Made by a program: the position numbers and the translations under genes
The notes under the pieces: model-generated
Database searches by the model: none
What the model saw: only the letters and a program-made list of their open reading frames with translations
Told to the model about the DNA's origin: nothing
Shown here: positions 1 to 64,000 of the stretch, piece by piece
Numbering within the stretch: the stretch's first letter is position 1
Layout of the letters: each line of letters opens with the position of its first letter
Assembly: GCA_019638355.1 (NCBI GenBank)
Contig: JAHBTY010000005.1
Location: 310,001 to 374,000 of the forward strand
DNA from: Cyclobacteriaceae bacterium
GTDB taxonomy: Bacteria > Bacteroidota > Bacteroidia > Cytophagales > Cyclobacteriaceae
Length of the DNA: 64,000 nt
Direction: 5' to 3'

Positions 1-60
1 CTTCAACATCCGGTAAGTGGAGCAGCAATTGATGTAGCTATTGATGCATCACTGGCGTAA
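1..60 (+). CDS. possible C-terminal end of a gene entering from the left
   Basis: The plus-strand frame from base 1 stays open for 19 codons and stops with TAA at 58-60. The visible residues end in DVAIDASLA. Nothing is recognisable in so short a piece and chance openness cannot be excluded. It abuts, tail to tail, the minus-strand HicB-like remnant. Confidence 0.2.
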   Translation, partial: LQHPVSGAAIDVAIDASLA

Positions 61-264
61 TCAACCCCATAGAATGACGTAACCGGACAGTTGACCACTC
101 TGCATGGTCTCCAGATAAAGCTACACCGCATCCTTTAGATTCTCAAGTGCTTTGGTAACAGTTTCTCCATGAGTATGACAACCTACTAATTCAGGACACC
201 AGGCATGAAACTCAGCACCGTCTTTTTCGATTTTAAAGGTTAAAACTGACTTAAGATCATTCAT
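61..264 (-). pseudogene. HicB-like antitoxin with an in-frame stop
   Basis: From the ATG at 262-264 the frame reads a HicB/UPF0150-like fold: MNDLKSVLTFKIEKDG, then AEFHAWCPELVGCHTHGETV and KALENLKDAV. It then hits TAG at 121-123. The same frame continues with LYLETMQSG and ends at TGA 61-63. In this family the segment is normally ...ENIKEAIELYLE..., so the TAG sits where a Glu codon would be expected (GAG to TAG). The result is a 47-residue truncated product or a dead 67-codon gene. HicB proteins normally neutralise the HicA mRNA interferase, but no HicA is visible here. The family call is by motif pattern only. Confidence 0.6.
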
Positions 265-302
265 ATTTTAAAGATACAGTTTTATTAATTATCTTCTAGG
301 TT

Positions 303-325
303 ATTGTTGGTCGCTGACCAACAAT
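303..325. other. perfect 10-bp inverted repeat upstream of the HicB-like gene
   Basis: ATTGTTGGTC (303-312) and GACCAACAAT (316-325) are exact reverse complements around a 3-nt loop. It lies about 40 bp upstream of the HicB-like start. There is no T-run on either side, so it is more likely an operator or isolated hairpin than a terminator. Confidence 0.45.
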
Positions 326-358
326 CCTATATTCAAAGTAAGAATATTTTAGGTCTAT

Positions 359-389
359 AAAAAAATTGCGGGTCAGGCGACCCGCAATT
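359..389 (-). terminator. Rho-independent terminator of the parE-parC operon
   Basis: AATTGCGGGTC (364-374) pairs perfectly with GACCCGCAATT (379-389) around the loop AGGC. Read on the minus strand, the stem is followed by a run of seven T (359-365, partly shared with the stem). It lies 21 bp past the parC stop. Confidence 0.85.
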
Positions 390-409
390 ACTACTTTAGA
401 ACTCCCTTA

Positions 410-3271
410 CTACAAATCCAACTCTATCGAATCGCCCGGAGTAAACGTTTTACCACTCTCCTCTTCACGCTTCACTTCTTTTTTTTCTTCGAAGAGGTCG
501 GCTTGCTTGGCTTCTTTGGGCTTGCTTTTGGCTTTGGGCGGCTGGCCGTTAACGAGCGGGCCGGGCTTTTCTTTTTCTTCTCCGAAGAGGGATGTTTGAC
601 CATCGTCTTCAACGATGGGCTCGCTGACTTCTGAAGTTTCGTTGAAGGCTTCCCCTTCATCGCTTTCATCGTTGCCTGATTTTTTTTTTGGCGACTCGCT
701 ACCCTTTCCGGTTGCGGTCGCCTTTGCAGCTTCGTCATCGCCATCTTCCAGTCCGGTATCATCCGGATCTTCAATCGGCTTCACCTTGGTAACCTTGTAT
801 TGTGAGAGTCTGTTACCAACCGACTTCCAACCTTTCACATCAATCAACTCCTCCAGGTTGATTACTTCCGTTTCTTTATCCTTGCCTTTGCCTTTCACCA
901 ATTCAATCTCCACTTCAGGCGTATCGCTGGTGGTTACAAACTCCAACCGCGAACCAATGCCTTCGCTGATAAAGTTAAATTCCTTATCAACGGTATTGGT
1001 CTCAATTAAAAAGCGTTTTACAAAATGTTGTTTGCTTTCACCATCCCAATACACAGCCGAGATTACTTTCTTCGGATTAAACTTTTCAACCAGAATTGTT
1101 TTTTCCGGTTCATAACGGTTGGTAATATCGAAGTTGGTGATTTTATAATTACCGCTGGTGGTAATGGCAATAACCTGATCATCGCCATCAAACTTGTTTA
1201 CATACTTGCCGCGTTCGTCTTTATTCAAGCGGCCGGAAGCCTGGTCGAACCACAACTTCAATCCGCTGAGTGTTGAACCTTTGGCTTCTTTGAAATCTAC
1301 TTTGCGCACCGGGTATTTGGTAATGGTATTACCGCGCGCCCCACGACCTTTAATTTCCAATTCCGAAAAATCGAAATCAAAAATCTTTTTGCGGGCTGTG
1401 CTACTCTGGCTCAGTTTTATTTCCACCACTTCGGCTTCGCCATTCGGGTTGGCGCTTAAGTAATGTACTTTACTGTTTGGATTACCCTGATCTAAGTTAT
1501 ATTCTTTATCGCGGATGATGGCCGGCATGGCAAACCGCTTCGCGAACGTAGTGCCGCTTTTACCATCGCTGTAGATCAGGTTATACACCATGCGCTCATC
1601 GCCTTTCTTCCACACCCCAATGTGTAAAATATCTTTACCCATAAACTTGCGCTCACCAATGCGGCTTACCAATGCTTTGCCGTCTTTACGGATTACAATA
1701 ATGTCGTCCAGTTCAGAACAATCGGCAATGAATTCATCTTTGCGCATGCCCCAGCCCACAAAACCATCTTCGCGGTTTACATAGAGTTTTTGGTTGTTGG
1801 CAATAACTTCAGTAGCTGCCACGGATTGAAAACTCTTGATCTCCGTTTTGCGCTCACGACCTTTGCCATACTTATCCAACAAGTTTTGATAATAGGCAAT
1901 AGCATACTCTGTAAGATGCTTGAGGTGATGCAGTGTTTGCTTCAACTCATTCTCCAAATCTTTAAGCAACTCATCGGCCTTGAATGAATCGTACTTGGAA
2001 ATACGCTTAATGCGGATTTCGAGCAGGCGCAAGATATCATCGCGGGTAATCTCGCGATAAAACTGTTTCTTGTAAGGCTTCAGGCCCTTATCAACCGTTT
2101 CGATTACCGCCTCAAATGTTTCTATTTCTTCAATAGTCCGGTAAATGCGTTTTTCGATGAAGATTTTTTCGAGTGAAGAGAACAGGATTTTCTCCATCAA
2201 CTCGTTCTTTTTGATTTCGAGTTCTTGTTTTAACAACTGAACCGTTTGTTCCGTGTTATATTTCAGAATCTCGTTCACCTTCATAAACTGTGGCTTGTCC
2301 TCCACAATTACACAGGCGTTGGGTGAGATGGAAATTTCACAATCCGTAAAGGCATACAAGGCATCGATGGCTACTTCGGGCGAAATACCGGATTGCAGGT
2401 GTACCAGAATTTCTACGTCCTTCGCAGTGTTATCCACTACTTGTTTTACTTTGATCTTTCCTTTCTCACTCGCCTTCACAATCGAATCCATCAGCGAACT
2501 GGTAGTGGTGCTGAAGGGTATCTCTTTTATTGCTAAGGTTTTTTTATCTACAATTTCAATCTTGGCACGTACTTTAATTTTTCCACCCCGGAAACCTTGA
2601 TCATATTCAGAAAAATCAGCAATGCCACCCGTAGCAAAATCAGGAAATATTTTTGGGTTCTTTCCTTTCAATACATCAATTGATGCTTTGATTAACTCGA
2701 CAAAGTTGTGCGGAAGTATTTTGGTGGAAAGCCCTACTGCAATACCTTCAACACCTTGTGCCAACAGCAAAGGAAATTTAACCGGTAATGTTACCGGCTC
2801 TTTCTTGCGACCATCGTAACTCAGTTGCCAATCGGTAGTTTGAGCATTATACACTACATCTAATGCAAACCTGGAGAGGCGTGCTTCGATGTAGCGCGGG
2901 GCTGCTGCGCTATCGCCTGTGCGCACATCGCCCCAGTTACCCTGGGTATCGATCAGCAAATCTTTCTGGCCGATGTTTACAATCGCTTCCCCAATGGCAG
3001 CATCACCGTGCGGGTGATATTGCATGGTATTACCGATTACATTGGCCACTTTATTGAAGCGACCATCGTCCATCTCCTTCAGCGAATGCATGATTCTGCG
3101 CTGAACAGGCTTCAACCCGTCTTCAATGCGTGGCACCGCCCGCTCCAGAATTACATAAGAGGCATAATCCAAAAACCAATTCTCATATAGGCCATCCAAC
3201 GAAACCAGGCCGTGTACAATATCGCCTTGTTCGTTTCTTACAGATTGATCGGCTACTTTTTTCTTACTCAT
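410..3271 (-). CDS. parC: DNA topoisomerase IV subunit A
   Basis: This is the breakage-reunion subunit of topoisomerase IV, which decatenates daughter chromosomes with ParE. The N-terminal type IIA core is clear: VPRIEDGLKPVQRRI (about 46-60), QYHPHGD (84-90) and the active-site tyrosine in AAAPRYIEA (Tyr127). A C-terminal beta-pinwheel region follows at roughly 500-830. The last 110 or so residues are low-complexity, rich in Glu, Lys, Ser and Pro, and probably disordered. It lies 120 bp downstream of parE on the same strand, the usual Bacteroidota arrangement, and ends just before a strong terminator. At 953 residues it is longer than proteobacterial ParC (about 750), largely because of the tail. 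Assignment to ParC rather than GyrA rests on the neighbouring parE. Confidence 0.93.
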   Translation of the reverse strand: MSKKKVADQSVRNEQGDIVHGLVSLDGLYENWFLDYASYVILERAVPRIEDGLKPVQRRIMHSLKEMDDGRFNKVANVIGNTMQYHPHGDAAIGEAIVNIGQKDLLIDTQGNWGDVRTGDSAAAPRYIEARLSRFALDVVYNAQTTDWQLSYDGRKKEPVTLPVKFPLLLAQGVEGIAVGLSTKILPHNFVELIKASIDVLKGKNPKIFPDFATGGIADFSEYDQGFRGGKIKVRAKIEIVDKKTLAIKEIPFSTTTSSLMDSIVKASEKGKIKVKQVVDNTAKDVEILVHLQSGISPEVAIDALYAFTDCEISISPNACVIVEDKPQFMKVNEILKYNTEQTVQLLKQELEIKKNELMEKILFSSLEKIFIEKRIYRTIEEIETFEAVIETVDKGLKPYKKQFYREITRDDILRLLEIRIKRISKYDSFKADELLKDLENELKQTLHHLKHLTEYAIAYYQNLLDKYGKGRERKTEIKSFQSVAATEVIANNQKLYVNREDGFVGWGMRKDEFIADCSELDDIIVIRKDGKALVSRIGERKFMGKDILHIGVWKKGDERMVYNLIYSDGKSGTTFAKRFAMPAIIRDKEYNLDQGNPNSKVHYLSANPNGEAEVVEIKLSQSSTARKKIFDFDFSELEIKGRGARGNTITKYPVRKVDFKEAKGSTLSGLKLWFDQASGRLNKDERGKYVNKFDGDDQVIAITTSGNYKITNFDITNRYEPEKTILVEKFNPKKVISAVYWDGESKQHFVKRFLIETNTVDKEFNFISEGIGSRLEFVTTSDTPEVEIELVKGKGKDKETEVINLEELIDVKGWKSVGNRLSQYKVTKVKPIEDPDDTGLEDGDDEAAKATATGKGSESPKKKSGNDESDEGEAFNETSEVSEPIVEDDGQTSLFGEEKEKPGPLVNGQPPKAKSKPKEAKQADLFEEKKEVKREEESGKTFTPGDSIELDL

Positions 3272-3391
3272 TATTGCTCGTTCTTTATTTTTTGTTGCTG
3301 GTTACTGGTTTCTTGTTACTGGTTGTACACACCACTTATCTATTACTGATTACATACTAATTACTCAAGACTAAAGACTAAGAACTCAATA

Positions 3392-5263
3392 CTAATCACC
3401 TTCCACTACTTCTTTTGCCTCAACAGCGTCCATTTCAATGCGTAGGTTTTCAATTATAAAATCCTGGCGATCGGGTGTGTTTTTACCCATGTAGAATTCG
3501 AGAATTTTCTGCAGGTGTTTTTCTTTATCGATGTTTACGGGTTGCAACCGAATATCTTCACCAATAAAATTTCCAAACTCGTCTGGTGAAATTTCCCCCA
3601 AACCTTTGAATCGCGTAATCTCCGGTTTGCTTCCCAGTTTGGCAATGGCCGCCTGCCGTTCTTCTTCGCTGTAACAATAAATAGTTTCTTTCTTGTTGCG
3701 AACGCGGAATAACGGAGTTTCCAGAATGTACACATGCCCGGCCTTAACGAGATCAGGAAAAAATTGCAGGAAGAACGTCATCAGCAACAAACGAATGTGC
3801 ATTCCATCCACATCAGCATCGGTGGCTATAATCACTTTGTTATACCGAAGTCCATCCAAGCCATCTTCGATATTGAGGGCATGTTGCAGGAGATTAAACT
3901 CTTCGTTCTCGTACACTACCTTTTTGGTGAGTCCAAAACTATTTAAGGGCTTTCCGCGCAAGCTAAAAACAGCCTGTGTTTCCACATCTCGCGATTTTGT
4001 GATAGACCCGGAAGCTGAATCACCCTCGGTAATAAAGATCATCGACTCGGCTCCCTTCTCTCCTTTTTCATCATCGAAATGAAAGCGACAATCGCGCAGC
4101 TTCTTGTTATGCAGGTTTGCCTTCTTGGCACGTTCATTGGCCAGTTTTTTAATACCGGCAATCTCTTTACGCTCGCGCTCCGATTGCAAAATCCGTTTTA
4201 ACAACGCATCGGCTGTAGTTGCATTTTTATGCAGATAAATTTCAAGCTCTTTCGCTACAAAATCGCCTACATAATTTTTAACGGTAGCACCATCGGGTGC
4301 CATGTTAAGCGAACCCAGCTTGGTTTTGGTTTGGGATTCGAACACGGGCTCTTGCACGCGAACAGCAATAGCTGCAATAATGCTGGCACGGATATCAGCT
4401 GCATCAAAATCTTTTTTGTAGAAATCGCGCACCCCGCGCACCACACCTTCGCGCAAAGCGGCAAGGTGCGTACCACCTTGCGTGGTATTCTGTCCATTTA
4501 CAAACGAATAGTATTCTTCACCATACTGGCTGCCGTGGGTAAGGGCCACTTCAATATCATCGCCTTTGAAGTGAATAATCGGGTAGCGTATGTCTTCCGC
4601 ATCCGACTTTTGCTTTAACAAATCGAGTAACCCATCTTTTGAGTAGAACTTTCGGCCATTATAATTAATGGTGAGCCCGGCATTGAGAAATGCATAATTC
4701 CACATCAGGTCATCCAGGTATTCGGGAATGAAGTGATAGTGTTTGAACATGGTGTTATCGGGCTCGAACTCAACCAGTGTACCGTTCTTGTCATCGGTTT
4801 TGGTTTCTTTCGGGTCGTTTACCAACACACCTTTTTTAAACTCGGCCAATTTGGTTTTGCCATCGCGAAAAGCCTGCACTTTAAAATAATTGGAGAGCGC
4901 ATTTACCGCTTTGGTACCCACCCCATTCAGGCCCACCGATTTTTGAAATGCACCGGAATCGTACTTGGCCCCGGTGTTTATTTTGGAAACAACATCTACC
5001 ACCTTACCCAACGGAATACCGCGACCGTAATCGCGCACCACTACTTTTTGTTCGGTAATTTTCACATCGATGGTTTTTCCGTAGCCCATCATGTGTTCAT
5101 CAATCGAGTTGTCAATTACTTCTTTTACGAGTACGTAAATACCATCGTCTTTGGCAGAACCATCGCCCAACTTACCGATGTACATACCCGGTCGTAACCG
5201 GATGTGTTCCCGCCAATCAAGTGATTTAATACTCGACTCGTTGTACTCAATTTCTTTCGCCAT
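3392..5263 (-). CDS. parE: DNA topoisomerase IV subunit B
   Basis: This is the ATPase subunit partnering ParC. The GHKL fold shows EVIDNSIDE (48-56, Mg-binding Asn), [10 protein letters not shown] (about 77-86) and the glycine-rich lid [14 protein letters not shown]. The TOPRIM domain shows [10 protein letters not shown] (about 411-420) and [12 protein letters not shown] (about 478-489), the metal-binding residues for DNA cleavage. I chose the start MAKEIEY at 5263 instead of an in-frame codon 11 residues upstream, because conserved sequence begins here and AGAGAGG lies upstream. That gives 623 residues, typical for ParE. It is the first gene of the parE-parC pair. The 120-bp gap to parC contains imperfect repeats of TTACTGGTT-type sequence. 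Confidence 0.93.
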
Positions 5264-5377
5264 GTTTGTAGAACCTCTCTTTTTAAAGTCGCGCAAAGAT
5301 TAAAAAATTGATCAGAATCTCTATCCAGAAATATCAATTCTGATTCAACACACTGATTTGAAAGTGATTTAAAAATA

Positions 5378-5396
5378 TTCAGATCTCAAATCTGAA
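5378..5396 (-). terminator. weak terminator-like hairpin
   Basis: TTCAGAT (5378-5384) and ATCTGAA (5390-5396) form a 7-bp AT-rich stem. On the minus strand it is followed by TATTTTT. It lies about 125 bp past the 5521-5949 gene. The stem is weak, so the call is tentative. The rest of 5264-5520 is AT-rich with nothing else recognised. Confidence 0.3.
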
Positions 5397-5520
5397 CTAA
5401 GAAAGTGAAAATTGAATTCACTTCAACACACCAAACAAAATTGCTGGTTATAAAAATGTTTGAAATCATAATCTTTAATCAGTTGATTTTCAACTAATCA
5501 ATATAATTCAACCAAACTGA

Positions 5521-5949
5521 TTATTTGGATGAAAATTTCTGGGAAAGTTTAATCACTGGCCAACTGATCAACCAAACACTGATCAAAATCAGGCTGCCGT
5601 AGATAGCGGGTGCCATGCGGGTATAATCGTAGCGATCGCCACCGTTAAACACATGAATAAAACCCAGCACCGCTATAATAAACAAATTGATGGTGGCCAT
5701 CATCCCAAAAAACCAGGCTACAAAGCCGGCATTGTTTTGCAATAGCTGGCGCACCAGGTAAACGGTGGCATTCAACAATCCAATAGTAAGAATGAGTAAG
5801 TAAAATAATCCATTCCGCGATAGGGTTATCGGCTCAGGTGTTTCCCATAAGGTAACCAACTCAGGCAGACCAGCATAGACATAAAAAAACATTCCCAACA
5901 GGCCCAACACCGAAAAGAACCACACCCCTTTTAAAATCTTTAATGCCAT
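5521..5949 (-). CDS. four-helix integral membrane protein, unknown function
   Basis: The 142 residues contain four strongly hydrophobic segments, at about 7-27, 45-67, 78-97 and 112-130. Short loops separate them and a short basic tail (KLSQKFSSK) follows. No catalytic or ligand motif is visible and I do not recognise a family. It is transcribed divergently from the sterol-desaturase-like gene with only 36 bp between starts, so the two promoters must overlap or sit inside coding sequence. Start is ATG with conserved-looking MALKILKG. Confidence 0.7.
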   Translation of the reverse strand: MALKILKGVWFFSVLGLLGMFFYVYAGLPELVTLWETPEPITLSRNGLFYLLILTIGLLNATVYLVRQLLQNNAGFVAWFFGMMATINLFIIAVLGFIHVFNGGDRYDYTRMAPAIYGSLILISVWLISWPVIKLSQKFSSK

Positions 5950-5985
5950 CTCGTTAACTTTGGTCGCAAAACTAATCGTTTCAGG

Positions 5986-7215
5986 TTGAATCTTAATCCA
6001 ATCGTATTATCCATTCCTATCTTTTTCATCCTGATTGGGATTGAACTGGTAGTAGAGCGGCTTTCGCACCGAAAGTTATACCGCATGCCCGATGCTATTG
6101 CCAACCTGAGTTGTGGTATAACCTCGCAGGTATCGGGTTTGTTTATGCGCGTATTCGCGATTGGTATTTATGAAGTGCTTTACACCAACTTCGCATTCTT
6201 TACGTGGGAAAAAACCTGGGTGTATTGGTTGGTACTCTTTCTGTTAGTGGATCTGGCTTATTACTGGGCCCATCGCATGAGCCATGAGATAAATCTTTTC
6301 TGGGGCGGGCATGTGGTGCATCACCAAAGTGAAGAGTACAACTTAAGTGTGGCTTTGCGCCAGAGCAGCTTTCAGGTTATCTGGACGTTTGGCTTTAGTT
6401 TACCCATTGCCTTATTGGGTTTTGATACGCTGGACTTTGCGCTGATATCAGCGCTCAATACGTTGTATCAATTCTGGATTCATACCGAAACTATTAACAA
6501 AATGGGTTGGTTCGAATATATCTTTAATACACCTTCGCACCATCGCGTGCACCACGGTCGCAACCCAAAATACATTGATAAGAACCATGCCGGTTCGCTG
6601 ATTATCTGGGACAAAATGTTTGGTACCTTTCAAGCCGAAGAAGAACGACCGACTTATGGTATTACGAAACCGCTTAACAGTTGGAATGCGGTGTGGGCTA
6701 ACTTCAATCATTATGCTGAGATGGGTAAAGAGTTGAAGATGATTCCATCGTGGTCAGACAAGATTAAATACCTGTTTAAAAAACCGGGCTGGTTTCCGGA
6801 ATCACTCGGTGGTTATCGGGCAGCACCCGCTATTGATGCCAGCACGTATAAAAAATATAATCCCTCCTACCCGGTTAAGTTAAATTACTACGTGTTGTTT
6901 CAGTACCTTATTTGTTTGGCAGTAACAGCTTTCTTTCTTTTTAAACAAAAAGAATTTAGCATGGGCGAGAAAGCATTAGCCGCGACTTTGATTTCTGTTT
7001 GGGTTGTTAACTGTGGAGTTTTGTTTGAACAAAAAGCGTGGGTACAAATAGCAGAATGGTTGCGTATTGTTTTGTTTACAAGTATAGCCGTTGCGGTAAC
7101 ATTCATTGGTGACTTATCGGTTTATGGATATGTACTTGGTTTACTTTACGGAATAATTTCTGCAAGTTGGTTTTACTCTTTATCTGATGGAAATGAAAAA
7201 GTGGTTGTTTCTTAG
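5986..7215 (+). CDS. sterol desaturase / fatty acid hydroxylase family membrane protein
   Basis: This is a di-iron membrane oxygenase-type protein of 409 residues. The histidine boxes of the superfamily are present: HRMSH (about 96-100), HVVHH (about 109-113) and HHRVHH (about 185-190). Hydrophobic segments lie around them. The C-terminal third adds three or four more hydrophobic helices, a common extension in Bacteroidota members. Members hydroxylate or desaturate lipid substrates; the substrate here cannot be told. The start appears to be TTG at 5986, giving MNLNPIVLS; a later ATG (GCATGCCC, around 6083) would cut the first helix. It overlaps the following lipoprotein gene by about 23 bp. 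Confidence 0.82.
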   Translation: MNLNPIVLSIPIFFILIGIELVVERLSHRKLYRMPDAIANLSCGITSQVSGLFMRVFAIGIYEVLYTNFAFFTWEKTWVYWLVLFLLVDLAYYWAHRMSHEINLFWGGHVVHHQSEEYNLSVALRQSSFQVIWTFGFSLPIALLGFDTLDFALISALNTLYQFWIHTETINKMGWFEYIFNTPSHHRVHHGRNPKYIDKNHAGSLIIWDKMFGTFQAEEERPTYGITKPLNSWNAVWANFNHYAEMGKELKMIPSWSDKIKYLFKKPGWFPESLGGYRAAPAIDASTYKKYNPSYPVKLNYYVLFQYLICLAVTAFFLFKQKEFSMGEKALAATLISVWVVNCGVLFEQKAWVQIAEWLRIVLFTSIAVAVTFIGDLSVYGYVLGLLYGIISASWFYSLSDGNEKVVVS

Positions 7216-7555
7216 TGTGGTGTTGATTGCATGTGGCAAACCGATGCCCGACTTATCGCCTCTTGATTTAGCGCAATGGAAAGAAGATAAAAATGGCTGC
7301 CAGCGTTTCCGCGAACAGAATATTTCATACCTGATTAATCAACTGGAAGAATTAAAGGGTTTGTCTGAAAAAGATATTATCAAACTATTGGGCCGGCCCG
7401 ATCGCAATGAATTGTATAAGCGCAATCAGAAGTTTTATTATTACGATGTTGATCCCGGCAAGGCATGTGCTGATTCAAAACCAGAAAATCAACAACTGGT
7501 GTTACGTTTTAATGCAATGGGCCTGGCAAAGGAAGTTACGGTTGAAAAGTTGTAA
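7193..7555 (+). CDS. small lipoprotein, unknown function
   Basis: Starting at the second ATG (MKKWLFLSVVLIAC) gives a lipoprotein signal with lipobox LIAC and a mature protein of about 105 residues. An ATG two codons earlier (7187) is also possible. The mature part contains LSEKDIIKLLGRPDRNE, the pattern of BamE/SmpA-like outer-membrane assembly proteins, followed by FYYYDVDPG. That similarity is short and only suggestive. The gene starts inside the 3' end of the desaturase-like gene, so the two are probably co-transcribed. Confidence 0.65.
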   Translation: MKKWLFLSVVLIACGKPMPDLSPLDLAQWKEDKNGCQRFREQNISYLINQLEELKGLSEKDIIKLLGRPDRNELYKRNQKFYYYDVDPGKACADSKPENQQLVLRFNAMGLAKEVTVEKL

Positions 7556-7576
7556 ATTACTATCAAATTCCAGACT

Positions 7577-8926
7577 ATGAATCAACGCTTAATTTGGCTC
7601 TTATTAGTTGTTTTGCTGGCATGTTCCTCTACAATTAACGGTCAGCAAATTGAATTATTCATTCAGACTCCGCCTGAATTCAAAACACTTGAGCTACTAT
7701 CCTACGAAAACCCATTTGATGATAATGTTAGTCTTTTGGCCGAGCTTAAATCAAACTCAGAGGGTACGTTTGAATACTCAATATCAACACCAAACCAACT
7801 AAGAGTTGCCTTTAAATTAGGAGAATTTAGCAAGGATTTAATCTTGACTTCAGGTTACAAATATTCGATTGATCTTGAAATTCAAAAATTTGAAAAGCCA
7901 GACTTGATGGGAAACCAAGCACGATTAGTAGTCAATAAGATTGAGTCTGATAACAAAGAATTTACCTACATACTTCAAGTTGAAAAAGACATTGAAGCTA
8001 TTGGAGAAAAAAATAAAAAGAGCAACGGAAAGTTATCTGATAATTACGCGAACGAGCTATTTGATTATTGGAATACGCTTTTAATTGAAAATACAAACGA
8101 ATATAAAGTAGTACTTACAAACTCAAGGGTATACAGTAATGGTTTATTTTATTTAAAGCGACTGGGCACAGCAAATCAATTCAAAACTCTGGAGGCCATC
8201 TTTCAAAAGAATTTTGAACCCACTGTTTCTGGCATCAGAGCAATGGTAAACATCTATACGACAGACCTCCTGATGGAGTACCTTACCAAACATTTAAGGG
8301 AAATGTCGTACCTGCAATTTGTTGATAAGGCAGTAAGTGAGATCGGTAATCCTAAATTAAAGTCAGCCCTTGAGTTATCACTGGTTGCTGATGCCATCGG
8401 ACGTAAATGGGCTGATCAAAATAAGGTTTTTGAACGACTTCAATCATACATAAGTACAACTTCTTTCACTACATTAAAACAGTATGCAGAATCTATAAAA
8501 GCCCTGCACGAGTCTGAGCTAATGGGAAAAGAAATAGAAAACTTCAAAAGCCTTGCAACAAACGGAGATACAATTCTTTTCAGCGATTTTAAAGGCAAGT
8601 ATTTGTTAATCGATTTCTGGGCAACCTGGTGCGGACCATGTGTAAAATCAATGCGTAAACTGCCCGATCTGAAAAAGGAAATGAATGGAAAGCTGGAGGT
8701 ACTCTGCATTACCTTCGAGATGGATAAGGAGAAAGTTGGGCGTTTCATCGAAAAAAATAATTACAAGGAAGCACTAACGTTTGGCTTTGCAATAAATAAA
8801 AAGCTTATGGATAGTTACTTCGATATCCGTGCAATTCCGCTCTATTACCTGGTTAGTCCTGATGGAGTTATAGTCGATAAAGCAGTTGGTGAACCTTTTG
8901 AAATGCTGAAAAAACATCTTAAATAA
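7577..8926 (+). CDS. TlpA-like thioredoxin-fold lipoprotein
   Basis: An N-terminal lipoprotein signal (LLLVVLLAC) anchors the protein. About 300 residues of DUF4369-like or uncharacterised sequence follow, then a C-terminal thioredoxin domain. LLIDFWATWCGPCVKSM holds the CxxC redox pair at 352-355, and the cis-Pro position is in IRAIPLYYLV. Such proteins reduce or shuffle disulphides on the periplasmic side and are abundant in Bacteroidota. Length is 449 residues. It lies 21 bp downstream of the small lipoprotein gene in the same direction. Confidence 0.85.
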   Translation: MNQRLIWLLLVVLLACSSTINGQQIELFIQTPPEFKTLELLSYENPFDDNVSLLAELKSNSEGTFEYSISTPNQLRVAFKLGEFSKDLILTSGYKYSIDLEIQKFEKPDLMGNQARLVVNKIESDNKEFTYILQVEKDIEAIGEKNKKSNGKLSDNYANELFDYWNTLLIENTNEYKVVLTNSRVYSNGLFYLKRLGTANQFKTLEAIFQKNFEPTVSGIRAMVNIYTTDLLMEYLTKHLREMSYLQFVDKAVSEIGNPKLKSALELSLVADAIGRKWADQNKVFERLQSYISTTSFTTLKQYAESIKALHESELMGKEIENFKSLATNGDTILFSDFKGKYLLIDFWATWCGPCVKSMRKLPDLKKEMNGKLEVLCITFEMDKEKVGRFIEKNNYKEALTFGFAINKKLMDSYFDIRAIPLYYLVSPDGVIVDKAVGEPFEMLKKHLK

Positions 8927-8971
8927 GATTTCGAAAACTTTCCGCCTTGGCGTCTTTGCGTGAAAATTACC

Positions 8972-9481
8972 TCAACTATGCAACGCATTCCGCTGAAACT
9001 CCTGCTTTTTCTGGTAAGCACGATTAATATTTCTGCGTAACACATTCACCAACTCATCTTTCTTTTTAAAGTTAAAAGGATAAAGGAGCGATGGCTTAAA
9101 GTAAAATTTCTTCCCCAGTTGTTCAGGCTGAAATAATTCCACCTCATAAACACCACCCAACGTTTTAATATCTACTTCTTTAATGTTCTCTAGTGGAATC
9201 AGAATATCCTGTCCTTTCTGAATTACGTACAGAAATTCGTTATCAAATTCTACCTGGTGAACGTTGCGGTTCATTCGTATCCAGAGATAAATGAAAAAGG
9301 ATATATATCCAGTTATGTACCAATCAAAAATTCTAAACGACCCCACCTCCAGGCTCGACTTAATCTTCATAAAAATCAAAAATCCTACAAACCCAATCAG
9401 CACTACCAGTACACTATTCTTATAAAACCCGAGATACCGGGTTGATAAACTTTTGATTCGTTGACTTTTGTCGGCAGCCAT
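8972..9481 (-). CDS. membrane protein with a PH-like domain, unknown function
   Basis: I place the start at ATG 9481 (MAADKSQRIKSL), giving 169 residues; longer in-frame starts add unconvincing sequence. Two hydrophobic segments (about 21-39 and 52-70) are followed by a soluble beta-rich part. Its pattern (VEFDNEFLYVIQKGQDILIP, then IKEVDIK) resembles bacterial PH-like domains. No enzyme motif is seen. It is divergent from the acyl-CoA dehydrogenase gene, 42 bp between starts. Confidence 0.65.
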   Translation of the reverse strand: MAADKSQRIKSLSTRYLGFYKNSVLVVLIGFVGFLIFMKIKSSLEVGSFRIFDWYITGYISFFIYLWIRMNRNVHQVEFDNEFLYVIQKGQDILIPLENIKEVDIKTLGGVYEVELFQPEQLGKKFYFKPSLLYPFNFKKKDELVNVLRRNINRAYQKKQEFQRNALHS

Positions 9482-9523
9482 TATCTTTACGCTAACTTCA
9501 CATTTTAAATATACATATCTGTA

Positions 9524-10414
9524 ATGAAAAATATAGCAGTGATTGGTTCGGGTACCATGGGCAATGGTATTGCCCACGTGTTTGCGCAATATGGATACAC
9601 CGTAAGCCTGATTGATATTTCGGAAGATGCTTTGAAAAAAGCTGTAGCCACCATTGAAAAAAACATGGGCCGCCAGGTTGAAAAAGGCACGCTTACCGAT
9701 GACGCCCGCAAAAAAGCATTGGCTAATCTAAGCACCACCACTTTTTTAAAAGAAGGCGTAAAAGATGCCGATCTGGTAGTAGAAGCGGCTACTGAAAATC
9801 TGGATCTGAAACTTAAAATCTTTAAAGAGATTGATGAAAGCACAAAGCCGGGTACCATACTGGCTTCCAATACTTCTTCCATCTCCATCACGAAGATTGC
9901 ATCGGTAACAAAGAGTCCCGATCAGGTAATTGGCATGCACTTTATGAACCCCGTGCCGGTAATGAAACTGGTTGAAGTTATTCGCGGGTACCGAACCAGC
10001 AATGCCGTAACCAACCAGATAATGGAGCTATCGCGCAAGCTGGAAAAGGTACCGGTGGAAGTAAATGATTATCCTGGCTTTGTTGCCAACCGTATTCTTA
10101 TGCCTATGATTAACGAAGCAATTTACACTCTGTACGAAGGTGTGGCTGGCGTAGAAGAAATTGATACCGTTATGAAACTAGGCATGGCCCACCCGATGGG
10201 GCCACTTCAGTTGGCTGACTTCATTGGGTTAGATGTTTGCCTTTCGATACTACATGTATTGTACGATGGCTTCGGCAATCCGAAATACGCGCCTTGTCCT
10301 TTGCTGGTAAACATGGTGCAAGCGGGACACAAAGGTGTGAAGAGTGGCAGCGGATTTTATCAATACAAAGCGGGCAGTAAAGAACTTGTGGTAGCCGACC
10401 GATTTAAGAAATGA
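9524..10414 (+). CDS. hbd: 3-hydroxybutyryl/3-hydroxyacyl-CoA dehydrogenase
   Basis: This NAD-dependent enzyme oxidises 3-hydroxyacyl-CoA to 3-ketoacyl-CoA, or the reverse. The N-terminal Rossmann motif is GSGTMGNGIAHVF (about 7-19). The catalytic His lies in GMHFMNPVPVMKLVE (His139 approximately), and NDYPGFVANRILMP starts the C-terminal dimerisation domain. Length 296 is typical of the monofunctional family. The stop overlaps the next ATG (ATGA), so it is translationally coupled to the small membrane protein. Chain-length preference cannot be read from sequence. Confidence 0.9.
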   Translation: MKNIAVIGSGTMGNGIAHVFAQYGYTVSLIDISEDALKKAVATIEKNMGRQVEKGTLTDDARKKALANLSTTTFLKEGVKDADLVVEAATENLDLKLKIFKEIDESTKPGTILASNTSSISITKIASVTKSPDQVIGMHFMNPVPVMKLVEVIRGYRTSNAVTNQIMELSRKLEKVPVEVNDYPGFVANRILMPMINEAIYTLYEGVAGVEEIDTVMKLGMAHPMGPLQLADFIGLDVCLSILHVLYDGFGNPKYAPCPLLVNMVQAGHKGVKSGSGFYQYKAGSKELVVADRFKK

Positions 10415-10719
10415 GTGAGCTCGATGAAAAGTTTATTCGCTTCTGGACCGAAAAGCGGAAGCGTGGAAAGTGGAATTATGCCTTTCGGCATGGGGTGATA
10501 TTTTTTGCCTGGCCGGTATTCGTGCTCTCCGAAGCCTTTAAGTATTTCTTCTACTCCGGTTATGTGCTAACACCTAGCCGGATTATCGGGGGGTTTTTAA
10601 TATGGACCGTGTTGGGTTTTCTTGCCTTCGGATTATTGCAATGGCACTCGATGGAGAAGCGTTTTGGTAAACTTACCCGTGCCACCGACCAGGCCGATGA
10701 CACCGATAAGAATCCTTAA
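10411..10719 (+). CDS. small two-helix membrane protein, unknown function
   Basis: It has 102 residues: a basic N-terminus (FWTEKRKRGKWNYAFRHG), two hydrophobic segments (about 27-45 and 56-77) and a polar, charged C-terminus. It overlaps the preceding dehydrogenase by 4 bp and converges with mscL across 4 bp. No family recognised; the tight coupling supports it being a real gene. Confidence 0.65.
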   Translation: MSELDEKFIRFWTEKRKRGKWNYAFRHGVIFFAWPVFVLSEAFKYFFYSGYVLTPSRIIGGFLIWTVLGFLAFGLLQWHSMEKRFGKLTRATDQADDTDKNP

Positions 10720-10723
10720 CTAT

Positions 10724-11098
10724 TTATTTCTTCAATAAATCTCTGATCTCAGTTAGCAGTTGAATATCAGCCGGAGGCGCAGCAGGTGCGGCCGGGGCTG
10801 CTTCTTCTTTCTTCTTGGCAGCGTTTACACCTTTCACAATCAAAAACAAAACAAAAGCAATGATGATGAAATTGATAGTGGCTGCCAAAAACTTACCATA
10901 TTTAACAGCCCCCATAATGGTAAGGTCTTCTAATTGACTAAGCTGGGCCGCATCTAATGCCGGTTTCAATAAAAGCGGAGTAATAACATCGTTAATAAGT
11001 GAGGTAACAATCGCGCCAAAGGCACCACCAATAATTACCCCAATGGCAAGGTCAATTACATTGCCTCGCATGGCAAAAGCTTTAAATTCTTTAAGCAT
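10724..11098 (-). CDS. mscL: large-conductance mechanosensitive channel
   Basis: This inner-membrane pore opens at high membrane tension to release solutes during hypo-osmotic shock. The family start MLKEFKAFAMRGNVIDLAIG is intact. The first transmembrane helix follows with IGGAFGAIVTSLINDVITP. The second helix is FLAATINFIIIAFVLFLIVK (about 71-90), and the charged C-terminal helix is LLTEIRDLLKK. An Ala/Pro-rich linker (AAPAAPAAPPA) precedes that helix. Length 124 is normal. Confidence 0.95.
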   Translation of the reverse strand: MLKEFKAFAMRGNVIDLAIGVIIGGAFGAIVTSLINDVITPLLLKPALDAAQLSQLEDLTIMGAVKYGKFLAATINFIIIAFVLFLIVKGVNAAKKKEEAAPAAPAAPPADIQLLTEIRDLLKK

Positions 11099-11171
11099 AA
11101 GATTTAGGTTGGTAAAGTCCTAAATTAACAAACTTCATGCAGGCAAAGCAAACCTTTATAGATTTGAAAAT

Positions 11172-11987
11172 TTATTGCAGGATGCGCAATTGATTACGCA
11201 GACCTTTAAAGCCAATCAGTTCAATACCGGTACTCCCAATAAACATTTTGGCCTGAATCTTAACGGGTATGCGGTTACCATCATCCGAAATCCAGCAGGT
11301 AACGGAGTTCTCGCCATCAAACAACTTGTTGTCGGGCATTACGGGCACGAGTTTATGACAGGGTATTTTGCCAAGCTTGGTGCTAACCTTGTCCTTACCG
11401 GCATAAATTATCTTCATATTGTAGGCCGTATCTTCAAAAAATCCGGATACAGACAGTGTATCGCCCTTTTTGTGTTTGTTAAAGTCAATTACCCGCATAT
11501 AAAGAAACCCCGCCACCATGTCGCGCACGTTGTCAGGTGTTTGGTAATATTTCGGATCACCATAAACATTGGTTTCCTTATTCAAAACTTTTACCTCGGC
11601 CTGGTTTTTTTCATGATCGTAGGTTATTAATTCGTCCTTACGATAATTGCCTTCGCGGATTTTACGGTACGAAACGTGCGTAACCAGGGCGGCTGTATCA
11701 ATGTATGCACCCCACTGGTCGTTCACTTTGGTTATCCACGCTACCATGCCCGAAGTTTCGCCAAAGGCATCTACTTTGTAGCTAGGCCGGCCATTCATCA
11801 TAAACACCTTATTATCAATAACTGTGGATGCTTTACCTACAGTAAAAAATCCAAAGTTTACGCGATAACTTAGTACCTCGCCTTTTCCGAAACTTGTATT
11901 CTTAAGCGTTACAAAATCACTTTCACCAGGCATGGTAAATGCCCCGAAAATGAGAAGGATTGAAACACTTTTGAGCAGCGTTTTCAT
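11172..11987 (-). CDS. DUF3108 domain secreted protein
   Basis: Start chosen at ATG 11987 (MKTLLKSVSILLIFGAF), which gives a clean signal peptide; an upstream in-frame start adds eight residues. The mature protein of about 250 residues matches the DUF3108 pattern: GEVLSYRVNFGFFTVGKAS near the N-terminus, YDHEKNQ in the middle and WISDDGNRIPVKIQAKM near the C-terminus. The family is periplasmic or outer-membrane associated, of unknown biochemical role. It lies downstream of dapD on the same strand but is separated by 213 bp holding a REP-like hairpin. Confidence 0.8.
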   Translation of the reverse strand: MKTLLKSVSILLIFGAFTMPGESDFVTLKNTSFGKGEVLSYRVNFGFFTVGKASTVIDNKVFMMNGRPSYKVDAFGETSGMVAWITKVNDQWGAYIDTAALVTHVSYRKIREGNYRKDELITYDHEKNQAEVKVLNKETNVYGDPKYYQTPDNVRDMVAGFLYMRVIDFNKHKKGDTLSVSGFFEDTAYNMKIIYAGKDKVSTKLGKIPCHKLVPVMPDNKLFDGENSVTCWISDDGNRIPVKIQAKMFIGSTGIELIGFKGLRNQLRILQ

Positions 11988-12123
11988 GGCTATAAAATTA
12001 AACCTTGCCATTGACTATGACAAAAGCTATACCATAGACTCATATTAAGCCAATAGGGTTTAAAATCAATTACTTAAGGTTAGATTAACAAGAAATATGA
12101 ATAAGGCTCGATAAATCATGGCG

Positions 12124-12180
12124 CGTGAGGACACGCACCATGTGTGAGAAACTAATTTATCCGTGGTGCATGTCCCCACG
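12124..12180. repeat. REP-like imperfect palindrome
   Basis: CGTGAGGACACGCACCA (12124-12140) and TGGTGCATGTCCCCACG (12164-12180) pair at 15 of 17 positions around a 23-nt loop. GC content is much higher than the surrounding AT-rich spacer. No T-run follows, so it is not a standard terminator. It resembles dispersed GTGGGGACACGCACC-type palindromes associated with REP-type (TnpA-REP) elements; that link is from memory, not from a search. Confidence 0.55.
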
Positions 12181-12200
12181 AAACCACATAACAACATCCA

Positions 12201-13013
12201 TTAAACCGACACGCTATTATCGCGCAACGCATCGTTAAGCGAGGTCTTTTTATCGGTACTCTCTTTCCGTTTACCGATGATGAGCGCGCACGGAACCTGG
12301 TACTCGCCAGCCGGAAACTGCTTTGGAATTGTGCCCGGAATAACTACTGATTGCGGTGGCACAAAGCCCTTGTATTCAATAGGCTTAGCACCTGTTACAT
12401 CAATTATCTTTGAACTTGCCGTAAGCACTACATTCGCACCCAAAACAGCTTCGCGCCCCACGCGCACACCCTCCACCACAATACAGCGCGAACCCACAAA
12501 CACGTTGTCTTCAATAATAACCGGGGCAGCCTGCACGGGCTCCAATACTCCACCCAAACCAACACCTCCACTTAAGTGCACATTCTTACCAACCTGGGCA
12601 CAACTGCCTACTGTAGCCCAGGTATCAACCATTGTTCCTTCATCCACATAAGCCCCGATATTTACATAAGATGGCATCATGATTACGCCTTTACTTAAGT
12701 AGGAACCATGGCGGGCAATAGCATGTGGAACCACCCGCACACCAAGCTCCTTGTAATTCTTTTTAAGGGCGATTTTATCGTGAAACTCAAACGGTCCCAC
12801 TTCTATCACATCCATTTGCTGGATGGGGAAGTAGAGGATTACCGCCTTTTTTATCCATTCATTTACCTTCCAAACATCACCTGCAGGCTCGGCCACCCGT
12901 AACTTTCCTGCATCTAATAGCGACACCACTTCGCGCACTGCTTGTTGTGTTTCAGTGGTCTTCAACAATTCCCGATCGGCCCATGCCTTTTCAATAAGTT
13001 CCTGTAGTTGCAT
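12201..13013 (-). CDS. dapD: 2,3,4,5-tetrahydropyridine-2,6-dicarboxylate N-succinyltransferase
   Basis: DapD catalyses the succinyl-CoA-dependent step of the diaminopimelate/lysine pathway, feeding peptidoglycan and lysine synthesis. The 270-residue sequence shows the N-terminal helical domain, then left-handed parallel beta-helix hexapeptide repeats. Typical runs are MMPSYVNIGAYVDEGTMVDT, GSCAQVGKNVHLSGGVGLGG and DNVFVGSRCIVVEGV (about 112-190). Length and motifs match the family throughout. Cytoplasmic trimer expected. Confidence 0.95.
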   Translation of the reverse strand: MQLQELIEKAWADRELLKTTETQQAVREVVSLLDAGKLRVAEPAGDVWKVNEWIKKAVILYFPIQQMDVIEVGPFEFHDKIALKKNYKELGVRVVPHAIARHGSYLSKGVIMMPSYVNIGAYVDEGTMVDTWATVGSCAQVGKNVHLSGGVGLGGVLEPVQAAPVIIEDNVFVGSRCIVVEGVRVGREAVLGANVVLTASSKIIDVTGAKPIEYKGFVPPQSVVIPGTIPKQFPAGEYQVPCALIIGKRKESTDKKTSLNDALRDNSVSV

Positions 13014-13045
13014 TTATGCTTAATTTTAAAACCGGGTCGCAATAA

Positions 13046-14149
13046 ATGAAAAAACGAAGAATAGTCCTTGCCTCAATTTTGAAACCGGTAGATGATACCC
13101 GGATGACTGAAAAACTGGGAGCCACACTGGCTCAAGTTGAAGGCAATGAAGTGTACGTGATTGGCTATCCATCCCGAACCGAAACAAGCCCTGATTCTAT
13201 CACCAGTTTACCACTAAAGCCCTTCACCCGAATAAGCTTTGGGAGAATGTTGGCTCCATTGGCTGTGCTTAAAAAATGTGTTCAAGTAAAACCTGAGGTA
13301 TTGATAGTTAATACCCATGAATTAATGATAATTAGCATCATAAACAGAATTTTATTTGGGACCATAATTCTGTATGATATTCAGGAAAATTACGCCCGAA
13401 ACATCTTGCACACGCCAGCATTTCCACCCTTGTTAAGACCACTGCTGGCAGGTTGGGTCCGGTTAAAAGAAACGCTGCTGACTCCATTCTTCAACGGTAT
13501 AATTTTGGCCGAAAAATGTTACGAACAAGAGCTCCCTTTCGTGCGAAAAAATTATGTTGTGGTGGAGAACAAAGCCATACTTCCCAAACACTTTCTGCGT
13601 GAACCTCCTTCCAACAAAATCAAGTTGGTTTTTACCGGAACGCTCGCTGAAGGTACTGGAGTTTTTCAAGCCATCCGTTTTACCCAAAAGCTCCATCAAC
13701 TCAACCCAAAAGTTGAACTGGAAATAATCGGGTACTGTGCCCTGCCCGCTTCCTTACTCAAAATCCGATCGGCTATAGCTGGATGCACTTTCATTAAACT
13801 AACGGGAGGCGATCAGCTGGTTCCGCACCACCAAATCATGGAAGCTATTAGAACGGCAAGCTTTGGAATTATTTGTTATGCGCCTGCACCTCACATAAAA
13901 GATAAAGTGCCCACTAAAGTCTTCGAGTACCTGGCTTGCGAACTTCCCATACTCTTACAACCCGAGCCGAAGTGGGTAGAGCTATGCACACCTTGTTGCG
14001 CTTCAATTCAGGTAGATTTTAATGATCCCGATGTGCACGTAATCAACACTCAACTTAACCAACCGTTCTACACAACCAAGCCCCAAGCGGTTACGTGGCA
14101 AGCTGAAGAAGCTCACTTTCTTGGCTGGGTACGACAATTTTTGATCTAA
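13046..14149 (+). CDS. glycosyltransferase, GT4-like
   Basis: The 367-residue protein has a two-Rossmann (GT-B) layout. The N-terminal half includes IVNTHELMIISIINR and YDIQENYARNIL. The C-terminal half opens with IKLVFTGTLAEGTGVFQAIR, the usual start of the nucleotide-sugar-binding domain, and includes KVFEYLACELPILLQ, the family position for donor binding. It would transfer a sugar to a cell-surface or secondary acceptor; donor and acceptor are unknown. It is divergent from dapD with 32 bp between starts and stands alone. Confidence 0.75.
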   Translation: MKKRRIVLASILKPVDDTRMTEKLGATLAQVEGNEVYVIGYPSRTETSPDSITSLPLKPFTRISFGRMLAPLAVLKKCVQVKPEVLIVNTHELMIISIINRILFGTIILYDIQENYARNILHTPAFPPLLRPLLAGWVRLKETLLTPFFNGIILAEKCYEQELPFVRKNYVVVENKAILPKHFLREPPSNKIKLVFTGTLAEGTGVFQAIRFTQKLHQLNPKVELEIIGYCALPASLLKIRSAIAGCTFIKLTGGDQLVPHHQIMEAIRTASFGIICYAPAPHIKDKVPTKVFEYLACELPILLQPEPKWVELCTPCCASIQVDFNDPDVHVINTQLNQPFYTTKPQAVTWQAEEAHFLGWVRQFLI

Positions 14150-14203
14150 ACTATTTTTTAGACTAACCTAAAAATATACTTTTGTGATACTATCGCAAAA
14201 GCT

Positions 14204-14857
14204 ATGCTTAGTCTTACGGAAGAAAACTATCTCAAAGCCATCTATCACCTTTCCGATGGCGGTTCAAAGGCTGTTCTTACAAACGCCCTGGCCGAAGCTA
14301 TGAGCACCAAAGCAGCTTCGGTTACCGATATGATCAAAAAACTATCCGCCAAAGAAGTTATTACCTACGAAAAATATTATGGTGTAAATGTTACTTCAAA
14401 AGGGAAAAGCGAGGCATTGATGGTGATTCGTAAACACCGGCTGTGGGAAACCTTTCTGGTGGATAAGCTTGGTTTTGCTTGGGATGAAGTGCACGAAGTA
14501 GCGGAACAATTAGAACATATTAATTCGCCCCGGTTAATAGAAAAACTTGATGAATTTCTGGGATACCCAAAAGTTGATCCTCATGGCGATCCCATTCCTG
14601 ATCACAAAGGTAAAATTAAAATAGTACCTCAAATACCGCTCGATCAATTGGCTATTGGCTACCAGGGTAAGATTGCAGCGGTTAAAGATTCCGATTCAAA
14701 CCTATTGAAGTACCTGGATAAAATTGGTGCCCGGCCAGGTGTAAAAATTAAAATACTGGGTAAAGAAGATTACGATGAGTCGATGGAGATTTTGATTGAC
14801 GACCATCGGGTGTTTATATCAAAAGCAGTTTCACAAAATATTTTAGTAGTTGGCTGA
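14204..14857 (+). CDS. mntR: DtxR/MntR-family metal-dependent repressor
   Basis: The N-terminal winged helix (SLTEENYLKAIYHLS, then KAASVTDMIKKLSAKEVITY) is followed by the dimerisation and metal-binding helices (VIRKHRLWETFLVDKLGF, then HEVAEQLEHINSPRLIEKLD). A C-terminal SH3-like FeoA domain is at about 150-217. Such proteins bind Mn or Fe and repress uptake genes. Its stop is 1 nt before the ATG of the Nramp transporter, so it very likely controls that transporter within one operon. Mn versus Fe specificity is inferred from the neighbour. Confidence 0.85.
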   Translation: MLSLTEENYLKAIYHLSDGGSKAVLTNALAEAMSTKAASVTDMIKKLSAKEVITYEKYYGVNVTSKGKSEALMVIRKHRLWETFLVDKLGFAWDEVHEVAEQLEHINSPRLIEKLDEFLGYPKVDPHGDPIPDHKGKIKIVPQIPLDQLAIGYQGKIAAVKDSDSNLLKYLDKIGARPGVKIKILGKEDYDESMEILIDDHRVFISKAVSQNILVVG

Positions 14858-14858
14858 T

Positions 14859-16757
14859 ATGAGTGCTAACGGAAATAACGAACAACGGAAATCACTCAGC
14901 GAAGTACATGCTTCGGTAGATGTAACCAAACGAAAGGGTTGGCGCAAACTCTTTGCCTTTCTGGGCCCAGCCTATTTAGTAAGTGTGGGCTACATGGATC
15001 CCGGCAACTGGGCCACCGACATTGCCGGTGGTAGCCAGTTTGGCTACACCCTAATTTGGGTACTATTAATGTCCAACTTAATGGCCCTGTTGCTGCAATC
15101 GCTCAGCGCGCGCTTAGGTATTGTAAGGCAACTCGATCTGGCCCAGGCTTCGCGCGGTTCTTATCACCCGGTTGTAAATTTCAGTTTGTGGATTTTGGCT
15201 GAAATTGCCATAGCCGCTACCGACCTGGCCGAGGTATTGGGCATGGCCATTGGTTTACAACTTTTATTTGGAATTCCCCTTATATGGGGCGTATCGCTTA
15301 CTGTGTTAGACACCTTACTGCTGCTTATACTGCAGAGCTACGGTATGCGAAAGATTGAAGCGTTTATTATTGCCTTGGTTGGAACCATTGGCGCTGCATT
15401 TCTATTAGAAATGATTTGGGCCAAACCCGACATGAGTGAGTTGGTAAAAGGATTTGTTCCATCCATCCCCAATGAAACAGCCCTTTATATTGCCATCGGT
15501 ATTATTGGGGCCACGGTAATGCCGCATAACCTGTACCTTCACTCCTCGCTGGTACAAACCCGCAGAATTGACACGAGCGAAAAAGGAATCTGGAGTGCGC
15601 TTAAGTATAATCTTATTGATTCAACCATCGCGCTAAATGCTGCTTTTTTTGTAAATGCTGCCATCCTGATTCTTGCTGCCTCTACCTTTTTCCGCGCAGG
15701 CATGTACGAAGTTTCTGAGATACAAGACGCCTACAAGTTTTTATCGCCCATGCTGGGTAACGAATGGGCCTCCATTATGTTTGGTGTTGCGCTGATTGCG
15801 GCAGGGCAAAGTTCAACCATTACCGGAACCTTATCGGGCCAGATTGTAATGGAAGGTTATCTGAACTTGCGTATTGCCCCGTGGCTTCGCAGGTTAATAA
15901 CCAGGCTTATCGCAATTATACCGGCTTATATTGTGATTTTAGTTTATGGTGAAGGCCGCACAGGCGAGTTGCTGGTCTTTAGCCAGGTGGTTCTTAGTCT
16001 TCAATTAGGATTTGCCATCATTCCACTTATTCACTTTACAAGCGATAAAGAAAAGATGGGTGTATTTGTGATTAAACCCATTGTAAAAATTGGCGCCTGG
16101 ATAATTGCAATAATTATCGTTTCATTAAACGTTCAATTGGTAATAAATGAAATAACCGGCTGGATTCAAGATGCCGGGTCACACGCTTGGATAGTATGGA
16201 TTACCGCAATACCGGTTTGTTTGTTTGCCGGTGTATTATTGTTGTATATAACCTTTAAACCAACGTTAGACCGCAAGCGCAAAGAGAAAAAATCGCATAC
16301 ACCGCACGGCAGTGCGGCTGAGTTGGTAAACCTGAAGCCTATACCCTACCGCAACATTACTATTACAATTGATTTTAGTTCGGCTGATGCGCTTGCCATT
16401 CGCAGTGCAACCGCACAAGGCGGTAAAGAGGCTCGTTACCTGTTAGTTCATATTGTAGAAACGGCCGGAGCCATGTGGTACGGAAGCCAGATTGCCGACC
16501 ACGAATCGGATGAAGATACCCGTGCACTGCATGAGTATGTTGATCAGCTGAAAAAACTTGGGTACCAGGTGGAAATGAAAATTGGATTTGGGAATCCTAA
16601 AAGAATTATTCCGGAAGTTGTAACTCAGTTTAATTCCGATCTATTGGTGATGGGCGCGCACGGACACAACTGGTTTAAAGATTTGATCTTAGGCACCACG
16701 GTTGACACAGTACGCCATCGTGTGAAGATACCCGTTTTGATTGTGCGCGATAATTAA
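14859..16757 (+). CDS. mntH: Nramp divalent-metal transporter fused to a universal stress protein domain
   Basis: The N-terminal 450 or so residues are an Nramp (MntH) proton-coupled Mn/Fe importer. YMDPGNWATDIAGG carries the TM1 metal-binding DPGN motif, and GATVMPHNLYLHS carries the TM6 MPH motif. After a short basic linker (RKRKEKK) comes a Usp domain (about 487-632). It ends in GAHGHNWFKDLILGTTVDTV, the ATP-binding glycine pattern of ATP-type Usp proteins. ATG 14859 is preferred over TTG 14850, which lies inside mntR. The cytoplasmic Usp domain may sense nucleotide or regulate transport; that is inference. Confidence 0.9.
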   Translation: MSANGNNEQRKSLSEVHASVDVTKRKGWRKLFAFLGPAYLVSVGYMDPGNWATDIAGGSQFGYTLIWVLLMSNLMALLLQSLSARLGIVRQLDLAQASRGSYHPVVNFSLWILAEIAIAATDLAEVLGMAIGLQLLFGIPLIWGVSLTVLDTLLLLILQSYGMRKIEAFIIALVGTIGAAFLLEMIWAKPDMSELVKGFVPSIPNETALYIAIGIIGATVMPHNLYLHSSLVQTRRIDTSEKGIWSALKYNLIDSTIALNAAFFVNAAILILAASTFFRAGMYEVSEIQDAYKFLSPMLGNEWASIMFGVALIAAGQSSTITGTLSGQIVMEGYLNLRIAPWLRRLITRLIAIIPAYIVILVYGEGRTGELLVFSQVVLSLQLGFAIIPLIHFTSDKEKMGVFVIKPIVKIGAWIIAIIIVSLNVQLVINEITGWIQDAGSHAWIVWITAIPVCLFAGVLLLYITFKPTLDRKRKEKKSHTPHGSAAELVNLKPIPYRNITITIDFSSADALAIRSATAQGGKEARYLLVHIVETAGAMWYGSQIADHESDEDTRALHEYVDQLKKLGYQVEMKIGFGNPKRIIPEVVTQFNSDLLVMGAHGHNWFKDLILGTTVDTVRHRVKIPVLIVRDN

Positions 16758-16786
16758 TTTGGTTACTCCTTAAACTATTTTCGCAG

Positions 16787-18154
16787 ATGCACACCTCTAC
16801 AAACGATACCATCATTGCATTAACTACTCCACCGGGCATAAGTGCGCTGGCTGTAATCAGGCTTTCGGGAATAGATTCTATCAAGATCACCGATAAGGTA
16901 TTTAACGGAAAAAAACTGGAGGCACAACCTTCACACACCGTTCATTTCGGTACTATTGGCAACAAAATTAAAACCATTGATGAAGTTTTGATTACCGTTT
17001 TCAAAGAACCCAATTCGTTCACCAAAGAAAATGCGGTTGAAATTTCTTGCCACGGCTCGCCTGTTATTGTACGCGAAATCATAAAACTATTTTTACAACA
17101 GGGTGCACGCCTGGCCGAACCCGGTGAGTTTACCAAACGCGCGTTTCTGAATGGCCGTTTTGATCTGGCACAGGCGGAAGCAGTGGCTGACCTGATTCAC
17201 GCTGAAACCGATAATGCACGGCAAGCCGCACTAAATCAAATGCGCGGTGGCTTTTCAAAAGAAATTAAGCACCTGCGCGAAGAACTTATTCACTTTGCAT
17301 CGTTGATAGAACTTGAACTTGACTTTGGTGAAGAAGATGTAGAGTTTGCCCAGCGCGATGATCTTAAAAACCTGGTAACCAAAATACAAAGTTACCTGAA
17401 TAGATTAATTTCATCGTTCGAGCAAGGCAATGTAATTAAGAATGGCATTCCTACTGTAATTGCCGGAAAACCCAATGCCGGCAAATCAACTTTGTTGAAT
17501 GCATTATTGAATGAAGAGAAAGCGATTGTATCGGACATACCCGGAACCACACGCGATGTAATTGAAGATGAAATTATTCTGGATGGCATTGCTTTTAGGT
17601 TTATGGATACAGCAGGCCTGCGCGATACCACCGAAACAATAGAGGCCATTGGTGTTTCGCGTACCCGCGAGAGCATGAAAAAAGCCGCTCTGATTTTATA
17701 CCTCTTCGATCTTTCCACGTCCACCTACGCTGATATTCAAATTGAAGAAGACACGATAAAAAAATTAGGAATTCCTTACATAAAGGTTGGTAATAAAATA
17801 GATGCTGCTTCTGATTCGCTTCTAAAGCTACTTGAAGCTGAAAACTTCATCTTTATTTCTGCTGCCAACCGCAAAAACCTGGAAGAACTTAAGGAAACCA
17901 TTTTGAAACAATTCAAGGTTAATGCTGTAAAGCAAGGTGATGTATTGGTTACCAACCTGCGTCATTTTCAAAAACTTTCTGAAACCCAAGCTGCCTTAAC
18001 CCGTGTGTTGGATGGATTACAAGCAGGCATTACAGGTGATTTTCTGGCCATGGACATCCGGCAATCGTTGCATCACCTTGGTGAGATAACAGGTGAAATT
18101 ACAAGTGATGACTTGCTGGCAAATATTTTTTCCAGGTTTTGTATCGGAAAGTAA
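16787..18154 (+). CDS. mnmE: tRNA uridine-5-carboxymethylaminomethyl modification GTPase
   Basis: MnmE with MnmG modifies the wobble uridine of several tRNAs. Its N-terminal folate-binding domain begins DTIIALTTPPGISALAVIRL and includes CHGSPVIVREI. The G domain has GKPNAGKSTLLN (P-loop), DTAGLRD (G3) and KIDAA-type G4. The C-terminal FCIGK supplies the catalytic Cys. Length 455 is standard. The last 18 bp (TTTTGTATCGGAAAGTAA) are repeated exactly at 45194-45211. The gene is therefore the integration target of the island that follows, and its reading frame is restored by the attachment sequence. Confidence 0.95.
   Translation: MHTSTNDTIIALTTPPGISALAVIRLSGIDSIKITDKVFNGKKLEAQPSHTVHFGTIGNKIKTIDEVLITVFKEPNSFTKENAVEISCHGSPVIVREIIKLFLQQGARLAEPGEFTKRAFLNGRFDLAQAEAVADLIHAETDNARQAALNQMRGGFSKEIKHLREELIHFASLIELELDFGEEDVEFAQRDDLKNLVTKIQSYLNRLISSFEQGNVIKNGIPTVIAGKPNAGKSTLLNALLNEEKAIVSDIPGTTRDVIEDEIILDGIAFRFMDTAGLRDTTETIEAIGVSRTRESMKKAALILYLFDLSTSTYADIQIEEDTIKKLGIPYIKVGNKIDAASDSLLKLLEAENFIFISAANRKNLEELKETILKQFKVNAVKQGDVLVTNLRHFQKLSETQAALTRVLDGLQAGITGDFLAMDIRQSLHHLGEITGEITSDDLLANIFSRFCIGK
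18137..18154 (+). repeat. attL, 18-bp direct repeat at the mnmE stop
   Basis: TTTTGTATCGGAAAGTAA is identical to 45194-45211; flanking bases differ on both sides (G/C here, T/G there). It encodes the final FCIGK and stop of MnmE, so insertion leaves the gene intact. Confidence 0.88.
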
Positions 18155-18185
18155 CTATCTTTCCTTTGTTTCATAAATGCTTGTT

Positions 18186-18285
18186 TTTGTTGGGTTTTAG
18201 CTGATTTATTCTCCTCTTTTTTGTTGCCCAACTCTACTTTTTTACCTATATTTGTTGCCTAATTGTTGCCCAGATTTGTTGCCCA
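18186..18285 (+). repeat. direct repeats, probable integrase arm-type sites (left end)
   Basis: TTTGTTGCCCA occurs at 18220-18230 and 18275-18285, with variants TTTGTTGCCTA (18251-18261) and ATTGTTGCCCA (18262-18272). A partial TTTGTTGGG is at 18186-18194, and an inverted copy at 18352-18362. The same unit recurs inside the right end at 45103-45156. The position beside attL and ahead of the integrase fits arm-binding sites. Confidence 0.6.
18247..18254 (+). promoter_or_regulatory. candidate -7 box for the island recombination operon
   Basis: TATATTTG fits the Bacteroidota TAnnTTTG -7 consensus. It overlaps one of the TTTGTTGCC repeats, so recombinase binding there could repress its own operon. 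A TTTG lies at 18220-18223, slightly farther than the usual -33 spacing. Confidence 0.45.
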
Positions 18286-18362
18286 CAAATCAGGCAATAA
18301 TCGGGAGAGAGCATGCTACATACAGCTACAAGCTGCAACATGGAGCAACAACAGGCAACAAA

Positions 18363-18722
18363 ATGAGCAGTAACATTCGTCTTCAAAAAACTTGTCAGCA
18401 CTGCGGTAACCGCTTTACCGCAAAGACTACTGTTACACAGTTTTGCTCAGATACCTGTGCCAAACGAGCATACAAGCAACGGAAGCGGAACGAAAAAATT
18501 GAAGTGGCCATCAAGGAAGAAACCGAGAAGGCACTTTACAACCCTGCCATTGCTCAAAAGGAATTTCTAACCGTTGAGGAAGCCTGCCAGTTAATCAACG
18601 CCAGCCGATGGACCATTTACAGGCTCATTGAGAAAGGCGAACTCAAAGCAGGTAAACTGGGCAGAAGTACCCGTATTCCCCGGGCAGCTATCAATGAATT
18701 ATTCAAACTAACTGAAGCATGA
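18363..18722 (+). CDS. zinc-ribbon plus excisionase-type helix-turn-helix protein
   Basis: ATG 18363 (MSSNIRLQKT) gives 119 residues; an earlier in-frame start would run through the repeat region. Four cysteines (about 11, 14, 28 and 32, in CQHC and FCSDTC) suggest a zinc ribbon. The C-terminal part, FLTVEEACQLINASRWTIYR and LGRSTRIPRAAINEL (about 67-113), is a MerR/excisionase-type winged helix (HTH_17). The stop overlaps the integrase ATG (ATGA). It probably acts as recombination directionality factor or transcriptional regulator of the integrase. Confidence 0.75.
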   Translation: MSSNIRLQKTCQHCGNRFTAKTTVTQFCSDTCAKRAYKQRKRNEKIEVAIKEETEKALYNPAIAQKEFLTVEEACQLINASRWTIYRLIEKGELKAGKLGRSTRIPRAAINELFKLTEA

Positions 18723-19825
18723 CAGTAACACTTAGGCAACGCAAAAAGGGCGATAAAATCAGCCTGTATCTTGATTACTACAGTGATGGTAAAAGAGATT
18801 ACGAATACCTGCAACTCTACCTGATACCCGAGCCGGAGAAAGGCAAGCTCACTAAGGAGCAGAAGGAAGAGAACCGCAAAACACTGGTATTGGCAGAAGC
18901 AATCAGGTCGAAGCGTTTGTTACAGATAAAGAATGAGGAATACGGCTTTCGTGATACCGATAAAGCCAAAGGCAGTTTCATTGCCTACTTTGAACGCCTC
19001 ACAGAGAAAAGGAGAAACAGCCAGGGTAATTGGGGCAATTGGGATAGCGTATTGAAACACCTGAAGAAGTTTGCCAAGAACGGAGCATCATTCAAAGACA
19101 TTGATAAAAACTGGCTGGAAGATTTCAAGAACTACCTCCAGTATGAAGCTAAGAGCAAAACCAATAAACGCCTTTCGCAAAACTCTCAATCATCCTATTT
19201 CAGCAAAGTAACAGCAGCTTTGAAAGAAGCCGTAAAAGAAGGCATCATCCAAACCAACCCGGCAAACCAAGTGGAGGGCATCAAAGCTGATGATCCTGAT
19301 AGGGAGTTCCTGACATTGGAAGAACTACAGGCAGCCGCTAAAGTGGAATGTGAAATGCCGGTGTTGAAAGATGCTTTCATCTTTTCTGCACTAACAGGCT
19401 TACGTTGGTCAGATATTGAAAAGCTGGTCTGGTCAGAAGTGCAGCACTCTGAGCAGTCAGGGTATTACATCCGTTTCAGGCAGAAGAAAACAAAGGGAGC
19501 AGAAACCTTGCCCATTTCAGAACAGGCTTTTCAGTTGTTAGGCGATAGGAGGAAACCGGAGGATAAAGTATTTGAAGGCTTGTATTACAGTGCCTGGCAT
19601 AACTTGAAACTCCGTGAATGGGTAATGAAAGCAGGTATCACAAAACACATCACCTTTCACTGTGCAAGGCATACCTACGCCACCCTTCAAATTACATTGG
19701 GTACAGACATTTACACTGTTTCAAAACTCTTAGGACACAGGCACCTGAAAACAACCGAAATTTACGCTAAGGTGATTGACCATAAAAAACAGGAGGCAGC
19801 GAATAAAATCAAATTAGACTTATAG
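18719..19825 (+). CDS. tyrosine recombinase / phage-type integrase
   Basis: This enzyme would catalyse integration and excision at the mnmE 3' end. The 368-residue protein has an N-terminal arm-binding segment, a core-binding SAM-like domain (about 85-190) and a C-terminal catalytic domain. The catalytic residues are visible: Arg in ALTGLRWSDIEKL (about 228), His-x-x-Arg in FHCARHTYA (about 314-319), His in LGHRHLKTT and the nucleophile Tyr in TEIYAKV (about 350). The order and spacing are complete. It is translationally coupled to the HTH gene upstream and 2 bp from the next gene. Confidence 0.93.
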   Translation: MTVTLRQRKKGDKISLYLDYYSDGKRDYEYLQLYLIPEPEKGKLTKEQKEENRKTLVLAEAIRSKRLLQIKNEEYGFRDTDKAKGSFIAYFERLTEKRRNSQGNWGNWDSVLKHLKKFAKNGASFKDIDKNWLEDFKNYLQYEAKSKTNKRLSQNSQSSYFSKVTAALKEAVKEGIIQTNPANQVEGIKADDPDREFLTLEELQAAAKVECEMPVLKDAFIFSALTGLRWSDIEKLVWSEVQHSEQSGYYIRFRQKKTKGAETLPISEQAFQLLGDRRKPEDKVFEGLYYSAWHNLKLREWVMKAGITKHITFHCARHTYATLQITLGTDIYTVSKLLGHRHLKTTEIYAKVIDHKKQEAANKIKLDL

Positions 19826-19827
19826 CG

Positions 19828-20895
19828 ATGGAGATAAAAGTATTAGACAGCATAATGCACGGTGCTTTAAAACCGTGGAAAATGGATACCACCAACACAA
19901 GGCGGTTCACTGAATTGGTGAAAGCTGCAAAAGCAGCTTCACCGAAAACTATTGCAGATTTGCAGTCACAAATGACTGCATTGCTGGCCGACTATCCGCA
20001 GTTAAAGAAAGTGCTGGCCGATAGTGCAATTACAAATGACACAATACAACCGCTTTCATATAAAACAGTTTTACCCAAGTACACAGACCCCATCACCAAC
20101 TTTTATTTTTTAGTAATCACAGCGGAAACACTCAGGGTATATAATTCCATCCTTTTGAAAGCTGCATCACTTACTGAGTTGGTTGATATTCAGTATCAGA
20201 TTAACAAGGTGCTCAACAGTATCAAAGTATTGGCAAAGCAAACCGCAGCCGAGTTAATTGAAAGGGATTTTACAACAGATCCCAATGAGCAAAGCAATCA
20301 TGTACATTATGCCCTTCATTGCTTAAAGCATAGTTTGATACAGCTTTATTTTAGCGTTCATCATTCATTTGAAAACAGCTTACAGCACACCACCAGTTTA
20401 GAGGACTTTTATGTGTTGGATTTGGAGCTGCCATTGTCAAGCATTCAGCCATTAGAATACATTGGGCAGCCGATGCCAGCCGGCAAGCAAAGCGAGGAAT
20501 ACACCGAAAGCCAGGAAACAATTTGCTTCGGTTTCAAGGATGATATTGAAAAACTGAAAACTGTTGTAAATCAGTTGTGCTATCAGATAGAGTTCCTGAA
20601 TGAGGATGTTGCTAATGCTGATGAATTGATAAAAGCCTTCACAGCAAAAAGCATCCTGCCGGGTGCAGTTAAAATTCAATTAGGCTGCGAAACAAAACAC
20701 TTCCGCTACTGCATTGATAAGTTCATGCCATACTTCAATAGCCTTTCACTGGCCAACATAGAGAAGTCAAAAATCTTCTATTCAAAGAAGGACACCCTCA
20801 TTACTGCAAACAATCTTTCAGCCAGTGGTTCAAAGAACAAAATTGAACCGAAGGAAAAGGCAACCATTGACAAAATCTTCAAACATCTGCAATAA
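19828..20895 (+). CDS. island protein of unknown function
   Basis: This 355-residue soluble protein follows the integrase by 2 bp and is probably co-transcribed. It is largely alpha-helical by composition. Visible segments are HVHYALHCLKHSLIQLYFSV in the middle and KIQLGCETKHFRYCIDKF, then SKIFYSKKDTLITANNLSAS, near the C-terminus. There is a loose resemblance to RteC-type regulators of Bacteroides conjugative transposons, too weak to assign. No enzyme motif was seen. Confidence 0.7.
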   Translation: MEIKVLDSIMHGALKPWKMDTTNTRRFTELVKAAKAASPKTIADLQSQMTALLADYPQLKKVLADSAITNDTIQPLSYKTVLPKYTDPITNFYFLVITAETLRVYNSILLKAASLTELVDIQYQINKVLNSIKVLAKQTAAELIERDFTTDPNEQSNHVHYALHCLKHSLIQLYFSVHHSFENSLQHTTSLEDFYVLDLELPLSSIQPLEYIGQPMPAGKQSEEYTESQETICFGFKDDIEKLKTVVNQLCYQIEFLNEDVANADELIKAFTAKSILPGAVKIQLGCETKHFRYCIDKFMPYFNSLSLANIEKSKIFYSKKDTLITANNLSASGSKNKIEPKEKATIDKIFKHLQ

Positions 20896-21000
20896 AAAAC
20901 ATTAAGATTATTCAGTAATCTGAGTAAGGGATTAACCCCTTAACCATTGCCTCTCAAGCATTTGAGAGGTTTGTGCCATCAAACTTTAAAAAGTAAAAAG

Positions 21001-21306
21001 ATGGCTAACGAAGATTTAATCTTAGACAAGCTCACCGAAATCGCTAACAAGCTGGATGAGCAAAACCTGTTACAAAAAACAGTACTGAATTTTAATGAGG
21101 CTTGCAAGTATTTGGACGTAAGCCCATCGCATTTGTACAAACTGACCAGTACAAAGCACATTCCCCATTTCTGTCCTCAGGGTAAGAAACTCTACTTCAA
21201 ACGGGAGGAATTGGATAACTGGTTACAGCGTAACCGTAAGTCAGCAGCCGATGAAATTGATCAGATGGCAGCCGACTATGTTATCCGCAATAAACGCAAG
21301 AAGTAA
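21001..21306 (+). CDS. excisionase-family helix-turn-helix protein
   Basis: ATG 21001 (MANEDLILDKLTEI) gives 101 residues and begins just after a 105-bp spacer. The core VLNFNEACKYLDVSPSHLYK and IPHFCPQGKKLYFKREELDN is the HTH_17 / Xis-type DNA-binding fold. A basic C-terminus (IRNKRKK) follows. Small proteins of this kind accompany integrases and replication genes of Bacteroidota islands, and it may promote excision. It sits 30 bp ahead of the replication gene. Confidence 0.8.
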   Translation: MANEDLILDKLTEIANKLDEQNLLQKTVLNFNEACKYLDVSPSHLYKLTSTKHIPHFCPQGKKLYFKREELDNWLQRNRKSAADEIDQMAADYVIRNKRKK

Positions 21307-21336
21307 GAATTTTTTATTAACTGAAAGAACAGAACA

Positions 21337-23586
21337 ATGGCATCAAGTACCATATTCAGAAACTTTACCGTTCCGGTTGAAAAGAGATCATTACTTCTTA
21401 TTGGCAATGATATAGCCAACGGCAAATACAAAGCCGAGGTTGAAGAAATCAGGGCATTGCTGGAACAGGGTAAAGCGGAGGAAGCTGCCAGTAAGAAAAA
21501 GCAATTGTTGGCTTTCACTCCATCCGCAGTATTCACCGAGAAAAGGCAATTGCCTTTCCTGGAAATGTACAGCGGCTTTGTGCATCTCGATTTTGATAAG
21601 TTGACACCGGAACAGTTAGATACAGCTTTCAAAGTCATTGCCGAAATTCCCTACACTTTCCTATGCTTCATCAGCCCCAGCGGCAACGGCCTTAAAGTAT
21701 TCATTGAAGTGAATACAGGCATTGAGCACCACGATAAAGCCTATTTGCAGGTGCAGCAGTTTTACGAAGAAGCCACAGGATTAAAGGCCGACCCAAGCTG
21801 CAAAGACATTACACGCCTTTGCTTCATGAGTTACCATCCCGGACTGTACAAGAATATCCGCAACGAGAAATTCAAAGTGCAGCTACCAGAAACCAAAATG
21901 CAGGAACCGGTAAGGGAAACTACAGAGCCGATTTTGCCTCCACATCGAAGCGAACCTGAGGAGGATCTGAACACCGCTTTCATCTTCAATCAACAAATTC
22001 AATTCACCAATCAAAAATCACAATACACCGATGGAAACAGGAACAATTATATTTATCGGCTTGCTTCTAATTGCAACCGAGCTGGTTTATCGCAGTCCGA
22101 TGTTGAACTTTTATGTACACAACATTTTGACCTACCTGAAAGAGAAATTCTCGAAGCGATAAAGAGTGCCTACACCCACCACAAACCCGAGTTTGCAAAG
22201 TTTGCAAACACTGCAAAGCTGCAAAGTACAGAACAGCAGCCCCCACAGGAAGATTACCTGAAGGCAACACCCACCATTCCCGAAGAACTGTATTTGCAAA
22301 TGCCTGACCTCTTACAACATGGTGCAATGGCTTTTACAGATGAAAGGGAAAGAGATGTTTTCCTGACAGGTGCATTGGCTATTCTTAGCGGATGTTTGCC
22401 CGGTGTAAAGGGTGTGTATGCAGGAAATGAAGTATTCCCCAATGTATTTTCTTTTGCCATTGCTCCGGCTGCCAGTGGCAAGGGTGCTTTGAAATTCGCC
22501 AAAATGCTGGCAGACGATTACCACAGCTTTGTCCTAAAGGCAAGCCGAGAGGCAGAGATGCAATACAATCAGGAATTGTCAGAACACAAGCAGCGTATCA
22601 GCAGCAAGAAAAAAGGCGACACCTCCACAGAAGAGCCACCCACCAAACCGACTTTTAAAGTGGTGTACATTCCGGCCAATACCAGCTATGCAAAAATCCT
22701 TTGGCACTTGGAGCAGAACGAGGGTACAGGCATCATTTGCGAAACCGAAGCCGACACCCTGGGCAATGTATTCAAACAGGAATGGGGTTCCTATTCCGAT
22801 ATGCTTCGCAAATCGTTTCACCATGAGAGGCTTTCCAGTTCCCGTAAAGGCAATAATGAATTTACAGAGGTTAATGCCCCCAGCTTGTCCATTGCCCTCT
22901 CTGGTACACCCAATCAGGTAACGGGTTTGATAGCCTCTTCCGAAGATGGTTTGTTCAGCCGTTTCCTGTTCTATGCCTTCAAGGTGGAGCAGCGTTGGAA
23001 AGATGTTTCACCCAATGCCAATAACATTAACCTAACCGAGCATTTCAAAGTCCTTTCAGGCAGGGTGTTCAATATGGTCCAGTTCCTCCAACGGGAAGAA
23101 ACTGTTATCGAACTCTCAACGGAGCAATGGCAGCAGCTAAATCAACACTGTGAGGGATGGCTGAACGAGGTAACCATGTTCACAGCCGAGGAAGCCGCCA
23201 GTATTGTAAAACGCCTGGGCTTGATCCTGTACCGCATGGCCATGATTTTTACTTCCCTCCGCAAATTTGAGAACGGAGAGGCGGCCACCCGGATAGTGTG
23301 TACCGATGAAGATTTTAATACCGCCCTGCGGTTGGCAGAAATCTACCTCCACCACAGTATCCTCATGTTCAACAATCTGCCAAAGCAGAGCGAATCCACC
23401 CAGTTTAAGACAGGCGACAGCAAACGCAAATTCTTTGAGGCGTTGCCGGAAGAGTTTACCCGCCAACAGGCCGTTGAAATCGGCAAACAGTTTCAGCTTT
23501 CACCCCGTACCGTGGACGACATCCTCCACAATGCCACCGGCAAGGCTTTGGAAAAACTGAAAGCCGGTCATTACCGCAAAATCTAA
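21337..23586 (+). CDS. VirE-N (BT4734-like) / DUF3987 replication protein
   Basis: The N-terminal 200 residues carry the BT4734/VirE-N pattern: GFVHLDFDKL, FISPSGNGLKVFIEV and KDITRLCFMSYHP. This domain is related to primase-type folds. From about residue 310 a DUF3987 region follows, with a P-loop-like APAASGKGALKFAK (about 375-388) and the acidic ICETEADTLGN (about 468-478), consistent with a helicase-type ATPase. Such fusions are thought to serve as replication proteins of integrative elements and plasmids. At 749 residues it is complete. Autonomous replication of the excised island is inference. Confidence 0.8.
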   Translation: MASSTIFRNFTVPVEKRSLLLIGNDIANGKYKAEVEEIRALLEQGKAEEAASKKKQLLAFTPSAVFTEKRQLPFLEMYSGFVHLDFDKLTPEQLDTAFKVIAEIPYTFLCFISPSGNGLKVFIEVNTGIEHHDKAYLQVQQFYEEATGLKADPSCKDITRLCFMSYHPGLYKNIRNEKFKVQLPETKMQEPVRETTEPILPPHRSEPEEDLNTAFIFNQQIQFTNQKSQYTDGNRNNYIYRLASNCNRAGLSQSDVELLCTQHFDLPEREILEAIKSAYTHHKPEFAKFANTAKLQSTEQQPPQEDYLKATPTIPEELYLQMPDLLQHGAMAFTDERERDVFLTGALAILSGCLPGVKGVYAGNEVFPNVFSFAIAPAASGKGALKFAKMLADDYHSFVLKASREAEMQYNQELSEHKQRISSKKKGDTSTEEPPTKPTFKVVYIPANTSYAKILWHLEQNEGTGIICETEADTLGNVFKQEWGSYSDMLRKSFHHERLSSSRKGNNEFTEVNAPSLSIALSGTPNQVTGLIASSEDGLFSRFLFYAFKVEQRWKDVSPNANNINLTEHFKVLSGRVFNMVQFLQREETVIELSTEQWQQLNQHCEGWLNEVTMFTAEEAASIVKRLGLILYRMAMIFTSLRKFENGEAATRIVCTDEDFNTALRLAEIYLHHSILMFNNLPKQSESTQFKTGDSKRKFFEALPEEFTRQQAVEIGKQFQLSPRTVDDILHNATGKALEKLKAGHYRKI

Positions 23587-23733
23587 GCATCTTTTTTCCT
23601 CCTGCAATGCTCCCCATACGGCCAAACCGATGAGGTTTTTGCTTTGTTTGCAGACTTTGCAGGGTTTGCATCCCTGCCCATCCTGTGAGGTGGGTTTGCT
23701 ATTCTTTTTAGTATTTACTTTCACTTGTTTGCT

Positions 23734-23741
23734 TATATTTG
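23734..23741 (+). promoter_or_regulatory. candidate -7 box for the defence-like operon
   Basis: TATATTTG fits TAnnTTTG and lies 29 bp before the XRE start codon. No clear TTTG -33 box is at the expected distance; TTTTTAGTATTTAC is the nearest match. This would drive the XRE regulator and the five genes behind it. Confidence 0.45.
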
Positions 23742-23770
23742 CCAATATCTGTCAAGACAATAAGTTTACA

Positions 23771-24064
23771 ATGGCAACACAATTTGGTGAGCGAATAAGG
23801 GAGCTTAGGACAAAGCAAAAACTGCTGCTGCGGCACGTTGCTTCTAAGTTAGATGTTGACACATCCATTATCAGCAAAATTGAACGGGGCGAAAGACCAA
23901 TTAAGAAAGAGCAGATTGCTGTATTGGCTGAAATCCTTCAGGCAGATAAAGTAGAGTTAGAAACACTATGGCTTGCTGATCAATTGATGCAGTTGGTGAA
24001 GGATGAACCTACGGCAGACGAAGCCCTAAAGTCAGTATCAAAAAAAATAAAGCGAGAGAAATAA
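23771..24064 (+). CDS. XRE-family transcriptional regulator
   Basis: ATG 23771 (MATQFGERIRELRTKQKLLL) gives 97 residues; the longer frame upstream is hydrophobic and spurious. The Cro/C1-type HTH spans about 8-60 (RHVASKLDVDTSIISKIERG) and a short helical tail follows. The stop overlaps the helicase ATG (TAATG), making it the leader gene of the operon. XRE regulators in this position commonly auto-repress restriction or defence operons, delaying toxic components until protection is established. That role is inference here. Confidence 0.85.
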   Translation: MATQFGERIRELRTKQKLLLRHVASKLDVDTSIISKIERGERPIKKEQIAVLAEILQADKVELETLWLADQLMQLVKDEPTADEALKSVSKKIKREK

Positions 24065-27000
24065 TGTCTACAAAGTTTTTTACAAATGAAAATGATAACA
24101 CCCTTCTAAGTAAAATTGAGGGAATATTCAAGCATCGAAATATTCACTTTTTCGATGCTTTAGTAGGCTATTTCAGAGCTTCAGGTTATTTCCGCATCCG
24201 CCCCTTTGTAGAAAAGGCAGCTGAGATTAGAATACTTGTAGGTATCAATATCGACAACCTTGTTTATGAAGCGAACAAAAGGGGTTTATTGTTTATTGAA
24301 GATCCGGCCAAAAGTAGAGATGATTTCTTCGCTGAATTGAAAAAGAACATTCAGGAAGCAGAATATGATAAAGATGTAGAAGCTGGAATGCTCCAGTTGA
24401 TTGAGGATTTGGTTACTGAGAAAATAAAAATCAAAGTACACCCAAAGCAGAACCTACATGCGAAAATCTACATTTTCAGAGAACAAGAGAAGCATGACCA
24501 CGGCTATGGTTCTGTTATTACTGGTTCAAGTAATTTAACTGATAACGGCTTAGAAAGAAATTTTGAGTTCAATGTTGAATTGCGGGATAACACAGATATA
24601 GATTTTGCTACAGCAACCTTCAACAAACTTTGGAATGAAAGTGTGGAGGTAGGAAAAGAGTTTGTGGATAAGCTCAAAAAAGAAACATACCTGAATGATG
24701 AGTTTACACCCTTTGAGGTATATATGAAATTCTTAATCGAGTATTTCGGTAGAAGCATTGATTTCGACCCTAACTCAATTCAGGATTTACCACAAGGATT
24801 TAAAAAGTTATCATACCAGGTTGATGCAGTTGCAGATGGGTACAGTAAGATGATGAAGCACCACGGCTTCTTTTTATCTGATGTAGTAGGACTTGGTAAA
24901 ACTATCGTGGCCACGTTGATAGCCAAGAAATTCTTTTATTCCAATGGGTTTCCATCTTATTTGTCTAAAACGTTGATTGTTTGTCCGCCAGCATTGAAAG
25001 AAAACTGGGAGGATACTCTTTCTAAATTCGGTTTGCACAACTACAAGATTGTAACATCGGGTAGCCTGCATAAAGTGAACAAGCATCATGACTATGACCT
25101 GATAGTTGTGGATGAAGCTCATAAGTTTAGAAGTGATAGTGCCGAAATGTACTTCCACTTGCAAAACATCTGCAAATCTCATACACGTAAGAAACTAACC
25201 AACGATACTTACGAGCAGAAAAGGGTGATGCTGATTTCAGCCACACCTTTAAACAATAAGCCAGAGGATATTGCAAATCTTGTGTACCTGTTTCAGGATG
25301 CCAAAAATTCAACATTGGAGGTTGGAAATTTGCAGCACTTTTTTAGAGGTCAAATCGATGCATACAAAAAGCTAAAAGCCGAAACGGATATCCAGAAAGT
25401 GAGTGCCGGTGTGAAAGGCATCTATGAAAAAATTAGGGTTAAAGTAATTGAACCGCTTACAGTTCGTAGAACCCGAACCGACCTTTCAGAAAACGAGGAG
25501 TATGCCAAAGATTTGAAAGAACAAGGTGTTATTTTCCCGGCAGTTAACAAACCTGAGAAAATATTTTATCAATTAGATGAATACTTAGATAGCCTCTATG
25601 ATAAAACAATACTGTATCTAAGCCATCCCACCAAGGGACTTTCGTATAATCGTTATCAGGCAATAAAATACTTGAAGCCGCACAAAAAGTCCAAGTACCA
25701 AAAAGCAGATATGATTTCAACCCAGTTGGCTTTCATTATGAAAACCCTACTGGTAAAACGTATTGACAGTAGCTTCTTCGCTTTTAAACAGTCTCTAAAT
25801 CGTTTTTCGGCTGCTACCAATGCAATGGTAACCATGTTTGATAATGATAGAATTTACATAGCCCCAAATTATGGAGTAAGCGACTATATAAACGAAGGCC
25901 GTGAGGAGGAGTTAATTGTAATACTGACTGACCTTGCTGAGACTGATCCAACAATTGAAATTTGTACGGCTGATGATTTTGAACCGGGTTTTATTACTGG
26001 TCTTAAAAATGACAAAGTGCTGCTGGATGAATTAGTACATGATTGGGCTAATGTTACCCAAGACCCAAAGCTGGAAGTATTCATTGATTATTTGCAAAAC
26101 AAACTTTTTGATAAGAGCATCAATAAAGATGAAAAGCTCGTTGTTTTTTCTGAGTCAAAGGAAACCACTGCCTACTTAGAGGCAGAATTGAAAAAGGCAA
26201 ATTTCAATAAAGTACTGGTAGTTGATAGCAAAAACAGAAAAGATAAATTCCCTTTTGTAAAAGCAAACTTTGATGCCAATATTCCACTAACAGAACAGAA
26301 GGATGATTACAATATCGTAATCAGCACTGAAGTGTTGGCAGAAGGGGTAAACATGCACCGTGCAAACATCATCGTTAATTATGACACCCCTTGGAACAGT
26401 ACAAAGCTCATGCAGCGTATTGGTAGGGTGAACCGTATTGGATCAAAAGCAAACAATATTCATATTTTCAATTTCTTTCCAACGGCTAAGGTCAACAGTG
26501 ATATTGAACTGGAGAAAAAGGCCATTATGAAATTACAGGCATTTCACTCCGCAATGGGTGAAGACAGTCAGATTTATTCGCCTGATGAGGTTACAGAGAG
26601 CTTTGGCTTGTTCGACAAAACAGTAAACGAGGAGAAAGACGAGAAACTGAGGATATTGTTGGAATTGCGAAAGTTCAAAAAAGATAATCCTGATCTGTTC
26701 AAGCAAATTAAGAACATGCCTACAAGGGCAAGGGTTGGTAGAAAAAGTCCTGTGCTGAAAGGTGCAACCATCACATTTATTCGCAACGAGAAAAGAGATG
26801 CTTTCTTACTTGTTAAGGAAAACGGGGATATTGACGAACTCACATTTCTGCAAGCTGAAAAAGAGTATTATGCAAAAATTACGGAGAAAGCCATTCCACT
26901 GAATGAACAGCATCATACACAGGTGAAAGAAGCCATCAGCTTGTTTGCCAACAAAATGGAAGAGGAGAAGAGTAAGGAACGTAAAATTGATACAACACAA

Positions 27001-27330
27001 GGCCCCAATGAAAAGAAGGCTTTGAGTTTCCTTGATGCATTAACCAACATGCAAATTGCAAATCCGGAGGAAAGGGAATTGATGCAGAATGCCAAGGCTG
27101 CTATCAGATTAGGCAAGTTTCAGCAATTGCAAAGGGATGTAAATAAGCTGGCAAAAGCAATAAAGGTTGCTCCCTTAAAACCTGCCAATTTGTTGGATGA
27201 GGTTATAAAACTGCTGAACAAATACCCCTTACAAGTGGTGGAAGATGATACCATGCAAATGCTTCAGCCCATTTTCAACATCAAGGAGTTTAAACCGGAA
27301 ATAATCATTAGTGAAAGTTTCGATAACTAA
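24064..27330 (+). CDS. PLD-domain SNF2-type helicase
   Basis: This 1088-residue protein starts with a phospholipase D-like nuclease domain: LHAKIYIF (His132, Lys134), then GSSNLTDNGLERNFEFNVEL (about 154-173). A superfamily 2 helicase follows: DVVGLGKT (Walker A, 273-280), VVDEAH (DEAH, 350-353), LISATPLNN (motif III), STEVLAEGVNMHRA (motif V) and MQRIGRVNRIGS (arginine fingers, about 783-794). The C-terminal 250 residues are charged and helical. Only one HxK is obvious, so the PLD part may work as a dimer or only bind DNA. Helicases of this build occur in DISARM and other anti-phage loci. A 15-bp gap separates it from the methyltransferase. Confidence 0.88.
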   Translation: MSTKFFTNENDNTLLSKIEGIFKHRNIHFFDALVGYFRASGYFRIRPFVEKAAEIRILVGINIDNLVYEANKRGLLFIEDPAKSRDDFFAELKKNIQEAEYDKDVEAGMLQLIEDLVTEKIKIKVHPKQNLHAKIYIFREQEKHDHGYGSVITGSSNLTDNGLERNFEFNVELRDNTDIDFATATFNKLWNESVEVGKEFVDKLKKETYLNDEFTPFEVYMKFLIEYFGRSIDFDPNSIQDLPQGFKKLSYQVDAVADGYSKMMKHHGFFLSDVVGLGKTIVATLIAKKFFYSNGFPSYLSKTLIVCPPALKENWEDTLSKFGLHNYKIVTSGSLHKVNKHHDYDLIVVDEAHKFRSDSAEMYFHLQNICKSHTRKKLTNDTYEQKRVMLISATPLNNKPEDIANLVYLFQDAKNSTLEVGNLQHFFRGQIDAYKKLKAETDIQKVSAGVKGIYEKIRVKVIEPLTVRRTRTDLSENEEYAKDLKEQGVIFPAVNKPEKIFYQLDEYLDSLYDKTILYLSHPTKGLSYNRYQAIKYLKPHKKSKYQKADMISTQLAFIMKTLLVKRIDSSFFAFKQSLNRFSAATNAMVTMFDNDRIYIAPNYGVSDYINEGREEELIVILTDLAETDPTIEICTADDFEPGFITGLKNDKVLLDELVHDWANVTQDPKLEVFIDYLQNKLFDKSINKDEKLVVFSESKETTAYLEAELKKANFNKVLVVDSKNRKDKFPFVKANFDANIPLTEQKDDYNIVISTEVLAEGVNMHRANIIVNYDTPWNSTKLMQRIGRVNRIGSKANNIHIFNFFPTAKVNSDIELEKKAIMKLQAFHSAMGEDSQIYSPDEVTESFGLFDKTVNEEKDEKLRILLELRKFKKDNPDLFKQIKNMPTRARVGRKSPVLKGATITFIRNEKRDAFLLVKENGDIDELTFLQAEKEYYAKITEKAIPLNEQHHTQVKEAISLFANKMEEEKSKERKIDTTQGPNEKKALSFLDALTNMQIANPEERELMQNAKAAIRLGKFQQLQRDVNKLAKAIKVAPLKPANLLDEVIKLLNKYPLQVVEDDTMQMLQPIFNIKEFKPEIIISESFDN

Positions 27331-27345
27331 TCAACTACTCATCAA

Positions 27346-30300
27346 ATGCAAGAGAGAGAAATAAAAAATATACTCACCGATGATTATGCCTTTGACAAGT
27401 GGCAAAGGCTTATTGACTTTGTGTTTCCCAAAGTCAATTTTGAAAACTCCATTGTCTCTTTGGATGATAGCAGTAATAAAACTAAATACATCCACCAAAA
27501 GGGAGATATTACACTCACTGACGGTAAGAAGATAATCATCCTTGAAGTTTGCATTAAGAAAGAGAACAAGATTGCCAAAACCAAAGTAAGTTTTCACAAT
27601 ATCACTGCTAAGTATATTGACCAGGCTAACAACCACGGTATTTTGGTATTCTATGTTTCGGAGGATAAGTCTCAGCAAGACTATCGTCTATCTTTCATTT
27701 GCAAAGAATCTCGTTTTAATGAAGAGGGTCAGTTTGAAGAGTTTAAAACAAACCCTAAGCGTTATACCTACCTGTTGGGTATCAATGAATCTGCTACTAC
27801 TGCTGCAAAGCGACTGAGGGAATTAGCAGCAAAGAAAAACACTTTCAACTTCGAGTTAAAGGATGTCATTGATGCCTTCTCTGTTGAAAAGCTGAATGAC
27901 GAGTTTTTCAAAAAATACAAAGAGCAGTTCCAGATATTTAATAACTACCTTATTGAAGATGATAAAATAAGGTATGGCATTTTTGACATTGATAAGAATG
28001 AGAAAGAAGAGAATAAAACTGCCAACGAACTGCCCATTCGTGATTTTACAAAGAAACTATTAGGTCGTTTAGTATTCCTTTACTTTTTGCAGCGTAAGGG
28101 ATGGATGGGTGTACCCACACCAACAGGCAGCCAGAAAGTAACATGGAAAAACGGGTATAAAAACTTTGTATATAAACTCTTTACGGAAGCGGCTAAACCG
28201 GAAAAATTTCACAGCAAATATTTATCAGAACTGTTCTACAATACACTGAATAACGAGAGCCGTGAAAACTTTGTCTTTCTGATAGATGGCAAAAGCCCAT
28301 TTAAGGATGCAAAAAATGTAAGTGTTCCATACCTCAACGGAGGTTTGTTTGATGATGATTTTCCGAAGGGCAATAAGATTGATTTTCCGAAGCACATTTT
28401 TGAAAATCTGTTTGAGTTTTTAGAACAGTACAATTTTACCATTGATGAAAACAGCCCGGAAGACCACGAGGTAGGTATTGACCCTGAAATGCTGGGCCAC
28501 ATCTTTGAAAACCTGTTGGAAGACAACCGGGATAAGGGAGCATATTATACACCCAAAGAAGTGGTGCATTATATGAGCCAGCAAAGTATTATTGAATACC
28601 TCAAACACAACTTAAATACCGATAGCAAAGACATAGATGATTTCGTAAAGGGCAATGTTGTTTCTGACTTTGTAAGAGCCAATCATTCGCTGATAAAGAA
28701 ATTGCTGAAAGAGGTAAAAGTATGTGATCCGGCCATTGGGTCAGGAGCTTTCCCAATGGGTGTTTTAAAAGTAATATTCACTGCATTGCAAAACCTGCAC
28801 AATGCCATCAGCCCAAATGAATCATTCAATGAGGCGAAGGTCAAAAAGGATATTATTCAAAAAAGCATCTATGGTGTTGATTTGGAAAAAGGTGCCGTTG
28901 ACATTGCAAGGTTACGATTTTGGCTGGCTTTGGTGGTGGATGAAGACAAGCCTCAACCCTTACCTAACCTCGACTACAAAATCATGCAGGGAAACAGTAT
29001 CCTTGAAAAGTTTGAGGATGTGGATTTGAGCAACCTGTTAAAAGACGAGAATGAGGAAATTATTACTGCACACAAAGGGCAGGTAGAATTGCCTGGCTTT
29101 GGCAGAAACCAAAGTGTTTTTGTGTTCGACAGTACCACTAAAGAAGAGTTTCAGAGCCTTATAGATTTATACTTCGATTTTAAAGTAGATACCTCATATC
29201 CATACAAAACCAAACAGGAGGTAAAGGCGAAGATTAACTCTATTATTGAGGGCAAGTTGAAGGCAAAGTTTGCATTGGATAAAACCAAGTTGCAAGCAAC
29301 TTTGGCCGAAAAGCAAAGCCATGTAAAGGCTAATACCATCAATACCCATGACCCAAAGGGAGTTCAGGATAAAAAGACCAAAGCAGTAGAGAAACTAAAT
29401 AAAGAAATTGAATCCCTTGAATACAAGATAGCCCACCTGAGTGATATATTAGACCGCCTCAACCGATGGGAGCATGAGGAGAAAGAACGGCCCTACTTTT
29501 TGTGGCACACCTATTTCAAAGATGTATTCGATAAAGGTAAGTTCGACATTATTATAGGCAATCCACCATACATAAAGGAATACACTAATCGTAAGGCGTT
29601 TGATGGAATTAGAGACAGCCCTTACTACATGGGCAAAATGGATATATGGTACTTTTTTGCCTGCTTCTGTATTGATATGCTGAAAGACAATGGGGGCATA
29701 CAATGCTTTATTGCACAGAACAACTGGATAACCAGTTCAGGTGCTGCAAAACTGCGGAACAAAATTGTGCAGGAAACTGAAATGCTTTCGTTTATTGATT
29801 TTGGTAACTACAAAGTTTTTCAGAGTGCCGGTATACAAACCATGATTTATGTGGTGAAGAAAACAACGCCAAGAGAAAAATATACCACCAACTATGCAAG
29901 ATTGCTGGTGGATAATATTGATAAAACCTTTTTGGATTACTTCCTGCAATCAGATGCCAATACTACACATGAAAACTTTGAAAAGGTAAACTTTGAGTTT
30001 GTTCCGGATACTTATATCGATGGTTATATCACTTTTGCAAATGACACTAATGAGAATATTCTAAAGAAAATTCAAGAGGTTGAACATATACGATTGGAAG
30101 AAAAGGAGATAGCGACCGGAATACAGCCTAATCCCGATGTTGTTAATACAAGGAATATTAAGCGTTTTACTGAACGAGAAATTAGCGACAACAAAATAAA
30201 GGTAGGCGATGGAGTTTTTGTTGTTCCGAAGGGTAAGTTTGATAAATTGGATGATGCTGAGAAAAAGTACATCAAGCCAGTCTTTGAGCCTAATGAAGTT

Positions 30301-31101
30301 CAGCGGTACAAGTTTATTGATGATTACGAATCTGAAATATTGTACATCACGAAAGCCAATTATCAAAATGATGCACCGAATCTATTAAAGCATCTCTCTG
30401 TCTATAGTAAGATAATGGAAGAGAGGCGAGAAAATCAAAATGGTCGTCTTACTTATTACCATTTGCAATGGCCAAGAGATGAAAATTTCTTTAAGGAAGG
30501 AGAAAAAATATTAAGCGTTAGAAAGTGTGATAGACCTACGTTCATTTACACTAAAGCGATGTCATATGTAATGCTTTCGTTTAATGTAATTAGGACTGAA
30601 AGAGTAAACCTGAAGTATTTAACTGCATTGCTAAATAGTAAACTAATAGCATTTTGGTTAAGAAACAAAGGCAAAATGCAGGGTAACAATTACCAGATAG
30701 ATAAAGAGCCTTTGCTGGAGATACCCATTGCATTGTCTGACAAGCAGCAAATTATTGCTACGCTGGTCGATTATATTTTGCTGGTGCATCAGCCCCGCAA
30801 GGAGCAGTTGATAAAATACATTGGCGATGATTTGATCATTCATTCGTTTGATGAAGTAATAGACCAGGCTTTTTACGAAATATACTTTGGTGCAGAGCCT
30901 GAAATGGCAGAATTGCAAGTATTGAAATACCTGGAGAATATTAAACCCATTTCAGAAGACTACACAGATGCCGATATTGAAACAGTGGTAAAATTTTACC
31001 ACTGGCTGCATGAGCAAACAAATCCTGTTCGTACCGCTTTACTCAAAGCCAACATTGTAAGTAAAGATATTATTGGTGTAATAAATTCAACCATCAGCTA
31101 A
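27346..31101 (+). CDS. Eco57I-like N6-adenine DNA methyltransferase, possible type IIG enzyme
   Basis: The 1251-residue protein has the central gamma-type adenine methylase: GAYYTPKEVVHYM (about 398-410), VCDPAIGSGAFPMG (AdoMet motif I, about 459) and IIIGNPPYIKEY (motif IV NPPY, about 738). A coiled-coil insertion lies at about 620-705. The C-terminal 400 residues look like a TaqI/Eco57I-type target-recognition region. The N-terminus (KGDITLTDGKKIIILEVCIK, about 48-75) has the spacing of a PD-(D/E)XK nuclease, but the usual ExK reads EVC, so cleavage activity is uncertain. If that domain is live, this is a single-chain restriction-modification enzyme; if not, a BREX PglX-like methylase. Its stop overlaps the ATPase start (TAATG). 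Confidence 0.88.
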   Translation: MQEREIKNILTDDYAFDKWQRLIDFVFPKVNFENSIVSLDDSSNKTKYIHQKGDITLTDGKKIIILEVCIKKENKIAKTKVSFHNITAKYIDQANNHGILVFYVSEDKSQQDYRLSFICKESRFNEEGQFEEFKTNPKRYTYLLGINESATTAAKRLRELAAKKNTFNFELKDVIDAFSVEKLNDEFFKKYKEQFQIFNNYLIEDDKIRYGIFDIDKNEKEENKTANELPIRDFTKKLLGRLVFLYFLQRKGWMGVPTPTGSQKVTWKNGYKNFVYKLFTEAAKPEKFHSKYLSELFYNTLNNESRENFVFLIDGKSPFKDAKNVSVPYLNGGLFDDDFPKGNKIDFPKHIFENLFEFLEQYNFTIDENSPEDHEVGIDPEMLGHIFENLLEDNRDKGAYYTPKEVVHYMSQQSIIEYLKHNLNTDSKDIDDFVKGNVVSDFVRANHSLIKKLLKEVKVCDPAIGSGAFPMGVLKVIFTALQNLHNAISPNESFNEAKVKKDIIQKSIYGVDLEKGAVDIARLRFWLALVVDEDKPQPLPNLDYKIMQGNSILEKFEDVDLSNLLKDENEEIITAHKGQVELPGFGRNQSVFVFDSTTKEEFQSLIDLYFDFKVDTSYPYKTKQEVKAKINSIIEGKLKAKFALDKTKLQATLAEKQSHVKANTINTHDPKGVQDKKTKAVEKLNKEIESLEYKIAHLSDILDRLNRWEHEEKERPYFLWHTYFKDVFDKGKFDIIIGNPPYIKEYTNRKAFDGIRDSPYYMGKMDIWYFFACFCIDMLKDNGGIQCFIAQNNWITSSGAAKLRNKIVQETEMLSFIDFGNYKVFQSAGIQTMIYVVKKTTPREKYTTNYARLLVDNIDKTFLDYFLQSDANTTHENFEKVNFEFVPDTYIDGYITFANDTNENILKKIQEVEHIRLEEKEIATGIQPNPDVVNTRNIKRFTEREISDNKIKVGDGVFVVPKGKFDKLDDAEKKYIKPVFEPNEVQRYKFIDDYESEILYITKANYQNDAPNLLKHLSVYSKIMEERRENQNGRLTYYHLQWPRDENFFKEGEKILSVRKCDRPTFIYTKAMSYVMLSFNVIRTERVNLKYLTALLNSKLIAFWLRNKGKMQGNNYQIDKEPLLEIPIALSDKQQIIATLVDYILLVHQPRKEQLIKYIGDDLIIHSFDEVIDQAFYEIYFGAEPEMAELQVLKYLENIKPISEDYTDADIETVVKFYHWLHEQTNPVRTALLKANIVSKDIIGVINSTIS

Positions 31102-32960
31102 TGAAGATTATCGAACTCACACTACACAACTTCAAGTTTTTTACCGAAACCGACAACACACTAAAGCTGGACGGTAAAAACGTGTTGATATGGGGGGAAA
31201 ACGGTAGTGGTAAATCTTCTATCTATTGGGGCATTTATACATTGCTCCAATGCAGTTTTAAAGAGAATGGTGGTATAGATGCCTACTTTACAGAAAACCA
31301 CGAGAAAAACCTCATAAACATACATACACCTGCCGGTGATCCTTCTTTCATAGAAATGAAGTTGGACAATGGCAATGCGTATAAAATAGCCCTTGGCGAT
31401 TATAGTGTCATCAACGATAAAGATGTTCAGTTAAGTGCTGTCAGCAGTGATTTCATCAATTATCAGGTGCTGGCAAGTTTCCTCAGCTTTTATCACAGAG
31501 ACAATCCTGTTTTGTTTGAAATGTTTGAAGTGGAAATTTTCAGGTATTTACAGTTTTCCCCTCCTGCCCCTTACACATTCGACTTTTTTAATGATGCCTG
31601 GGAAGAGCTCAAAAAACCTTTGGTTAAAAGTGGTAAGCCAAGCAAATACCCAAATAAGCTATCTACAATCGTTACCAACAAAAACAAGCTCAAGGATGCG
31701 TTTAATTTACAGTTGAGGACTTTGCTGGGCAATGCAACCACTAAGGCCAACGACATATTAAAAACCAAATTCGGTTACGATATCGAAATTGAGTTAGAAT
31801 ATCGGGAGTACGATTTTGAACTGCTGGCCAACAACAGCGATGTCCGCTATACCATGCCGGAAATATTCCTTAAAATCAGAAAGTACTATGGCAAAGAGGA
31901 TGTTGTAAAAAAGCCACATTCATTTTTAAATGAGGCCAAGAAGACTGCAATAGGCTTAGCCATCCGGTTGGGCATTTTGGAGAGAAGATTATTGGCTGAC
32001 AAGCTAAATGTACTGGCGTTGGATGATTTGCTGATAAGTCTGGATATGAGCAACCGGGAAGTAGTACTAAAACTGCTTTTTGGCGAGTATCAGGATAAAT
32101 ATCAGTTATTGATTTTCACCCACGATAAGCAATTCTTCAACATTGCTAAGCATAAAATAGAGCACAGCAGTTTTAAAGACAATTGGCTGTTTTGGGAATT
32201 TTATGTGAACGAAAAAGATCCACTCATTCCCAAACCGAGGTTTTTTGAAAATGAAACGGAATTGTCAAAGGCACTATATCACTTGTCAGAAAGCGACTAT
32301 CCTGCATCTGTCAATTACCTGAGAAAGCATACGGAGAAGATTTTGGAAAAACACCTTCCTCATCATTTGTATGCAAACATTGACAAAGAAGAGCCCAACA
32401 GCAATTATACATTGGATTCTATGCTGGGCAGGGCCATTATCTTTTTCACCAAGATAAATCAGCCCACAATAGTGTCGAATTTATCAGATGTAAAACAGTA
32501 TGTAAAAATTCTATTGAACCCATTATCGCATACAGAACGTGGAGTTCAAAGACATAAGGGCGAAATCAAAAACATAATAATCACTTTAGATGCTTTGGAA
32601 AGGTCATTTTCACTGGCGTCATATAGAGTGCATATTAAGTCAGGTGAGCTTGTTACTTTGAAACTCACTAAGGATGCAACAATATCTTACGAAATTGATG
32701 TAAGGCTTCTGGAAGATTTATTTTGGTTTAAAGATGGTCTAAATGACCGTTTTGCCCCATGCAAATCCGAATCTATAAGAATAAGGGAGTTTGAAAATGC
32801 CGTTTTAAAAGAAGATAAGAAATTCAATCATTATAAAGATTTACCACTTTCTGATTTGTATACTCAGATTGTAAATCATAATGCTTTTCAAATTCCAGTT
32901 ATTGCAGATTGGGAGTCACTGTACTTCAAATCTGACGGCACTTTATTAACTACTTTGTAA
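31101..32960 (+). CDS. SMC/RecF-like AAA ATPase
   Basis: This 619-residue protein opens like RecF/OLD-type ATPases: IIELTLHNFKFF, then WGENGSGKSSIYWGIY (Walker A, 31-46). The Walker B-like LALDDLLISLDMSNR (about 305-319) and a switch His in FTHDKQFF (about 339-346) follow. The intervening arm (about 90-270) is short, without an obvious long coiled coil. The C-terminal 250 residues (ESDYPASVNYLRKHTEKILE onward) are unassigned. It is coupled to the methyltransferase by a TAATG overlap. It could be a DNA- or phage-sensing motor for the operon, but no toprim or HNH motif was seen. Confidence 0.82.
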   Translation: MKIIELTLHNFKFFTETDNTLKLDGKNVLIWGENGSGKSSIYWGIYTLLQCSFKENGGIDAYFTENHEKNLINIHTPAGDPSFIEMKLDNGNAYKIALGDYSVINDKDVQLSAVSSDFINYQVLASFLSFYHRDNPVLFEMFEVEIFRYLQFSPPAPYTFDFFNDAWEELKKPLVKSGKPSKYPNKLSTIVTNKNKLKDAFNLQLRTLLGNATTKANDILKTKFGYDIEIELEYREYDFELLANNSDVRYTMPEIFLKIRKYYGKEDVVKKPHSFLNEAKKTAIGLAIRLGILERRLLADKLNVLALDDLLISLDMSNREVVLKLLFGEYQDKYQLLIFTHDKQFFNIAKHKIEHSSFKDNWLFWEFYVNEKDPLIPKPRFFENETELSKALYHLSESDYPASVNYLRKHTEKILEKHLPHHLYANIDKEEPNSNYTLDSMLGRAIIFFTKINQPTIVSNLSDVKQYVKILLNPLSHTERGVQRHKGEIKNIIITLDALERSFSLASYRVHIKSGELVTLKLTKDATISYEIDVRLLEDLFWFKDGLNDRFAPCKSESIRIREFENAVLKEDKKFNHYKDLPLSDLYTQIVNHNAFQIPVIADWESLYFKSDGTLLTTL

Positions 32961-32972
32961 ATCGAATTAATT

Positions 32973-34007
32973 ATGTCAGAGATCAATAACCCACAACATA
33001 GCGACATCATATTTTACAACACCCCCACAGGTGATGTGAAAATTGAGGTGATTTTTAATGACGAAACCTTTTGGCTCACTCAAAAGCGGATGGCGGAATT
33101 GTTTGGTGTGGAAGTTCCTGCTATCAACAAACACCTCAGTAATATTTACGAAACGGGCGAACTGGACGAAAAGGCAACTATTTCCATTTTGGAAACAGTT
33201 CAGCAGGAAGGCACCCGGATGGTAAAGAGGAATGTGGAGTTTTACAATCTGGATGCTATAATAGCCGTTGGCTATAGGGTAAACAGCCATCAAGCCACTC
33301 AGTTCCGCATTTGGGCTACTAAAACCCTTAGAGAGTTCATTATCAAGGGTTTTGTATTGGACGATGAAAGGCTTAAACAAGGAAAACGCTTTGGCAAGGA
33401 CTACTTTGAAGAACTCTTGGAACGCATCCGGGAGATTCGGGCAAGTGAAAGGCGTTTCTACCTCAAAATAACCGACATCTACGAACAGTGCAGTATCGAT
33501 TACAACAAGGATGCAGAAATCACCCAAAAGTTCTTTAAAACAGTTCAAAACAAGCTGCATTGGGCAATTACCGGGAAAACGGCAGCCGAACTGATTGCTG
33601 ACCGTGCCGATGCCTCCCAGCCCAACATGGGCTTAACCACCTGGAAGAATGCCCCCAAAGGTAAAATCCTGAAAACAGATATTGGAACAGCCAAAAATTA
33701 CCTGCAGGAAAAGGAAATCAAAGAACTGGAACGTATCGTTACCATGTACCTCGATTTTGCTGAACTGCAAGCCGAAAGACAGATCCCGATGAAAATGGCA
33801 GATTGGGTTACCCGTTTGGATGCCTTCCTTCAATTCAACGAATACCAGATTTTAAAAGATGCAGGTAAAGTGAGCCATGAAGTAGCCATGAAATTGGCAG
33901 AGAAAGAATATGAAAAATTCAGAGTAATTCAGGATAGAAATTTTGAAAGTGATTTTGAGAAAGAAGTAAAAAAGATAACCGATAAGCCCAAAAAGAAAAA
34001 GAAATAA
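32973..34007 (+). CDS. RhuM-family protein
   Basis: The 344-residue sequence matches the RhuM family named from Salmonella pathogenicity island 3. Diagnostic stretches are VIFNDETFWLTQKRMAELF, AINKHLSNIYETGELDE, YNLDAIIAVGYRVNSHQATQ and FRIWATKTLREFIIKGFVLD. The C-terminal half (ITDIYEQCSIDYNKDAE, then NKLHWAITGKTAAELI) is also typical. The N-terminus is probably DNA-binding. The biochemical function is unknown, though the genes are frequent inside restriction and defence loci. It ends in a basic KPKKKKK tail, and its TAA is directly followed by the Argonaute ATG, so the two are likely made together. Confidence 0.88.
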   Translation: MSEINNPQHSDIIFYNTPTGDVKIEVIFNDETFWLTQKRMAELFGVEVPAINKHLSNIYETGELDEKATISILETVQQEGTRMVKRNVEFYNLDAIIAVGYRVNSHQATQFRIWATKTLREFIIKGFVLDDERLKQGKRFGKDYFEELLERIREIRASERRFYLKITDIYEQCSIDYNKDAEITQKFFKTVQNKLHWAITGKTAAELIADRADASQPNMGLTTWKNAPKGKILKTDIGTAKNYLQEKEIKELERIVTMYLDFAELQAERQIPMKMADWVTRLDAFLQFNEYQILKDAGKVSHEVAMKLAEKEYEKFRVIQDRNFESDFEKEVKKITDKPKKKKK

Positions 34008-36086
34008 ATGCAGCAAGATTTACTCTTAAATATCATTCCTTTCAATCCTCCGGCAGGGAAACAAACTTTTGCATTCTACAGGCAGAAGCAGCCTGGTTAT
34101 TATCCGGTGTTTAAAGGTGATTTGCAAGGGTTACTTGATGATAAATTTTCTGCATTGGAATTGCTGGAATTAGAAAAGCTGTACACTGATTTTCAGCCAC
34201 CCAGAGAAGGGGCAATACTCTTGGATATTGATTTATCGGTTAGCACCCGTTTTGCCAATCATTACTACCGCTACCTGATAAGAAAACACTTTGAAGGTAT
34301 TGCAGATATCATGCATCAGGACTTCACCAGTGAAACAGAAGTATGGTTTCATAGTCCTGAAAAGAGCACCGCCAAATACAAAGTGTATAACCAGTTTACA
34401 CTCAAAGTTCAATATGGCAGGGTAACAGATAAACCCGAATTGGTTCTTTCTTATGATGGCACAACCAAAGTATTTGCAAAGCCGGTTTCCGAAATATACA
34501 ACTTCAATACCAACCTGTACAATTGGATAGTTTGCAATGGGGTTATTTATAAATGGAAGTTCAGACCACAGGAGGTAATCAATCAACCACAGAATTGTTA
34601 CCCAATTTTAAGCAACGAACTCAAGCCGCATTTAGAAATTGCCTTTGATGTACCGGACTTAAAAAACCGCTATCCAAAATACTTGGATATTCTGCAAGAT
34701 TTTTACAGCAAGTATCTCAACACCCCTGCTTTTTGCAAAATCATTCCTATAACCGAGGAAGGCTTTTATCGGCCAAAGGCAGAGCAGTACCGTGTTATCA
34801 ATTCAAGCTCCAACGATTTGTTGTATGCCGGAGGAAAAACAGGAAAGGAGCCTAAGAAAGATTTTAAGTCAAAAGGTCCTTACCAATTACCACAGAAGCC
34901 CAGCAACTTCAAATTCTTTTTCATTTATCAGCAGTCAGACAAACCAACTGCGGTAACTGAACTGTACAGGTATTTGCATAGTGGCTGGAAAGACGACCGT
35001 TTCCCTTTCCCCAAAATGCAAGACTACATCAAAGTGCCTTTTGAGTTAGACATTTCAAAGAACGTAGAATTTGATACCGTTGAAAATGCAGTAGCCAGTG
35101 TTCGCAATGCTGTAAAGAACGCAGATTGGCAACCTGATACGCAATACATGGCACTCTTTGTAAACCCAGTGCCTAAATTAGAAAAGGACGAAGGCAAGAA
35201 GAACATTTACTATAAGATCAAAGAAATCCTTTTGTATGAAGGTGTGCTTTCACAAGTAATCAAAAGCGAACACCTGTACAAAAACGGTAAGCCTAATTCT
35301 TTCTTCAATACATTCCTGCCACACATTGAAATTGCCATGCTGGCAAAATTGGGTGGTGTGCCCTGGAGGCTGAACAGACCAACCAACAATGAGCTTATTG
35401 TGGGTGTGGGTGCATTCTATTCTGTTACCCGTAAATCCAGATTTGTAGGCTCTGCTTTCTGCTTCAATAATGAGGGTATATTCAAAGGCTTTGATTGCTT
35501 TAAAGGCGATGATACCATAAGCCTTGCAGGTTCCATCCGTGAGGCAGTAGCAGAGTTTATTGCCGTCAATTATACAGCTTCAAGGTTGGTTATTCACTTC
35601 TATAAAGACATTGGCAAAAAGGAATTAGAACCCATCCTGCGGACTTTACACACATTGGGCTTGAACATTCCTGTTATTGTTGTTACCATCAACAAAACTG
35701 AAAGCAAAGAGTTGTTAGGCTTTGATGTAAGCGATGCGGAGAACCTGATGCCATACAGTGGCACAATTGTAAAGGTGGGCAAATCCGAATACCTGCTATT
35801 CAACAATACCCGATACGATGCAACCTCAAAGCCTGCACAAAAGGAATATCACTTTCCGGTAAAGATTGCTTTATCCTCAACAGTGGAAGGCATGTTAGAT
35901 GATATGAACTTGGTAGAGCAACTCATAGACCAGGTGTATCAGTTCAGCCGTATGTACTGGAAAAGCACCAATCAGCAGAATTTGCCGGTTACCATCAAGT
36001 ACCCTGAAATGGTGGCCGAGATTTGCCCTTATTTCCAACACGACAAACTGCCTGACTTTGGGAAGGAGAGTTTGTGGTTTTTGTGA
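34008..36086 (+). CDS. long prokaryotic Argonaute, probably catalytically inactive
   Basis: The C-terminal half of this 692-residue protein is MID-PIWI. MID: the guide 5'-phosphate pocket residues appear as YYKIKEILL (Tyr/Lys about 401-405), SQVI (Gln416) and LAKLGGVPWRL (Lys447). PIWI: LIVGVGAFYS (463-472), RLVIHFYKDIGKKE (526-539), VTINKTES, YLLFNNTRY (595-603) and the C-terminal LWFL typical of Argonautes. Where active proteins have the first catalytic Asp (GxD) this one has Gly468, so target slicing is unlikely. The N-terminal 380 residues hold N and PAZ-like parts I cannot delimit. Length and inactivation fit the long-B type, which acts with a partner effector. No TIR, Sir2 or DREN-type partner adjoins; the partner may be RhuM or the upstream genes. 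Confidence 0.85.
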   Translation: MQQDLLLNIIPFNPPAGKQTFAFYRQKQPGYYPVFKGDLQGLLDDKFSALELLELEKLYTDFQPPREGAILLDIDLSVSTRFANHYYRYLIRKHFEGIADIMHQDFTSETEVWFHSPEKSTAKYKVYNQFTLKVQYGRVTDKPELVLSYDGTTKVFAKPVSEIYNFNTNLYNWIVCNGVIYKWKFRPQEVINQPQNCYPILSNELKPHLEIAFDVPDLKNRYPKYLDILQDFYSKYLNTPAFCKIIPITEEGFYRPKAEQYRVINSSSNDLLYAGGKTGKEPKKDFKSKGPYQLPQKPSNFKFFFIYQQSDKPTAVTELYRYLHSGWKDDRFPFPKMQDYIKVPFELDISKNVEFDTVENAVASVRNAVKNADWQPDTQYMALFVNPVPKLEKDEGKKNIYYKIKEILLYEGVLSQVIKSEHLYKNGKPNSFFNTFLPHIEIAMLAKLGGVPWRLNRPTNNELIVGVGAFYSVTRKSRFVGSAFCFNNEGIFKGFDCFKGDDTISLAGSIREAVAEFIAVNYTASRLVIHFYKDIGKKELEPILRTLHTLGLNIPVIVVTINKTESKELLGFDVSDAENLMPYSGTIVKVGKSEYLLFNNTRYDATSKPAQKEYHFPVKIALSSTVEGMLDDMNLVEQLIDQVYQFSRMYWKSTNQQNLPVTIKYPEMVAEICPYFQHDKLPDFGKESLWFL

Positions 36087-36114
36087 TACAATTAAAAAGA
36101 TTCAAAAAAAAAAA

Positions 36115-36146
36115 TATACCAAACGGTATAAAAAGTGTTATATTTG
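36115..36146 (+). promoter_or_regulatory. TetR operator and promoter of the TetR gene
   Basis: TATACCAAACGGTATA (36115-36130) is a palindrome with arms TATACC and GGTATA. A -7 box TATATTTG (36139-36146) follows, and the ATG is only 6 bp later, so the mRNA may be leaderless. The operator fills the -33/spacer region, as expected for autorepression. A matching site lies at 36771-36788. Confidence 0.7.
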
Positions 36147-36151
36147 CCTGC

Positions 36152-36754
36152 ATGAAACAGACTCTTTCAAAGGCAGAACGTACCCGTAATTATATAATTG
36201 AGAAAACTGCCCCTGTTTTCAATGAAAAGGGGTTCGCAGGAACATCGCTTGCAGACATGACAAACGCTACTGGTCTTACAAAAGGCAGTATTTACGGAAA
36301 CTTTACAAACAAAGATGAGGTTGCTTTGGCTGCATTTGATTACAATTATGGCAAAGTAACAAACTATATAAAGGACAAAATTTTAGCTACCGACAATTCC
36401 ATAGAACGACTGTTGGTTTATCCCAAAGTGTATCGTGACTTTTTGAAAATACCGTTTTTAAAACCAGGTTGCCCAATCCTGAATACTTCTACAGAAGCAG
36501 ATGATACTCACCCAAAATTGAGAGAACGAGCGGCAAATGCTTTGGCATTTTGGAAAACTTCTATTGAAAGTCAAATAAAACGTGGCATAGAAAGAGGAGA
36601 AATAAAAGAAGACACAAACCCAACTGAGTTTGCAGTCATTTTGATGTCGTTAATTGAAGGTGCAATCATGCAAGCGAAGGTTACTGGCAAACCCACTGAA
36701 CTTAGCATAGCCATGAATTATTTAGAACAACTAATTCTTAACATAAAGACGTAA
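36152..36754 (+). CDS. TetR/AcrR-family repressor
   Basis: ATG 36152 (MKQTLSKAERTRNYI) gives 200 residues. A longer frame reaching back into the Argonaute gene is rejected because the operator and -7 box lie there. The N-terminal HTH is classical: AERTRNYIIEKTAPVFNEKG, then TSLADMTNATGLTKGSIYGN (about 41-60). The ligand domain includes LKPGCPILNTSTEADDTHP, resembling the TetR_C_33/YxaF-like group. Matching operators before it and before the thiolase indicate that it controls both itself and the downstream operon, probably de-repressed by an acyl-type or electrophilic ligand. Confidence 0.88.
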   Translation: MKQTLSKAERTRNYIIEKTAPVFNEKGFAGTSLADMTNATGLTKGSIYGNFTNKDEVALAAFDYNYGKVTNYIKDKILATDNSIERLLVYPKVYRDFLKIPFLKPGCPILNTSTEADDTHPKLRERAANALAFWKTSIESQIKRGIERGEIKEDTNPTEFAVILMSLIEGAIMQAKVTGKPTELSIAMNYLEQLILNIKT

Positions 36755-36770
36755 TTTTTTTTAATCAATA

Positions 36771-36791
36771 ATATACCGATTGGTATATTTT
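36771..36791 (+). promoter_or_regulatory. second TetR operator, overlapping the thiolase promoter
   Basis: ATATACCGATTGGTATAT (36771-36788) shares arms TATACC/GGTATA and 4-bp spacing with the site at 36115. TATATTTT (36784-36791) is a 7/8 match to TAnnTTTG and overlaps the right arm; the thiolase ATG follows at 36805. Confidence 0.7.
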
Positions 36792-36804
36792 AATAAGTAA
36801 CAGA

Positions 36805-38088
36805 ATGGAAATAATGAACAAAAACATCAGAAGAGTTGCGGTAGTAGGATACAATCGTATTCCATTTGCAAGGCAGAACACCGCATATACACTTGCAAGT
36901 AACAGCGACATGCTCGTTGCTACGCTAAACGGACTAATTAACAAATATCAATTACATGGTGAGTTACTTGGCGAAGTAGCTGGCGGTGCTGTAATTAAAA
37001 GCGGAACGGAAGGCAATTTGATTCGTGAAAGTGTAATGAACACTTCACTCAATCCAGCAACACCTGGTTGTGATATTCAGCAAGCATGTGCAACAGGGGT
37101 TGAAGCAGCTATTTACATAGCCAATAAAATTGCATTAGGACAAATTGATTCAGGAATTGCCTGCGGTGTTGATTCTACAAGCAATGTTCCATTGGAACAT
37201 GGAATAAAGCTGAAAAGCACATTGCTTGCAGCAAAGAGAGCGAAAAGCAATTTGGAGCGATTAAAACTATTCCTATCGCTTCGCCCAAAAGATTTCAAGC
37301 CCGTTACACCAGTAAATGATGAACCGAAAACAGGTTTATCAATGGGCGGTCATACTGAATATTCTGCTAAATATTATGGAATAACCAGAGAAGCACAAGA
37401 CGCATTTGCTTTATCAAGTCATCAAAAATTGGCGAATGCTTATGACGAAGGATTTATAGCTGAAATGATAACTCCATTCATGGGTTTAAACGCTGATAAC
37501 AATTTACGCAGAGATACCAATATGGAAAAGCTATCAAAGCTCAAACCTGCCTTTGACAAGCAAAATGGAACGCTTACAGCTGGTAATTCAACACCGCTTT
37601 CTGACGGTGCTTCTGCCGTGTTGCTTGCAAGTGAAGAATGGGCTGCAAAACATAATTTACCCGTGTTGGCTTACATCACTTTTGCCGAAGTAGCAGCCAT
37701 TGAATACGTGAATAATAAACACAATTTGTTAATGGCTCCTGTTTTGGCTGCCGACAGAATGTTGCGTAAAGCCAACCTCAAATTGCAAGACTTTGATTTT
37801 TATGAAATACATGAAGCATTTGCAGCCCAAGTGTTAGCCACGCTTAAAATTTATGAAAGCGATAAACTATGCAAAGATTTAGGTTTAGAAAAAGCTCTTG
37901 GCACTATTGACTTGAATAAACTTAACGTAAAAGGAAGCAGCTTGGCGGCTGCACATCCTTTTGCAGCTACTGGTTGCAGAATCATTGCCACGATGGCAAA
38001 ACTACTCCATCAAAAAGGTTCGGGCAGAGGTTTTATTTCTGTTTGTGCGGCTCGTGGGCAAGGGGTAACAATGATTTTAGAAAAATAA
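36805..38088 (+). CDS. acetyl-CoA acyltransferase (thiolase)
   Basis: This enzyme would condense or cleave acyl-CoA at the beta-keto position. The acyl-accepting Cys is in PGCDIQQACATGVEAA (Cys95). The His-Glu pair is in YEIHEAFAAQ, and the second Cys is in SVCAARGQGVTM. The 427-residue length and GTIDLNKLNVKGSSLAAAHP pattern match FadI/FadA-type thiolases. An alternative start three codons in (36814) is possible. It follows a TetR operator and begins a run of seven same-strand genes. No acyl-CoA dehydrogenase or hydratase partner is present in the island. Confidence 0.88.
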   Translation: MEIMNKNIRRVAVVGYNRIPFARQNTAYTLASNSDMLVATLNGLINKYQLHGELLGEVAGGAVIKSGTEGNLIRESVMNTSLNPATPGCDIQQACATGVEAAIYIANKIALGQIDSGIACGVDSTSNVPLEHGIKLKSTLLAAKRAKSNLERLKLFLSLRPKDFKPVTPVNDEPKTGLSMGGHTEYSAKYYGITREAQDAFALSSHQKLANAYDEGFIAEMITPFMGLNADNNLRRDTNMEKLSKLKPAFDKQNGTLTAGNSTPLSDGASAVLLASEEWAAKHNLPVLAYITFAEVAAIEYVNNKHNLLMAPVLAADRMLRKANLKLQDFDFYEIHEAFAAQVLATLKIYESDKLCKDLGLEKALGTIDLNKLNVKGSSLAAAHPFAATGCRIIATMAKLLHQKGSGRGFISVCAARGQGVTMILEK

Positions 38089-38100
38089 AAAACAACAAGC

Positions 38101-38580
38101 ATGAAAAACTTACCAAAAACATTAGAAAGTAAAGCACGGATTCAATATCAAGATTGCGACCCGTTTAATCATTTGAATAACTCCAAATATATTGACTATA
38201 TCGTTGTTGCAAGAACCGAACAGTTACTTGAGCAATATGGATTTAACACAGCTGAATTGGCTTTTAAAGAAGGCTTAGGATGGGTAACAGCATTAACTCA
38301 AGTTTCATACTTCCACCCTGCAACATGGATGGAAATAGTAACCATTGAATCAAGGTTGATTCAGTTTTCTGATTACAGTTTGCTGGTGGAAGCATTTATG
38401 TGGGATGAACATAAAACGAAACTCAAATGTGTGATGTGGGGAAAGCTGGTTCATTTTAACATGAAGACTCAAAAGAGTTTCAAACATTCTGACGAACTAC
38501 TAAAATTATTCTCTGAAATATTATATCCAATTGAAAACATATCAACATTTGAAGAACGGGTAAAATCATTAAAACAATAA
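38101..38580 (+). CDS. 4HBT hot-dog acyl-CoA thioesterase
   Basis: The 159-residue protein carries the 4-hydroxybenzoyl-CoA thioesterase signature IQYQDCDPFNHLNNSKYIDY (about 14-33), with the catalytic Asp and the conserved N-H-x-N. SYFHPATWMEIVTIESRL and KCVMWGKLVHFN form later strands of the hot-dog fold. It would hydrolyse an acyl-CoA thioester; chain specificity is unknown. Lying 12 bp after the thiolase, it is probably part of the same operon. Confidence 0.82.
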   Translation: MKNLPKTLESKARIQYQDCDPFNHLNNSKYIDYIVVARTEQLLEQYGFNTAELAFKEGLGWVTALTQVSYFHPATWMEIVTIESRLIQFSDYSLLVEAFMWDEHKTKLKCVMWGKLVHFNMKTQKSFKHSDELLKLFSEILYPIENISTFEERVKSLKQ

Positions 38581-38591
38581 TTCAAGCGATC

Positions 38592-39537
38592 ATGAACAAG
38601 AAGAATATTGCAATTATTGGACTAGGTGGTGTAGGGGGGTATTTCGGATTTAAACTAAGCAAATACAATGAACAATCTCAGAATTATGAGATTTCTTTTG
38701 TGGCAAGAAATGAAACCTATCAATCAATCAAAGAGCGAGGCTTAATTTTAATTTCACATGAATTTCCTACAGACAATTCAACAAGACCTGATTGTTTACT
38801 TCAAAGCATTTCAGAAATTAAAAACCCTGATTTGGTTTTTATCTGCGTGAAGGAATATGCCCTCGAAAAAGTTTGTACTGAACTATTGCCAAATATAAAG
38901 AGTGATACGATACTCTTTCCATTGATGAATGGAGCAGATATTTATGAAAGAATGAGGAAATTCATTCCACATCATACAATTATACCCTCGTGTGTTTACA
39001 TATCAGCACATATAAAAGACAAAGGCGTAATTGAACAAAAGAGTAAGCCCGGCAAAATCATATTTGGCAAGGATAAGTTAAATCAAAATAAATCAATCGA
39101 ATGGATTACAAAACTGTTTGAAAGCTCAAAAATTGATTATGAATTTCAGGAACCCCGAAAAAGCGATATGGACAAAATTTATGTTCATAGCAAGTTTTGC
39201 TCTTGTTACATCTAAGCACAATTCATCATTCGGAGCGGTATGTAATGAACCTGTTCAACGGAATGAAGCTGTGGAAATAATGAGAGAAATCAATGCAATT
39301 GCCTTAGGTAAAGGTATTCTACTCGATGAGAAGGTAATAGAAAATACTTTTAAAACAGCGATGACTTTCCCTTTCGATACACCCTCATCAATGCAGTTAG
39401 ACATTCATTCAAAAAAACAAAGTAGCGAACTTGATTTGCTGGGCGGCAGCATAATTCAATTCGGCAAAGAGTTGAATATAGATACGCCAATTACAACAAC
39501 TATTTACAATGAAATAAAATCAATAATCCATAGTTAA
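38592..39537 (+). pseudogene. ketopantoate reductase-like gene with a frameshift
   Basis: The first frame (38592 onward) shows the ApbA/PanE N-terminal Rossmann motif IAIIGLGGVGGYFGFKL and PLMNGADIYERM, then runs out at 39215. The C-terminal domain continues in another frame: IWTKFMFIASFALVTS through IPCLG-like AIALGKGILLDEKV and FPFDTPSSMQLDIHSKKQ, ending at 39537. Removing one A from the A5 run at 39158-39162 joins the frames as EFQEPRKAIWTKF, restoring a protein of about 315 residues, the normal family length. It is either a real frameshift or a homopolymer error. The intact enzyme would be an NADPH-dependent 2-dehydropantoate-type reductase. Confidence 0.8.
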
Positions 39538-39541
39538 GATC

Positions 39542-40084
39542 ATGATGAAAAAAGTAATCCTAATCGCATCATTGTTTGCAAGCATTGCGGCTAATGCTCA
39601 AACTTTTACTCTTAAGAGTGACGAACTTGGCGGACAAGCCACCGAAAAAGAAGTATTCAATGGTTTTGGTTGCACAGGTAAAAACTTGTCGCCACAACTT
39701 TATTGGGAAAATCCACCAAGTGGTACAAAAAGTTTTGCAGTTACTTTTTACGACCCTGATGCACCAACTGGCAGTGGTTGGTGGCATTGGCTAATTTTTG
39801 ACATTCCTGCAAATACGAATGAATTAAAACCAGGTGCGGGAAATTTGTCCCTTAACTTGGCACCTGCTGGTAGCATACAAAGTGTTACAGACTTTAAAAC
39901 CCAGGGTTACGGAGGTCCTTGCCCACCAGAGGGAAGCAAAGCCCATCGGTACATCATCACTGTTTATGCCTTGAAAACTGAAAAACTTGGTTTAGACGCA
40001 ACGGCAAATCCTGCATTGGTCGGTTTTATGTTGGAACATAATGCTATTGAAAAGGCATCACTCATGCTTTACTATAAAAGATAA
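39542..40084 (+). CDS. PEBP / YbhB-YbcL family protein with signal peptide
   Basis: A signal peptide (MKKVILIASLFASIAANAQ) precedes a phosphatidylethanolamine-binding-protein fold: NLSPQLYWENPPSGTKSFAV, then YDPDAPTGSGWWHWLIFDIP and YGGPCPPEGSKAHRYIITVY. These carry the conserved DPDAP and GPxPP/HRY ligand-site motifs. Length 180 is usual for bacterial members. The role is unknown (Raf-kinase-inhibitor-like by homology only). The protein would be periplasmic. It begins 4 bp after the frameshifted reductase. Confidence 0.88.
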   Translation: MMKKVILIASLFASIAANAQTFTLKSDELGGQATEKEVFNGFGCTGKNLSPQLYWENPPSGTKSFAVTFYDPDAPTGSGWWHWLIFDIPANTNELKPGAGNLSLNLAPAGSIQSVTDFKTQGYGGPCPPEGSKAHRYIITVYALKTEKLGLDATANPALVGFMLEHNAIEKASLMLYYKR

Positions 40085-40090
40085 AAGGCC

Positions 40091-40657
40091 ATGAATACAA
40101 ATTATTTAGAAAGAGTAATCAAGCAATTTGAATACTACAAAATGTTGGGCGAAAAAACTTTTGCTCAGATTCCCGAGGAAAAACTGTTTTGGCAATACAA
40201 TGAAGAGAGTAACAGTATTGCCACCATTGTAAAACATCTATGGGGAAATATGCTCAGTCGTTGGACTGACTTCCTAACAACAGATGGAGAAAAAGAATGG
40301 CGAAACCGGGATGCGGAATTTGATAATGATATTTTCACCAAACAAGAAATGTTGAACAAATGGGATGAGGGTTGGAAGGTATTCTTAGACACTTTAAAAT
40401 CTTTGAAAGAACAAGACCTTGAAAAAATTATTTACATCCGCAATCAAGGACACACTGTTTTAGAAGCCATCAACAGGCAATTGGCTCACTACCCTTATCA
40501 TGTCGGGCAAATCGTTTTCATCGGCAAAATGTGTGCTGAGAAATGGGACTCATTATCTATTCCCAAAGGAAAATCAAACACATACAATGCAGAAAAATTT
40601 TCCAAACCCAAAGAACGTGGGCATTTTACAGATGAATTTCTAAACAATAAAAAATGA
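40091..40657 (+). CDS. DinB-like (DUF1572) protein
   Basis: The 188-residue sequence fits the DUF1572/DinB four-helix bundle: IVKHLWGNMLSRWTDFLTTD with the first metal-site His, and INRQLAHYPYHVGQIVFIGK with the H-x3-H metal site near residues 137-142. Members are suspected metal-dependent hydrolases or thiol transferases related to bacillithiol S-transferases; the substrate is unknown. Six bp separate it from the PEBP gene. Confidence 0.82.
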   Translation: MNTNYLERVIKQFEYYKMLGEKTFAQIPEEKLFWQYNEESNSIATIVKHLWGNMLSRWTDFLTTDGEKEWRNRDAEFDNDIFTKQEMLNKWDEGWKVFLDTLKSLKEQDLEKIIYIRNQGHTVLEAINRQLAHYPYHVGQIVFIGKMCAEKWDSLSIPKGKSNTYNAEKFSKPKERGHFTDEFLNNKK

Positions 40658-40667
40658 AATACGCTTT

Positions 40668-41546
40668 ATGCAAAATGAGATTATAAATGCAACGGTCAAG
40701 GATTTGCCAATAATCTATCAACTCTTTGAAGAAGCGATTCATTTTCAAAGGAAAAATAATTATGTGGGTTGGAACAGCTATGACAAAGATTTTATCAAGG
40801 CAGATATTAATAATGGACTTTTGTATAAAATAACTCGAAACGAAGATATTCTTGGGATTTTCAGCATTTGTTATAGCGATGAGTTGATTTGGCGTGAAAA
40901 CGAAAATTCAGATGCTATTTATCTGCACCGAATAGTACTTAATCAAAGGTTTAAAGGTGAAAAGATATTTCAGAAAATTCTGGATTGGTCGATTCTTCTT
41001 GCAAAAGAAAAAAAGCTTAAAAGTATCCGAATGGATACGTGGGCGGATAATGAAAAGATTATTTCGTACTATAAAAGTTATGGTTTTAAATTTATTGAAA
41101 ATTATACCACTCCTGCAACCGAAGATTTACCCATACAACATAGAAATTTACGAGTGGCACTATTGCAGTTAGATATTGATTATTCGGACTTTTCTTTTGA
41201 TTCTTTAAAGAAGATAAACATCAAACAGGAATTTGCAACCATCAATCTGTATTGGAGCCAAAAGATTATCGGGAAAACAAATGGTCAACTAATCAAGCTG
41301 GCTAAAGGAAAAGGTGAAATTAAATGGCATAAACATGACGACCAGGACGAATTGTTTATTCTTTACAAGGGTAACCTGACAATTCAGTTACGAGACAGGA
41401 AAATTGAGATGTATGAAGGTGATATGTTCATAGTTCCAAAGGGTATAGAACATTGCCCAAGAGCTGATGAAGAAGTGGAGTTCTTAATTATGGGTTTGTC
41501 TGTTACTTCTGGATCTGCTGTTTGTAATAGAAATAATTCAATATAA
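40668..41546 (+). CDS. GNAT acetyltransferase fused to a cupin domain
   Basis: Residues 1-165 are a GNAT fold: IYLHRIVLNQRFKGEKIFQK holds the acetyl-CoA-binding beta-strand and loop, and SIRMDTWADNEKIISYYKSYG the conserved C-terminal motif. Residues 175-292 are a small cupin: GEIKWHKHDDQDELFILYKG with the HxH...E metal ligands, and GDMFIVPKGIEHCPRADEEV with the second cupin motif. Both parts are well known as separate proteins; the single-chain fusion is less common. It is the last gene of the cargo and precedes 1.36 kb of non-coding DNA. Confidence 0.82.
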   Translation: MQNEIINATVKDLPIIYQLFEEAIHFQRKNNYVGWNSYDKDFIKADINNGLLYKITRNEDILGIFSICYSDELIWRENENSDAIYLHRIVLNQRFKGEKIFQKILDWSILLAKEKKLKSIRMDTWADNEKIISYYKSYGFKFIENYTTPATEDLPIQHRNLRVALLQLDIDYSDFSFDSLKKINIKQEFATINLYWSQKIIGKTNGQLIKLAKGKGEIKWHKHDDQDELFILYKGNLTIQLRDRKIEMYEGDMFIVPKGIEHCPRADEEVEFLIMGLSVTSGSAVCNRNNSI

Positions 41547-41854
41547 TATACTTGATTGTCTTTGGTAAATAAATAGAAAATGAATATTTGAGTAGTGTCT
41601 TATCTTCAGACACCGCACGGCTTATGCAGTGGCTAACCCACAAAGCCAACCCTTCCACTGCATCTATGGTGTTGCCGCCATTTTTAACTGTCATACTTTT
41701 TGTGGCTATGCTCCCCACGTTTTTGGCACATTGCCTGTTCCGCTTTGCTACACAGCCAAAGAGCCAAGCCAACCCAAGCATAGCAACAAAAAGCCGCTAC
41801 ACTCCAACCACCACCACCGTTTCGCTTATGCCAGTATAAAAAATGGCGGAAGCA

Positions 41855-41961
41855 TACTTAAACATAATGCGGTCTTATGTGTTCGCTTCGCACAGCCACC
41901 CCACGCTTATGCAAGCATCCCAACGCAGTGGCTGTCACATAAGTCGCCATTATGTTAAGTA
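41855..41961. repeat. long compound stem-loop
   Basis: The left arm 41855-41881 and right arm 41936-41961 pair as TACTTA(A)ACATAATG with CATTATGTTAAGTA and CTTATGTG with CACATAAG. They are separated by a 4-nt internal loop. Directly inside, ACAGCCAC (41892-41899) pairs with GTGGCTGT (41928-41935). The apex holds GCTTATGCAAGC. In all about 30 bp pair within 107 nt. A small separate hairpin, CACTTTT / AAAAGTG (41975-41992), follows. Confidence 0.7.
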
Positions 41962-42311
41962 GCCAACACCATAGCACTTTTTATCAAAAGTGAAGCCGTG
42001 CTTCTGCCAACGCACCCCACCCGAAGAACCCCTACACCCCGCCACCCTTTCAGCGGTGCAGTAAAAAATAAAGCATGATTTGTTTTACGGCTATGTGCTT
42101 GCGGTAGGTTCATTCACTTCATCTCCATTTCGTTCAGGCGTTGCGTTCATTCCGCTTTGCTTCATTCACTACACTATCCTTCACTGCATTTCGCCTACGT
42201 TCATTTCACCAACCTCAGCACCGCACAGCAAAAGCAATTCCTTCTCTTCATTCCGCAAAGCCAACACACAGGCTTTCCGTGTCATGGCGTTTGCTTAACC
42301 CACGCTACAAT

Positions 42312-42342
42312 AGCTTTTGTTTTTTGAAAAGTTACAAAAGCT
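42312..42342. repeat. 9-bp inverted repeat
   Basis: AGCTTTTGT (42312-42320) and ACAAAAGCT (42334-42342) are exact reverse complements around a 13-nt loop, in the same non-coding stretch. Confidence 0.5.
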
Positions 42343-42640
42343 GCCAACGCTTCTAAGCAAACTGCTCATGCCACTCCAAGCCACCAACCCGATTTGCTCC
42401 ATTTCGTTCAGTCATTGCATTTGCTCTTGACCCACCGCACCATAGAAAGCGGTATGCTTTATTTTTTCCTGCGAATTGTTTACCCCAGCCAACCCACAAA
42501 AAATAACTCCGAACAATATATCCGGTTGAATTGAAATTCGGATGATGAAGTGTAGTAAACGAAATTTCTGATTTCAGAAGAGGAATGCAGATAAGAAGGT
42601 TCTGCTTGAAAAAAATAAAAATAAAAAGTGCAGCAAAGTT

Positions 42641-42788
42641 AGGTGGCTGGCACAGGCCAACGCACTACAAAAACCAAAAGACTACGGCATAATGAAAGGC
42701 AAATAAGCTGTTGTTTTTATTAGTGGTATTTGCCTTTCACCCTTCGGGACTTATTCCGTTTCCTTTTGGTTTTTTAGCCACGCCACCT
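42641..42788. repeat. long stem-loop element, copy 1
   Basis: Nested pairings: AGGTGGC (42641-42647) with GCCACCT (42782-42788); TGGC (42648-42651) with GCCA (42777-42780); AAAAACCAAAAG (42669-42680) with CTTTTGGTTTTT (42763-42774); partial pairing of ACTACGGCATAA with TTATTCCGTTTC; and inner TGAAAGGCAAATA (42693-42705) with TATTTGCCTTTCA (42727-42739). A small CCCTTCGGG hairpin follows the inner stem. T-rich sequence comes after the element. Copy 2 at 43367-43552 shares the middle stem exactly and has a different but still complementary outer stem. Confidence 0.75.
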
Positions 42789-42911
42789 GTGGGATTGCTT
42801 TCTTTTTTTTTCTGTTTTTTTTCTTTGTCAAATTATATGTGTGCTGCGGAGCGTAAGCGAAGCAGGGCTGCGGCAAAGGCTTAAAACAGGCTCAAAATTT
42901 AAGCAGTCATT

Positions 42912-43337
42912 ATGCACATTCCGAAGTTTCAAACGTACAGCGTAAAGCATCAAAGCACAGGTTTTGAATTTTACATTCTATCAAAAGGCCTGAACAGTGG
43001 TAAGCCTCTTTTGACTCCCTGCCCAAACTCATTTGTTTGCATTTGCAAAAGCCAGGAGCAGAAAGACTTTTATTTCTGGTTACTCTTTGGCCTGTGGAAG
43101 GCAAAATACTTTCATCAGTTCCTCACTGGTTCTGTAATTCCCTTTATCCGCTTATCTGATTTGAAAAATGAAATACTTACTCAGGCAGAAAAAGTAAGTA
43201 AGCAGGAAAAGGAATATAAAAGCACAGTTGATAAAATCAAGCAGCTTGAAGAGAAGGAAAGAGCCATCCGCCAAAATCTGGCTTTAATCAATGATTTGAA
43301 AAGGGCAATGATTTACAGGCATCTTAAAAGCAAATAG
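42912..43337 (+). CDS. small island protein, DUF6943-like
   Basis: The 141 residues begin MHIPKFQTYSVKHQ and contain FYILSKGLNSGKPLLTPCPN, then FVCICKSQEQKDFYFWLLFG and FLTGSVIPFIRLSDL. I associate this pattern with DUF6943 proteins of Bacteroidota mobile elements; that name is from memory. The C-terminus (about 85-130) is a charged coiled coil (KQEKEYKSTVDKIKQLEEKE). Function unknown. It is flanked on both sides by the two copies of the long stem-loop element, an arrangement that may not be accidental. Confidence 0.7.
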   Translation: MHIPKFQTYSVKHQSTGFEFYILSKGLNSGKPLLTPCPNSFVCICKSQEQKDFYFWLLFGLWKAKYFHQFLTGSVIPFIRLSDLKNEILTQAEKVSKQEKEYKSTVDKIKQLEEKERAIRQNLALINDLKRAMIYRHLKSK

Positions 43338-43366
43338 TAAGGCTGACCTGTACATGATGCTGCACC

Positions 43367-43552
43367 GTGCATAAATAAATTTTGATGTGCAAAGGTAGCA
43401 TGGCGGCCAGACGCACAAACCCGACCCCAAAAAACCAAAAGACTACGGCATAAACACAGACCCACCGCACAAGGCTTTCATTTATTCCGTTTCCTTTTGG
43501 TTTTTTTATCCGCCATGCAGAGAGATGCACATAAAATTTATTTTTTATGCAC
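43367..43552. repeat. long stem-loop element, copy 2
   Basis: Outer pairing of 43367-43391 with 43526-43552 (GTGCAT...ATAAATTTT and ATGTGCA halves, small bulges). Then GCATGGCGG (43398-43406) pairs perfectly with CCGCCATGC (43510-43518), and AAAAAACCAAAAG (43429-43441) perfectly with CTTTTGGTTTTTT (43494-43506). ACTACGGCATAA (43442-43453) and TTATTCCGTTTC (43482-43493) are identical to copy 1. The rest of 43338-43851 holds no convincing gene; its open frames overlap and look random. Confidence 0.75.
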
Positions 43553-43790
43553 AAGCATCCTCGTATCAGTTCAGGCAGCCATTCACGTATTTGCCCATTC
43601 ACTCCGCAGGTACTTCATCAGCACTTGCCTTTGTCACCCTTTGCGTTTCAGCGTTACATCCGCAGGTCATCATTAGCCCATCAGCCAGTTTTTGGCATCA
43701 AGGTTTACCGCCTTCCATGTGGCTGCTATGTTTGGCGTTATCCTTCAGGTGTTCGTGAGCTTTCAGCATTGCCCTTTTAGGGGCTTTGCT

Positions 43791-43822
43791 GAAAAGAAAA
43801 AGCCCCACCAAACTGGTGAGGC
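43791..43822 (-). terminator. Rho-independent terminator of the 43852-44601 gene
   Basis: On the minus strand GCCTCACCA and TGGTGGGGC form a 9-bp stem (one G-U pair) around loop GTT (43802-43822). TTTTTCTTTTC follows. It lies 29 bp past the stop. Confidence 0.85.
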
Positions 43823-43851
43823 CATTTCCTAACTGAAAGAAAGAACAGCGT

Positions 43852-44601
43852 TTATGCTACTTCAACAATGTTCAACACGTTGTAAGCACCGTTTTTGAGA
43901 GAGTACTGAACTCCGTTCACTTCCTGGAAGAACTCAATCAGCATCAGGTAGAACTTAGTTCCAGTTCCGGCAGGTACACCGGCAGGAGTAAGAGTTACAG
44001 GTGTGTTGGTTCCGTCAATAGGAAGATTGGTGACCGGGCTGTACTCAATTGCACTGGTTCCGTTGGTGAAGTCAACAACTGCATACGCAGACTTGAAGCT
44101 CACATGAGTTGCACCAGACGGATATGCAATATCATTGATCGGAATGAAAGCCGGAATGTTGATTGCACCGGATGCACCTGTTACGGTGAAAGGAGCAAAA
44201 AGAACACCACCCAAAGCTGCATTGTCATTGAAATCAAAATCTTTCAACAGAGCCAATGCTGCAGGGTCGGCAATACCGATTGCGACTGTGCGTTCACCCC
44301 TTGCAGAAGTTACATCGTAATTCTTAATAAGGGTCATGATCTGGGTTAAACGACTGGTAACACGATTGTCAGCAGCGTTCATCATGAGGTTACGGACAGC
44401 GTTGCGAAGCAACTTGCCGGCAGTTGCAGAACTGCCAAACTCAGCTCCGTTTTCACGGGTACGCTGGAAGTTCGGGTCATTTGCGATACGTTCAGCAGAT
44501 ACGCCACCTTTGGTTTTCACCAAGTGGCCATCTTGTGTTTTGTAGAAGGTCAGCTCATCCAGAGTGCCTTCAATTTTGAGGATACCTTTAAGTTTTGCCA
44601 T
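43852..44601 (-). CDS. island protein of unknown function with its own promoter and terminator
   Basis: This is a 249-residue soluble protein. The N-terminus is MAKLKGILKIEGTLDELTFY, then LVKTKGGVSAERIANDPNFQ and RTRENGAEFG, with no signal peptide. The C-terminal 140 residues are rich in beta-branched and small residues (FAPFTVTGASGAINIPAFIP, then YLMLIEFFQEVNGVQYSL), suggesting a beta-sandwich. I recognise it as a type recurring in Bacteroidota genomes, without known function; a structural or particle role is possible but unsupported. It is the only minus-strand gene in the island, monocistronic, with a near-consensus promoter (44667-44698) and a strong terminator. Confidence 0.8.
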   Translation of the reverse strand: MAKLKGILKIEGTLDELTFYKTQDGHLVKTKGGVSAERIANDPNFQRTRENGAEFGSSATAGKLLRNAVRNLMMNAADNRVTSRLTQIMTLIKNYDVTSARGERTVAIGIADPAALALLKDFDFNDNAALGGVLFAPFTVTGASGAINIPAFIPINDIAYPSGATHVSFKSAYAVVDFTNGTSAIEYSPVTNLPIDGTNTPVTLTPAGVPAGTGTKFYLMLIEFFQEVNGVQYSLKNGAYNVLNIVEVA

Positions 44602-44666
44602 TGCTTTAAACTTTTATGAGTTAGTAAATTTGTTTCGACTGATACGCTTTAATCAGCTTACGAAAA

Positions 44667-44698
44667 CAAAATTAGAAGCACTCTAAAGCCTCTGCAAA
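44667..44698 (-). promoter_or_regulatory. near-consensus Bacteroidota promoter
   Basis: On the minus strand TTTG (44695-44698) and TAATTTTG (44667-44674) are 20 bp apart, matching the -33 TTTG / -7 TAnnTTTG consensus. The downstream gene starts about 65 bp later at 44601. Confidence 0.75.
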
Positions 44699-44763
44699 TG
44701 AGCTGTGCCGATTGTTCCGCATTATTCCAACAAACACACTTTTACCGCCCTTAAAAAAAGATT

Positions 44764-44771
44764 TATATTTG
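44764..44771 (+). promoter_or_regulatory. candidate -7 box for the 44840 gene
   Basis: TATATTTG fits TAnnTTTG and lies 68 bp upstream of ATG 44840. The -33 region reads only TTTT/TTTA, so the promoter is weaker than its divergent neighbour. Confidence 0.4.
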
Positions 44772-44839
44772 CAATGTCACTTCCATATTTGAAGTATATC
44801 ATCGGTATGGTTAGTGTATGAAGTTGAATAATTGAAATA

Positions 44840-45028
44840 ATGAATAGACTGTGCATTTATCCGAAAGACATTCAGGTAATCACAGGCAGAAGCGACAGGT
44901 ATGGTAGAAACCTTATTAAGAAGATCAAGGACCATTTCAACAAGCAGCAGCACCAGGTTGTTACAGTTGAAGAGTTCTGCCAGTACATGGGCTTGCAGCA
45001 GGAAACGGTTGTCAAGCAACTTCGATAG
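44840..45028 (+). CDS. short HTH-like island protein
   Basis: This 62-residue protein reads MNRLCIYPKDIQVITGRSDR, then YGRNLIKKIKDHFNKQQHQV and VTVEEFCQYMGLQQETVVKQ. The pattern of IxxITGxSxxYxRxLLxxIK followed by VxxxEFCxYMxL recurs in small Bacteroidota proteins, where it looks like a DNA-binding excisionase-like helix-turn-helix. The position 75 bp before the right-end repeats fits a recombination accessory role. Function inferred. Confidence 0.65.
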   Translation: MNRLCIYPKDIQVITGRSDRYGRNLIKKIKDHFNKQQHQVVTVEEFCQYMGLQQETVVKQLR

Positions 45029-45102
45029 GTTGTAACCTTATCTTTGCTTTTGCTTATGATAAGGCACAGCACACTCTCAACTCAACAACTTTTTTTCCTT
45101 TC

Positions 45103-45156
45103 TTTGTTGGGTAGTTTCCTTTGATAATACAGCCTTTGTTGGCTATTTGTTGCCCA
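45103..45156 (+). repeat. direct repeats, probable integrase arm-type sites (right end)
   Basis: TTTGTTGGGTA (45103-45113), TTTGTTGGCTA (45135-45145) and TTTGTTGCCCA (45146-45156) match the left-end unit and keep the same orientation. They lie 38-91 bp inside attR. Confidence 0.6.
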
Positions 45157-45193
45157 ATTAGCTGAAAGCCTTGATAATTAAGGGTTCACTATT

Positions 45194-45211
45194 TTTTGTA
45201 TCGGAAAGTAA
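45194..45211 (+). repeat. attR, 18-bp direct repeat
   Basis: TTTTGTATCGGAAAGTAA is an exact copy of the mnmE 3' end at 18137-18154. It is not part of any gene here, as expected for the displaced original chromosomal end. Confidence 0.88.
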
Positions 45212-45280
45212 GCGTAAATCTATTTCACAGATCAGTAACAGAGGCATTGTGCAACATGCGAAAACCCAGAAAGAATAAAT

Positions 45281-45304
45281 AAAAACCCATTTGCGCGTAT
45301 GGGT
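45281..45304 (-). terminator. terminator of the GH95 operon
   Basis: On the minus strand ACCCAT and ATGGGT (45285-45304) form a 6-bp stem around an 8-nt GC-rich loop, followed by TTTTTATTTATT. It lies 20 bp past the GH95 stop. Confidence 0.65.
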
Positions 45305-45323
45305 ACCGAATGGTTGAAATTAA

Positions 45324-47777
45324 TTATCGCACAATAACATAGGTTCTACCCGCTTGTGTTGGCACATCCATCACAAAAGTTTTCGGTAGAAAATTATTAG
45401 GTGGCCCCATTGCGTTGTTTTTAATTCCTTGCACTGATGTTACTGTTTGATAGAAAGGATTAGAATTTTCCGCTACAACTGATAATTGTTTACCACCAGT
45501 AAAATCTAACCGATTAGGCGTACGTAACCGCAGATTACCGCCCAATGTTGATTTAATTACAAGTTTTATAACCTTACTTTCTTGCCACTTTAATTCAACT
45601 ATTTCAAAGCCACCCCGGGCACGCAACCCGGTTATTGAACCGGTTGGCCACACATCGGGTAATGCTGGTAACAAATGCACCGCATCATCGGTACTTTGCA
45701 TTAACATTTCGGCAATGCCTGAGGTGCAACCAAAGTTACCGTCAATTTGAAAAGGTGGATGCGCATCAAATAAATTATTGTATGTACCGCCACCGCCTTC
45801 GTTGGTACCAACCGGTGTAAGTTGGTCTTGTATAAGTTTATACGCATGATTGCCATCTAATAACCGCGCCCACCAGTTTACTTTCCAACCCATACTCCAA
45901 CCGGTTGAAACATCACCGCGATGTTGTAAGGTTGTTCGTGCCGCTGCATACAATTCAGGTGTGCGATACGGTGAAATCTGATTGGATGGAAACAATCCAT
46001 ACAAATGCGAGATGTGCCTGTGTTTGTCATTCGGATCGTCAATATCTTCCAGCCATTCCTGCAATTGCCCATGTTTACCTACTTGCATGGGTGGCAACCG
46101 ATCGCGCATTTGTTTCAATGAATCGCTGAATGCATGATCACGATTCAATATTTGTGCTGCCGTTATTACTGTACTGAAAGCATCAAACACAATCTGGTTG
46201 CTCATGGTAGTACCTACATCCAGCGAAGAACCCTGATGGGCAGCCGGTGCATTTTCGGGTGACATATCGGGATTGATTACTAACCATTTGTAAGTTGGAT
46301 GTTCGATCAGAAAATCCGTATAAAAAAGTGCAGCACCTTTTAAGATCGGATAAACCGACTCCAGAAATTTTTTATCACCATTATATAAGTAATGCTCCCA
46401 CAAATGTTGGCTTGTCCAGCCACCACCCATCGGCCACGCACCCCAAAAGGCAGCATCCACGGCACCGGTTGCTCGCCATATATCGGTATTATGATGAGCC
46501 GTCCAACCACGAGCACCGTACATCATCCGAGCGGTTTCTTTTCCGCTTTCAGCCAATTCTTTCACCATTCTTAAAAACGGTTCATGTAATTCCGATAAAT
46601 TTGTTTTTTCTGCAGGCCAGTAGTTCATTTCTGCATTAATGTTAATCGTGTACTTACTATCCCATGCAGGTTTCATACTGCGATTCCAAATGCCTTGCAG
46701 ATTAGCCGGCTGTCCACCCGGTTGTGAAGATGAAATCAATAAGTACCGGCCATACTGAAAGTAAAGTGCTGCAAAATGTGGGTCGTTTGCATTTCGAAAA
46801 TTTTTCAACCGTTCATCAGTAGGAAGTTTAACTGCTTCGGTAGTGCCCAAATTAAGTTTTACACGATTAAAGTATTTTTGATATGCGGCTACATGCGCTT
46901 TTTGAATTTGATTATAGGGCTTCGCGAAGGCATTACTTAAATATTTGTTTGCTCTTTCACTTTCATTTGCACTTATATCGAAATAAATATTGAAGTTGGT
47001 TGCGATGGACATATAAAGCGTAGCGGTGTTCGCATTGTTAACTGAAAGTGTAGAATCCGTTGAAATAATTTTTCCGCCATCTGACTTTAATTTAATTATT
47101 CCTTTGAAGTGAATTTTTCCCGCTACCCCTTCGTGATCGCTTGTAACGCCTGAAATGATTACCTCATTTCCATTTGCTGTTTGTACGTTTGCACGAGTAT
47201 GGGGCGTTGATCCTTTAGCTACAAAAGAAATGCTTCCAGCTTTAGTGGCCGTAAGTCGTAGTACCACCACTCTGTCCGCCAAGGAAGCAAGTGTTTCTCT
47301 GGTGTAAGTAACATCCTCAACAGTGTATATTGTTTTAGCAATTGCCTTTTCAATATCCAGTTCTCTATAATAGTTAGTATAGTTTTTATGGTCTGCAAAC
47401 AAAAGATGAACACTACCCACAGGTTGAAACATTTGCCCATGCGATTTTTTTGAGATAATTACCTTGTTGGCTAATTGCTCGGCTTCCTTTTGTTTACCTT
47501 CAAAGATGAGGCGTCTTAACTCAGGCAAGGCAGCTAATGCTTCGTGGTTATCATTTCGGTTGGGGCTGCCGCTCCATACCGTATGTTCATTTAGTTGGAT
47601 AATCTCTTCTTCTACGTTTCCATAAACCATAGCACCCAGCCGACCGTTACCAATGGGTAATGCGTTTTCCCAAGTATTGCCCGATGGTTTATTGTACCAT
47701 AATTTCAACTCATTATCAGGCTGCGCAAAAATTGTTATACACCAAAAGATTAAAACAATGAAAAGTATTAGGCGCAT
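45324..47777 (-). CDS. GH95 alpha-L-fucosidase (or related L-galactosidase)
   Basis: The secreted glycosidase has a signal peptide (LFIVLIFWCITIFAQ) and 817 residues, the normal GH95 length. Family stretches include LKLWYNKPSGNTWENALPIG and GNGRLGAMVYGNV at the N-terminus. The (alpha/alpha)6 barrel has INAEMNYWPAEKTNLSEL, WINPDMSPENAPA-like substrate-site sequence, HRHISHLYGLFPSNQI and IDGNFGCTSGIAEML. GH95 enzymes cleave terminal alpha-1,2-fucose, or L-galactose, by an inverting mechanism. Plant xyloglucan, mucin-type or algal substrates are all possible. It is the last gene of the six-gene operon starting at 56248, 4 bp after the dehydrogenase gene. Confidence 0.92.
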   Translation of the reverse strand: MRLILFIVLIFWCITIFAQPDNELKLWYNKPSGNTWENALPIGNGRLGAMVYGNVEEEIIQLNEHTVWSGSPNRNDNHEALAALPELRRLIFEGKQKEAEQLANKVIISKKSHGQMFQPVGSVHLLFADHKNYTNYYRELDIEKAIAKTIYTVEDVTYTRETLASLADRVVVLRLTATKAGSISFVAKGSTPHTRANVQTANGNEVIISGVTSDHEGVAGKIHFKGIIKLKSDGGKIISTDSTLSVNNANTATLYMSIATNFNIYFDISANESERANKYLSNAFAKPYNQIQKAHVAAYQKYFNRVKLNLGTTEAVKLPTDERLKNFRNANDPHFAALYFQYGRYLLISSSQPGGQPANLQGIWNRSMKPAWDSKYTININAEMNYWPAEKTNLSELHEPFLRMVKELAESGKETARMMYGARGWTAHHNTDIWRATGAVDAAFWGAWPMGGGWTSQHLWEHYLYNGDKKFLESVYPILKGAALFYTDFLIEHPTYKWLVINPDMSPENAPAAHQGSSLDVGTTMSNQIVFDAFSTVITAAQILNRDHAFSDSLKQMRDRLPPMQVGKHGQLQEWLEDIDDPNDKHRHISHLYGLFPSNQISPYRTPELYAAARTTLQHRGDVSTGWSMGWKVNWWARLLDGNHAYKLIQDQLTPVGTNEGGGGTYNNLFDAHPPFQIDGNFGCTSGIAEMLMQSTDDAVHLLPALPDVWPTGSITGLRARGGFEIVELKWQESKVIKLVIKSTLGGNLRLRTPNRLDFTGGKQLSVVAENSNPFYQTVTSVQGIKNNAMGPPNNFLPKTFVMDVPTQAGRTYVIVR

Positions 47778-47780
47778 AGT

Positions 47781-48800
47781 TTACGAGTTGAATTCCACCA
47801 TAGCTTTTATTACACCACTCTCTGGGTTTAGCCATTGACTAAATGTATCTGTTACATCAACAAAATCAACTCGATGGGTAATATATGCTTCCGGATTTAT
47901 CTTACCCTCTTTTATCGATTTGATTACCAACTCAAAATCTTGACGAGTGGCATTGCGACTACTCATTAATGTTGCTTCACGTTTATGAAACTCCGGATGA
48001 TTGAATGTAATATCTCCTTTTTGTAATCCTATTAATACATACCGACCACCGTGCGCCAGGTATTGAAAAGCACTGTTGATGGCTTTCAAACTACCCGTAG
48101 CATCTATCACAACGGTAGGCATATCACCGCTGGTAATTTCACGTAGGGCACTCAAAACATCTGTTGAACTTGCATTTACAGTATGTTCCATTTTCAATTT
48201 CTCACGGCAATAGTTCAGTCGTTGCTCATTAATATCCAAGGTTATTACTTTACCGCCTGCCAAGCGGGCAAACTCCATCGTACCCAATCCAATTGGCCCT
48301 GCCCCTATCACCAAAACAAATTCACCTTCTCCTACCTGGGCACGCCTCACACCATGCGCTCCAATAGCCAAAGGTTCAACCATCGCCAACGCATCCAAGC
48401 TTAGTCCCTCGCTATGCACCAACGATATTGATGGAACCGAAAGGTACTCTACCATTCCACCATCTACATGTACTCCGCATACATTCATGCTCACACAACA
48501 ATTTGGTTTGCCGTGTAAACAAGCTATGCAGGTACCACAATTAAAATAGGGAACAATCGTAACGATCTCGCCTTTTGAAAAGCCAGGTGCATGATCGATT
48601 GCAATTAATTCACCCGCCAATTCATGACCCAGAATGCGTGGGTAGGTAAAGTATGGCTGTGTTCCTACAAAGGCATGAAGGTCGGTTCCGCAAATACCAA
48701 TGCGTTTTATTTTTATGATAGCATGATCTTTCTTTAATGCAGGAGTGGGAATAGTTATGTACTCGAATGTTCCAGGCTGCTTGCATACCAATGCTTTCAT
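47781..48800 (-). CDS. zinc-dependent sugar/alcohol dehydrogenase (MDR family)
   Basis: This 339-residue medium-chain dehydrogenase shows the catalytic zinc site GICGTDLHAF and GHELAGEL, the structural zinc lobe CGTCIACLHGKPNC, and the Rossmann motif VIGAGPIGLGTMEFAR (about 165-180). Related enzymes oxidise sorbitol, L-threonine, galactonate or fuconate-type substrates. Together with the fucosidase and Gfo/Idh enzyme downstream of one promoter, a role in sugar or sugar-acid oxidation is likely. The exact substrate is unknown. Confidence 0.85.
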   Translation of the reverse strand: MKALVCKQPGTFEYITIPTPALKKDHAIIKIKRIGICGTDLHAFVGTQPYFTYPRILGHELAGELIAIDHAPGFSKGEIVTIVPYFNCGTCIACLHGKPNCCVSMNVCGVHVDGGMVEYLSVPSISLVHSEGLSLDALAMVEPLAIGAHGVRRAQVGEGEFVLVIGAGPIGLGTMEFARLAGGKVITLDINEQRLNYCREKLKMEHTVNASSTDVLSALREITSGDMPTVVIDATGSLKAINSAFQYLAHGGRYVLIGLQKGDITFNHPEFHKREATLMSSRNATRQDFELVIKSIKEGKINPEAYITHRVDFVDVTDTFSQWLNPESGVIKAMVEFNS

Positions 48801-48823
48801 AAAGCTACCTCTGATCTTGTAAA

Positions 48824-51885
<3,062 letters not shown>

Positions 51886-51888
51886 GAT

Positions 51889-52749
51889 TTAATCGTTTAA
51901 TAGTTTTCTTAAAAAATGAAGGCCATCCTGAGCAAATCCATCTTGCGAGGGTGCGAGGTTTTTCCAGATACATACCGCACCTGCTAATTCTTTTACTTCG
52001 GGTGTAAAACTTTCAATGGAGATCACTCCTTTATAATTGACGTTGTTTAATCCTTGCTTGAAAGAATTCCAGGGAGTTTGCCCCGTACCAGGAGTGCCGC
52101 GATAATTTTCTGCCACCTGCAGGTGAATGAGCCTTCCGCCCACCGATGTAATGGCTAATTCGATGTTACGTTCTTCAATAGCCATGTGAAATCCATCCAA
52201 CATAATTTTGGCAGCCGGATGGTTCACATCATTCACCAACCGCAGCACATCTTCAGCTGTGTTAATCATGTCCGATTCAAACCGATTTAAGGGTTCAAGG
52301 GCAATTTCAAGATTACGCTCGTGCGCCAGCTTACTTACCTTGTGAATGTTGGTAACAGCACGATCCCATTCTTTTTTCCGTTGCTCAGGCGAAACCATTC
52401 GTGCTTTGCCTACAGCCGAGTACATGGGACCGGCTAAAAATTTTGCACCCCATTCATTGCAGAAATCAAGACACTGCGTTATGTACTGAAAACAGGTTTC
52501 GTGTACAGCCGGATCATCGTGCGTTAAATCGCGCGTGGGGCCAAATGCACCACATACTATTGCTTCCAAGCCGTGCTGATCTAAAGCTGCTTTTATTTTT
52601 TTTGCATTTATCTTCTCCGGGTATTCTACCGGAATTTCAACTACATCGAAACCCATTGATTTTATCTTAGGGAACAACTCAATGGTTTCGGTGGTGAAAG
52701 GTGAAGTCCACAGCCAGGTACTTACACCAAATTTTACATTCAAGCTCAT
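51889..52749 (-). CDS. sugar phosphate isomerase/epimerase-type TIM barrel
   Basis: Start at ATG 52749 (MSLNVKFGVSTWLWTSPFT) avoids overlap with the upstream gene and gives 286 residues. The xylose-isomerase-like barrel shows EIALEPLNRFESDMINTAED, with the metal-binding Glu, and KIMLDGFHMAIEE, with Asp/His. LIHLQVAENYRGTPGTGQTP and VISIESF complete the metal site. The pattern is close to D-tagatose/L-ribulose 3-epimerases. It may interconvert ketoses produced by the neighbouring dehydrogenases. Confidence 0.85.
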   Translation of the reverse strand: MSLNVKFGVSTWLWTSPFTTETIELFPKIKSMGFDVVEIPVEYPEKINAKKIKAALDQHGLEAIVCGAFGPTRDLTHDDPAVHETCFQYITQCLDFCNEWGAKFLAGPMYSAVGKARMVSPEQRKKEWDRAVTNIHKVSKLAHERNLEIALEPLNRFESDMINTAEDVLRLVNDVNHPAAKIMLDGFHMAIEERNIELAITSVGGRLIHLQVAENYRGTPGTGQTPWNSFKQGLNNVNYKGVISIESFTPEVKELAGAVCIWKNLAPSQDGFAQDGLHFLRKLLND

Positions 52750-52756
52750 AGCGGTA

Positions 52757-55700
52757 TTAAAGTGGTTTGGCAGGAACAACTTTCATCACGCCATTCATTA
52801 TTGACCAATGCCCCGGAAACGTACACACATAAGGATAATCGCCAAATTTAGTGGGCGCTATAAACCTCAGCGTTTCGGTTTGTTGTGGATTTACCAGTTT
52901 AGTTGAAAACAATACTTCCGGAAGTTGAGGTACATATTGTTTTTCTGCGCCTTGCGGATCGCTCGCCATTTTATCAGCCGCTTTACCAATTGTTTCCAAA
53001 GAACCCACCAGACCTATCACCAGGTTGTGTTGCATGAAATCCGGATTTTCAAAAATGATTTCAACCTGCTTTCCGGCCTCCACCGTAAACTCTTTCAAAT
53101 CGTACTTCATTTCATTTTTGATCACTTTTAGTTTGATAACTGTTGCGCCAGTAGCCGATGTTACAGGCTCATCCAATTGAACTTTATTTAAATTATTATC
53201 TGCAAAGAGTTGCCCAATGGTAGTACCCGTGAAAAGATTTTGATTAACAGGTCTTCTGCTTTGGTCTCTCTCAAACTTCCAGGTTCCGGCAAGTGAAATC
53301 TTTTGAGTGCCAACTTGTAAAAACATTTCTTCGGGCTTTCCATAAATTCCACCCGGGCCGCCAATGTCTTCTACCCGAATGGCAACTACATTTTTTCCAG
53401 GTTTCAATACGTTCTCCTTTACATTGTAAATTCTTTTCTCATTCACTTTTCGATCCATACCTCCCACTCTAATTCCATTGATGTAACTGAAATCAGAATC
53501 GTTGATGGGGCCTAATGAAAGAACAGCTTTTTTTCCAGCGAATGTCGTGGGCACATCAATCACTTTTCTAAACCAGAAAATACCATCTACGTTTTGATCG
53601 AGATATTTTGGTAAATCAAATGGTTTCCACGAAGCATCATTAAATTCAACGGCTTCGGGTGTTACACTTACTTCAACTTTTGGTCCGCTATAATCCGCAT
53701 TCGAAGCTTTGAACGCAGTTAAAAATCCTTTGCGGTGTTGATGGGCTACGGCATAAACTGCTTTCGATAACCATTCATCGTTCTTCACACTTTCTTCGGT
53801 ACTGATCTGATAAAGTGTTGCGCCAAGCGATTCTGAGGGAGCGATCTCTATGAGAGAAACAATCGCAGCCAACCGGGTGTTGGGGTCTTCATCGTTAAGT
53901 AATTTGTATTTGGTTACCAGTTCTTCTGACCAACCCGATTTAGATAAAATCTGAATGGCAGCCTTTCTTACTCCGGCCGCAGGGTGTGTTAATGCTTTTT
54001 CAACTACGGCCTGGGCCTGATCATCTTTGCTGATTGCGCCAAGTCCATCTATTGTCCAAAGTGCATGAATAGCGGCATAGTTATCGCCAAATTCATTTAT
54101 GGTTTGGTTGCTTGCCAGATCAAACAACTTCGATAACACATCCAGATTACCGCGTTCTACCAACAACCGTTGTGCGGTTAATCGCCATAACTGGTTATCG
54201 TTACTCAGTGCTTTAATCAATTTATCCGGATCATCTTTACTTAGTGCAAGCGGCTTCACTTTTTTTGCTTGTCTGCTAACCACCCGCCACACACGGCCGT
54301 GCGATTTATCGCGCAACGGATTTTCATAGGCATTCCCTTTTCCGTTCACGCCTTCAAAACCACCACGTTCAGGTGTTGGTGTTGGATTGTGTTGAATAAT
54401 GAAGTTATACCAATCCAAAACCCAGACGGCTCCATCGGGGCCAACCTTTGCATCAACCGGGGCTACCCATTCATCGGCACCGGCAAATAAATTCCAACCA
54501 TCTTTCTCTACAAAGCCAGCACCTTTCTTTTCGATGCGTGCCATGTGTACCAGGTGGCCCGTTGGTTCGCATACAAAGGCTACTTTATTCCAGAATTGTT
54601 CGGGATAACTACGGGCTGTATAAAAGTGGTGACCAGCAGCGGCTGTAAATCCACCAAACACATCTACTTGTCGCACCTTATCAGTGATGGGATGCATGGC
54701 GTAATGTCCGTCTATCTTGGCACTGCCATTTAGTTGAACACCTTCTACATCGCGCAACGCTTTGTTGGGAATACCCATAAACACACTGTGCGTGTTATTA
54801 GCAGTGGAAGCAAACACATCGTTGTTCTCGGTTAAACCAAAACCCCAGGTATTATTGCTGGTATTGGTGATAAATTCAAATGCGGACACATCGGGTTTAA
54901 AGCGATAAATACCTTGGCGGAACTGACGATTTTCACCAGCGATTGTTCCTTCAAAACCTGAATAGCCTACCACACCCCAGATCTGATTATCCAATCCGTA
55001 TTTGAGATTAGATGGCCCAGCATGCGTATCGAACACACCCCAACCATCGATAATTGTTTTTCTTACATCGGCTTTGTCATCGCCATCGGTATCTTTCAAA
55101 AACAAAAACTGCGGTGCTTGCGAAACAATTACACCACCATTGCTAAACACCATGCTGGTAGGAATATTTAATTTATCAGCAAACACAGTAAACTTATCGG
55201 CCTTGCCATCGCCATCGGTGTCTTCGCAGATTTTTATCCGATCATCGCCCGCGCCTTTGTCTTCCAAAACTGTGTTAGGATAATCTACGGTTTCAATCAC
55301 CCACAATCTTCCCTTCTCGTCCCACTCCATAGCAATGGGATTAATTATGTTTGGTTCAGATGCAAACAACTCCAGATCAAAACCAACCGGTACTTGAATC
55401 AGTTTGGCAGATTCTTCCGGTGTGAGTGGATCCTGATAGCGTGGGCCCGGGCTACGTTTTTCATAATTTGGAATTCCATCAGCATCGCGATAAACAAGCG
55501 TTGGAAGTTGTTTACTAAATGCTTCCCACTTTTGCTTTGCTGCATCGCCTACGGCCCATAAAATTCCCTGCTTCATTAATGCGTGAAAGCCGGGGTTATC
55601 CCATGTGCGTTCATCATGACCATACGCAGTATAAAACACTCGCCCCTTGCCGTATTCTTTCGTCCAGGTCCAGGGTTCGCGATGATTGCCTTCTACGCGC

Positions 55701-56248
55701 TCCATTAAAATGGTAATGTCTTCTGCTATTTTAGCATGCACATAGGTTTCGTCCCACGTAGCGAAAGGTTGAAGCGTTTGTGTAATGGGATGATCCTTCT
55801 TAATAATATCGGTAGTAAACGAATCTGTTTTATGCGTTGAGAACTGACCACCAACCAGATCGATGTATTTTGGCGAATTACGAAAACACCAACTCGCACA
55901 ATGCACAGGAATAAATCCCTTACCCTTTTCTACAAATGATAATAATGCGGTTTCCTGCGAAGTAGTAATGCTATCGTGATTGGCATAAATCATCAACGCA
56001 TCGTACTTATCCAGATTTTCCGAATTGAGATCATTGGGATTGCTGGTGTAGGTAAAACTGATACCATCCAGCGAAAGCTGCGAGGCAAGCAATGGTAAAA
56101 GCTGGGCCGAGTTGTGATGCTCACTGTCGTGCCCCAGAAACAGGATTTCAAGTTTTCCGGAATCGTTGCGCAGACTTTTGGCTTGTTGGTTACAAGAACA
56201 AACCAGCCCTGCAAGGCATAGGCTGAAGATGAAAGTTATAAATCGCAT
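52757..56248 (-). CDS. ThuA - propeller dehydrogenase - HEAT - azurin lipoprotein
   Basis: This 1163-residue lipoprotein (lipobox LVCSC) has several domains. ThuA-like (about 30-240): IPVHCASWCFRNS, then GKGRVFYTAYGHDERTW. A beta-propeller of the PVC-type membrane-bound dehydrogenase kind (about 270-660): EWDEKGRLWVIETVDYPN, then DTDGDGKADKFTVF. HEAT repeats (about 660-820) and a beta-sandwich (about 840-1010). A C-terminal cupredoxin has type-1 copper ligands in MQHNLVIG (His), YVCTFPGHWSIMNG (Cys, His and Met). The large protein probably passes electrons from sugar oxidation to copper. It is the first gene of the operon, divergent from araC-type 56402. Confidence 0.85.
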   Translation of the reverse strand: MRFITFIFSLCLAGLVCSCNQQAKSLRNDSGKLEILFLGHDSEHHNSAQLLPLLASQLSLDGISFTYTSNPNDLNSENLDKYDALMIYANHDSITTSQETALLSFVEKGKGFIPVHCASWCFRNSPKYIDLVGGQFSTHKTDSFTTDIIKKDHPITQTLQPFATWDETYVHAKIAEDITILMERVEGNHREPWTWTKEYGKGRVFYTAYGHDERTWDNPGFHALMKQGILWAVGDAAKQKWEAFSKQLPTLVYRDADGIPNYEKRSPGPRYQDPLTPEESAKLIQVPVGFDLELFASEPNIINPIAMEWDEKGRLWVIETVDYPNTVLEDKGAGDDRIKICEDTDGDGKADKFTVFADKLNIPTSMVFSNGGVIVSQAPQFLFLKDTDGDDKADVRKTIIDGWGVFDTHAGPSNLKYGLDNQIWGVVGYSGFEGTIAGENRQFRQGIYRFKPDVSAFEFITNTSNNTWGFGLTENNDVFASTANNTHSVFMGIPNKALRDVEGVQLNGSAKIDGHYAMHPITDKVRQVDVFGGFTAAAGHHFYTARSYPEQFWNKVAFVCEPTGHLVHMARIEKKGAGFVEKDGWNLFAGADEWVAPVDAKVGPDGAVWVLDWYNFIIQHNPTPTPERGGFEGVNGKGNAYENPLRDKSHGRVWRVVSRQAKKVKPLALSKDDPDKLIKALSNDNQLWRLTAQRLLVERGNLDVLSKLFDLASNQTINEFGDNYAAIHALWTIDGLGAISKDDQAQAVVEKALTHPAAGVRKAAIQILSKSGWSEELVTKYKLLNDEDPNTRLAAIVSLIEIAPSESLGATLYQISTEESVKNDEWLSKAVYAVAHQHRKGFLTAFKASNADYSGPKVEVSVTPEAVEFNDASWKPFDLPKYLDQNVDGIFWFRKVIDVPTTFAGKKAVLSLGPINDSDFSYINGIRVGGMDRKVNEKRIYNVKENVLKPGKNVVAIRVEDIGGPGGIYGKPEEMFLQVGTQKISLAGTWKFERDQSRRPVNQNLFTGTTIGQLFADNNLNKVQLDEPVTSATGATVIKLKVIKNEMKYDLKEFTVEAGKQVEIIFENPDFMQHNLVIGLVGSLETIGKAADKMASDPQGAEKQYVPQLPEVLFSTKLVNPQQTETLRFIAPTKFGDYPYVCTFPGHWSIMNGVMKVVPAKPL

Positions 56249-56291
56249 GGCACTTAGGGTTTTTATGCAATAAAATTGCCCTCCTTAATCC

Positions 56292-56303
56292 GCAAACGTT
56301 TGC
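56292..56303. promoter_or_regulatory. perfect 12-bp palindrome, LacI-operator-like
   Basis: GCAAACGTTTGC is self-complementary with the central CG typical of LacI/GalR-family operators. It lies between the divergent ThuA/azurin operon (start 56248) and the AraC-type gene (start 56402). No LacI-type gene is present in the window. Confidence 0.5.
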
Positions 56304-56401
56304 TTTATTTTATCAAAAAATGACTTTATTTTGACATGAAATGGTCTCCTTAGCAAGAAAAGAGACAATTAAGTACCAGTTATTAACTCGATTCTGGAAT
56401 C

Positions 56402-57274
56402 ATGAAAGCTGCATTACAAAAATCCCCGATCTCCGATGATCATGCTTTTGAAGCGAAACATTTGCAGGCACCGCATTTCGATCCCAACTGGCACTTTCAT
56501 CCGGAGTACCAACTTTTTTTGGTTTTGAAAGGGACGGGTACCCGATTTATTGGAGATCATGTTACACCTTTTAAAAAGGGTGACCTGGTATTTACAGGGC
56601 CTAACCTACCCCATCTGTGGCAGAGCGATCATGAATATTTTATGGATAATAGCGAATTAATAACAGAAGGGATTGTGATCTACTTTCCAGAAAACTTTTT
56701 GGGCAAAGAGCTGTTGCAAAAAAATGAAATGTATAAAGTAAAACAGCTTTTACAAACAGCACATCGCGGGATTGAGATTTACGGTGAAACACATCAACAT
56801 GTGAGTGAATTGATGCATCGGGTATTACATGTTTCTGATTTCGATAAAATACTAACCTTACTTAACCTTTTGAATATCCTATCAAACTCGTCCGAATTCA
56901 GGCTACTGGCTACCGAAGGATACTCGAATTCAATGAAGGAAGCAGAGACTGACCGGATGAACCGGGTATATGCTTATGTTATGAAAAATTTTCGTGAGAA
57001 GATTATGCTGGAAGATGTAGCCGCTATTGCCAACATGAGCCCCAGTGCTTTCAGTAGGTATTTTAAAATGCACGCCAACAAAACGTTTTCTGATTTCGTG
57101 ACCGAAATCCGAGTGGGGCACAGTTGCAAGTTATTAACCAATCAAACCATCAACGTGTCGCAAGTTTGCTACGATAGCGGCTTCAGTACACTTTCAAATT
57201 TTAACCGACAGTTTAAAGCCGTTACGCATTATAGTCCATTGGAGTACCGTAAGAAGTATAGTCCGCTAAATTGA
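56402..57274 (+). CDS. AraC-family transcriptional regulator
   Basis: The N-terminal cupin-like sensor (FHPEYQLFLVLKGTGTRFIG, then GDLVFTGPNLPHLWQS) is followed by two helix-turn-helix motifs in the C-terminal 100 residues: IMLEDVAAIANMSPSAFSRY and INVSQVCYDSGFSTLSNFNR, ending with the AraC signature HYSPLEYRKKY. Length 290. It lies between two sugar-catabolic operons on the opposite strand and most likely activates one or both in response to a sugar. Confidence 0.9.
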   Translation: MKAALQKSPISDDHAFEAKHLQAPHFDPNWHFHPEYQLFLVLKGTGTRFIGDHVTPFKKGDLVFTGPNLPHLWQSDHEYFMDNSELITEGIVIYFPENFLGKELLQKNEMYKVKQLLQTAHRGIEIYGETHQHVSELMHRVLHVSDFDKILTLLNLLNILSNSSEFRLLATEGYSNSMKEAETDRMNRVYAYVMKNFREKIMLEDVAAIANMSPSAFSRYFKMHANKTFSDFVTEIRVGHSCKLLTNQTINVSQVCYDSGFSTLSNFNRQFKAVTHYSPLEYRKKYSPLN

Positions 57275-57283
57275 TACGATTTA

Positions 57284-57913
57284 TTAATACAAATTTGTTT
57301 TCTCATCGTCCTTAATCATGTCATCTAATTGCTGAACAGCAATATCCAGTTTTCCATGATCAACCAGTGCTTTGGCCAAAGTTGGAACCGGGCGCGCTTT
57401 AAATTCATCTGTCTTGCCCCATAAATTGGAACGGATCATACACTTTGCACAGTGCATAAATGCTTCTTTTACATGTACAATAATGGCAAGCGCAGGCTGC
57501 TTACCATCACAGGCCAATAATTCTAAAATACTTTTGTCGGTAACAATTTGGGCATCGCCATTTACGCGCAGCGTTTCTTTAATACCCGGAATCAGAAAGA
57601 TCAATCCGATTTTTGGATTTTGTAGAATGTTGGTTAGTGTGTCTGCTTTTTTATTACCTGGTCTATCAGGAATAGCCAGCATTCTGTCACTTAAGATTTT
57701 TACAAACCCAGCGGGGTCGCCTTTTGGCGATACATCCAAATCACCATTTTGGTTGGCTGTGGCTATCGTGATGAAAGGTGAATTTTCGATGAAGCTTCTG
57801 CAATGTTCATCAATGTAGTTGATTGTTTTACGCGATACAATCTCACTGGGGTAACCCATTAACTCACGAAGTTCGTGTTCACTGTTGATTACCTTTTCAA
57901 ATGTCCATTCCAT
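57284..57913 (-). CDS. FMN-dependent PPOX-type flavoprotein
   Basis: The 209-residue protein matches the pyridoxamine-phosphate-oxidase-like split barrel of the MSMEG_1061 type: FIENSPFITIATANQNGDLD, then VSPKGDPAGFVKIL, LAIPDRPGNKKADTLTNILQ and IGLIFLIPGIKETLRVNGDA. These are the flavin-binding strands. CAKCMIRSNLW near the C-terminus is also typical. It probably reduces or detoxifies a small molecule; the substrate is unknown. It lies at the distal end of the esterase/permease operon, 11 bp after the preceding gene, and converges with the AraC gene. Confidence 0.85.
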   Translation of the reverse strand: MEWTFEKVINSEHELRELMGYPSEIVSRKTINYIDEHCRSFIENSPFITIATANQNGDLDVSPKGDPAGFVKILSDRMLAIPDRPGNKKADTLTNILQNPKIGLIFLIPGIKETLRVNGDAQIVTDKSILELLACDGKQPALAIIVHVKEAFMHCAKCMIRSNLWGKTDEFKARPVPTLAKALVDHGKLDIAVQQLDDMIKDDEKTNLY

Positions 57914-57924
57914 ACTAGTACGTG

Positions 57925-59025
<1,101 letters not shown>

Positions 59026-60195
59026 TCACTTAAATAATAACTGAGCTGACTCCGTTACATACGTCTTTACATTCATCCAGGTGTGTCCACCGCCTGTAAT
59101 TAAACTTTTGAAGTTTACATCCTTCGATTTTAGGTACTCCATAAACTCTACATTTGCTTTGTAAAGAAAATCTTCTGTGCCCACGCTTACCCAAAGCAGC
59201 CGTAATTGTTCATTGGTTTTATTCGCATCAGCACCAATGTGTTTGTAATTCAATTCCATTTCGGCAGGCGAAAGTCCGGCACTGTAAGAACAAATCCAGG
59301 AAAATTTATCAAGGTTACCAAAACCCGCACGCAAAGTTTGTCCACCTCCACGCGAGAATCCACCGATAGCGCGGCTGTTCCGATCCGAAATTGTTCTGTA
59401 ATTTTTGTCGATGTAGGGAATAAGTTGATTGATCAAATCTCCTTCAAATAGTTTTGCACGTCTGATTGCATCATCACCTTCGCGGGAAATAAGATCAGCT
59501 GGTTTGGGCTTACCATTTTGTTCAGCAATTCGTGCCATTGGATTTCCATAGGGCATCACCACAATCATGGGCTTTGCTTTTCCTTCGGCAATCAGGTTAT
59601 CCAGAATAAAATTGACGCGACCTACTTTAAAAAATGTTTCCTCGGTATCGGTTGTACCACTAATCAGGTAAAACACCGGATAGCGTGCGGGTGAATTTTT
59701 ATCATAACCGGGTGGTGTATAAACTACAACCGAACCCGTGCTTCCTTCTATCGAAGGATAATACTCATACGAAATAGTTCCGTGTGGCACATCGCGTAAC
59801 GCATGAATGAGTGGTGTATCTCCGGGCACATCCACCAGGCTTGCCTTAAATCGTTCGTTGGGAAAGAAAGCCACGTTGGCCGGATCCATCACAGTTATAC
59901 TATCCACATTAAAGCTATATGGATAAATATCCGGATTAACCGGACCCACGGTAACACTCCAGATTCCAACCGAGTCTTTTACCATCTCTACCGGAGCTTT
60001 CAGAAACTGTGCGCTTAACTTTACGAGCGCAGCCCGTGGCGCGAGGTAACGAAATGTTACCGTTTTATCGGCATGTACCTGTGGCGAAATAACAAAAGGG
60101 CCACGCGGTGGTTGTGCTATTGTGTTTTGAAAACAACAGCACAAAAGCCACAACAAGGTTAGCTTAATACCAATTTGATTTTTTAATGTAGTCAT
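59026..60195 (-). CDS. CE1-type esterase with N-terminal E-set domain
   Basis: ATG 60195 (MTTLKNQIGIKLTLLWLLCC) is preferred to a TTG three codons earlier. A signal peptide, an E-set-like domain (SPQVHADKTVTFRYLAPRAA) and the hydrolase domain are present. The nucleophile Ser lies in GGFSRGGGQT and the His in GGGHTWMNVKTY. Compared with its neighbour at 57925 it has an extra loop of about 25 residues (NGKPKPADLISREGDDAIRR) near the active site, so the substrate may differ. Confidence 0.87.
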   Translation of the reverse strand: MTTLKNQIGIKLTLLWLLCCCFQNTIAQPPRGPFVISPQVHADKTVTFRYLAPRAALVKLSAQFLKAPVEMVKDSVGIWSVTVGPVNPDIYPYSFNVDSITVMDPANVAFFPNERFKASLVDVPGDTPLIHALRDVPHGTISYEYYPSIEGSTGSVVVYTPPGYDKNSPARYPVFYLISGTTDTEETFFKVGRVNFILDNLIAEGKAKPMIVVMPYGNPMARIAEQNGKPKPADLISREGDDAIRRAKLFEGDLINQLIPYIDKNYRTISDRNSRAIGGFSRGGGQTLRAGFGNLDKFSWICSYSAGLSPAEMELNYKHIGADANKTNEQLRLLWVSVGTEDFLYKANVEFMEYLKSKDVNFKSLITGGGHTWMNVKTYVTESAQLLFK

Positions 60196-60218
60196 ACCAA
60201 TCAATTAAATGTGATCTC

Positions 60219-61529
60219 TCAAACAAGCTGATCCAAAATCAGCACACCAATCAATCCGATGATCGAGACGAGTGTTTCCATTACCGTCCACGAACGGAAT
60301 GTGTCTTTCATACTTAGTCCAAAATATTCTTTAAACAACCAGAAGGCAGTATCATTCACGTGCGAACAAAAAAGACTTCCAGCACCAATCGACAAGACCA
60401 TTAAATTGGGATCAACACCATTTTGCAACGTAAGTGGATAGACAATTCCTGCTGCTGTCAATCCGGCAATTGTGGCTGAGCCTAATGCCAATCGTAGAAC
60501 TGCCGTTACAATCCAGGCTAACAAAAGCGGTGGTAATGTTAAACTACTGAGCACACCCGCTATTTCAACACTTACGCCACTATCAACAAAAATCTGTTTC
60601 AGAATACCGGCACTACCAATAATCAATAGAATCATGGCAATGTCTTTAACGGCATCTGCATATACATTCATAATCTGGGTAAGACTTTTCCCCGTGCGGA
60701 TGCCAAGCGTATAAGTAGCAATCAAAATAGTGAGTGCCATCGCTACATTGGGTTCAGCAAGAAAATTTAACACCTGAACTATTGAATCATTTCCCGTAAC
60801 TAATCCAGTAAATAAAGTAGCCACTCCAATTATCAAAACCGGTAGCAACGATGAGATTAAACTATTTGCAACTCCGGGAAGCTCTTCTTCTTTCTTTTCT
60901 ACCACCATGCTTAATGTATTGGTGGATGGAATTTTCTTCAACGTTCGTGAGAACATAGGACCAGCTAGAATGATGGCCGGAATAGCAATGATGATTCCAT
61001 ACCCAAACGTAACTACCATACTGGCATTAAACTGCATTACCAACGCAATGGGCGATGGATGGGGTGGTAAAAATCCGTGCATTACCGATAGCGATGCCAT
61101 CATGGGTAACCCGATAAACACAAGAGAAAGTTTGTAACGATACGCAACTGAAAAGATAATGGGGATGAGCAACACAAAGCCAACATTATAATAGAGTGGA
61201 ATGCCCACGATAAAACCGGTGAGGCTCATGGCCCAGATCAGGTTTCGCTCGCCAAACACTTTTTGCATCACACTGGCAATGCGTTGGGCTGCTCCGCTTT
61301 CGGCTACCAACTTGCCGAGCATAGCACCCAGCACAATTACAATAACAAGCGAGCCTAATGTATCGCCAATACCTTTGTTAACCGATTTGGAAATTTCCGG
61401 TAATGGAATGCCTAATGAAATTCCTGCCAGCATGGCCACCAACAGGAAAGCCAGAAAGGGATTTACCTTTGCCCAGGTAATCAACAACACCAGGCAAACA
61501 ATACAGATAACAAGGATTATAAAACTCAT
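60219..61529 (-). CDS. GntP-family gluconate/sugar-acid:H+ symporter
   Basis: This 436-residue permease has about 12 hydrophobic segments. Family stretches are SKSVNKGIGDTLGSLVIVIV near residues 48-67, GIPLYYNVGFVLLIPIIFSV, HGFLPPHPSPIALV and SATIAGLTAAGIVYPLTL. GntP members import gluconate, idonate or related aldonates. Lying between sugar-acid dehydratase and esterase genes, it likely brings in a sugar acid released by the extracellular esterases and oxidases. The particular acid cannot be read from sequence. Confidence 0.92.
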   Translation of the reverse strand: MSFIILVICIVCLVLLITWAKVNPFLAFLLVAMLAGISLGIPLPEISKSVNKGIGDTLGSLVIVIVLGAMLGKLVAESGAAQRIASVMQKVFGERNLIWAMSLTGFIVGIPLYYNVGFVLLIPIIFSVAYRYKLSLVFIGLPMMASLSVMHGFLPPHPSPIALVMQFNASMVVTFGYGIIIAIPAIILAGPMFSRTLKKIPSTNTLSMVVEKKEEELPGVANSLISSLLPVLIIGVATLFTGLVTGNDSIVQVLNFLAEPNVAMALTILIATYTLGIRTGKSLTQIMNVYADAVKDIAMILLIIGSAGILKQIFVDSGVSVEIAGVLSSLTLPPLLLAWIVTAVLRLALGSATIAGLTAAGIVYPLTLQNGVDPNLMVLSIGAGSLFCSHVNDTAFWLFKEYFGLSMKDTFRSWTVMETLVSIIGLIGVLILDQLV

Positions 61530-61570
61530 GCAGTGCTATGGATGGAATGGAATCACGGCAAGAGCTTGAA

Positions 61571-62680
<1,110 letters not shown>

Positions 62681-62701
62681 TTAATAGCGGAACAAAATTT
62701 A

Positions 62702-64000
62702 TCAATGCGAATCGCGCGCTACTTTCGATCCGGATTTACCTACCAGAAAATCAAGGTCAGCGCCTTTATCAGACTGCTGCACATGTTTTACATACAGATT
62801 TACATAACCACGGTTGGCAAATGGTTCGGCTTGTTTCCAATTCTTTCTGCGCCTTTCAAGTTCTTCGTCCGAAACATGCAGGTGAATAAGTTTCTTTTCT
62901 ACATTCAACTCAATCATATCACCATTTTGTACTAACGCCAGGTTACCACCAATAGCCGACTCTGGTGAAACATGCAATACAACTGTTCCATAGGCGGTAC
63001 CGCTCATACGACCATCTGAAATACGTACCATGTCTGTAACACCTTTGTCTAAAAGTTTTTTAGGAAGCGTCATGTTTCCTACTTCGGGCATACCGGGATA
63101 ACCCACAGGGCCAACCATTTTTAAAACCATGACACAGGTTTCGTCAATATCTAAGTTGGGATCGTCCACCCGACTGTGATAATCTTCAATATCTTCAAAC
63201 ACTACTGCGCGCCCCTTGTGTTTCATTAATGACGGTGTTGCCGCGGATGGTTTAATTACCGCACCATTCAGTGCGAGATTACCTTTCAGTACTACAATAC
63301 CTGCTTCCGGTATAAATGGTTTTTTGTACTCCGCAATTACTTCTTTGTTATAGTTGTTATCACGGCCCGCAATGTTATCACCGTGTGTTTTACCATTAAC
63401 GGTAATTGCATCCATGTGCAAGTGCTCCTTCAGTTGGCTGATGATGACCGGCAATCCACCCGCATAATAAAAATCTTCCATCAGGAATTTTCCGGAAGGC
63501 ATCAGGTTAAGCAACAACGGAATCTTACTACCCAGTTTATCGAAGTCGTCAAGATTCAAATCCACACCAATTCTGCCGGCAATGGCTGTAAGGTGAATTA
63601 AGAAGTTTGATGATCCACCAACCGCAGCGTTTACTTTAATAGCATTTTCAAATGCTTTGCGGGTTAAAATCTTTGACATCTTCAAATCTTCCTTCACCAT
63701 CTCAACAATTCTTCTTCCGGAAAGTTGCGCCAATACTTTCTTGCGCGAATCCACTGCTGGTATTGCGGCCGCTCCCGGTAAAGTCATGCCCAATGATTCC
63801 ACCATACACGCCATGGTAGAGGCTGTTCCCATTGTCATACAATGACCGGGGCTGCGCGACATGCAACTTTCGGCATGTGAATATTCATCGTAGGTAATCT
63901 TTCCGGTTTTCAGATCATCGGTAAACTTCCATACGGAAGTACCAGAACCAATATCCCTTCCTTGATATTTTCCATTCAACATCGGGCCACCAGGCACAAC
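62702..64000 (-). CDS. IlvD/Edd-family sugar-acid dehydratase (5' end outside the window)
   Basis: The visible 433 or so residues are the C-terminal three quarters; the frame is open through base 64000. SPGHCMTMGTASTM carries a Cys ligand of the iron-sulphur cluster. LIHLTAIAGRIGVDL, PSGKFLMEDFYYAGGLP, MVRISDGRMSGTAYGTVVLH and GGNLALVQNGDMI are family landmarks. The pattern is nearer to L-arabonate/xylonate dehydratases than to branched-chain IlvD. With a GntP permease next door, aldonate dehydration to a 2-keto-3-deoxy acid is likely. The exact substrate is unresolved. Confidence 0.88.
   Translation of the reverse strand, partial: VVPGGPMLNGKYQGRDIGSGTSVWKFTDDLKTGKITYDEYSHAESCMSRSPGHCMTMGTASTMACMVESLGMTLPGAAAIPAVDSRKKVLAQLSGRRIVEMVKEDLKMSKILTRKAFENAIKVNAAVGGSSNFLIHLTAIAGRIGVDLNLDDFDKLGSKIPLLLNLMPSGKFLMEDFYYAGGLPVIISQLKEHLHMDAITVNGKTHGDNIAGRDNNYNKEVIAEYKKPFIPEAGIVVLKGNLALNGAVIKPSAATPSLMKHKGRAVVFEDIEDYHSRVDDPNLDIDETCVMVLKMVGPVGYPGMPEVGNMTLPKKLLDKGVTDMVRISDGRMSGTAYGTVVLHVSPESAIGGNLALVQNGDMIELNVEKKLIHLHVSDEELERRRKNWKQAEPFANRGYVNLYVKHVQQSDKGADLDFLVGKSGSKVARDSH

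Follow-up and report, generated by a model that had tools for sequence, protein, structure and literature searches.

Does an Argonaute gene that closes a tight run of restriction-type genes belong to those genes, or to something larger in which they lie? We examined this for six co-directed genes (+ strand) at 23771–36086 of the window, i.e. the whole 64,000-nucleotide stretch of a Cyclobacteriaceae genome that was analysed. These genes encode XRE, helicase, methylase, ATPase, RhuM and Argonaute proteins, in that order, with the following features.

23771..24064, + strand: XRE regulator that bounds the cargo slot on the left (Pfam XRE HTH; DNA common to L074 and L075 ends at 24052 and 24066 respectively)
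24064..27330, + strand: PLD nuclease–SNF2 helicase, restriction cargo (Pfam PLDc_2, SNF2-rel_dom and Helicase_C; conserved motifs)
27346..31101, + strand: Eco57I-type N6-adenine methylase, restriction cargo (Pfam Eco57I, N6_Mtase and TaqI_C; DPAIGSGAF and NPPY)
31101..32960, + strand: RecF/SMC-type ATPase, accessory cargo (Pfam SMC_N and AAA_23; Walker A GENGSGKS)
32973..34007, + strand: RhuM-family protein, accessory cargo (Pfam Virulence_RhuM; one block with the Argonaute in L072)
34008..36086, + strand: inactive long-B-like Argonaute that bounds the cargo slot on the right (Pfam Piwi; fold match and motif alignment; DNA shared with L073 and L074 at 34007–36084)

The ORF coordinates confirm the genes, gaps and TAATG/TAAATG junctions that had been described from the sequence alone. 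The XRE stop and the helicase ATG overlap as TAATG at 24064, a gap of 15 bp separates the helicase end (27330) from the methylase start (27346), a second TAATG overlap at 31101 is both methylase end and ATPase start, 12 bp lie between the ATPase end (32960) and the RhuM start (32973), and the RhuM end (34007) meets the Argonaute start (34008) at TAAATG. The longest ORF for XRE starts at 23630, and the start at 23771 (MATQFGERI...) fits the length of its relatives (cluster median of 99 amino acids). Pfam agrees with the domains previously assigned to all six genes, and with co-directed genes and tight junctions the description as one operon-like run also holds.

Judging from the repeats on either side, these six genes are the inner stretch of a 27 kb integrated element that extends from 18137 to 45211. 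An exact 18 bp direct repeat (18137–18154 and 45194–45211) flanks this element, which is 27,057 bp long when measured from the end of one repeat to the end of the other, and which has the following features outside the six-gene run.

18137..18154, + strand: attL core, formed by the final 18 bp of mnmE (FCIGK-stop when translated; exact repeat with 45194–45211)
18252..18722, + strand: small HTH_17 protein, excisionase-like (Pfam; PHROG match)
18719..19825, + strand: tyrosine integrase (Pfam Phage_int_SAM_5, Phage_integrase and Arm-DNA-bind_5)
19828..20895, + strand: DUF6617 backbone protein (Pfam; identity tracks that of the Argonaute, r=0.72, 24 loci)
20947..21306, + strand: HTH_17 backbone protein (Pfam; r=0.72 with the Argonaute, 27 loci)
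21337..23586, + strand: primase/helicase, BT4734-like_N plus DUF3987 (Pfam; PHROG DNA primase matches)
36155..41546, + strand: downstream cargo of TetR, thiolase, thioesterase, PanE-like (split), PEBP, DUF1572 and GNAT-cupin genes (inside the att repeats)
42912..43337, + strand: DUF6943 right-end gene (cluster c16, 16 of 97 loci; inside attR where both are seen)
43852..44601, − strand: right-end gene without a Pfam match (similar by eye to cluster c19, although the window copy lies outside that cluster)
45194..45211, + strand: attR core, element end (18 bp repeat; G009 match from 45429 on)

The att 18-mer, with up to two or three mismatches, is also found at the mnmE end or at the right end in many relatives, and a copy with one or two mismatches lies beyond the right-end gene c19 in, for example, L102, L107, L112, L114 and L132. 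In addition, G009, whose mnmE is 89% identical, has no such element at the mnmE end; DNA matching 45429–45913 and 47416–48049 of the window (the GH95 gene region) starts approximately 0.4 kb after mnmE in this genome, and the middle part of the GH95 gene is missing from it. The features by which a site-specific integrative element is recognized were all found: an integrase, flanking att repeats and, in the relative G009, an mnmE site that lacks the element. Short TTTGTTGCC-type repeats near both element ends (18220–18285 and 45144–45157) may be the arm sites of the integrase. Neither a relaxase nor any conjugation family turned up in our family scans of element genes, and the element may be mobile today.

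The backbone runs from the integrase through the DUF6617, HTH and primase/helicase genes to, in most cases, XRE, followed by the Argonaute and the right-end genes. Two other genomes (G049 and G035) share this backbone, and have type I restriction genes (PADLOC names) where the window has the PLD set. The genome of the window itself contains a second Argonaute with type I genes in front of it, which shares the HTH17 and primase genes; no integrase was seen in this second island. A phage home for the Argonaute was rejected, with only one relative in viral contigs, as was a plasmid home, with six plasmid records of which none covers 80% of the query.

The Argonaute was modelled with AlphaFold2 (mean pLDDT of 85 and pTM of 0.81), and the best PDB fold match of the model is to RsAgo chains (5awh, E of 9e-28, 16% identity and TM-score of 0.66), with the piRNA-clade protein SIWI close behind (E of 2e-27). 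By sequence, the short AfAgo scores highest, with RsAgo and EcAgo also near the top. In a structure alignment of 37 Argonautes, position 468 is glycine and position 532 is tyrosine (phenylalanine in one row), with aspartate at neither position in any row; we take these to be the first and third catalytic aspartate positions respectively, according to the RsAgo alignment and the motifs of active Argonautes. An aspartate two residues off, at 534, occurs in 12 of the 37 rows, including that of the window, and is not conserved. The protein had been called an inactive Argonaute, which is supported by the lack of aspartate at these two catalytic positions in every one of the 37 aligned proteins. In addition, Y401, K405, Q416 and K447 of the MID domain and the C-terminal leucine are invariant in all 37 rows. 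The Y-K-Q-K residues correspond to the YK-type guide 5′-phosphate motif of the MID domain, a role that follows in part from the accessible text of PMC6299218. The Argonaute displays dN/dS values of 0.031–0.041 against L072, L073, L074 and L076, i.e. purifying selection (L080 was excluded, its synonymous distance being saturated). As two catalytic aspartates are absent, the guide motif is kept and selection is purifying, the Argonaute reads by sequence as a maintained, guide-binding protein, which should not slice.

The PLD helicase was found in 31 of 390 genomes (E up to 1e-100), and among these 31 it lies beside this Argonaute family in the window's genome only. Two more of the helicase genomes, G307 and G410, are the only others with any Argonaute match (E up to 1e-20), which is on another contig than the helicase in G307, and is weak and approximately 1.4 Mb from the helicase in G410. 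Neighbourhoods were fetched for 20 of the 34 helicase matches, and these contain the methylase in 20 of 20 and the ATPase in eight of 20, with RhuM and Argonaute in none; by these neighbourhoods, the PLD helicase–methylase pair is independent of the Argonaute. A second such pair is present on contig C1 of the window's genome. The helicase retains the PLD motifs H-[AS]-K and GSSN, a Walker A motif and a DE[AS]H box, and the methylase retains a motif I of the DPA-[IVC]-GSGAF type (with one variant row) and NPPY, and from their families the two together look like a restriction–modification unit with a PLD cutter. For the N-terminus of the methylase, a PD-(D/E)XK site was considered and rejected, no invariant motif being seen there by eye.

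To survey the slot between backbone and Argonaute, we searched species genomes with a 16-row Argonaute profile, which gave 281 relatives, and kept the best 80 of these. Records of Algoriphagus boritolerans, Algoriphagus formosus and Marinoscillum furvescens are found among the relatives. Slot classes come from custom cluster profiles that were named via Pfam/PADLOC scans of representatives and not of every gene, and L073/L054 and L074/L017, each pair being one record, were counted once. The backbone-to-Argonaute interval is complete in 55 of these best 80 loci. Type I-like genes fill 21 of the 55 complete slots (14 with HsdM and HsdR, seven with HsdM and no recognized HsdR) and type III genes fill 16 (15 with mod and res); one holds the PLD helicase–methylase–ATPase set (L132), one a distant SNF2 helicase without the PLD part (L109), and seven hold other cargo, for example a type ISP enzyme in L089 and, in L146, an Abi_2 protein. 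The remaining nine have no cargo at all; in eight of these the XRE gene ends 1–22 bp before the Argonaute, and in the ninth the primase gene is 504 bp before it. The other 25 of the 80 slots run past the available sequence and show type I genes in 11, type III in six, other genes in four and no gene in four. L109 was rejected as a PLD locus, its helicase match being weak (55 bits) with the PLD part absent in the alignment, and its ‘T3’ match is a 147-amino-acid ORF. XRE is usual and not constant, since it was recognized in 37 of the 55 complete slots and the primase gene opens the other 18. The gene directly downstream of the Argonaute also differs between loci.

DNA comparisons place the edges of this slot precisely. 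The DNA common to the window and L074 breaks off at 24052, where XRE ends, begins again with the Argonaute at 34007 and stops with it at 36084; for L075 the corresponding positions are 24066, 34023 and 36084. L073 shares with the window, in the sequence available, the Argonaute alone (34007–36084), and L072 shares RhuM and Argonaute as one block (32991–36082) of 95.6% DNA identity. Argonautes that are 96–98% identical bear different cassettes, and the one nearest to that of the window (L072, 98%) has type I genes, while some very close pairs, for example L148 and L151, keep their cassette type. No short recombination motif was seen by eye at the slot edges. We also mapped cassette type on a tree of 80 Argonautes, of which 74 carried a cassette label (the slot's left end lies outside the available sequence in the other six), which omits two of 82 Argonautes shorter than 550 amino acids, L085 (in two pieces) and L134 (at a contig end). 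On this quick tree, which has 14 open forks and long-branch warnings, cassette type requires 34 changes compared with 35.5 ± 2.0 for shuffled labels (34 or fewer in 153 of 500 shuffles), and is therefore without signal. The Argonaute has been exchanged too, as its synonymous divergence is 0.63 compared with 0.32 for the integrase of the same element pair.

We then compared the identity of the Argonaute with that of its neighbours across loci. It tracks HTH17 (r=0.72, 27 loci) and DUF6617 (r=0.72, 24 loci), a value reached by none of 500 permutations in either case, and, less closely, the C-terminal part of the primase (r=0.42, 12 loci, 22 of 500 permutations); its correlation with the integrase is weak (r=0.31, 17 loci, seven of 500). 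XRE barely tracks it (r=0.145, 39 loci, one of 500), and was rejected on this correlation as a co-evolving partner. An integrase of at least 60% identity occurs in 12 of 390 genomes of the order, ten of which have a full-length Argonaute, always on the same contig, compared with three of the 378 genomes without such an integrase (Fisher 9e-16, with a 60% cut that was picked after the list was seen and genomes that are not phylogenetically independent). In the two genomes with the integrase and without the Argonaute, a stop codon interrupts the integrase gene; G424 also has a gene pair that looks like IS21 istA/istB, and the contig of the other genome (G304) ends approximately 3 kb beyond the integrase. 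Elements headed by more distant mnmE integrases showed no Argonaute over the stretch that was fetched. On this distribution, the inactive Argonaute is a near-constant gene of the mnmE-integrated element, beside an exchangeable restriction slot.

We consider it probable, at about 0.78, that the six genes are the XRE–cargo–Argonaute stretch of a 27 kb integrative element inserted in the last 18 bp of mnmE, and that the non-cutting, guide-binding Argonaute belongs to the element and sits beside its exchangeable restriction slot. The methylase would mark self, and the helicase would move on unmarked DNA that its PLD domain cuts, as a restriction–modification pair, with the ATPase and RhuM acting as accessories of this pair and XRE regulating the operon. 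The Argonaute would be a standing gene of the element, loaded with small guides, and would bind the nucleic acid of rival elements or phages; the bound target may then be blocked, or other nucleases called in, whatever restriction system fills the slot.

The sequence-only reading had instead favoured a composite defence, considered here as one evolved six-gene system in which helicase, methylase and ATPase discriminate self and the Argonaute adds guided targeting. Tight junctions with two TAATG overlaps would suit such a system, as would the row of PLD helicase, methylase, ATPase and Argonaute in L132, but all 20 fetched helicase loci are without Argonaute, cassette type is without signal on the Argonaute tree, nine of the 55 slots have no cargo and the nearest Argonaute (98%, L072) has type I genes. 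Elsewhere, the restriction genes next to the Argonaute are type I-like, type III or of another kind, or are absent, and a dedicated composite of these six genes is very improbable. The soberer alternative offered with it, that modules have been stacked by insertion, fared better, as RhuM and Argonaute form one block of 95.6% DNA identity with L072, and RhuM lies directly 5′ of the Argonaute in seven of the nine RhuM-bearing loci (n=82 loci). A chance stack, it had been reasoned, would show itself in helicase–methylase–ATPase sets never co-occurring with Argonaute in other genomes; they do co-occur in one other locus, L132, which has the whole PLD helicase–methylase–ATPase–Argonaute series, and there too the set fills this slot in an element of this kind.

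Rather unlikely, in our judgement, is an ordinary defence island in which the Argonaute is one more cargo gene, kept because its neighbours are useful. The Argonaute can move alone, given that it has sharp DNA edges at start and stop and differs from the integrase in synonymous distance, and cargo lies on both sides of it. Nevertheless, it is present in ten of the 12 near-integrase genomes compared with three of the 378 others, its identity tracks DUF6617 and HTH17 (r=0.72), and it is kept where the slot is empty. The empty slots (nine of 55) also argue against the proposal that invader DNA cut by the cassette is the source of guides for the Argonaute. This would account for the usual restriction neighbour, as 37 of the 55 complete slots hold a type I-like or type III system, to which the PLD set of L132 and the type ISP enzyme of L089 can be added, but RsAgo, the nearest fold, was solved with an RNA guide and a DNA target (entry titles), and we regard such feeding by restriction fragments as distinctly unlikely. 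Returning to an Argonaute that belongs to the element, we suggest tentatively that it may serve as a backbone function, guide-loaded and non-cutting, which would work with the primase, HTH and DUF6617 proteins to exclude or silence rival and sister elements (or in control of the element's own replication), with the restriction slot as a separate weapon rack re-armed by recombination.

These results give a mobile-element context for a little-understood group of bacterial Argonautes. The operon neighbours of such an Argonaute may be slot cargo rather than partners, and DUF6617, HTH17 and the primase are better partner candidates. The primase domain PF08800 was formerly named VirE_N. An integrative element of this kind would account both for the VirE-N gene that lies upstream of the Argonaute, at distances that vary, in one long-B subclade, as set out in the accessible part of PMC10620215, and for the RND transporters near long-B Argonautes, as in that of PMC6299218. 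As RND-type CzcA genes occur in 26 of the 82 loci, these two published puzzles fit the backbone and cargo of one element family.

Our search of the open-access literature found no description of an mnmE element with an Argonaute, which is not proof of novelty. From what could be seen of these sources, pAgo genes are statistically linked with defence gene sets, including restriction genes (Makarova 2009, PMC2743648), HsdS, lambda-repressor HTH proteins and RND transporters lie near pAgos, with RND near long-B in 14% of operons and its role unknown (Ryazansky 2018, PMC6299218), and DUF3987 and VirE ATPase domains are likely mobile-element helicases (PMC5862659). SGI1 and other trmE islands (PMC6531882) differ from the present element, as compared by description only and from part of the source, in being Gram-negative pathogen islands with drug-resistance genes.

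Among known defence systems, DISARM was rejected, as the DrmA/DrmB/DrmC set is absent and the helicase is the one gene with DrmD-, DrmA- and DrmC-like matches, which are below the NCBIfam curated cut-offs (DrmD, 162 against 610 bits), as was BREX, with no PglZ, BrxC or BrxL among the matches listed for the six genes and a PglX-like match of 72.7 against 500 bits. Hma (Payne 2021, PMC8565338), as far as the accessible text describes it, likewise has helicase, methylase and ATPase in a row, and the window helicase matches HmaA with 105 bits. However, the Hma methylase is given in that text as an m5C enzyme, whereas that of the window is N6A-type (Eco57I/N6_Mtase with NPPY), and the Hma ATPase HmaC is a DUF499 protein in the portion seen of PMC12839542, whereas here it is of the RecF/SMC type with no DUF499 among the Pfam matches. 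With both the m5C methylase and the DUF499 ATPase missing, membership of Hma was rejected; the window helicase also has a PLD domain, unlike Hma.

For the Argonaute itself, RsAgo (5awh and 6d8a) is the best fold match and likewise lacks aspartate where D1 and D3 align, but the identity is approximately 16% and SIWI is nearly as good a fold match. The BPAN, BPAS and BPAM systems, in the accessible part of PMC10620215, contain a long-B Argonaute without slicing, to which the long-B-like protein here is comparable, and differ in having a fixed effector gene downstream, where here the downstream gene varies. The same part of this paper (Song et al. 2023) describes a long-B subclade that goes with og_54, a VirE-N protein encoded two to eight genes upstream, whose function its authors leave open; the element, the mnmE site and the restriction slot are not mentioned there. 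This subclade has an inactive long-B Argonaute, that of the window is likewise inactive by sequence and long-B-like, a VirE-N gene upstream would fit a primase followed by a slot of variable size, and, compared by description, the Argonaute clade of the mnmE element may be this ‘og_54’ long-B subclade.

The backbone of the element includes a gene, DUF6617 (19828-20895), whose product has 43% identity with its counterpart in the relative genome G049, while the adjoining integrase is 99% identical between the window and G049 and HTH17 is 98% identical. The DNA that the window has in common with this relative ends at 19860 and restarts at 20866, around the DUF6617 gene, which marks a second exchange point, lying within the backbone itself. 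Variation was also seen at the usual XRE place, which in five related loci (L080, L095, L098, L100 and L123) is occupied by two genes, of the protein clusters c37 and c38 (~152 and ~198 aa).

Further features were located in the element, in related Argonaute loci and elsewhere in the source genome:

41615-42000, stretch near the right end of the element, probably non-coding
L110:10253-10510 and L111:13319-13576, extra copy of the Argonaute 3' end
G000:C5, ~65 to 100 kb, second Argonaute island of the source genome (L266, L013 and L267)

The right-end stretch displays identities of 99% with L072, 97% with L074 and 81% with L079, exceeding Argonaute identity in the first two of these loci. A ketopantoate-reductase-like gene (38592-39537) is apparently broken into two overlapping ORFs, of which the domain scan covered the first. 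The duplicated Argonaute 3' ends (44 aa, 93% identity in L110) are located ~8 kb downstream in L110 and L111, which are apparently near copies of one another, a pattern that looks as though cargo had been inserted at the Argonaute 3' end.

Immediately before Argonaute, five loci carry a gene of cluster c23 (e.g. L133:8149-9651), which encodes deaminase-like and HATPase_c_4 domains and is present in 11 of the 82 loci. In the G000:C5 island, where no integrase was recognized, type I restriction genes precede Argonaute and RND-type genes lie behind it. AcrB/CzcA-like RND efflux genes, together with genes for Fur-like, HMA-domain and P-type ATPase proteins, are found 3' of Argonaute in L139, L113, L059 and L057, and elsewhere in the locus in L100. 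These genes represent metal-resistance-type cargo, carried mostly to the right of Argonaute.
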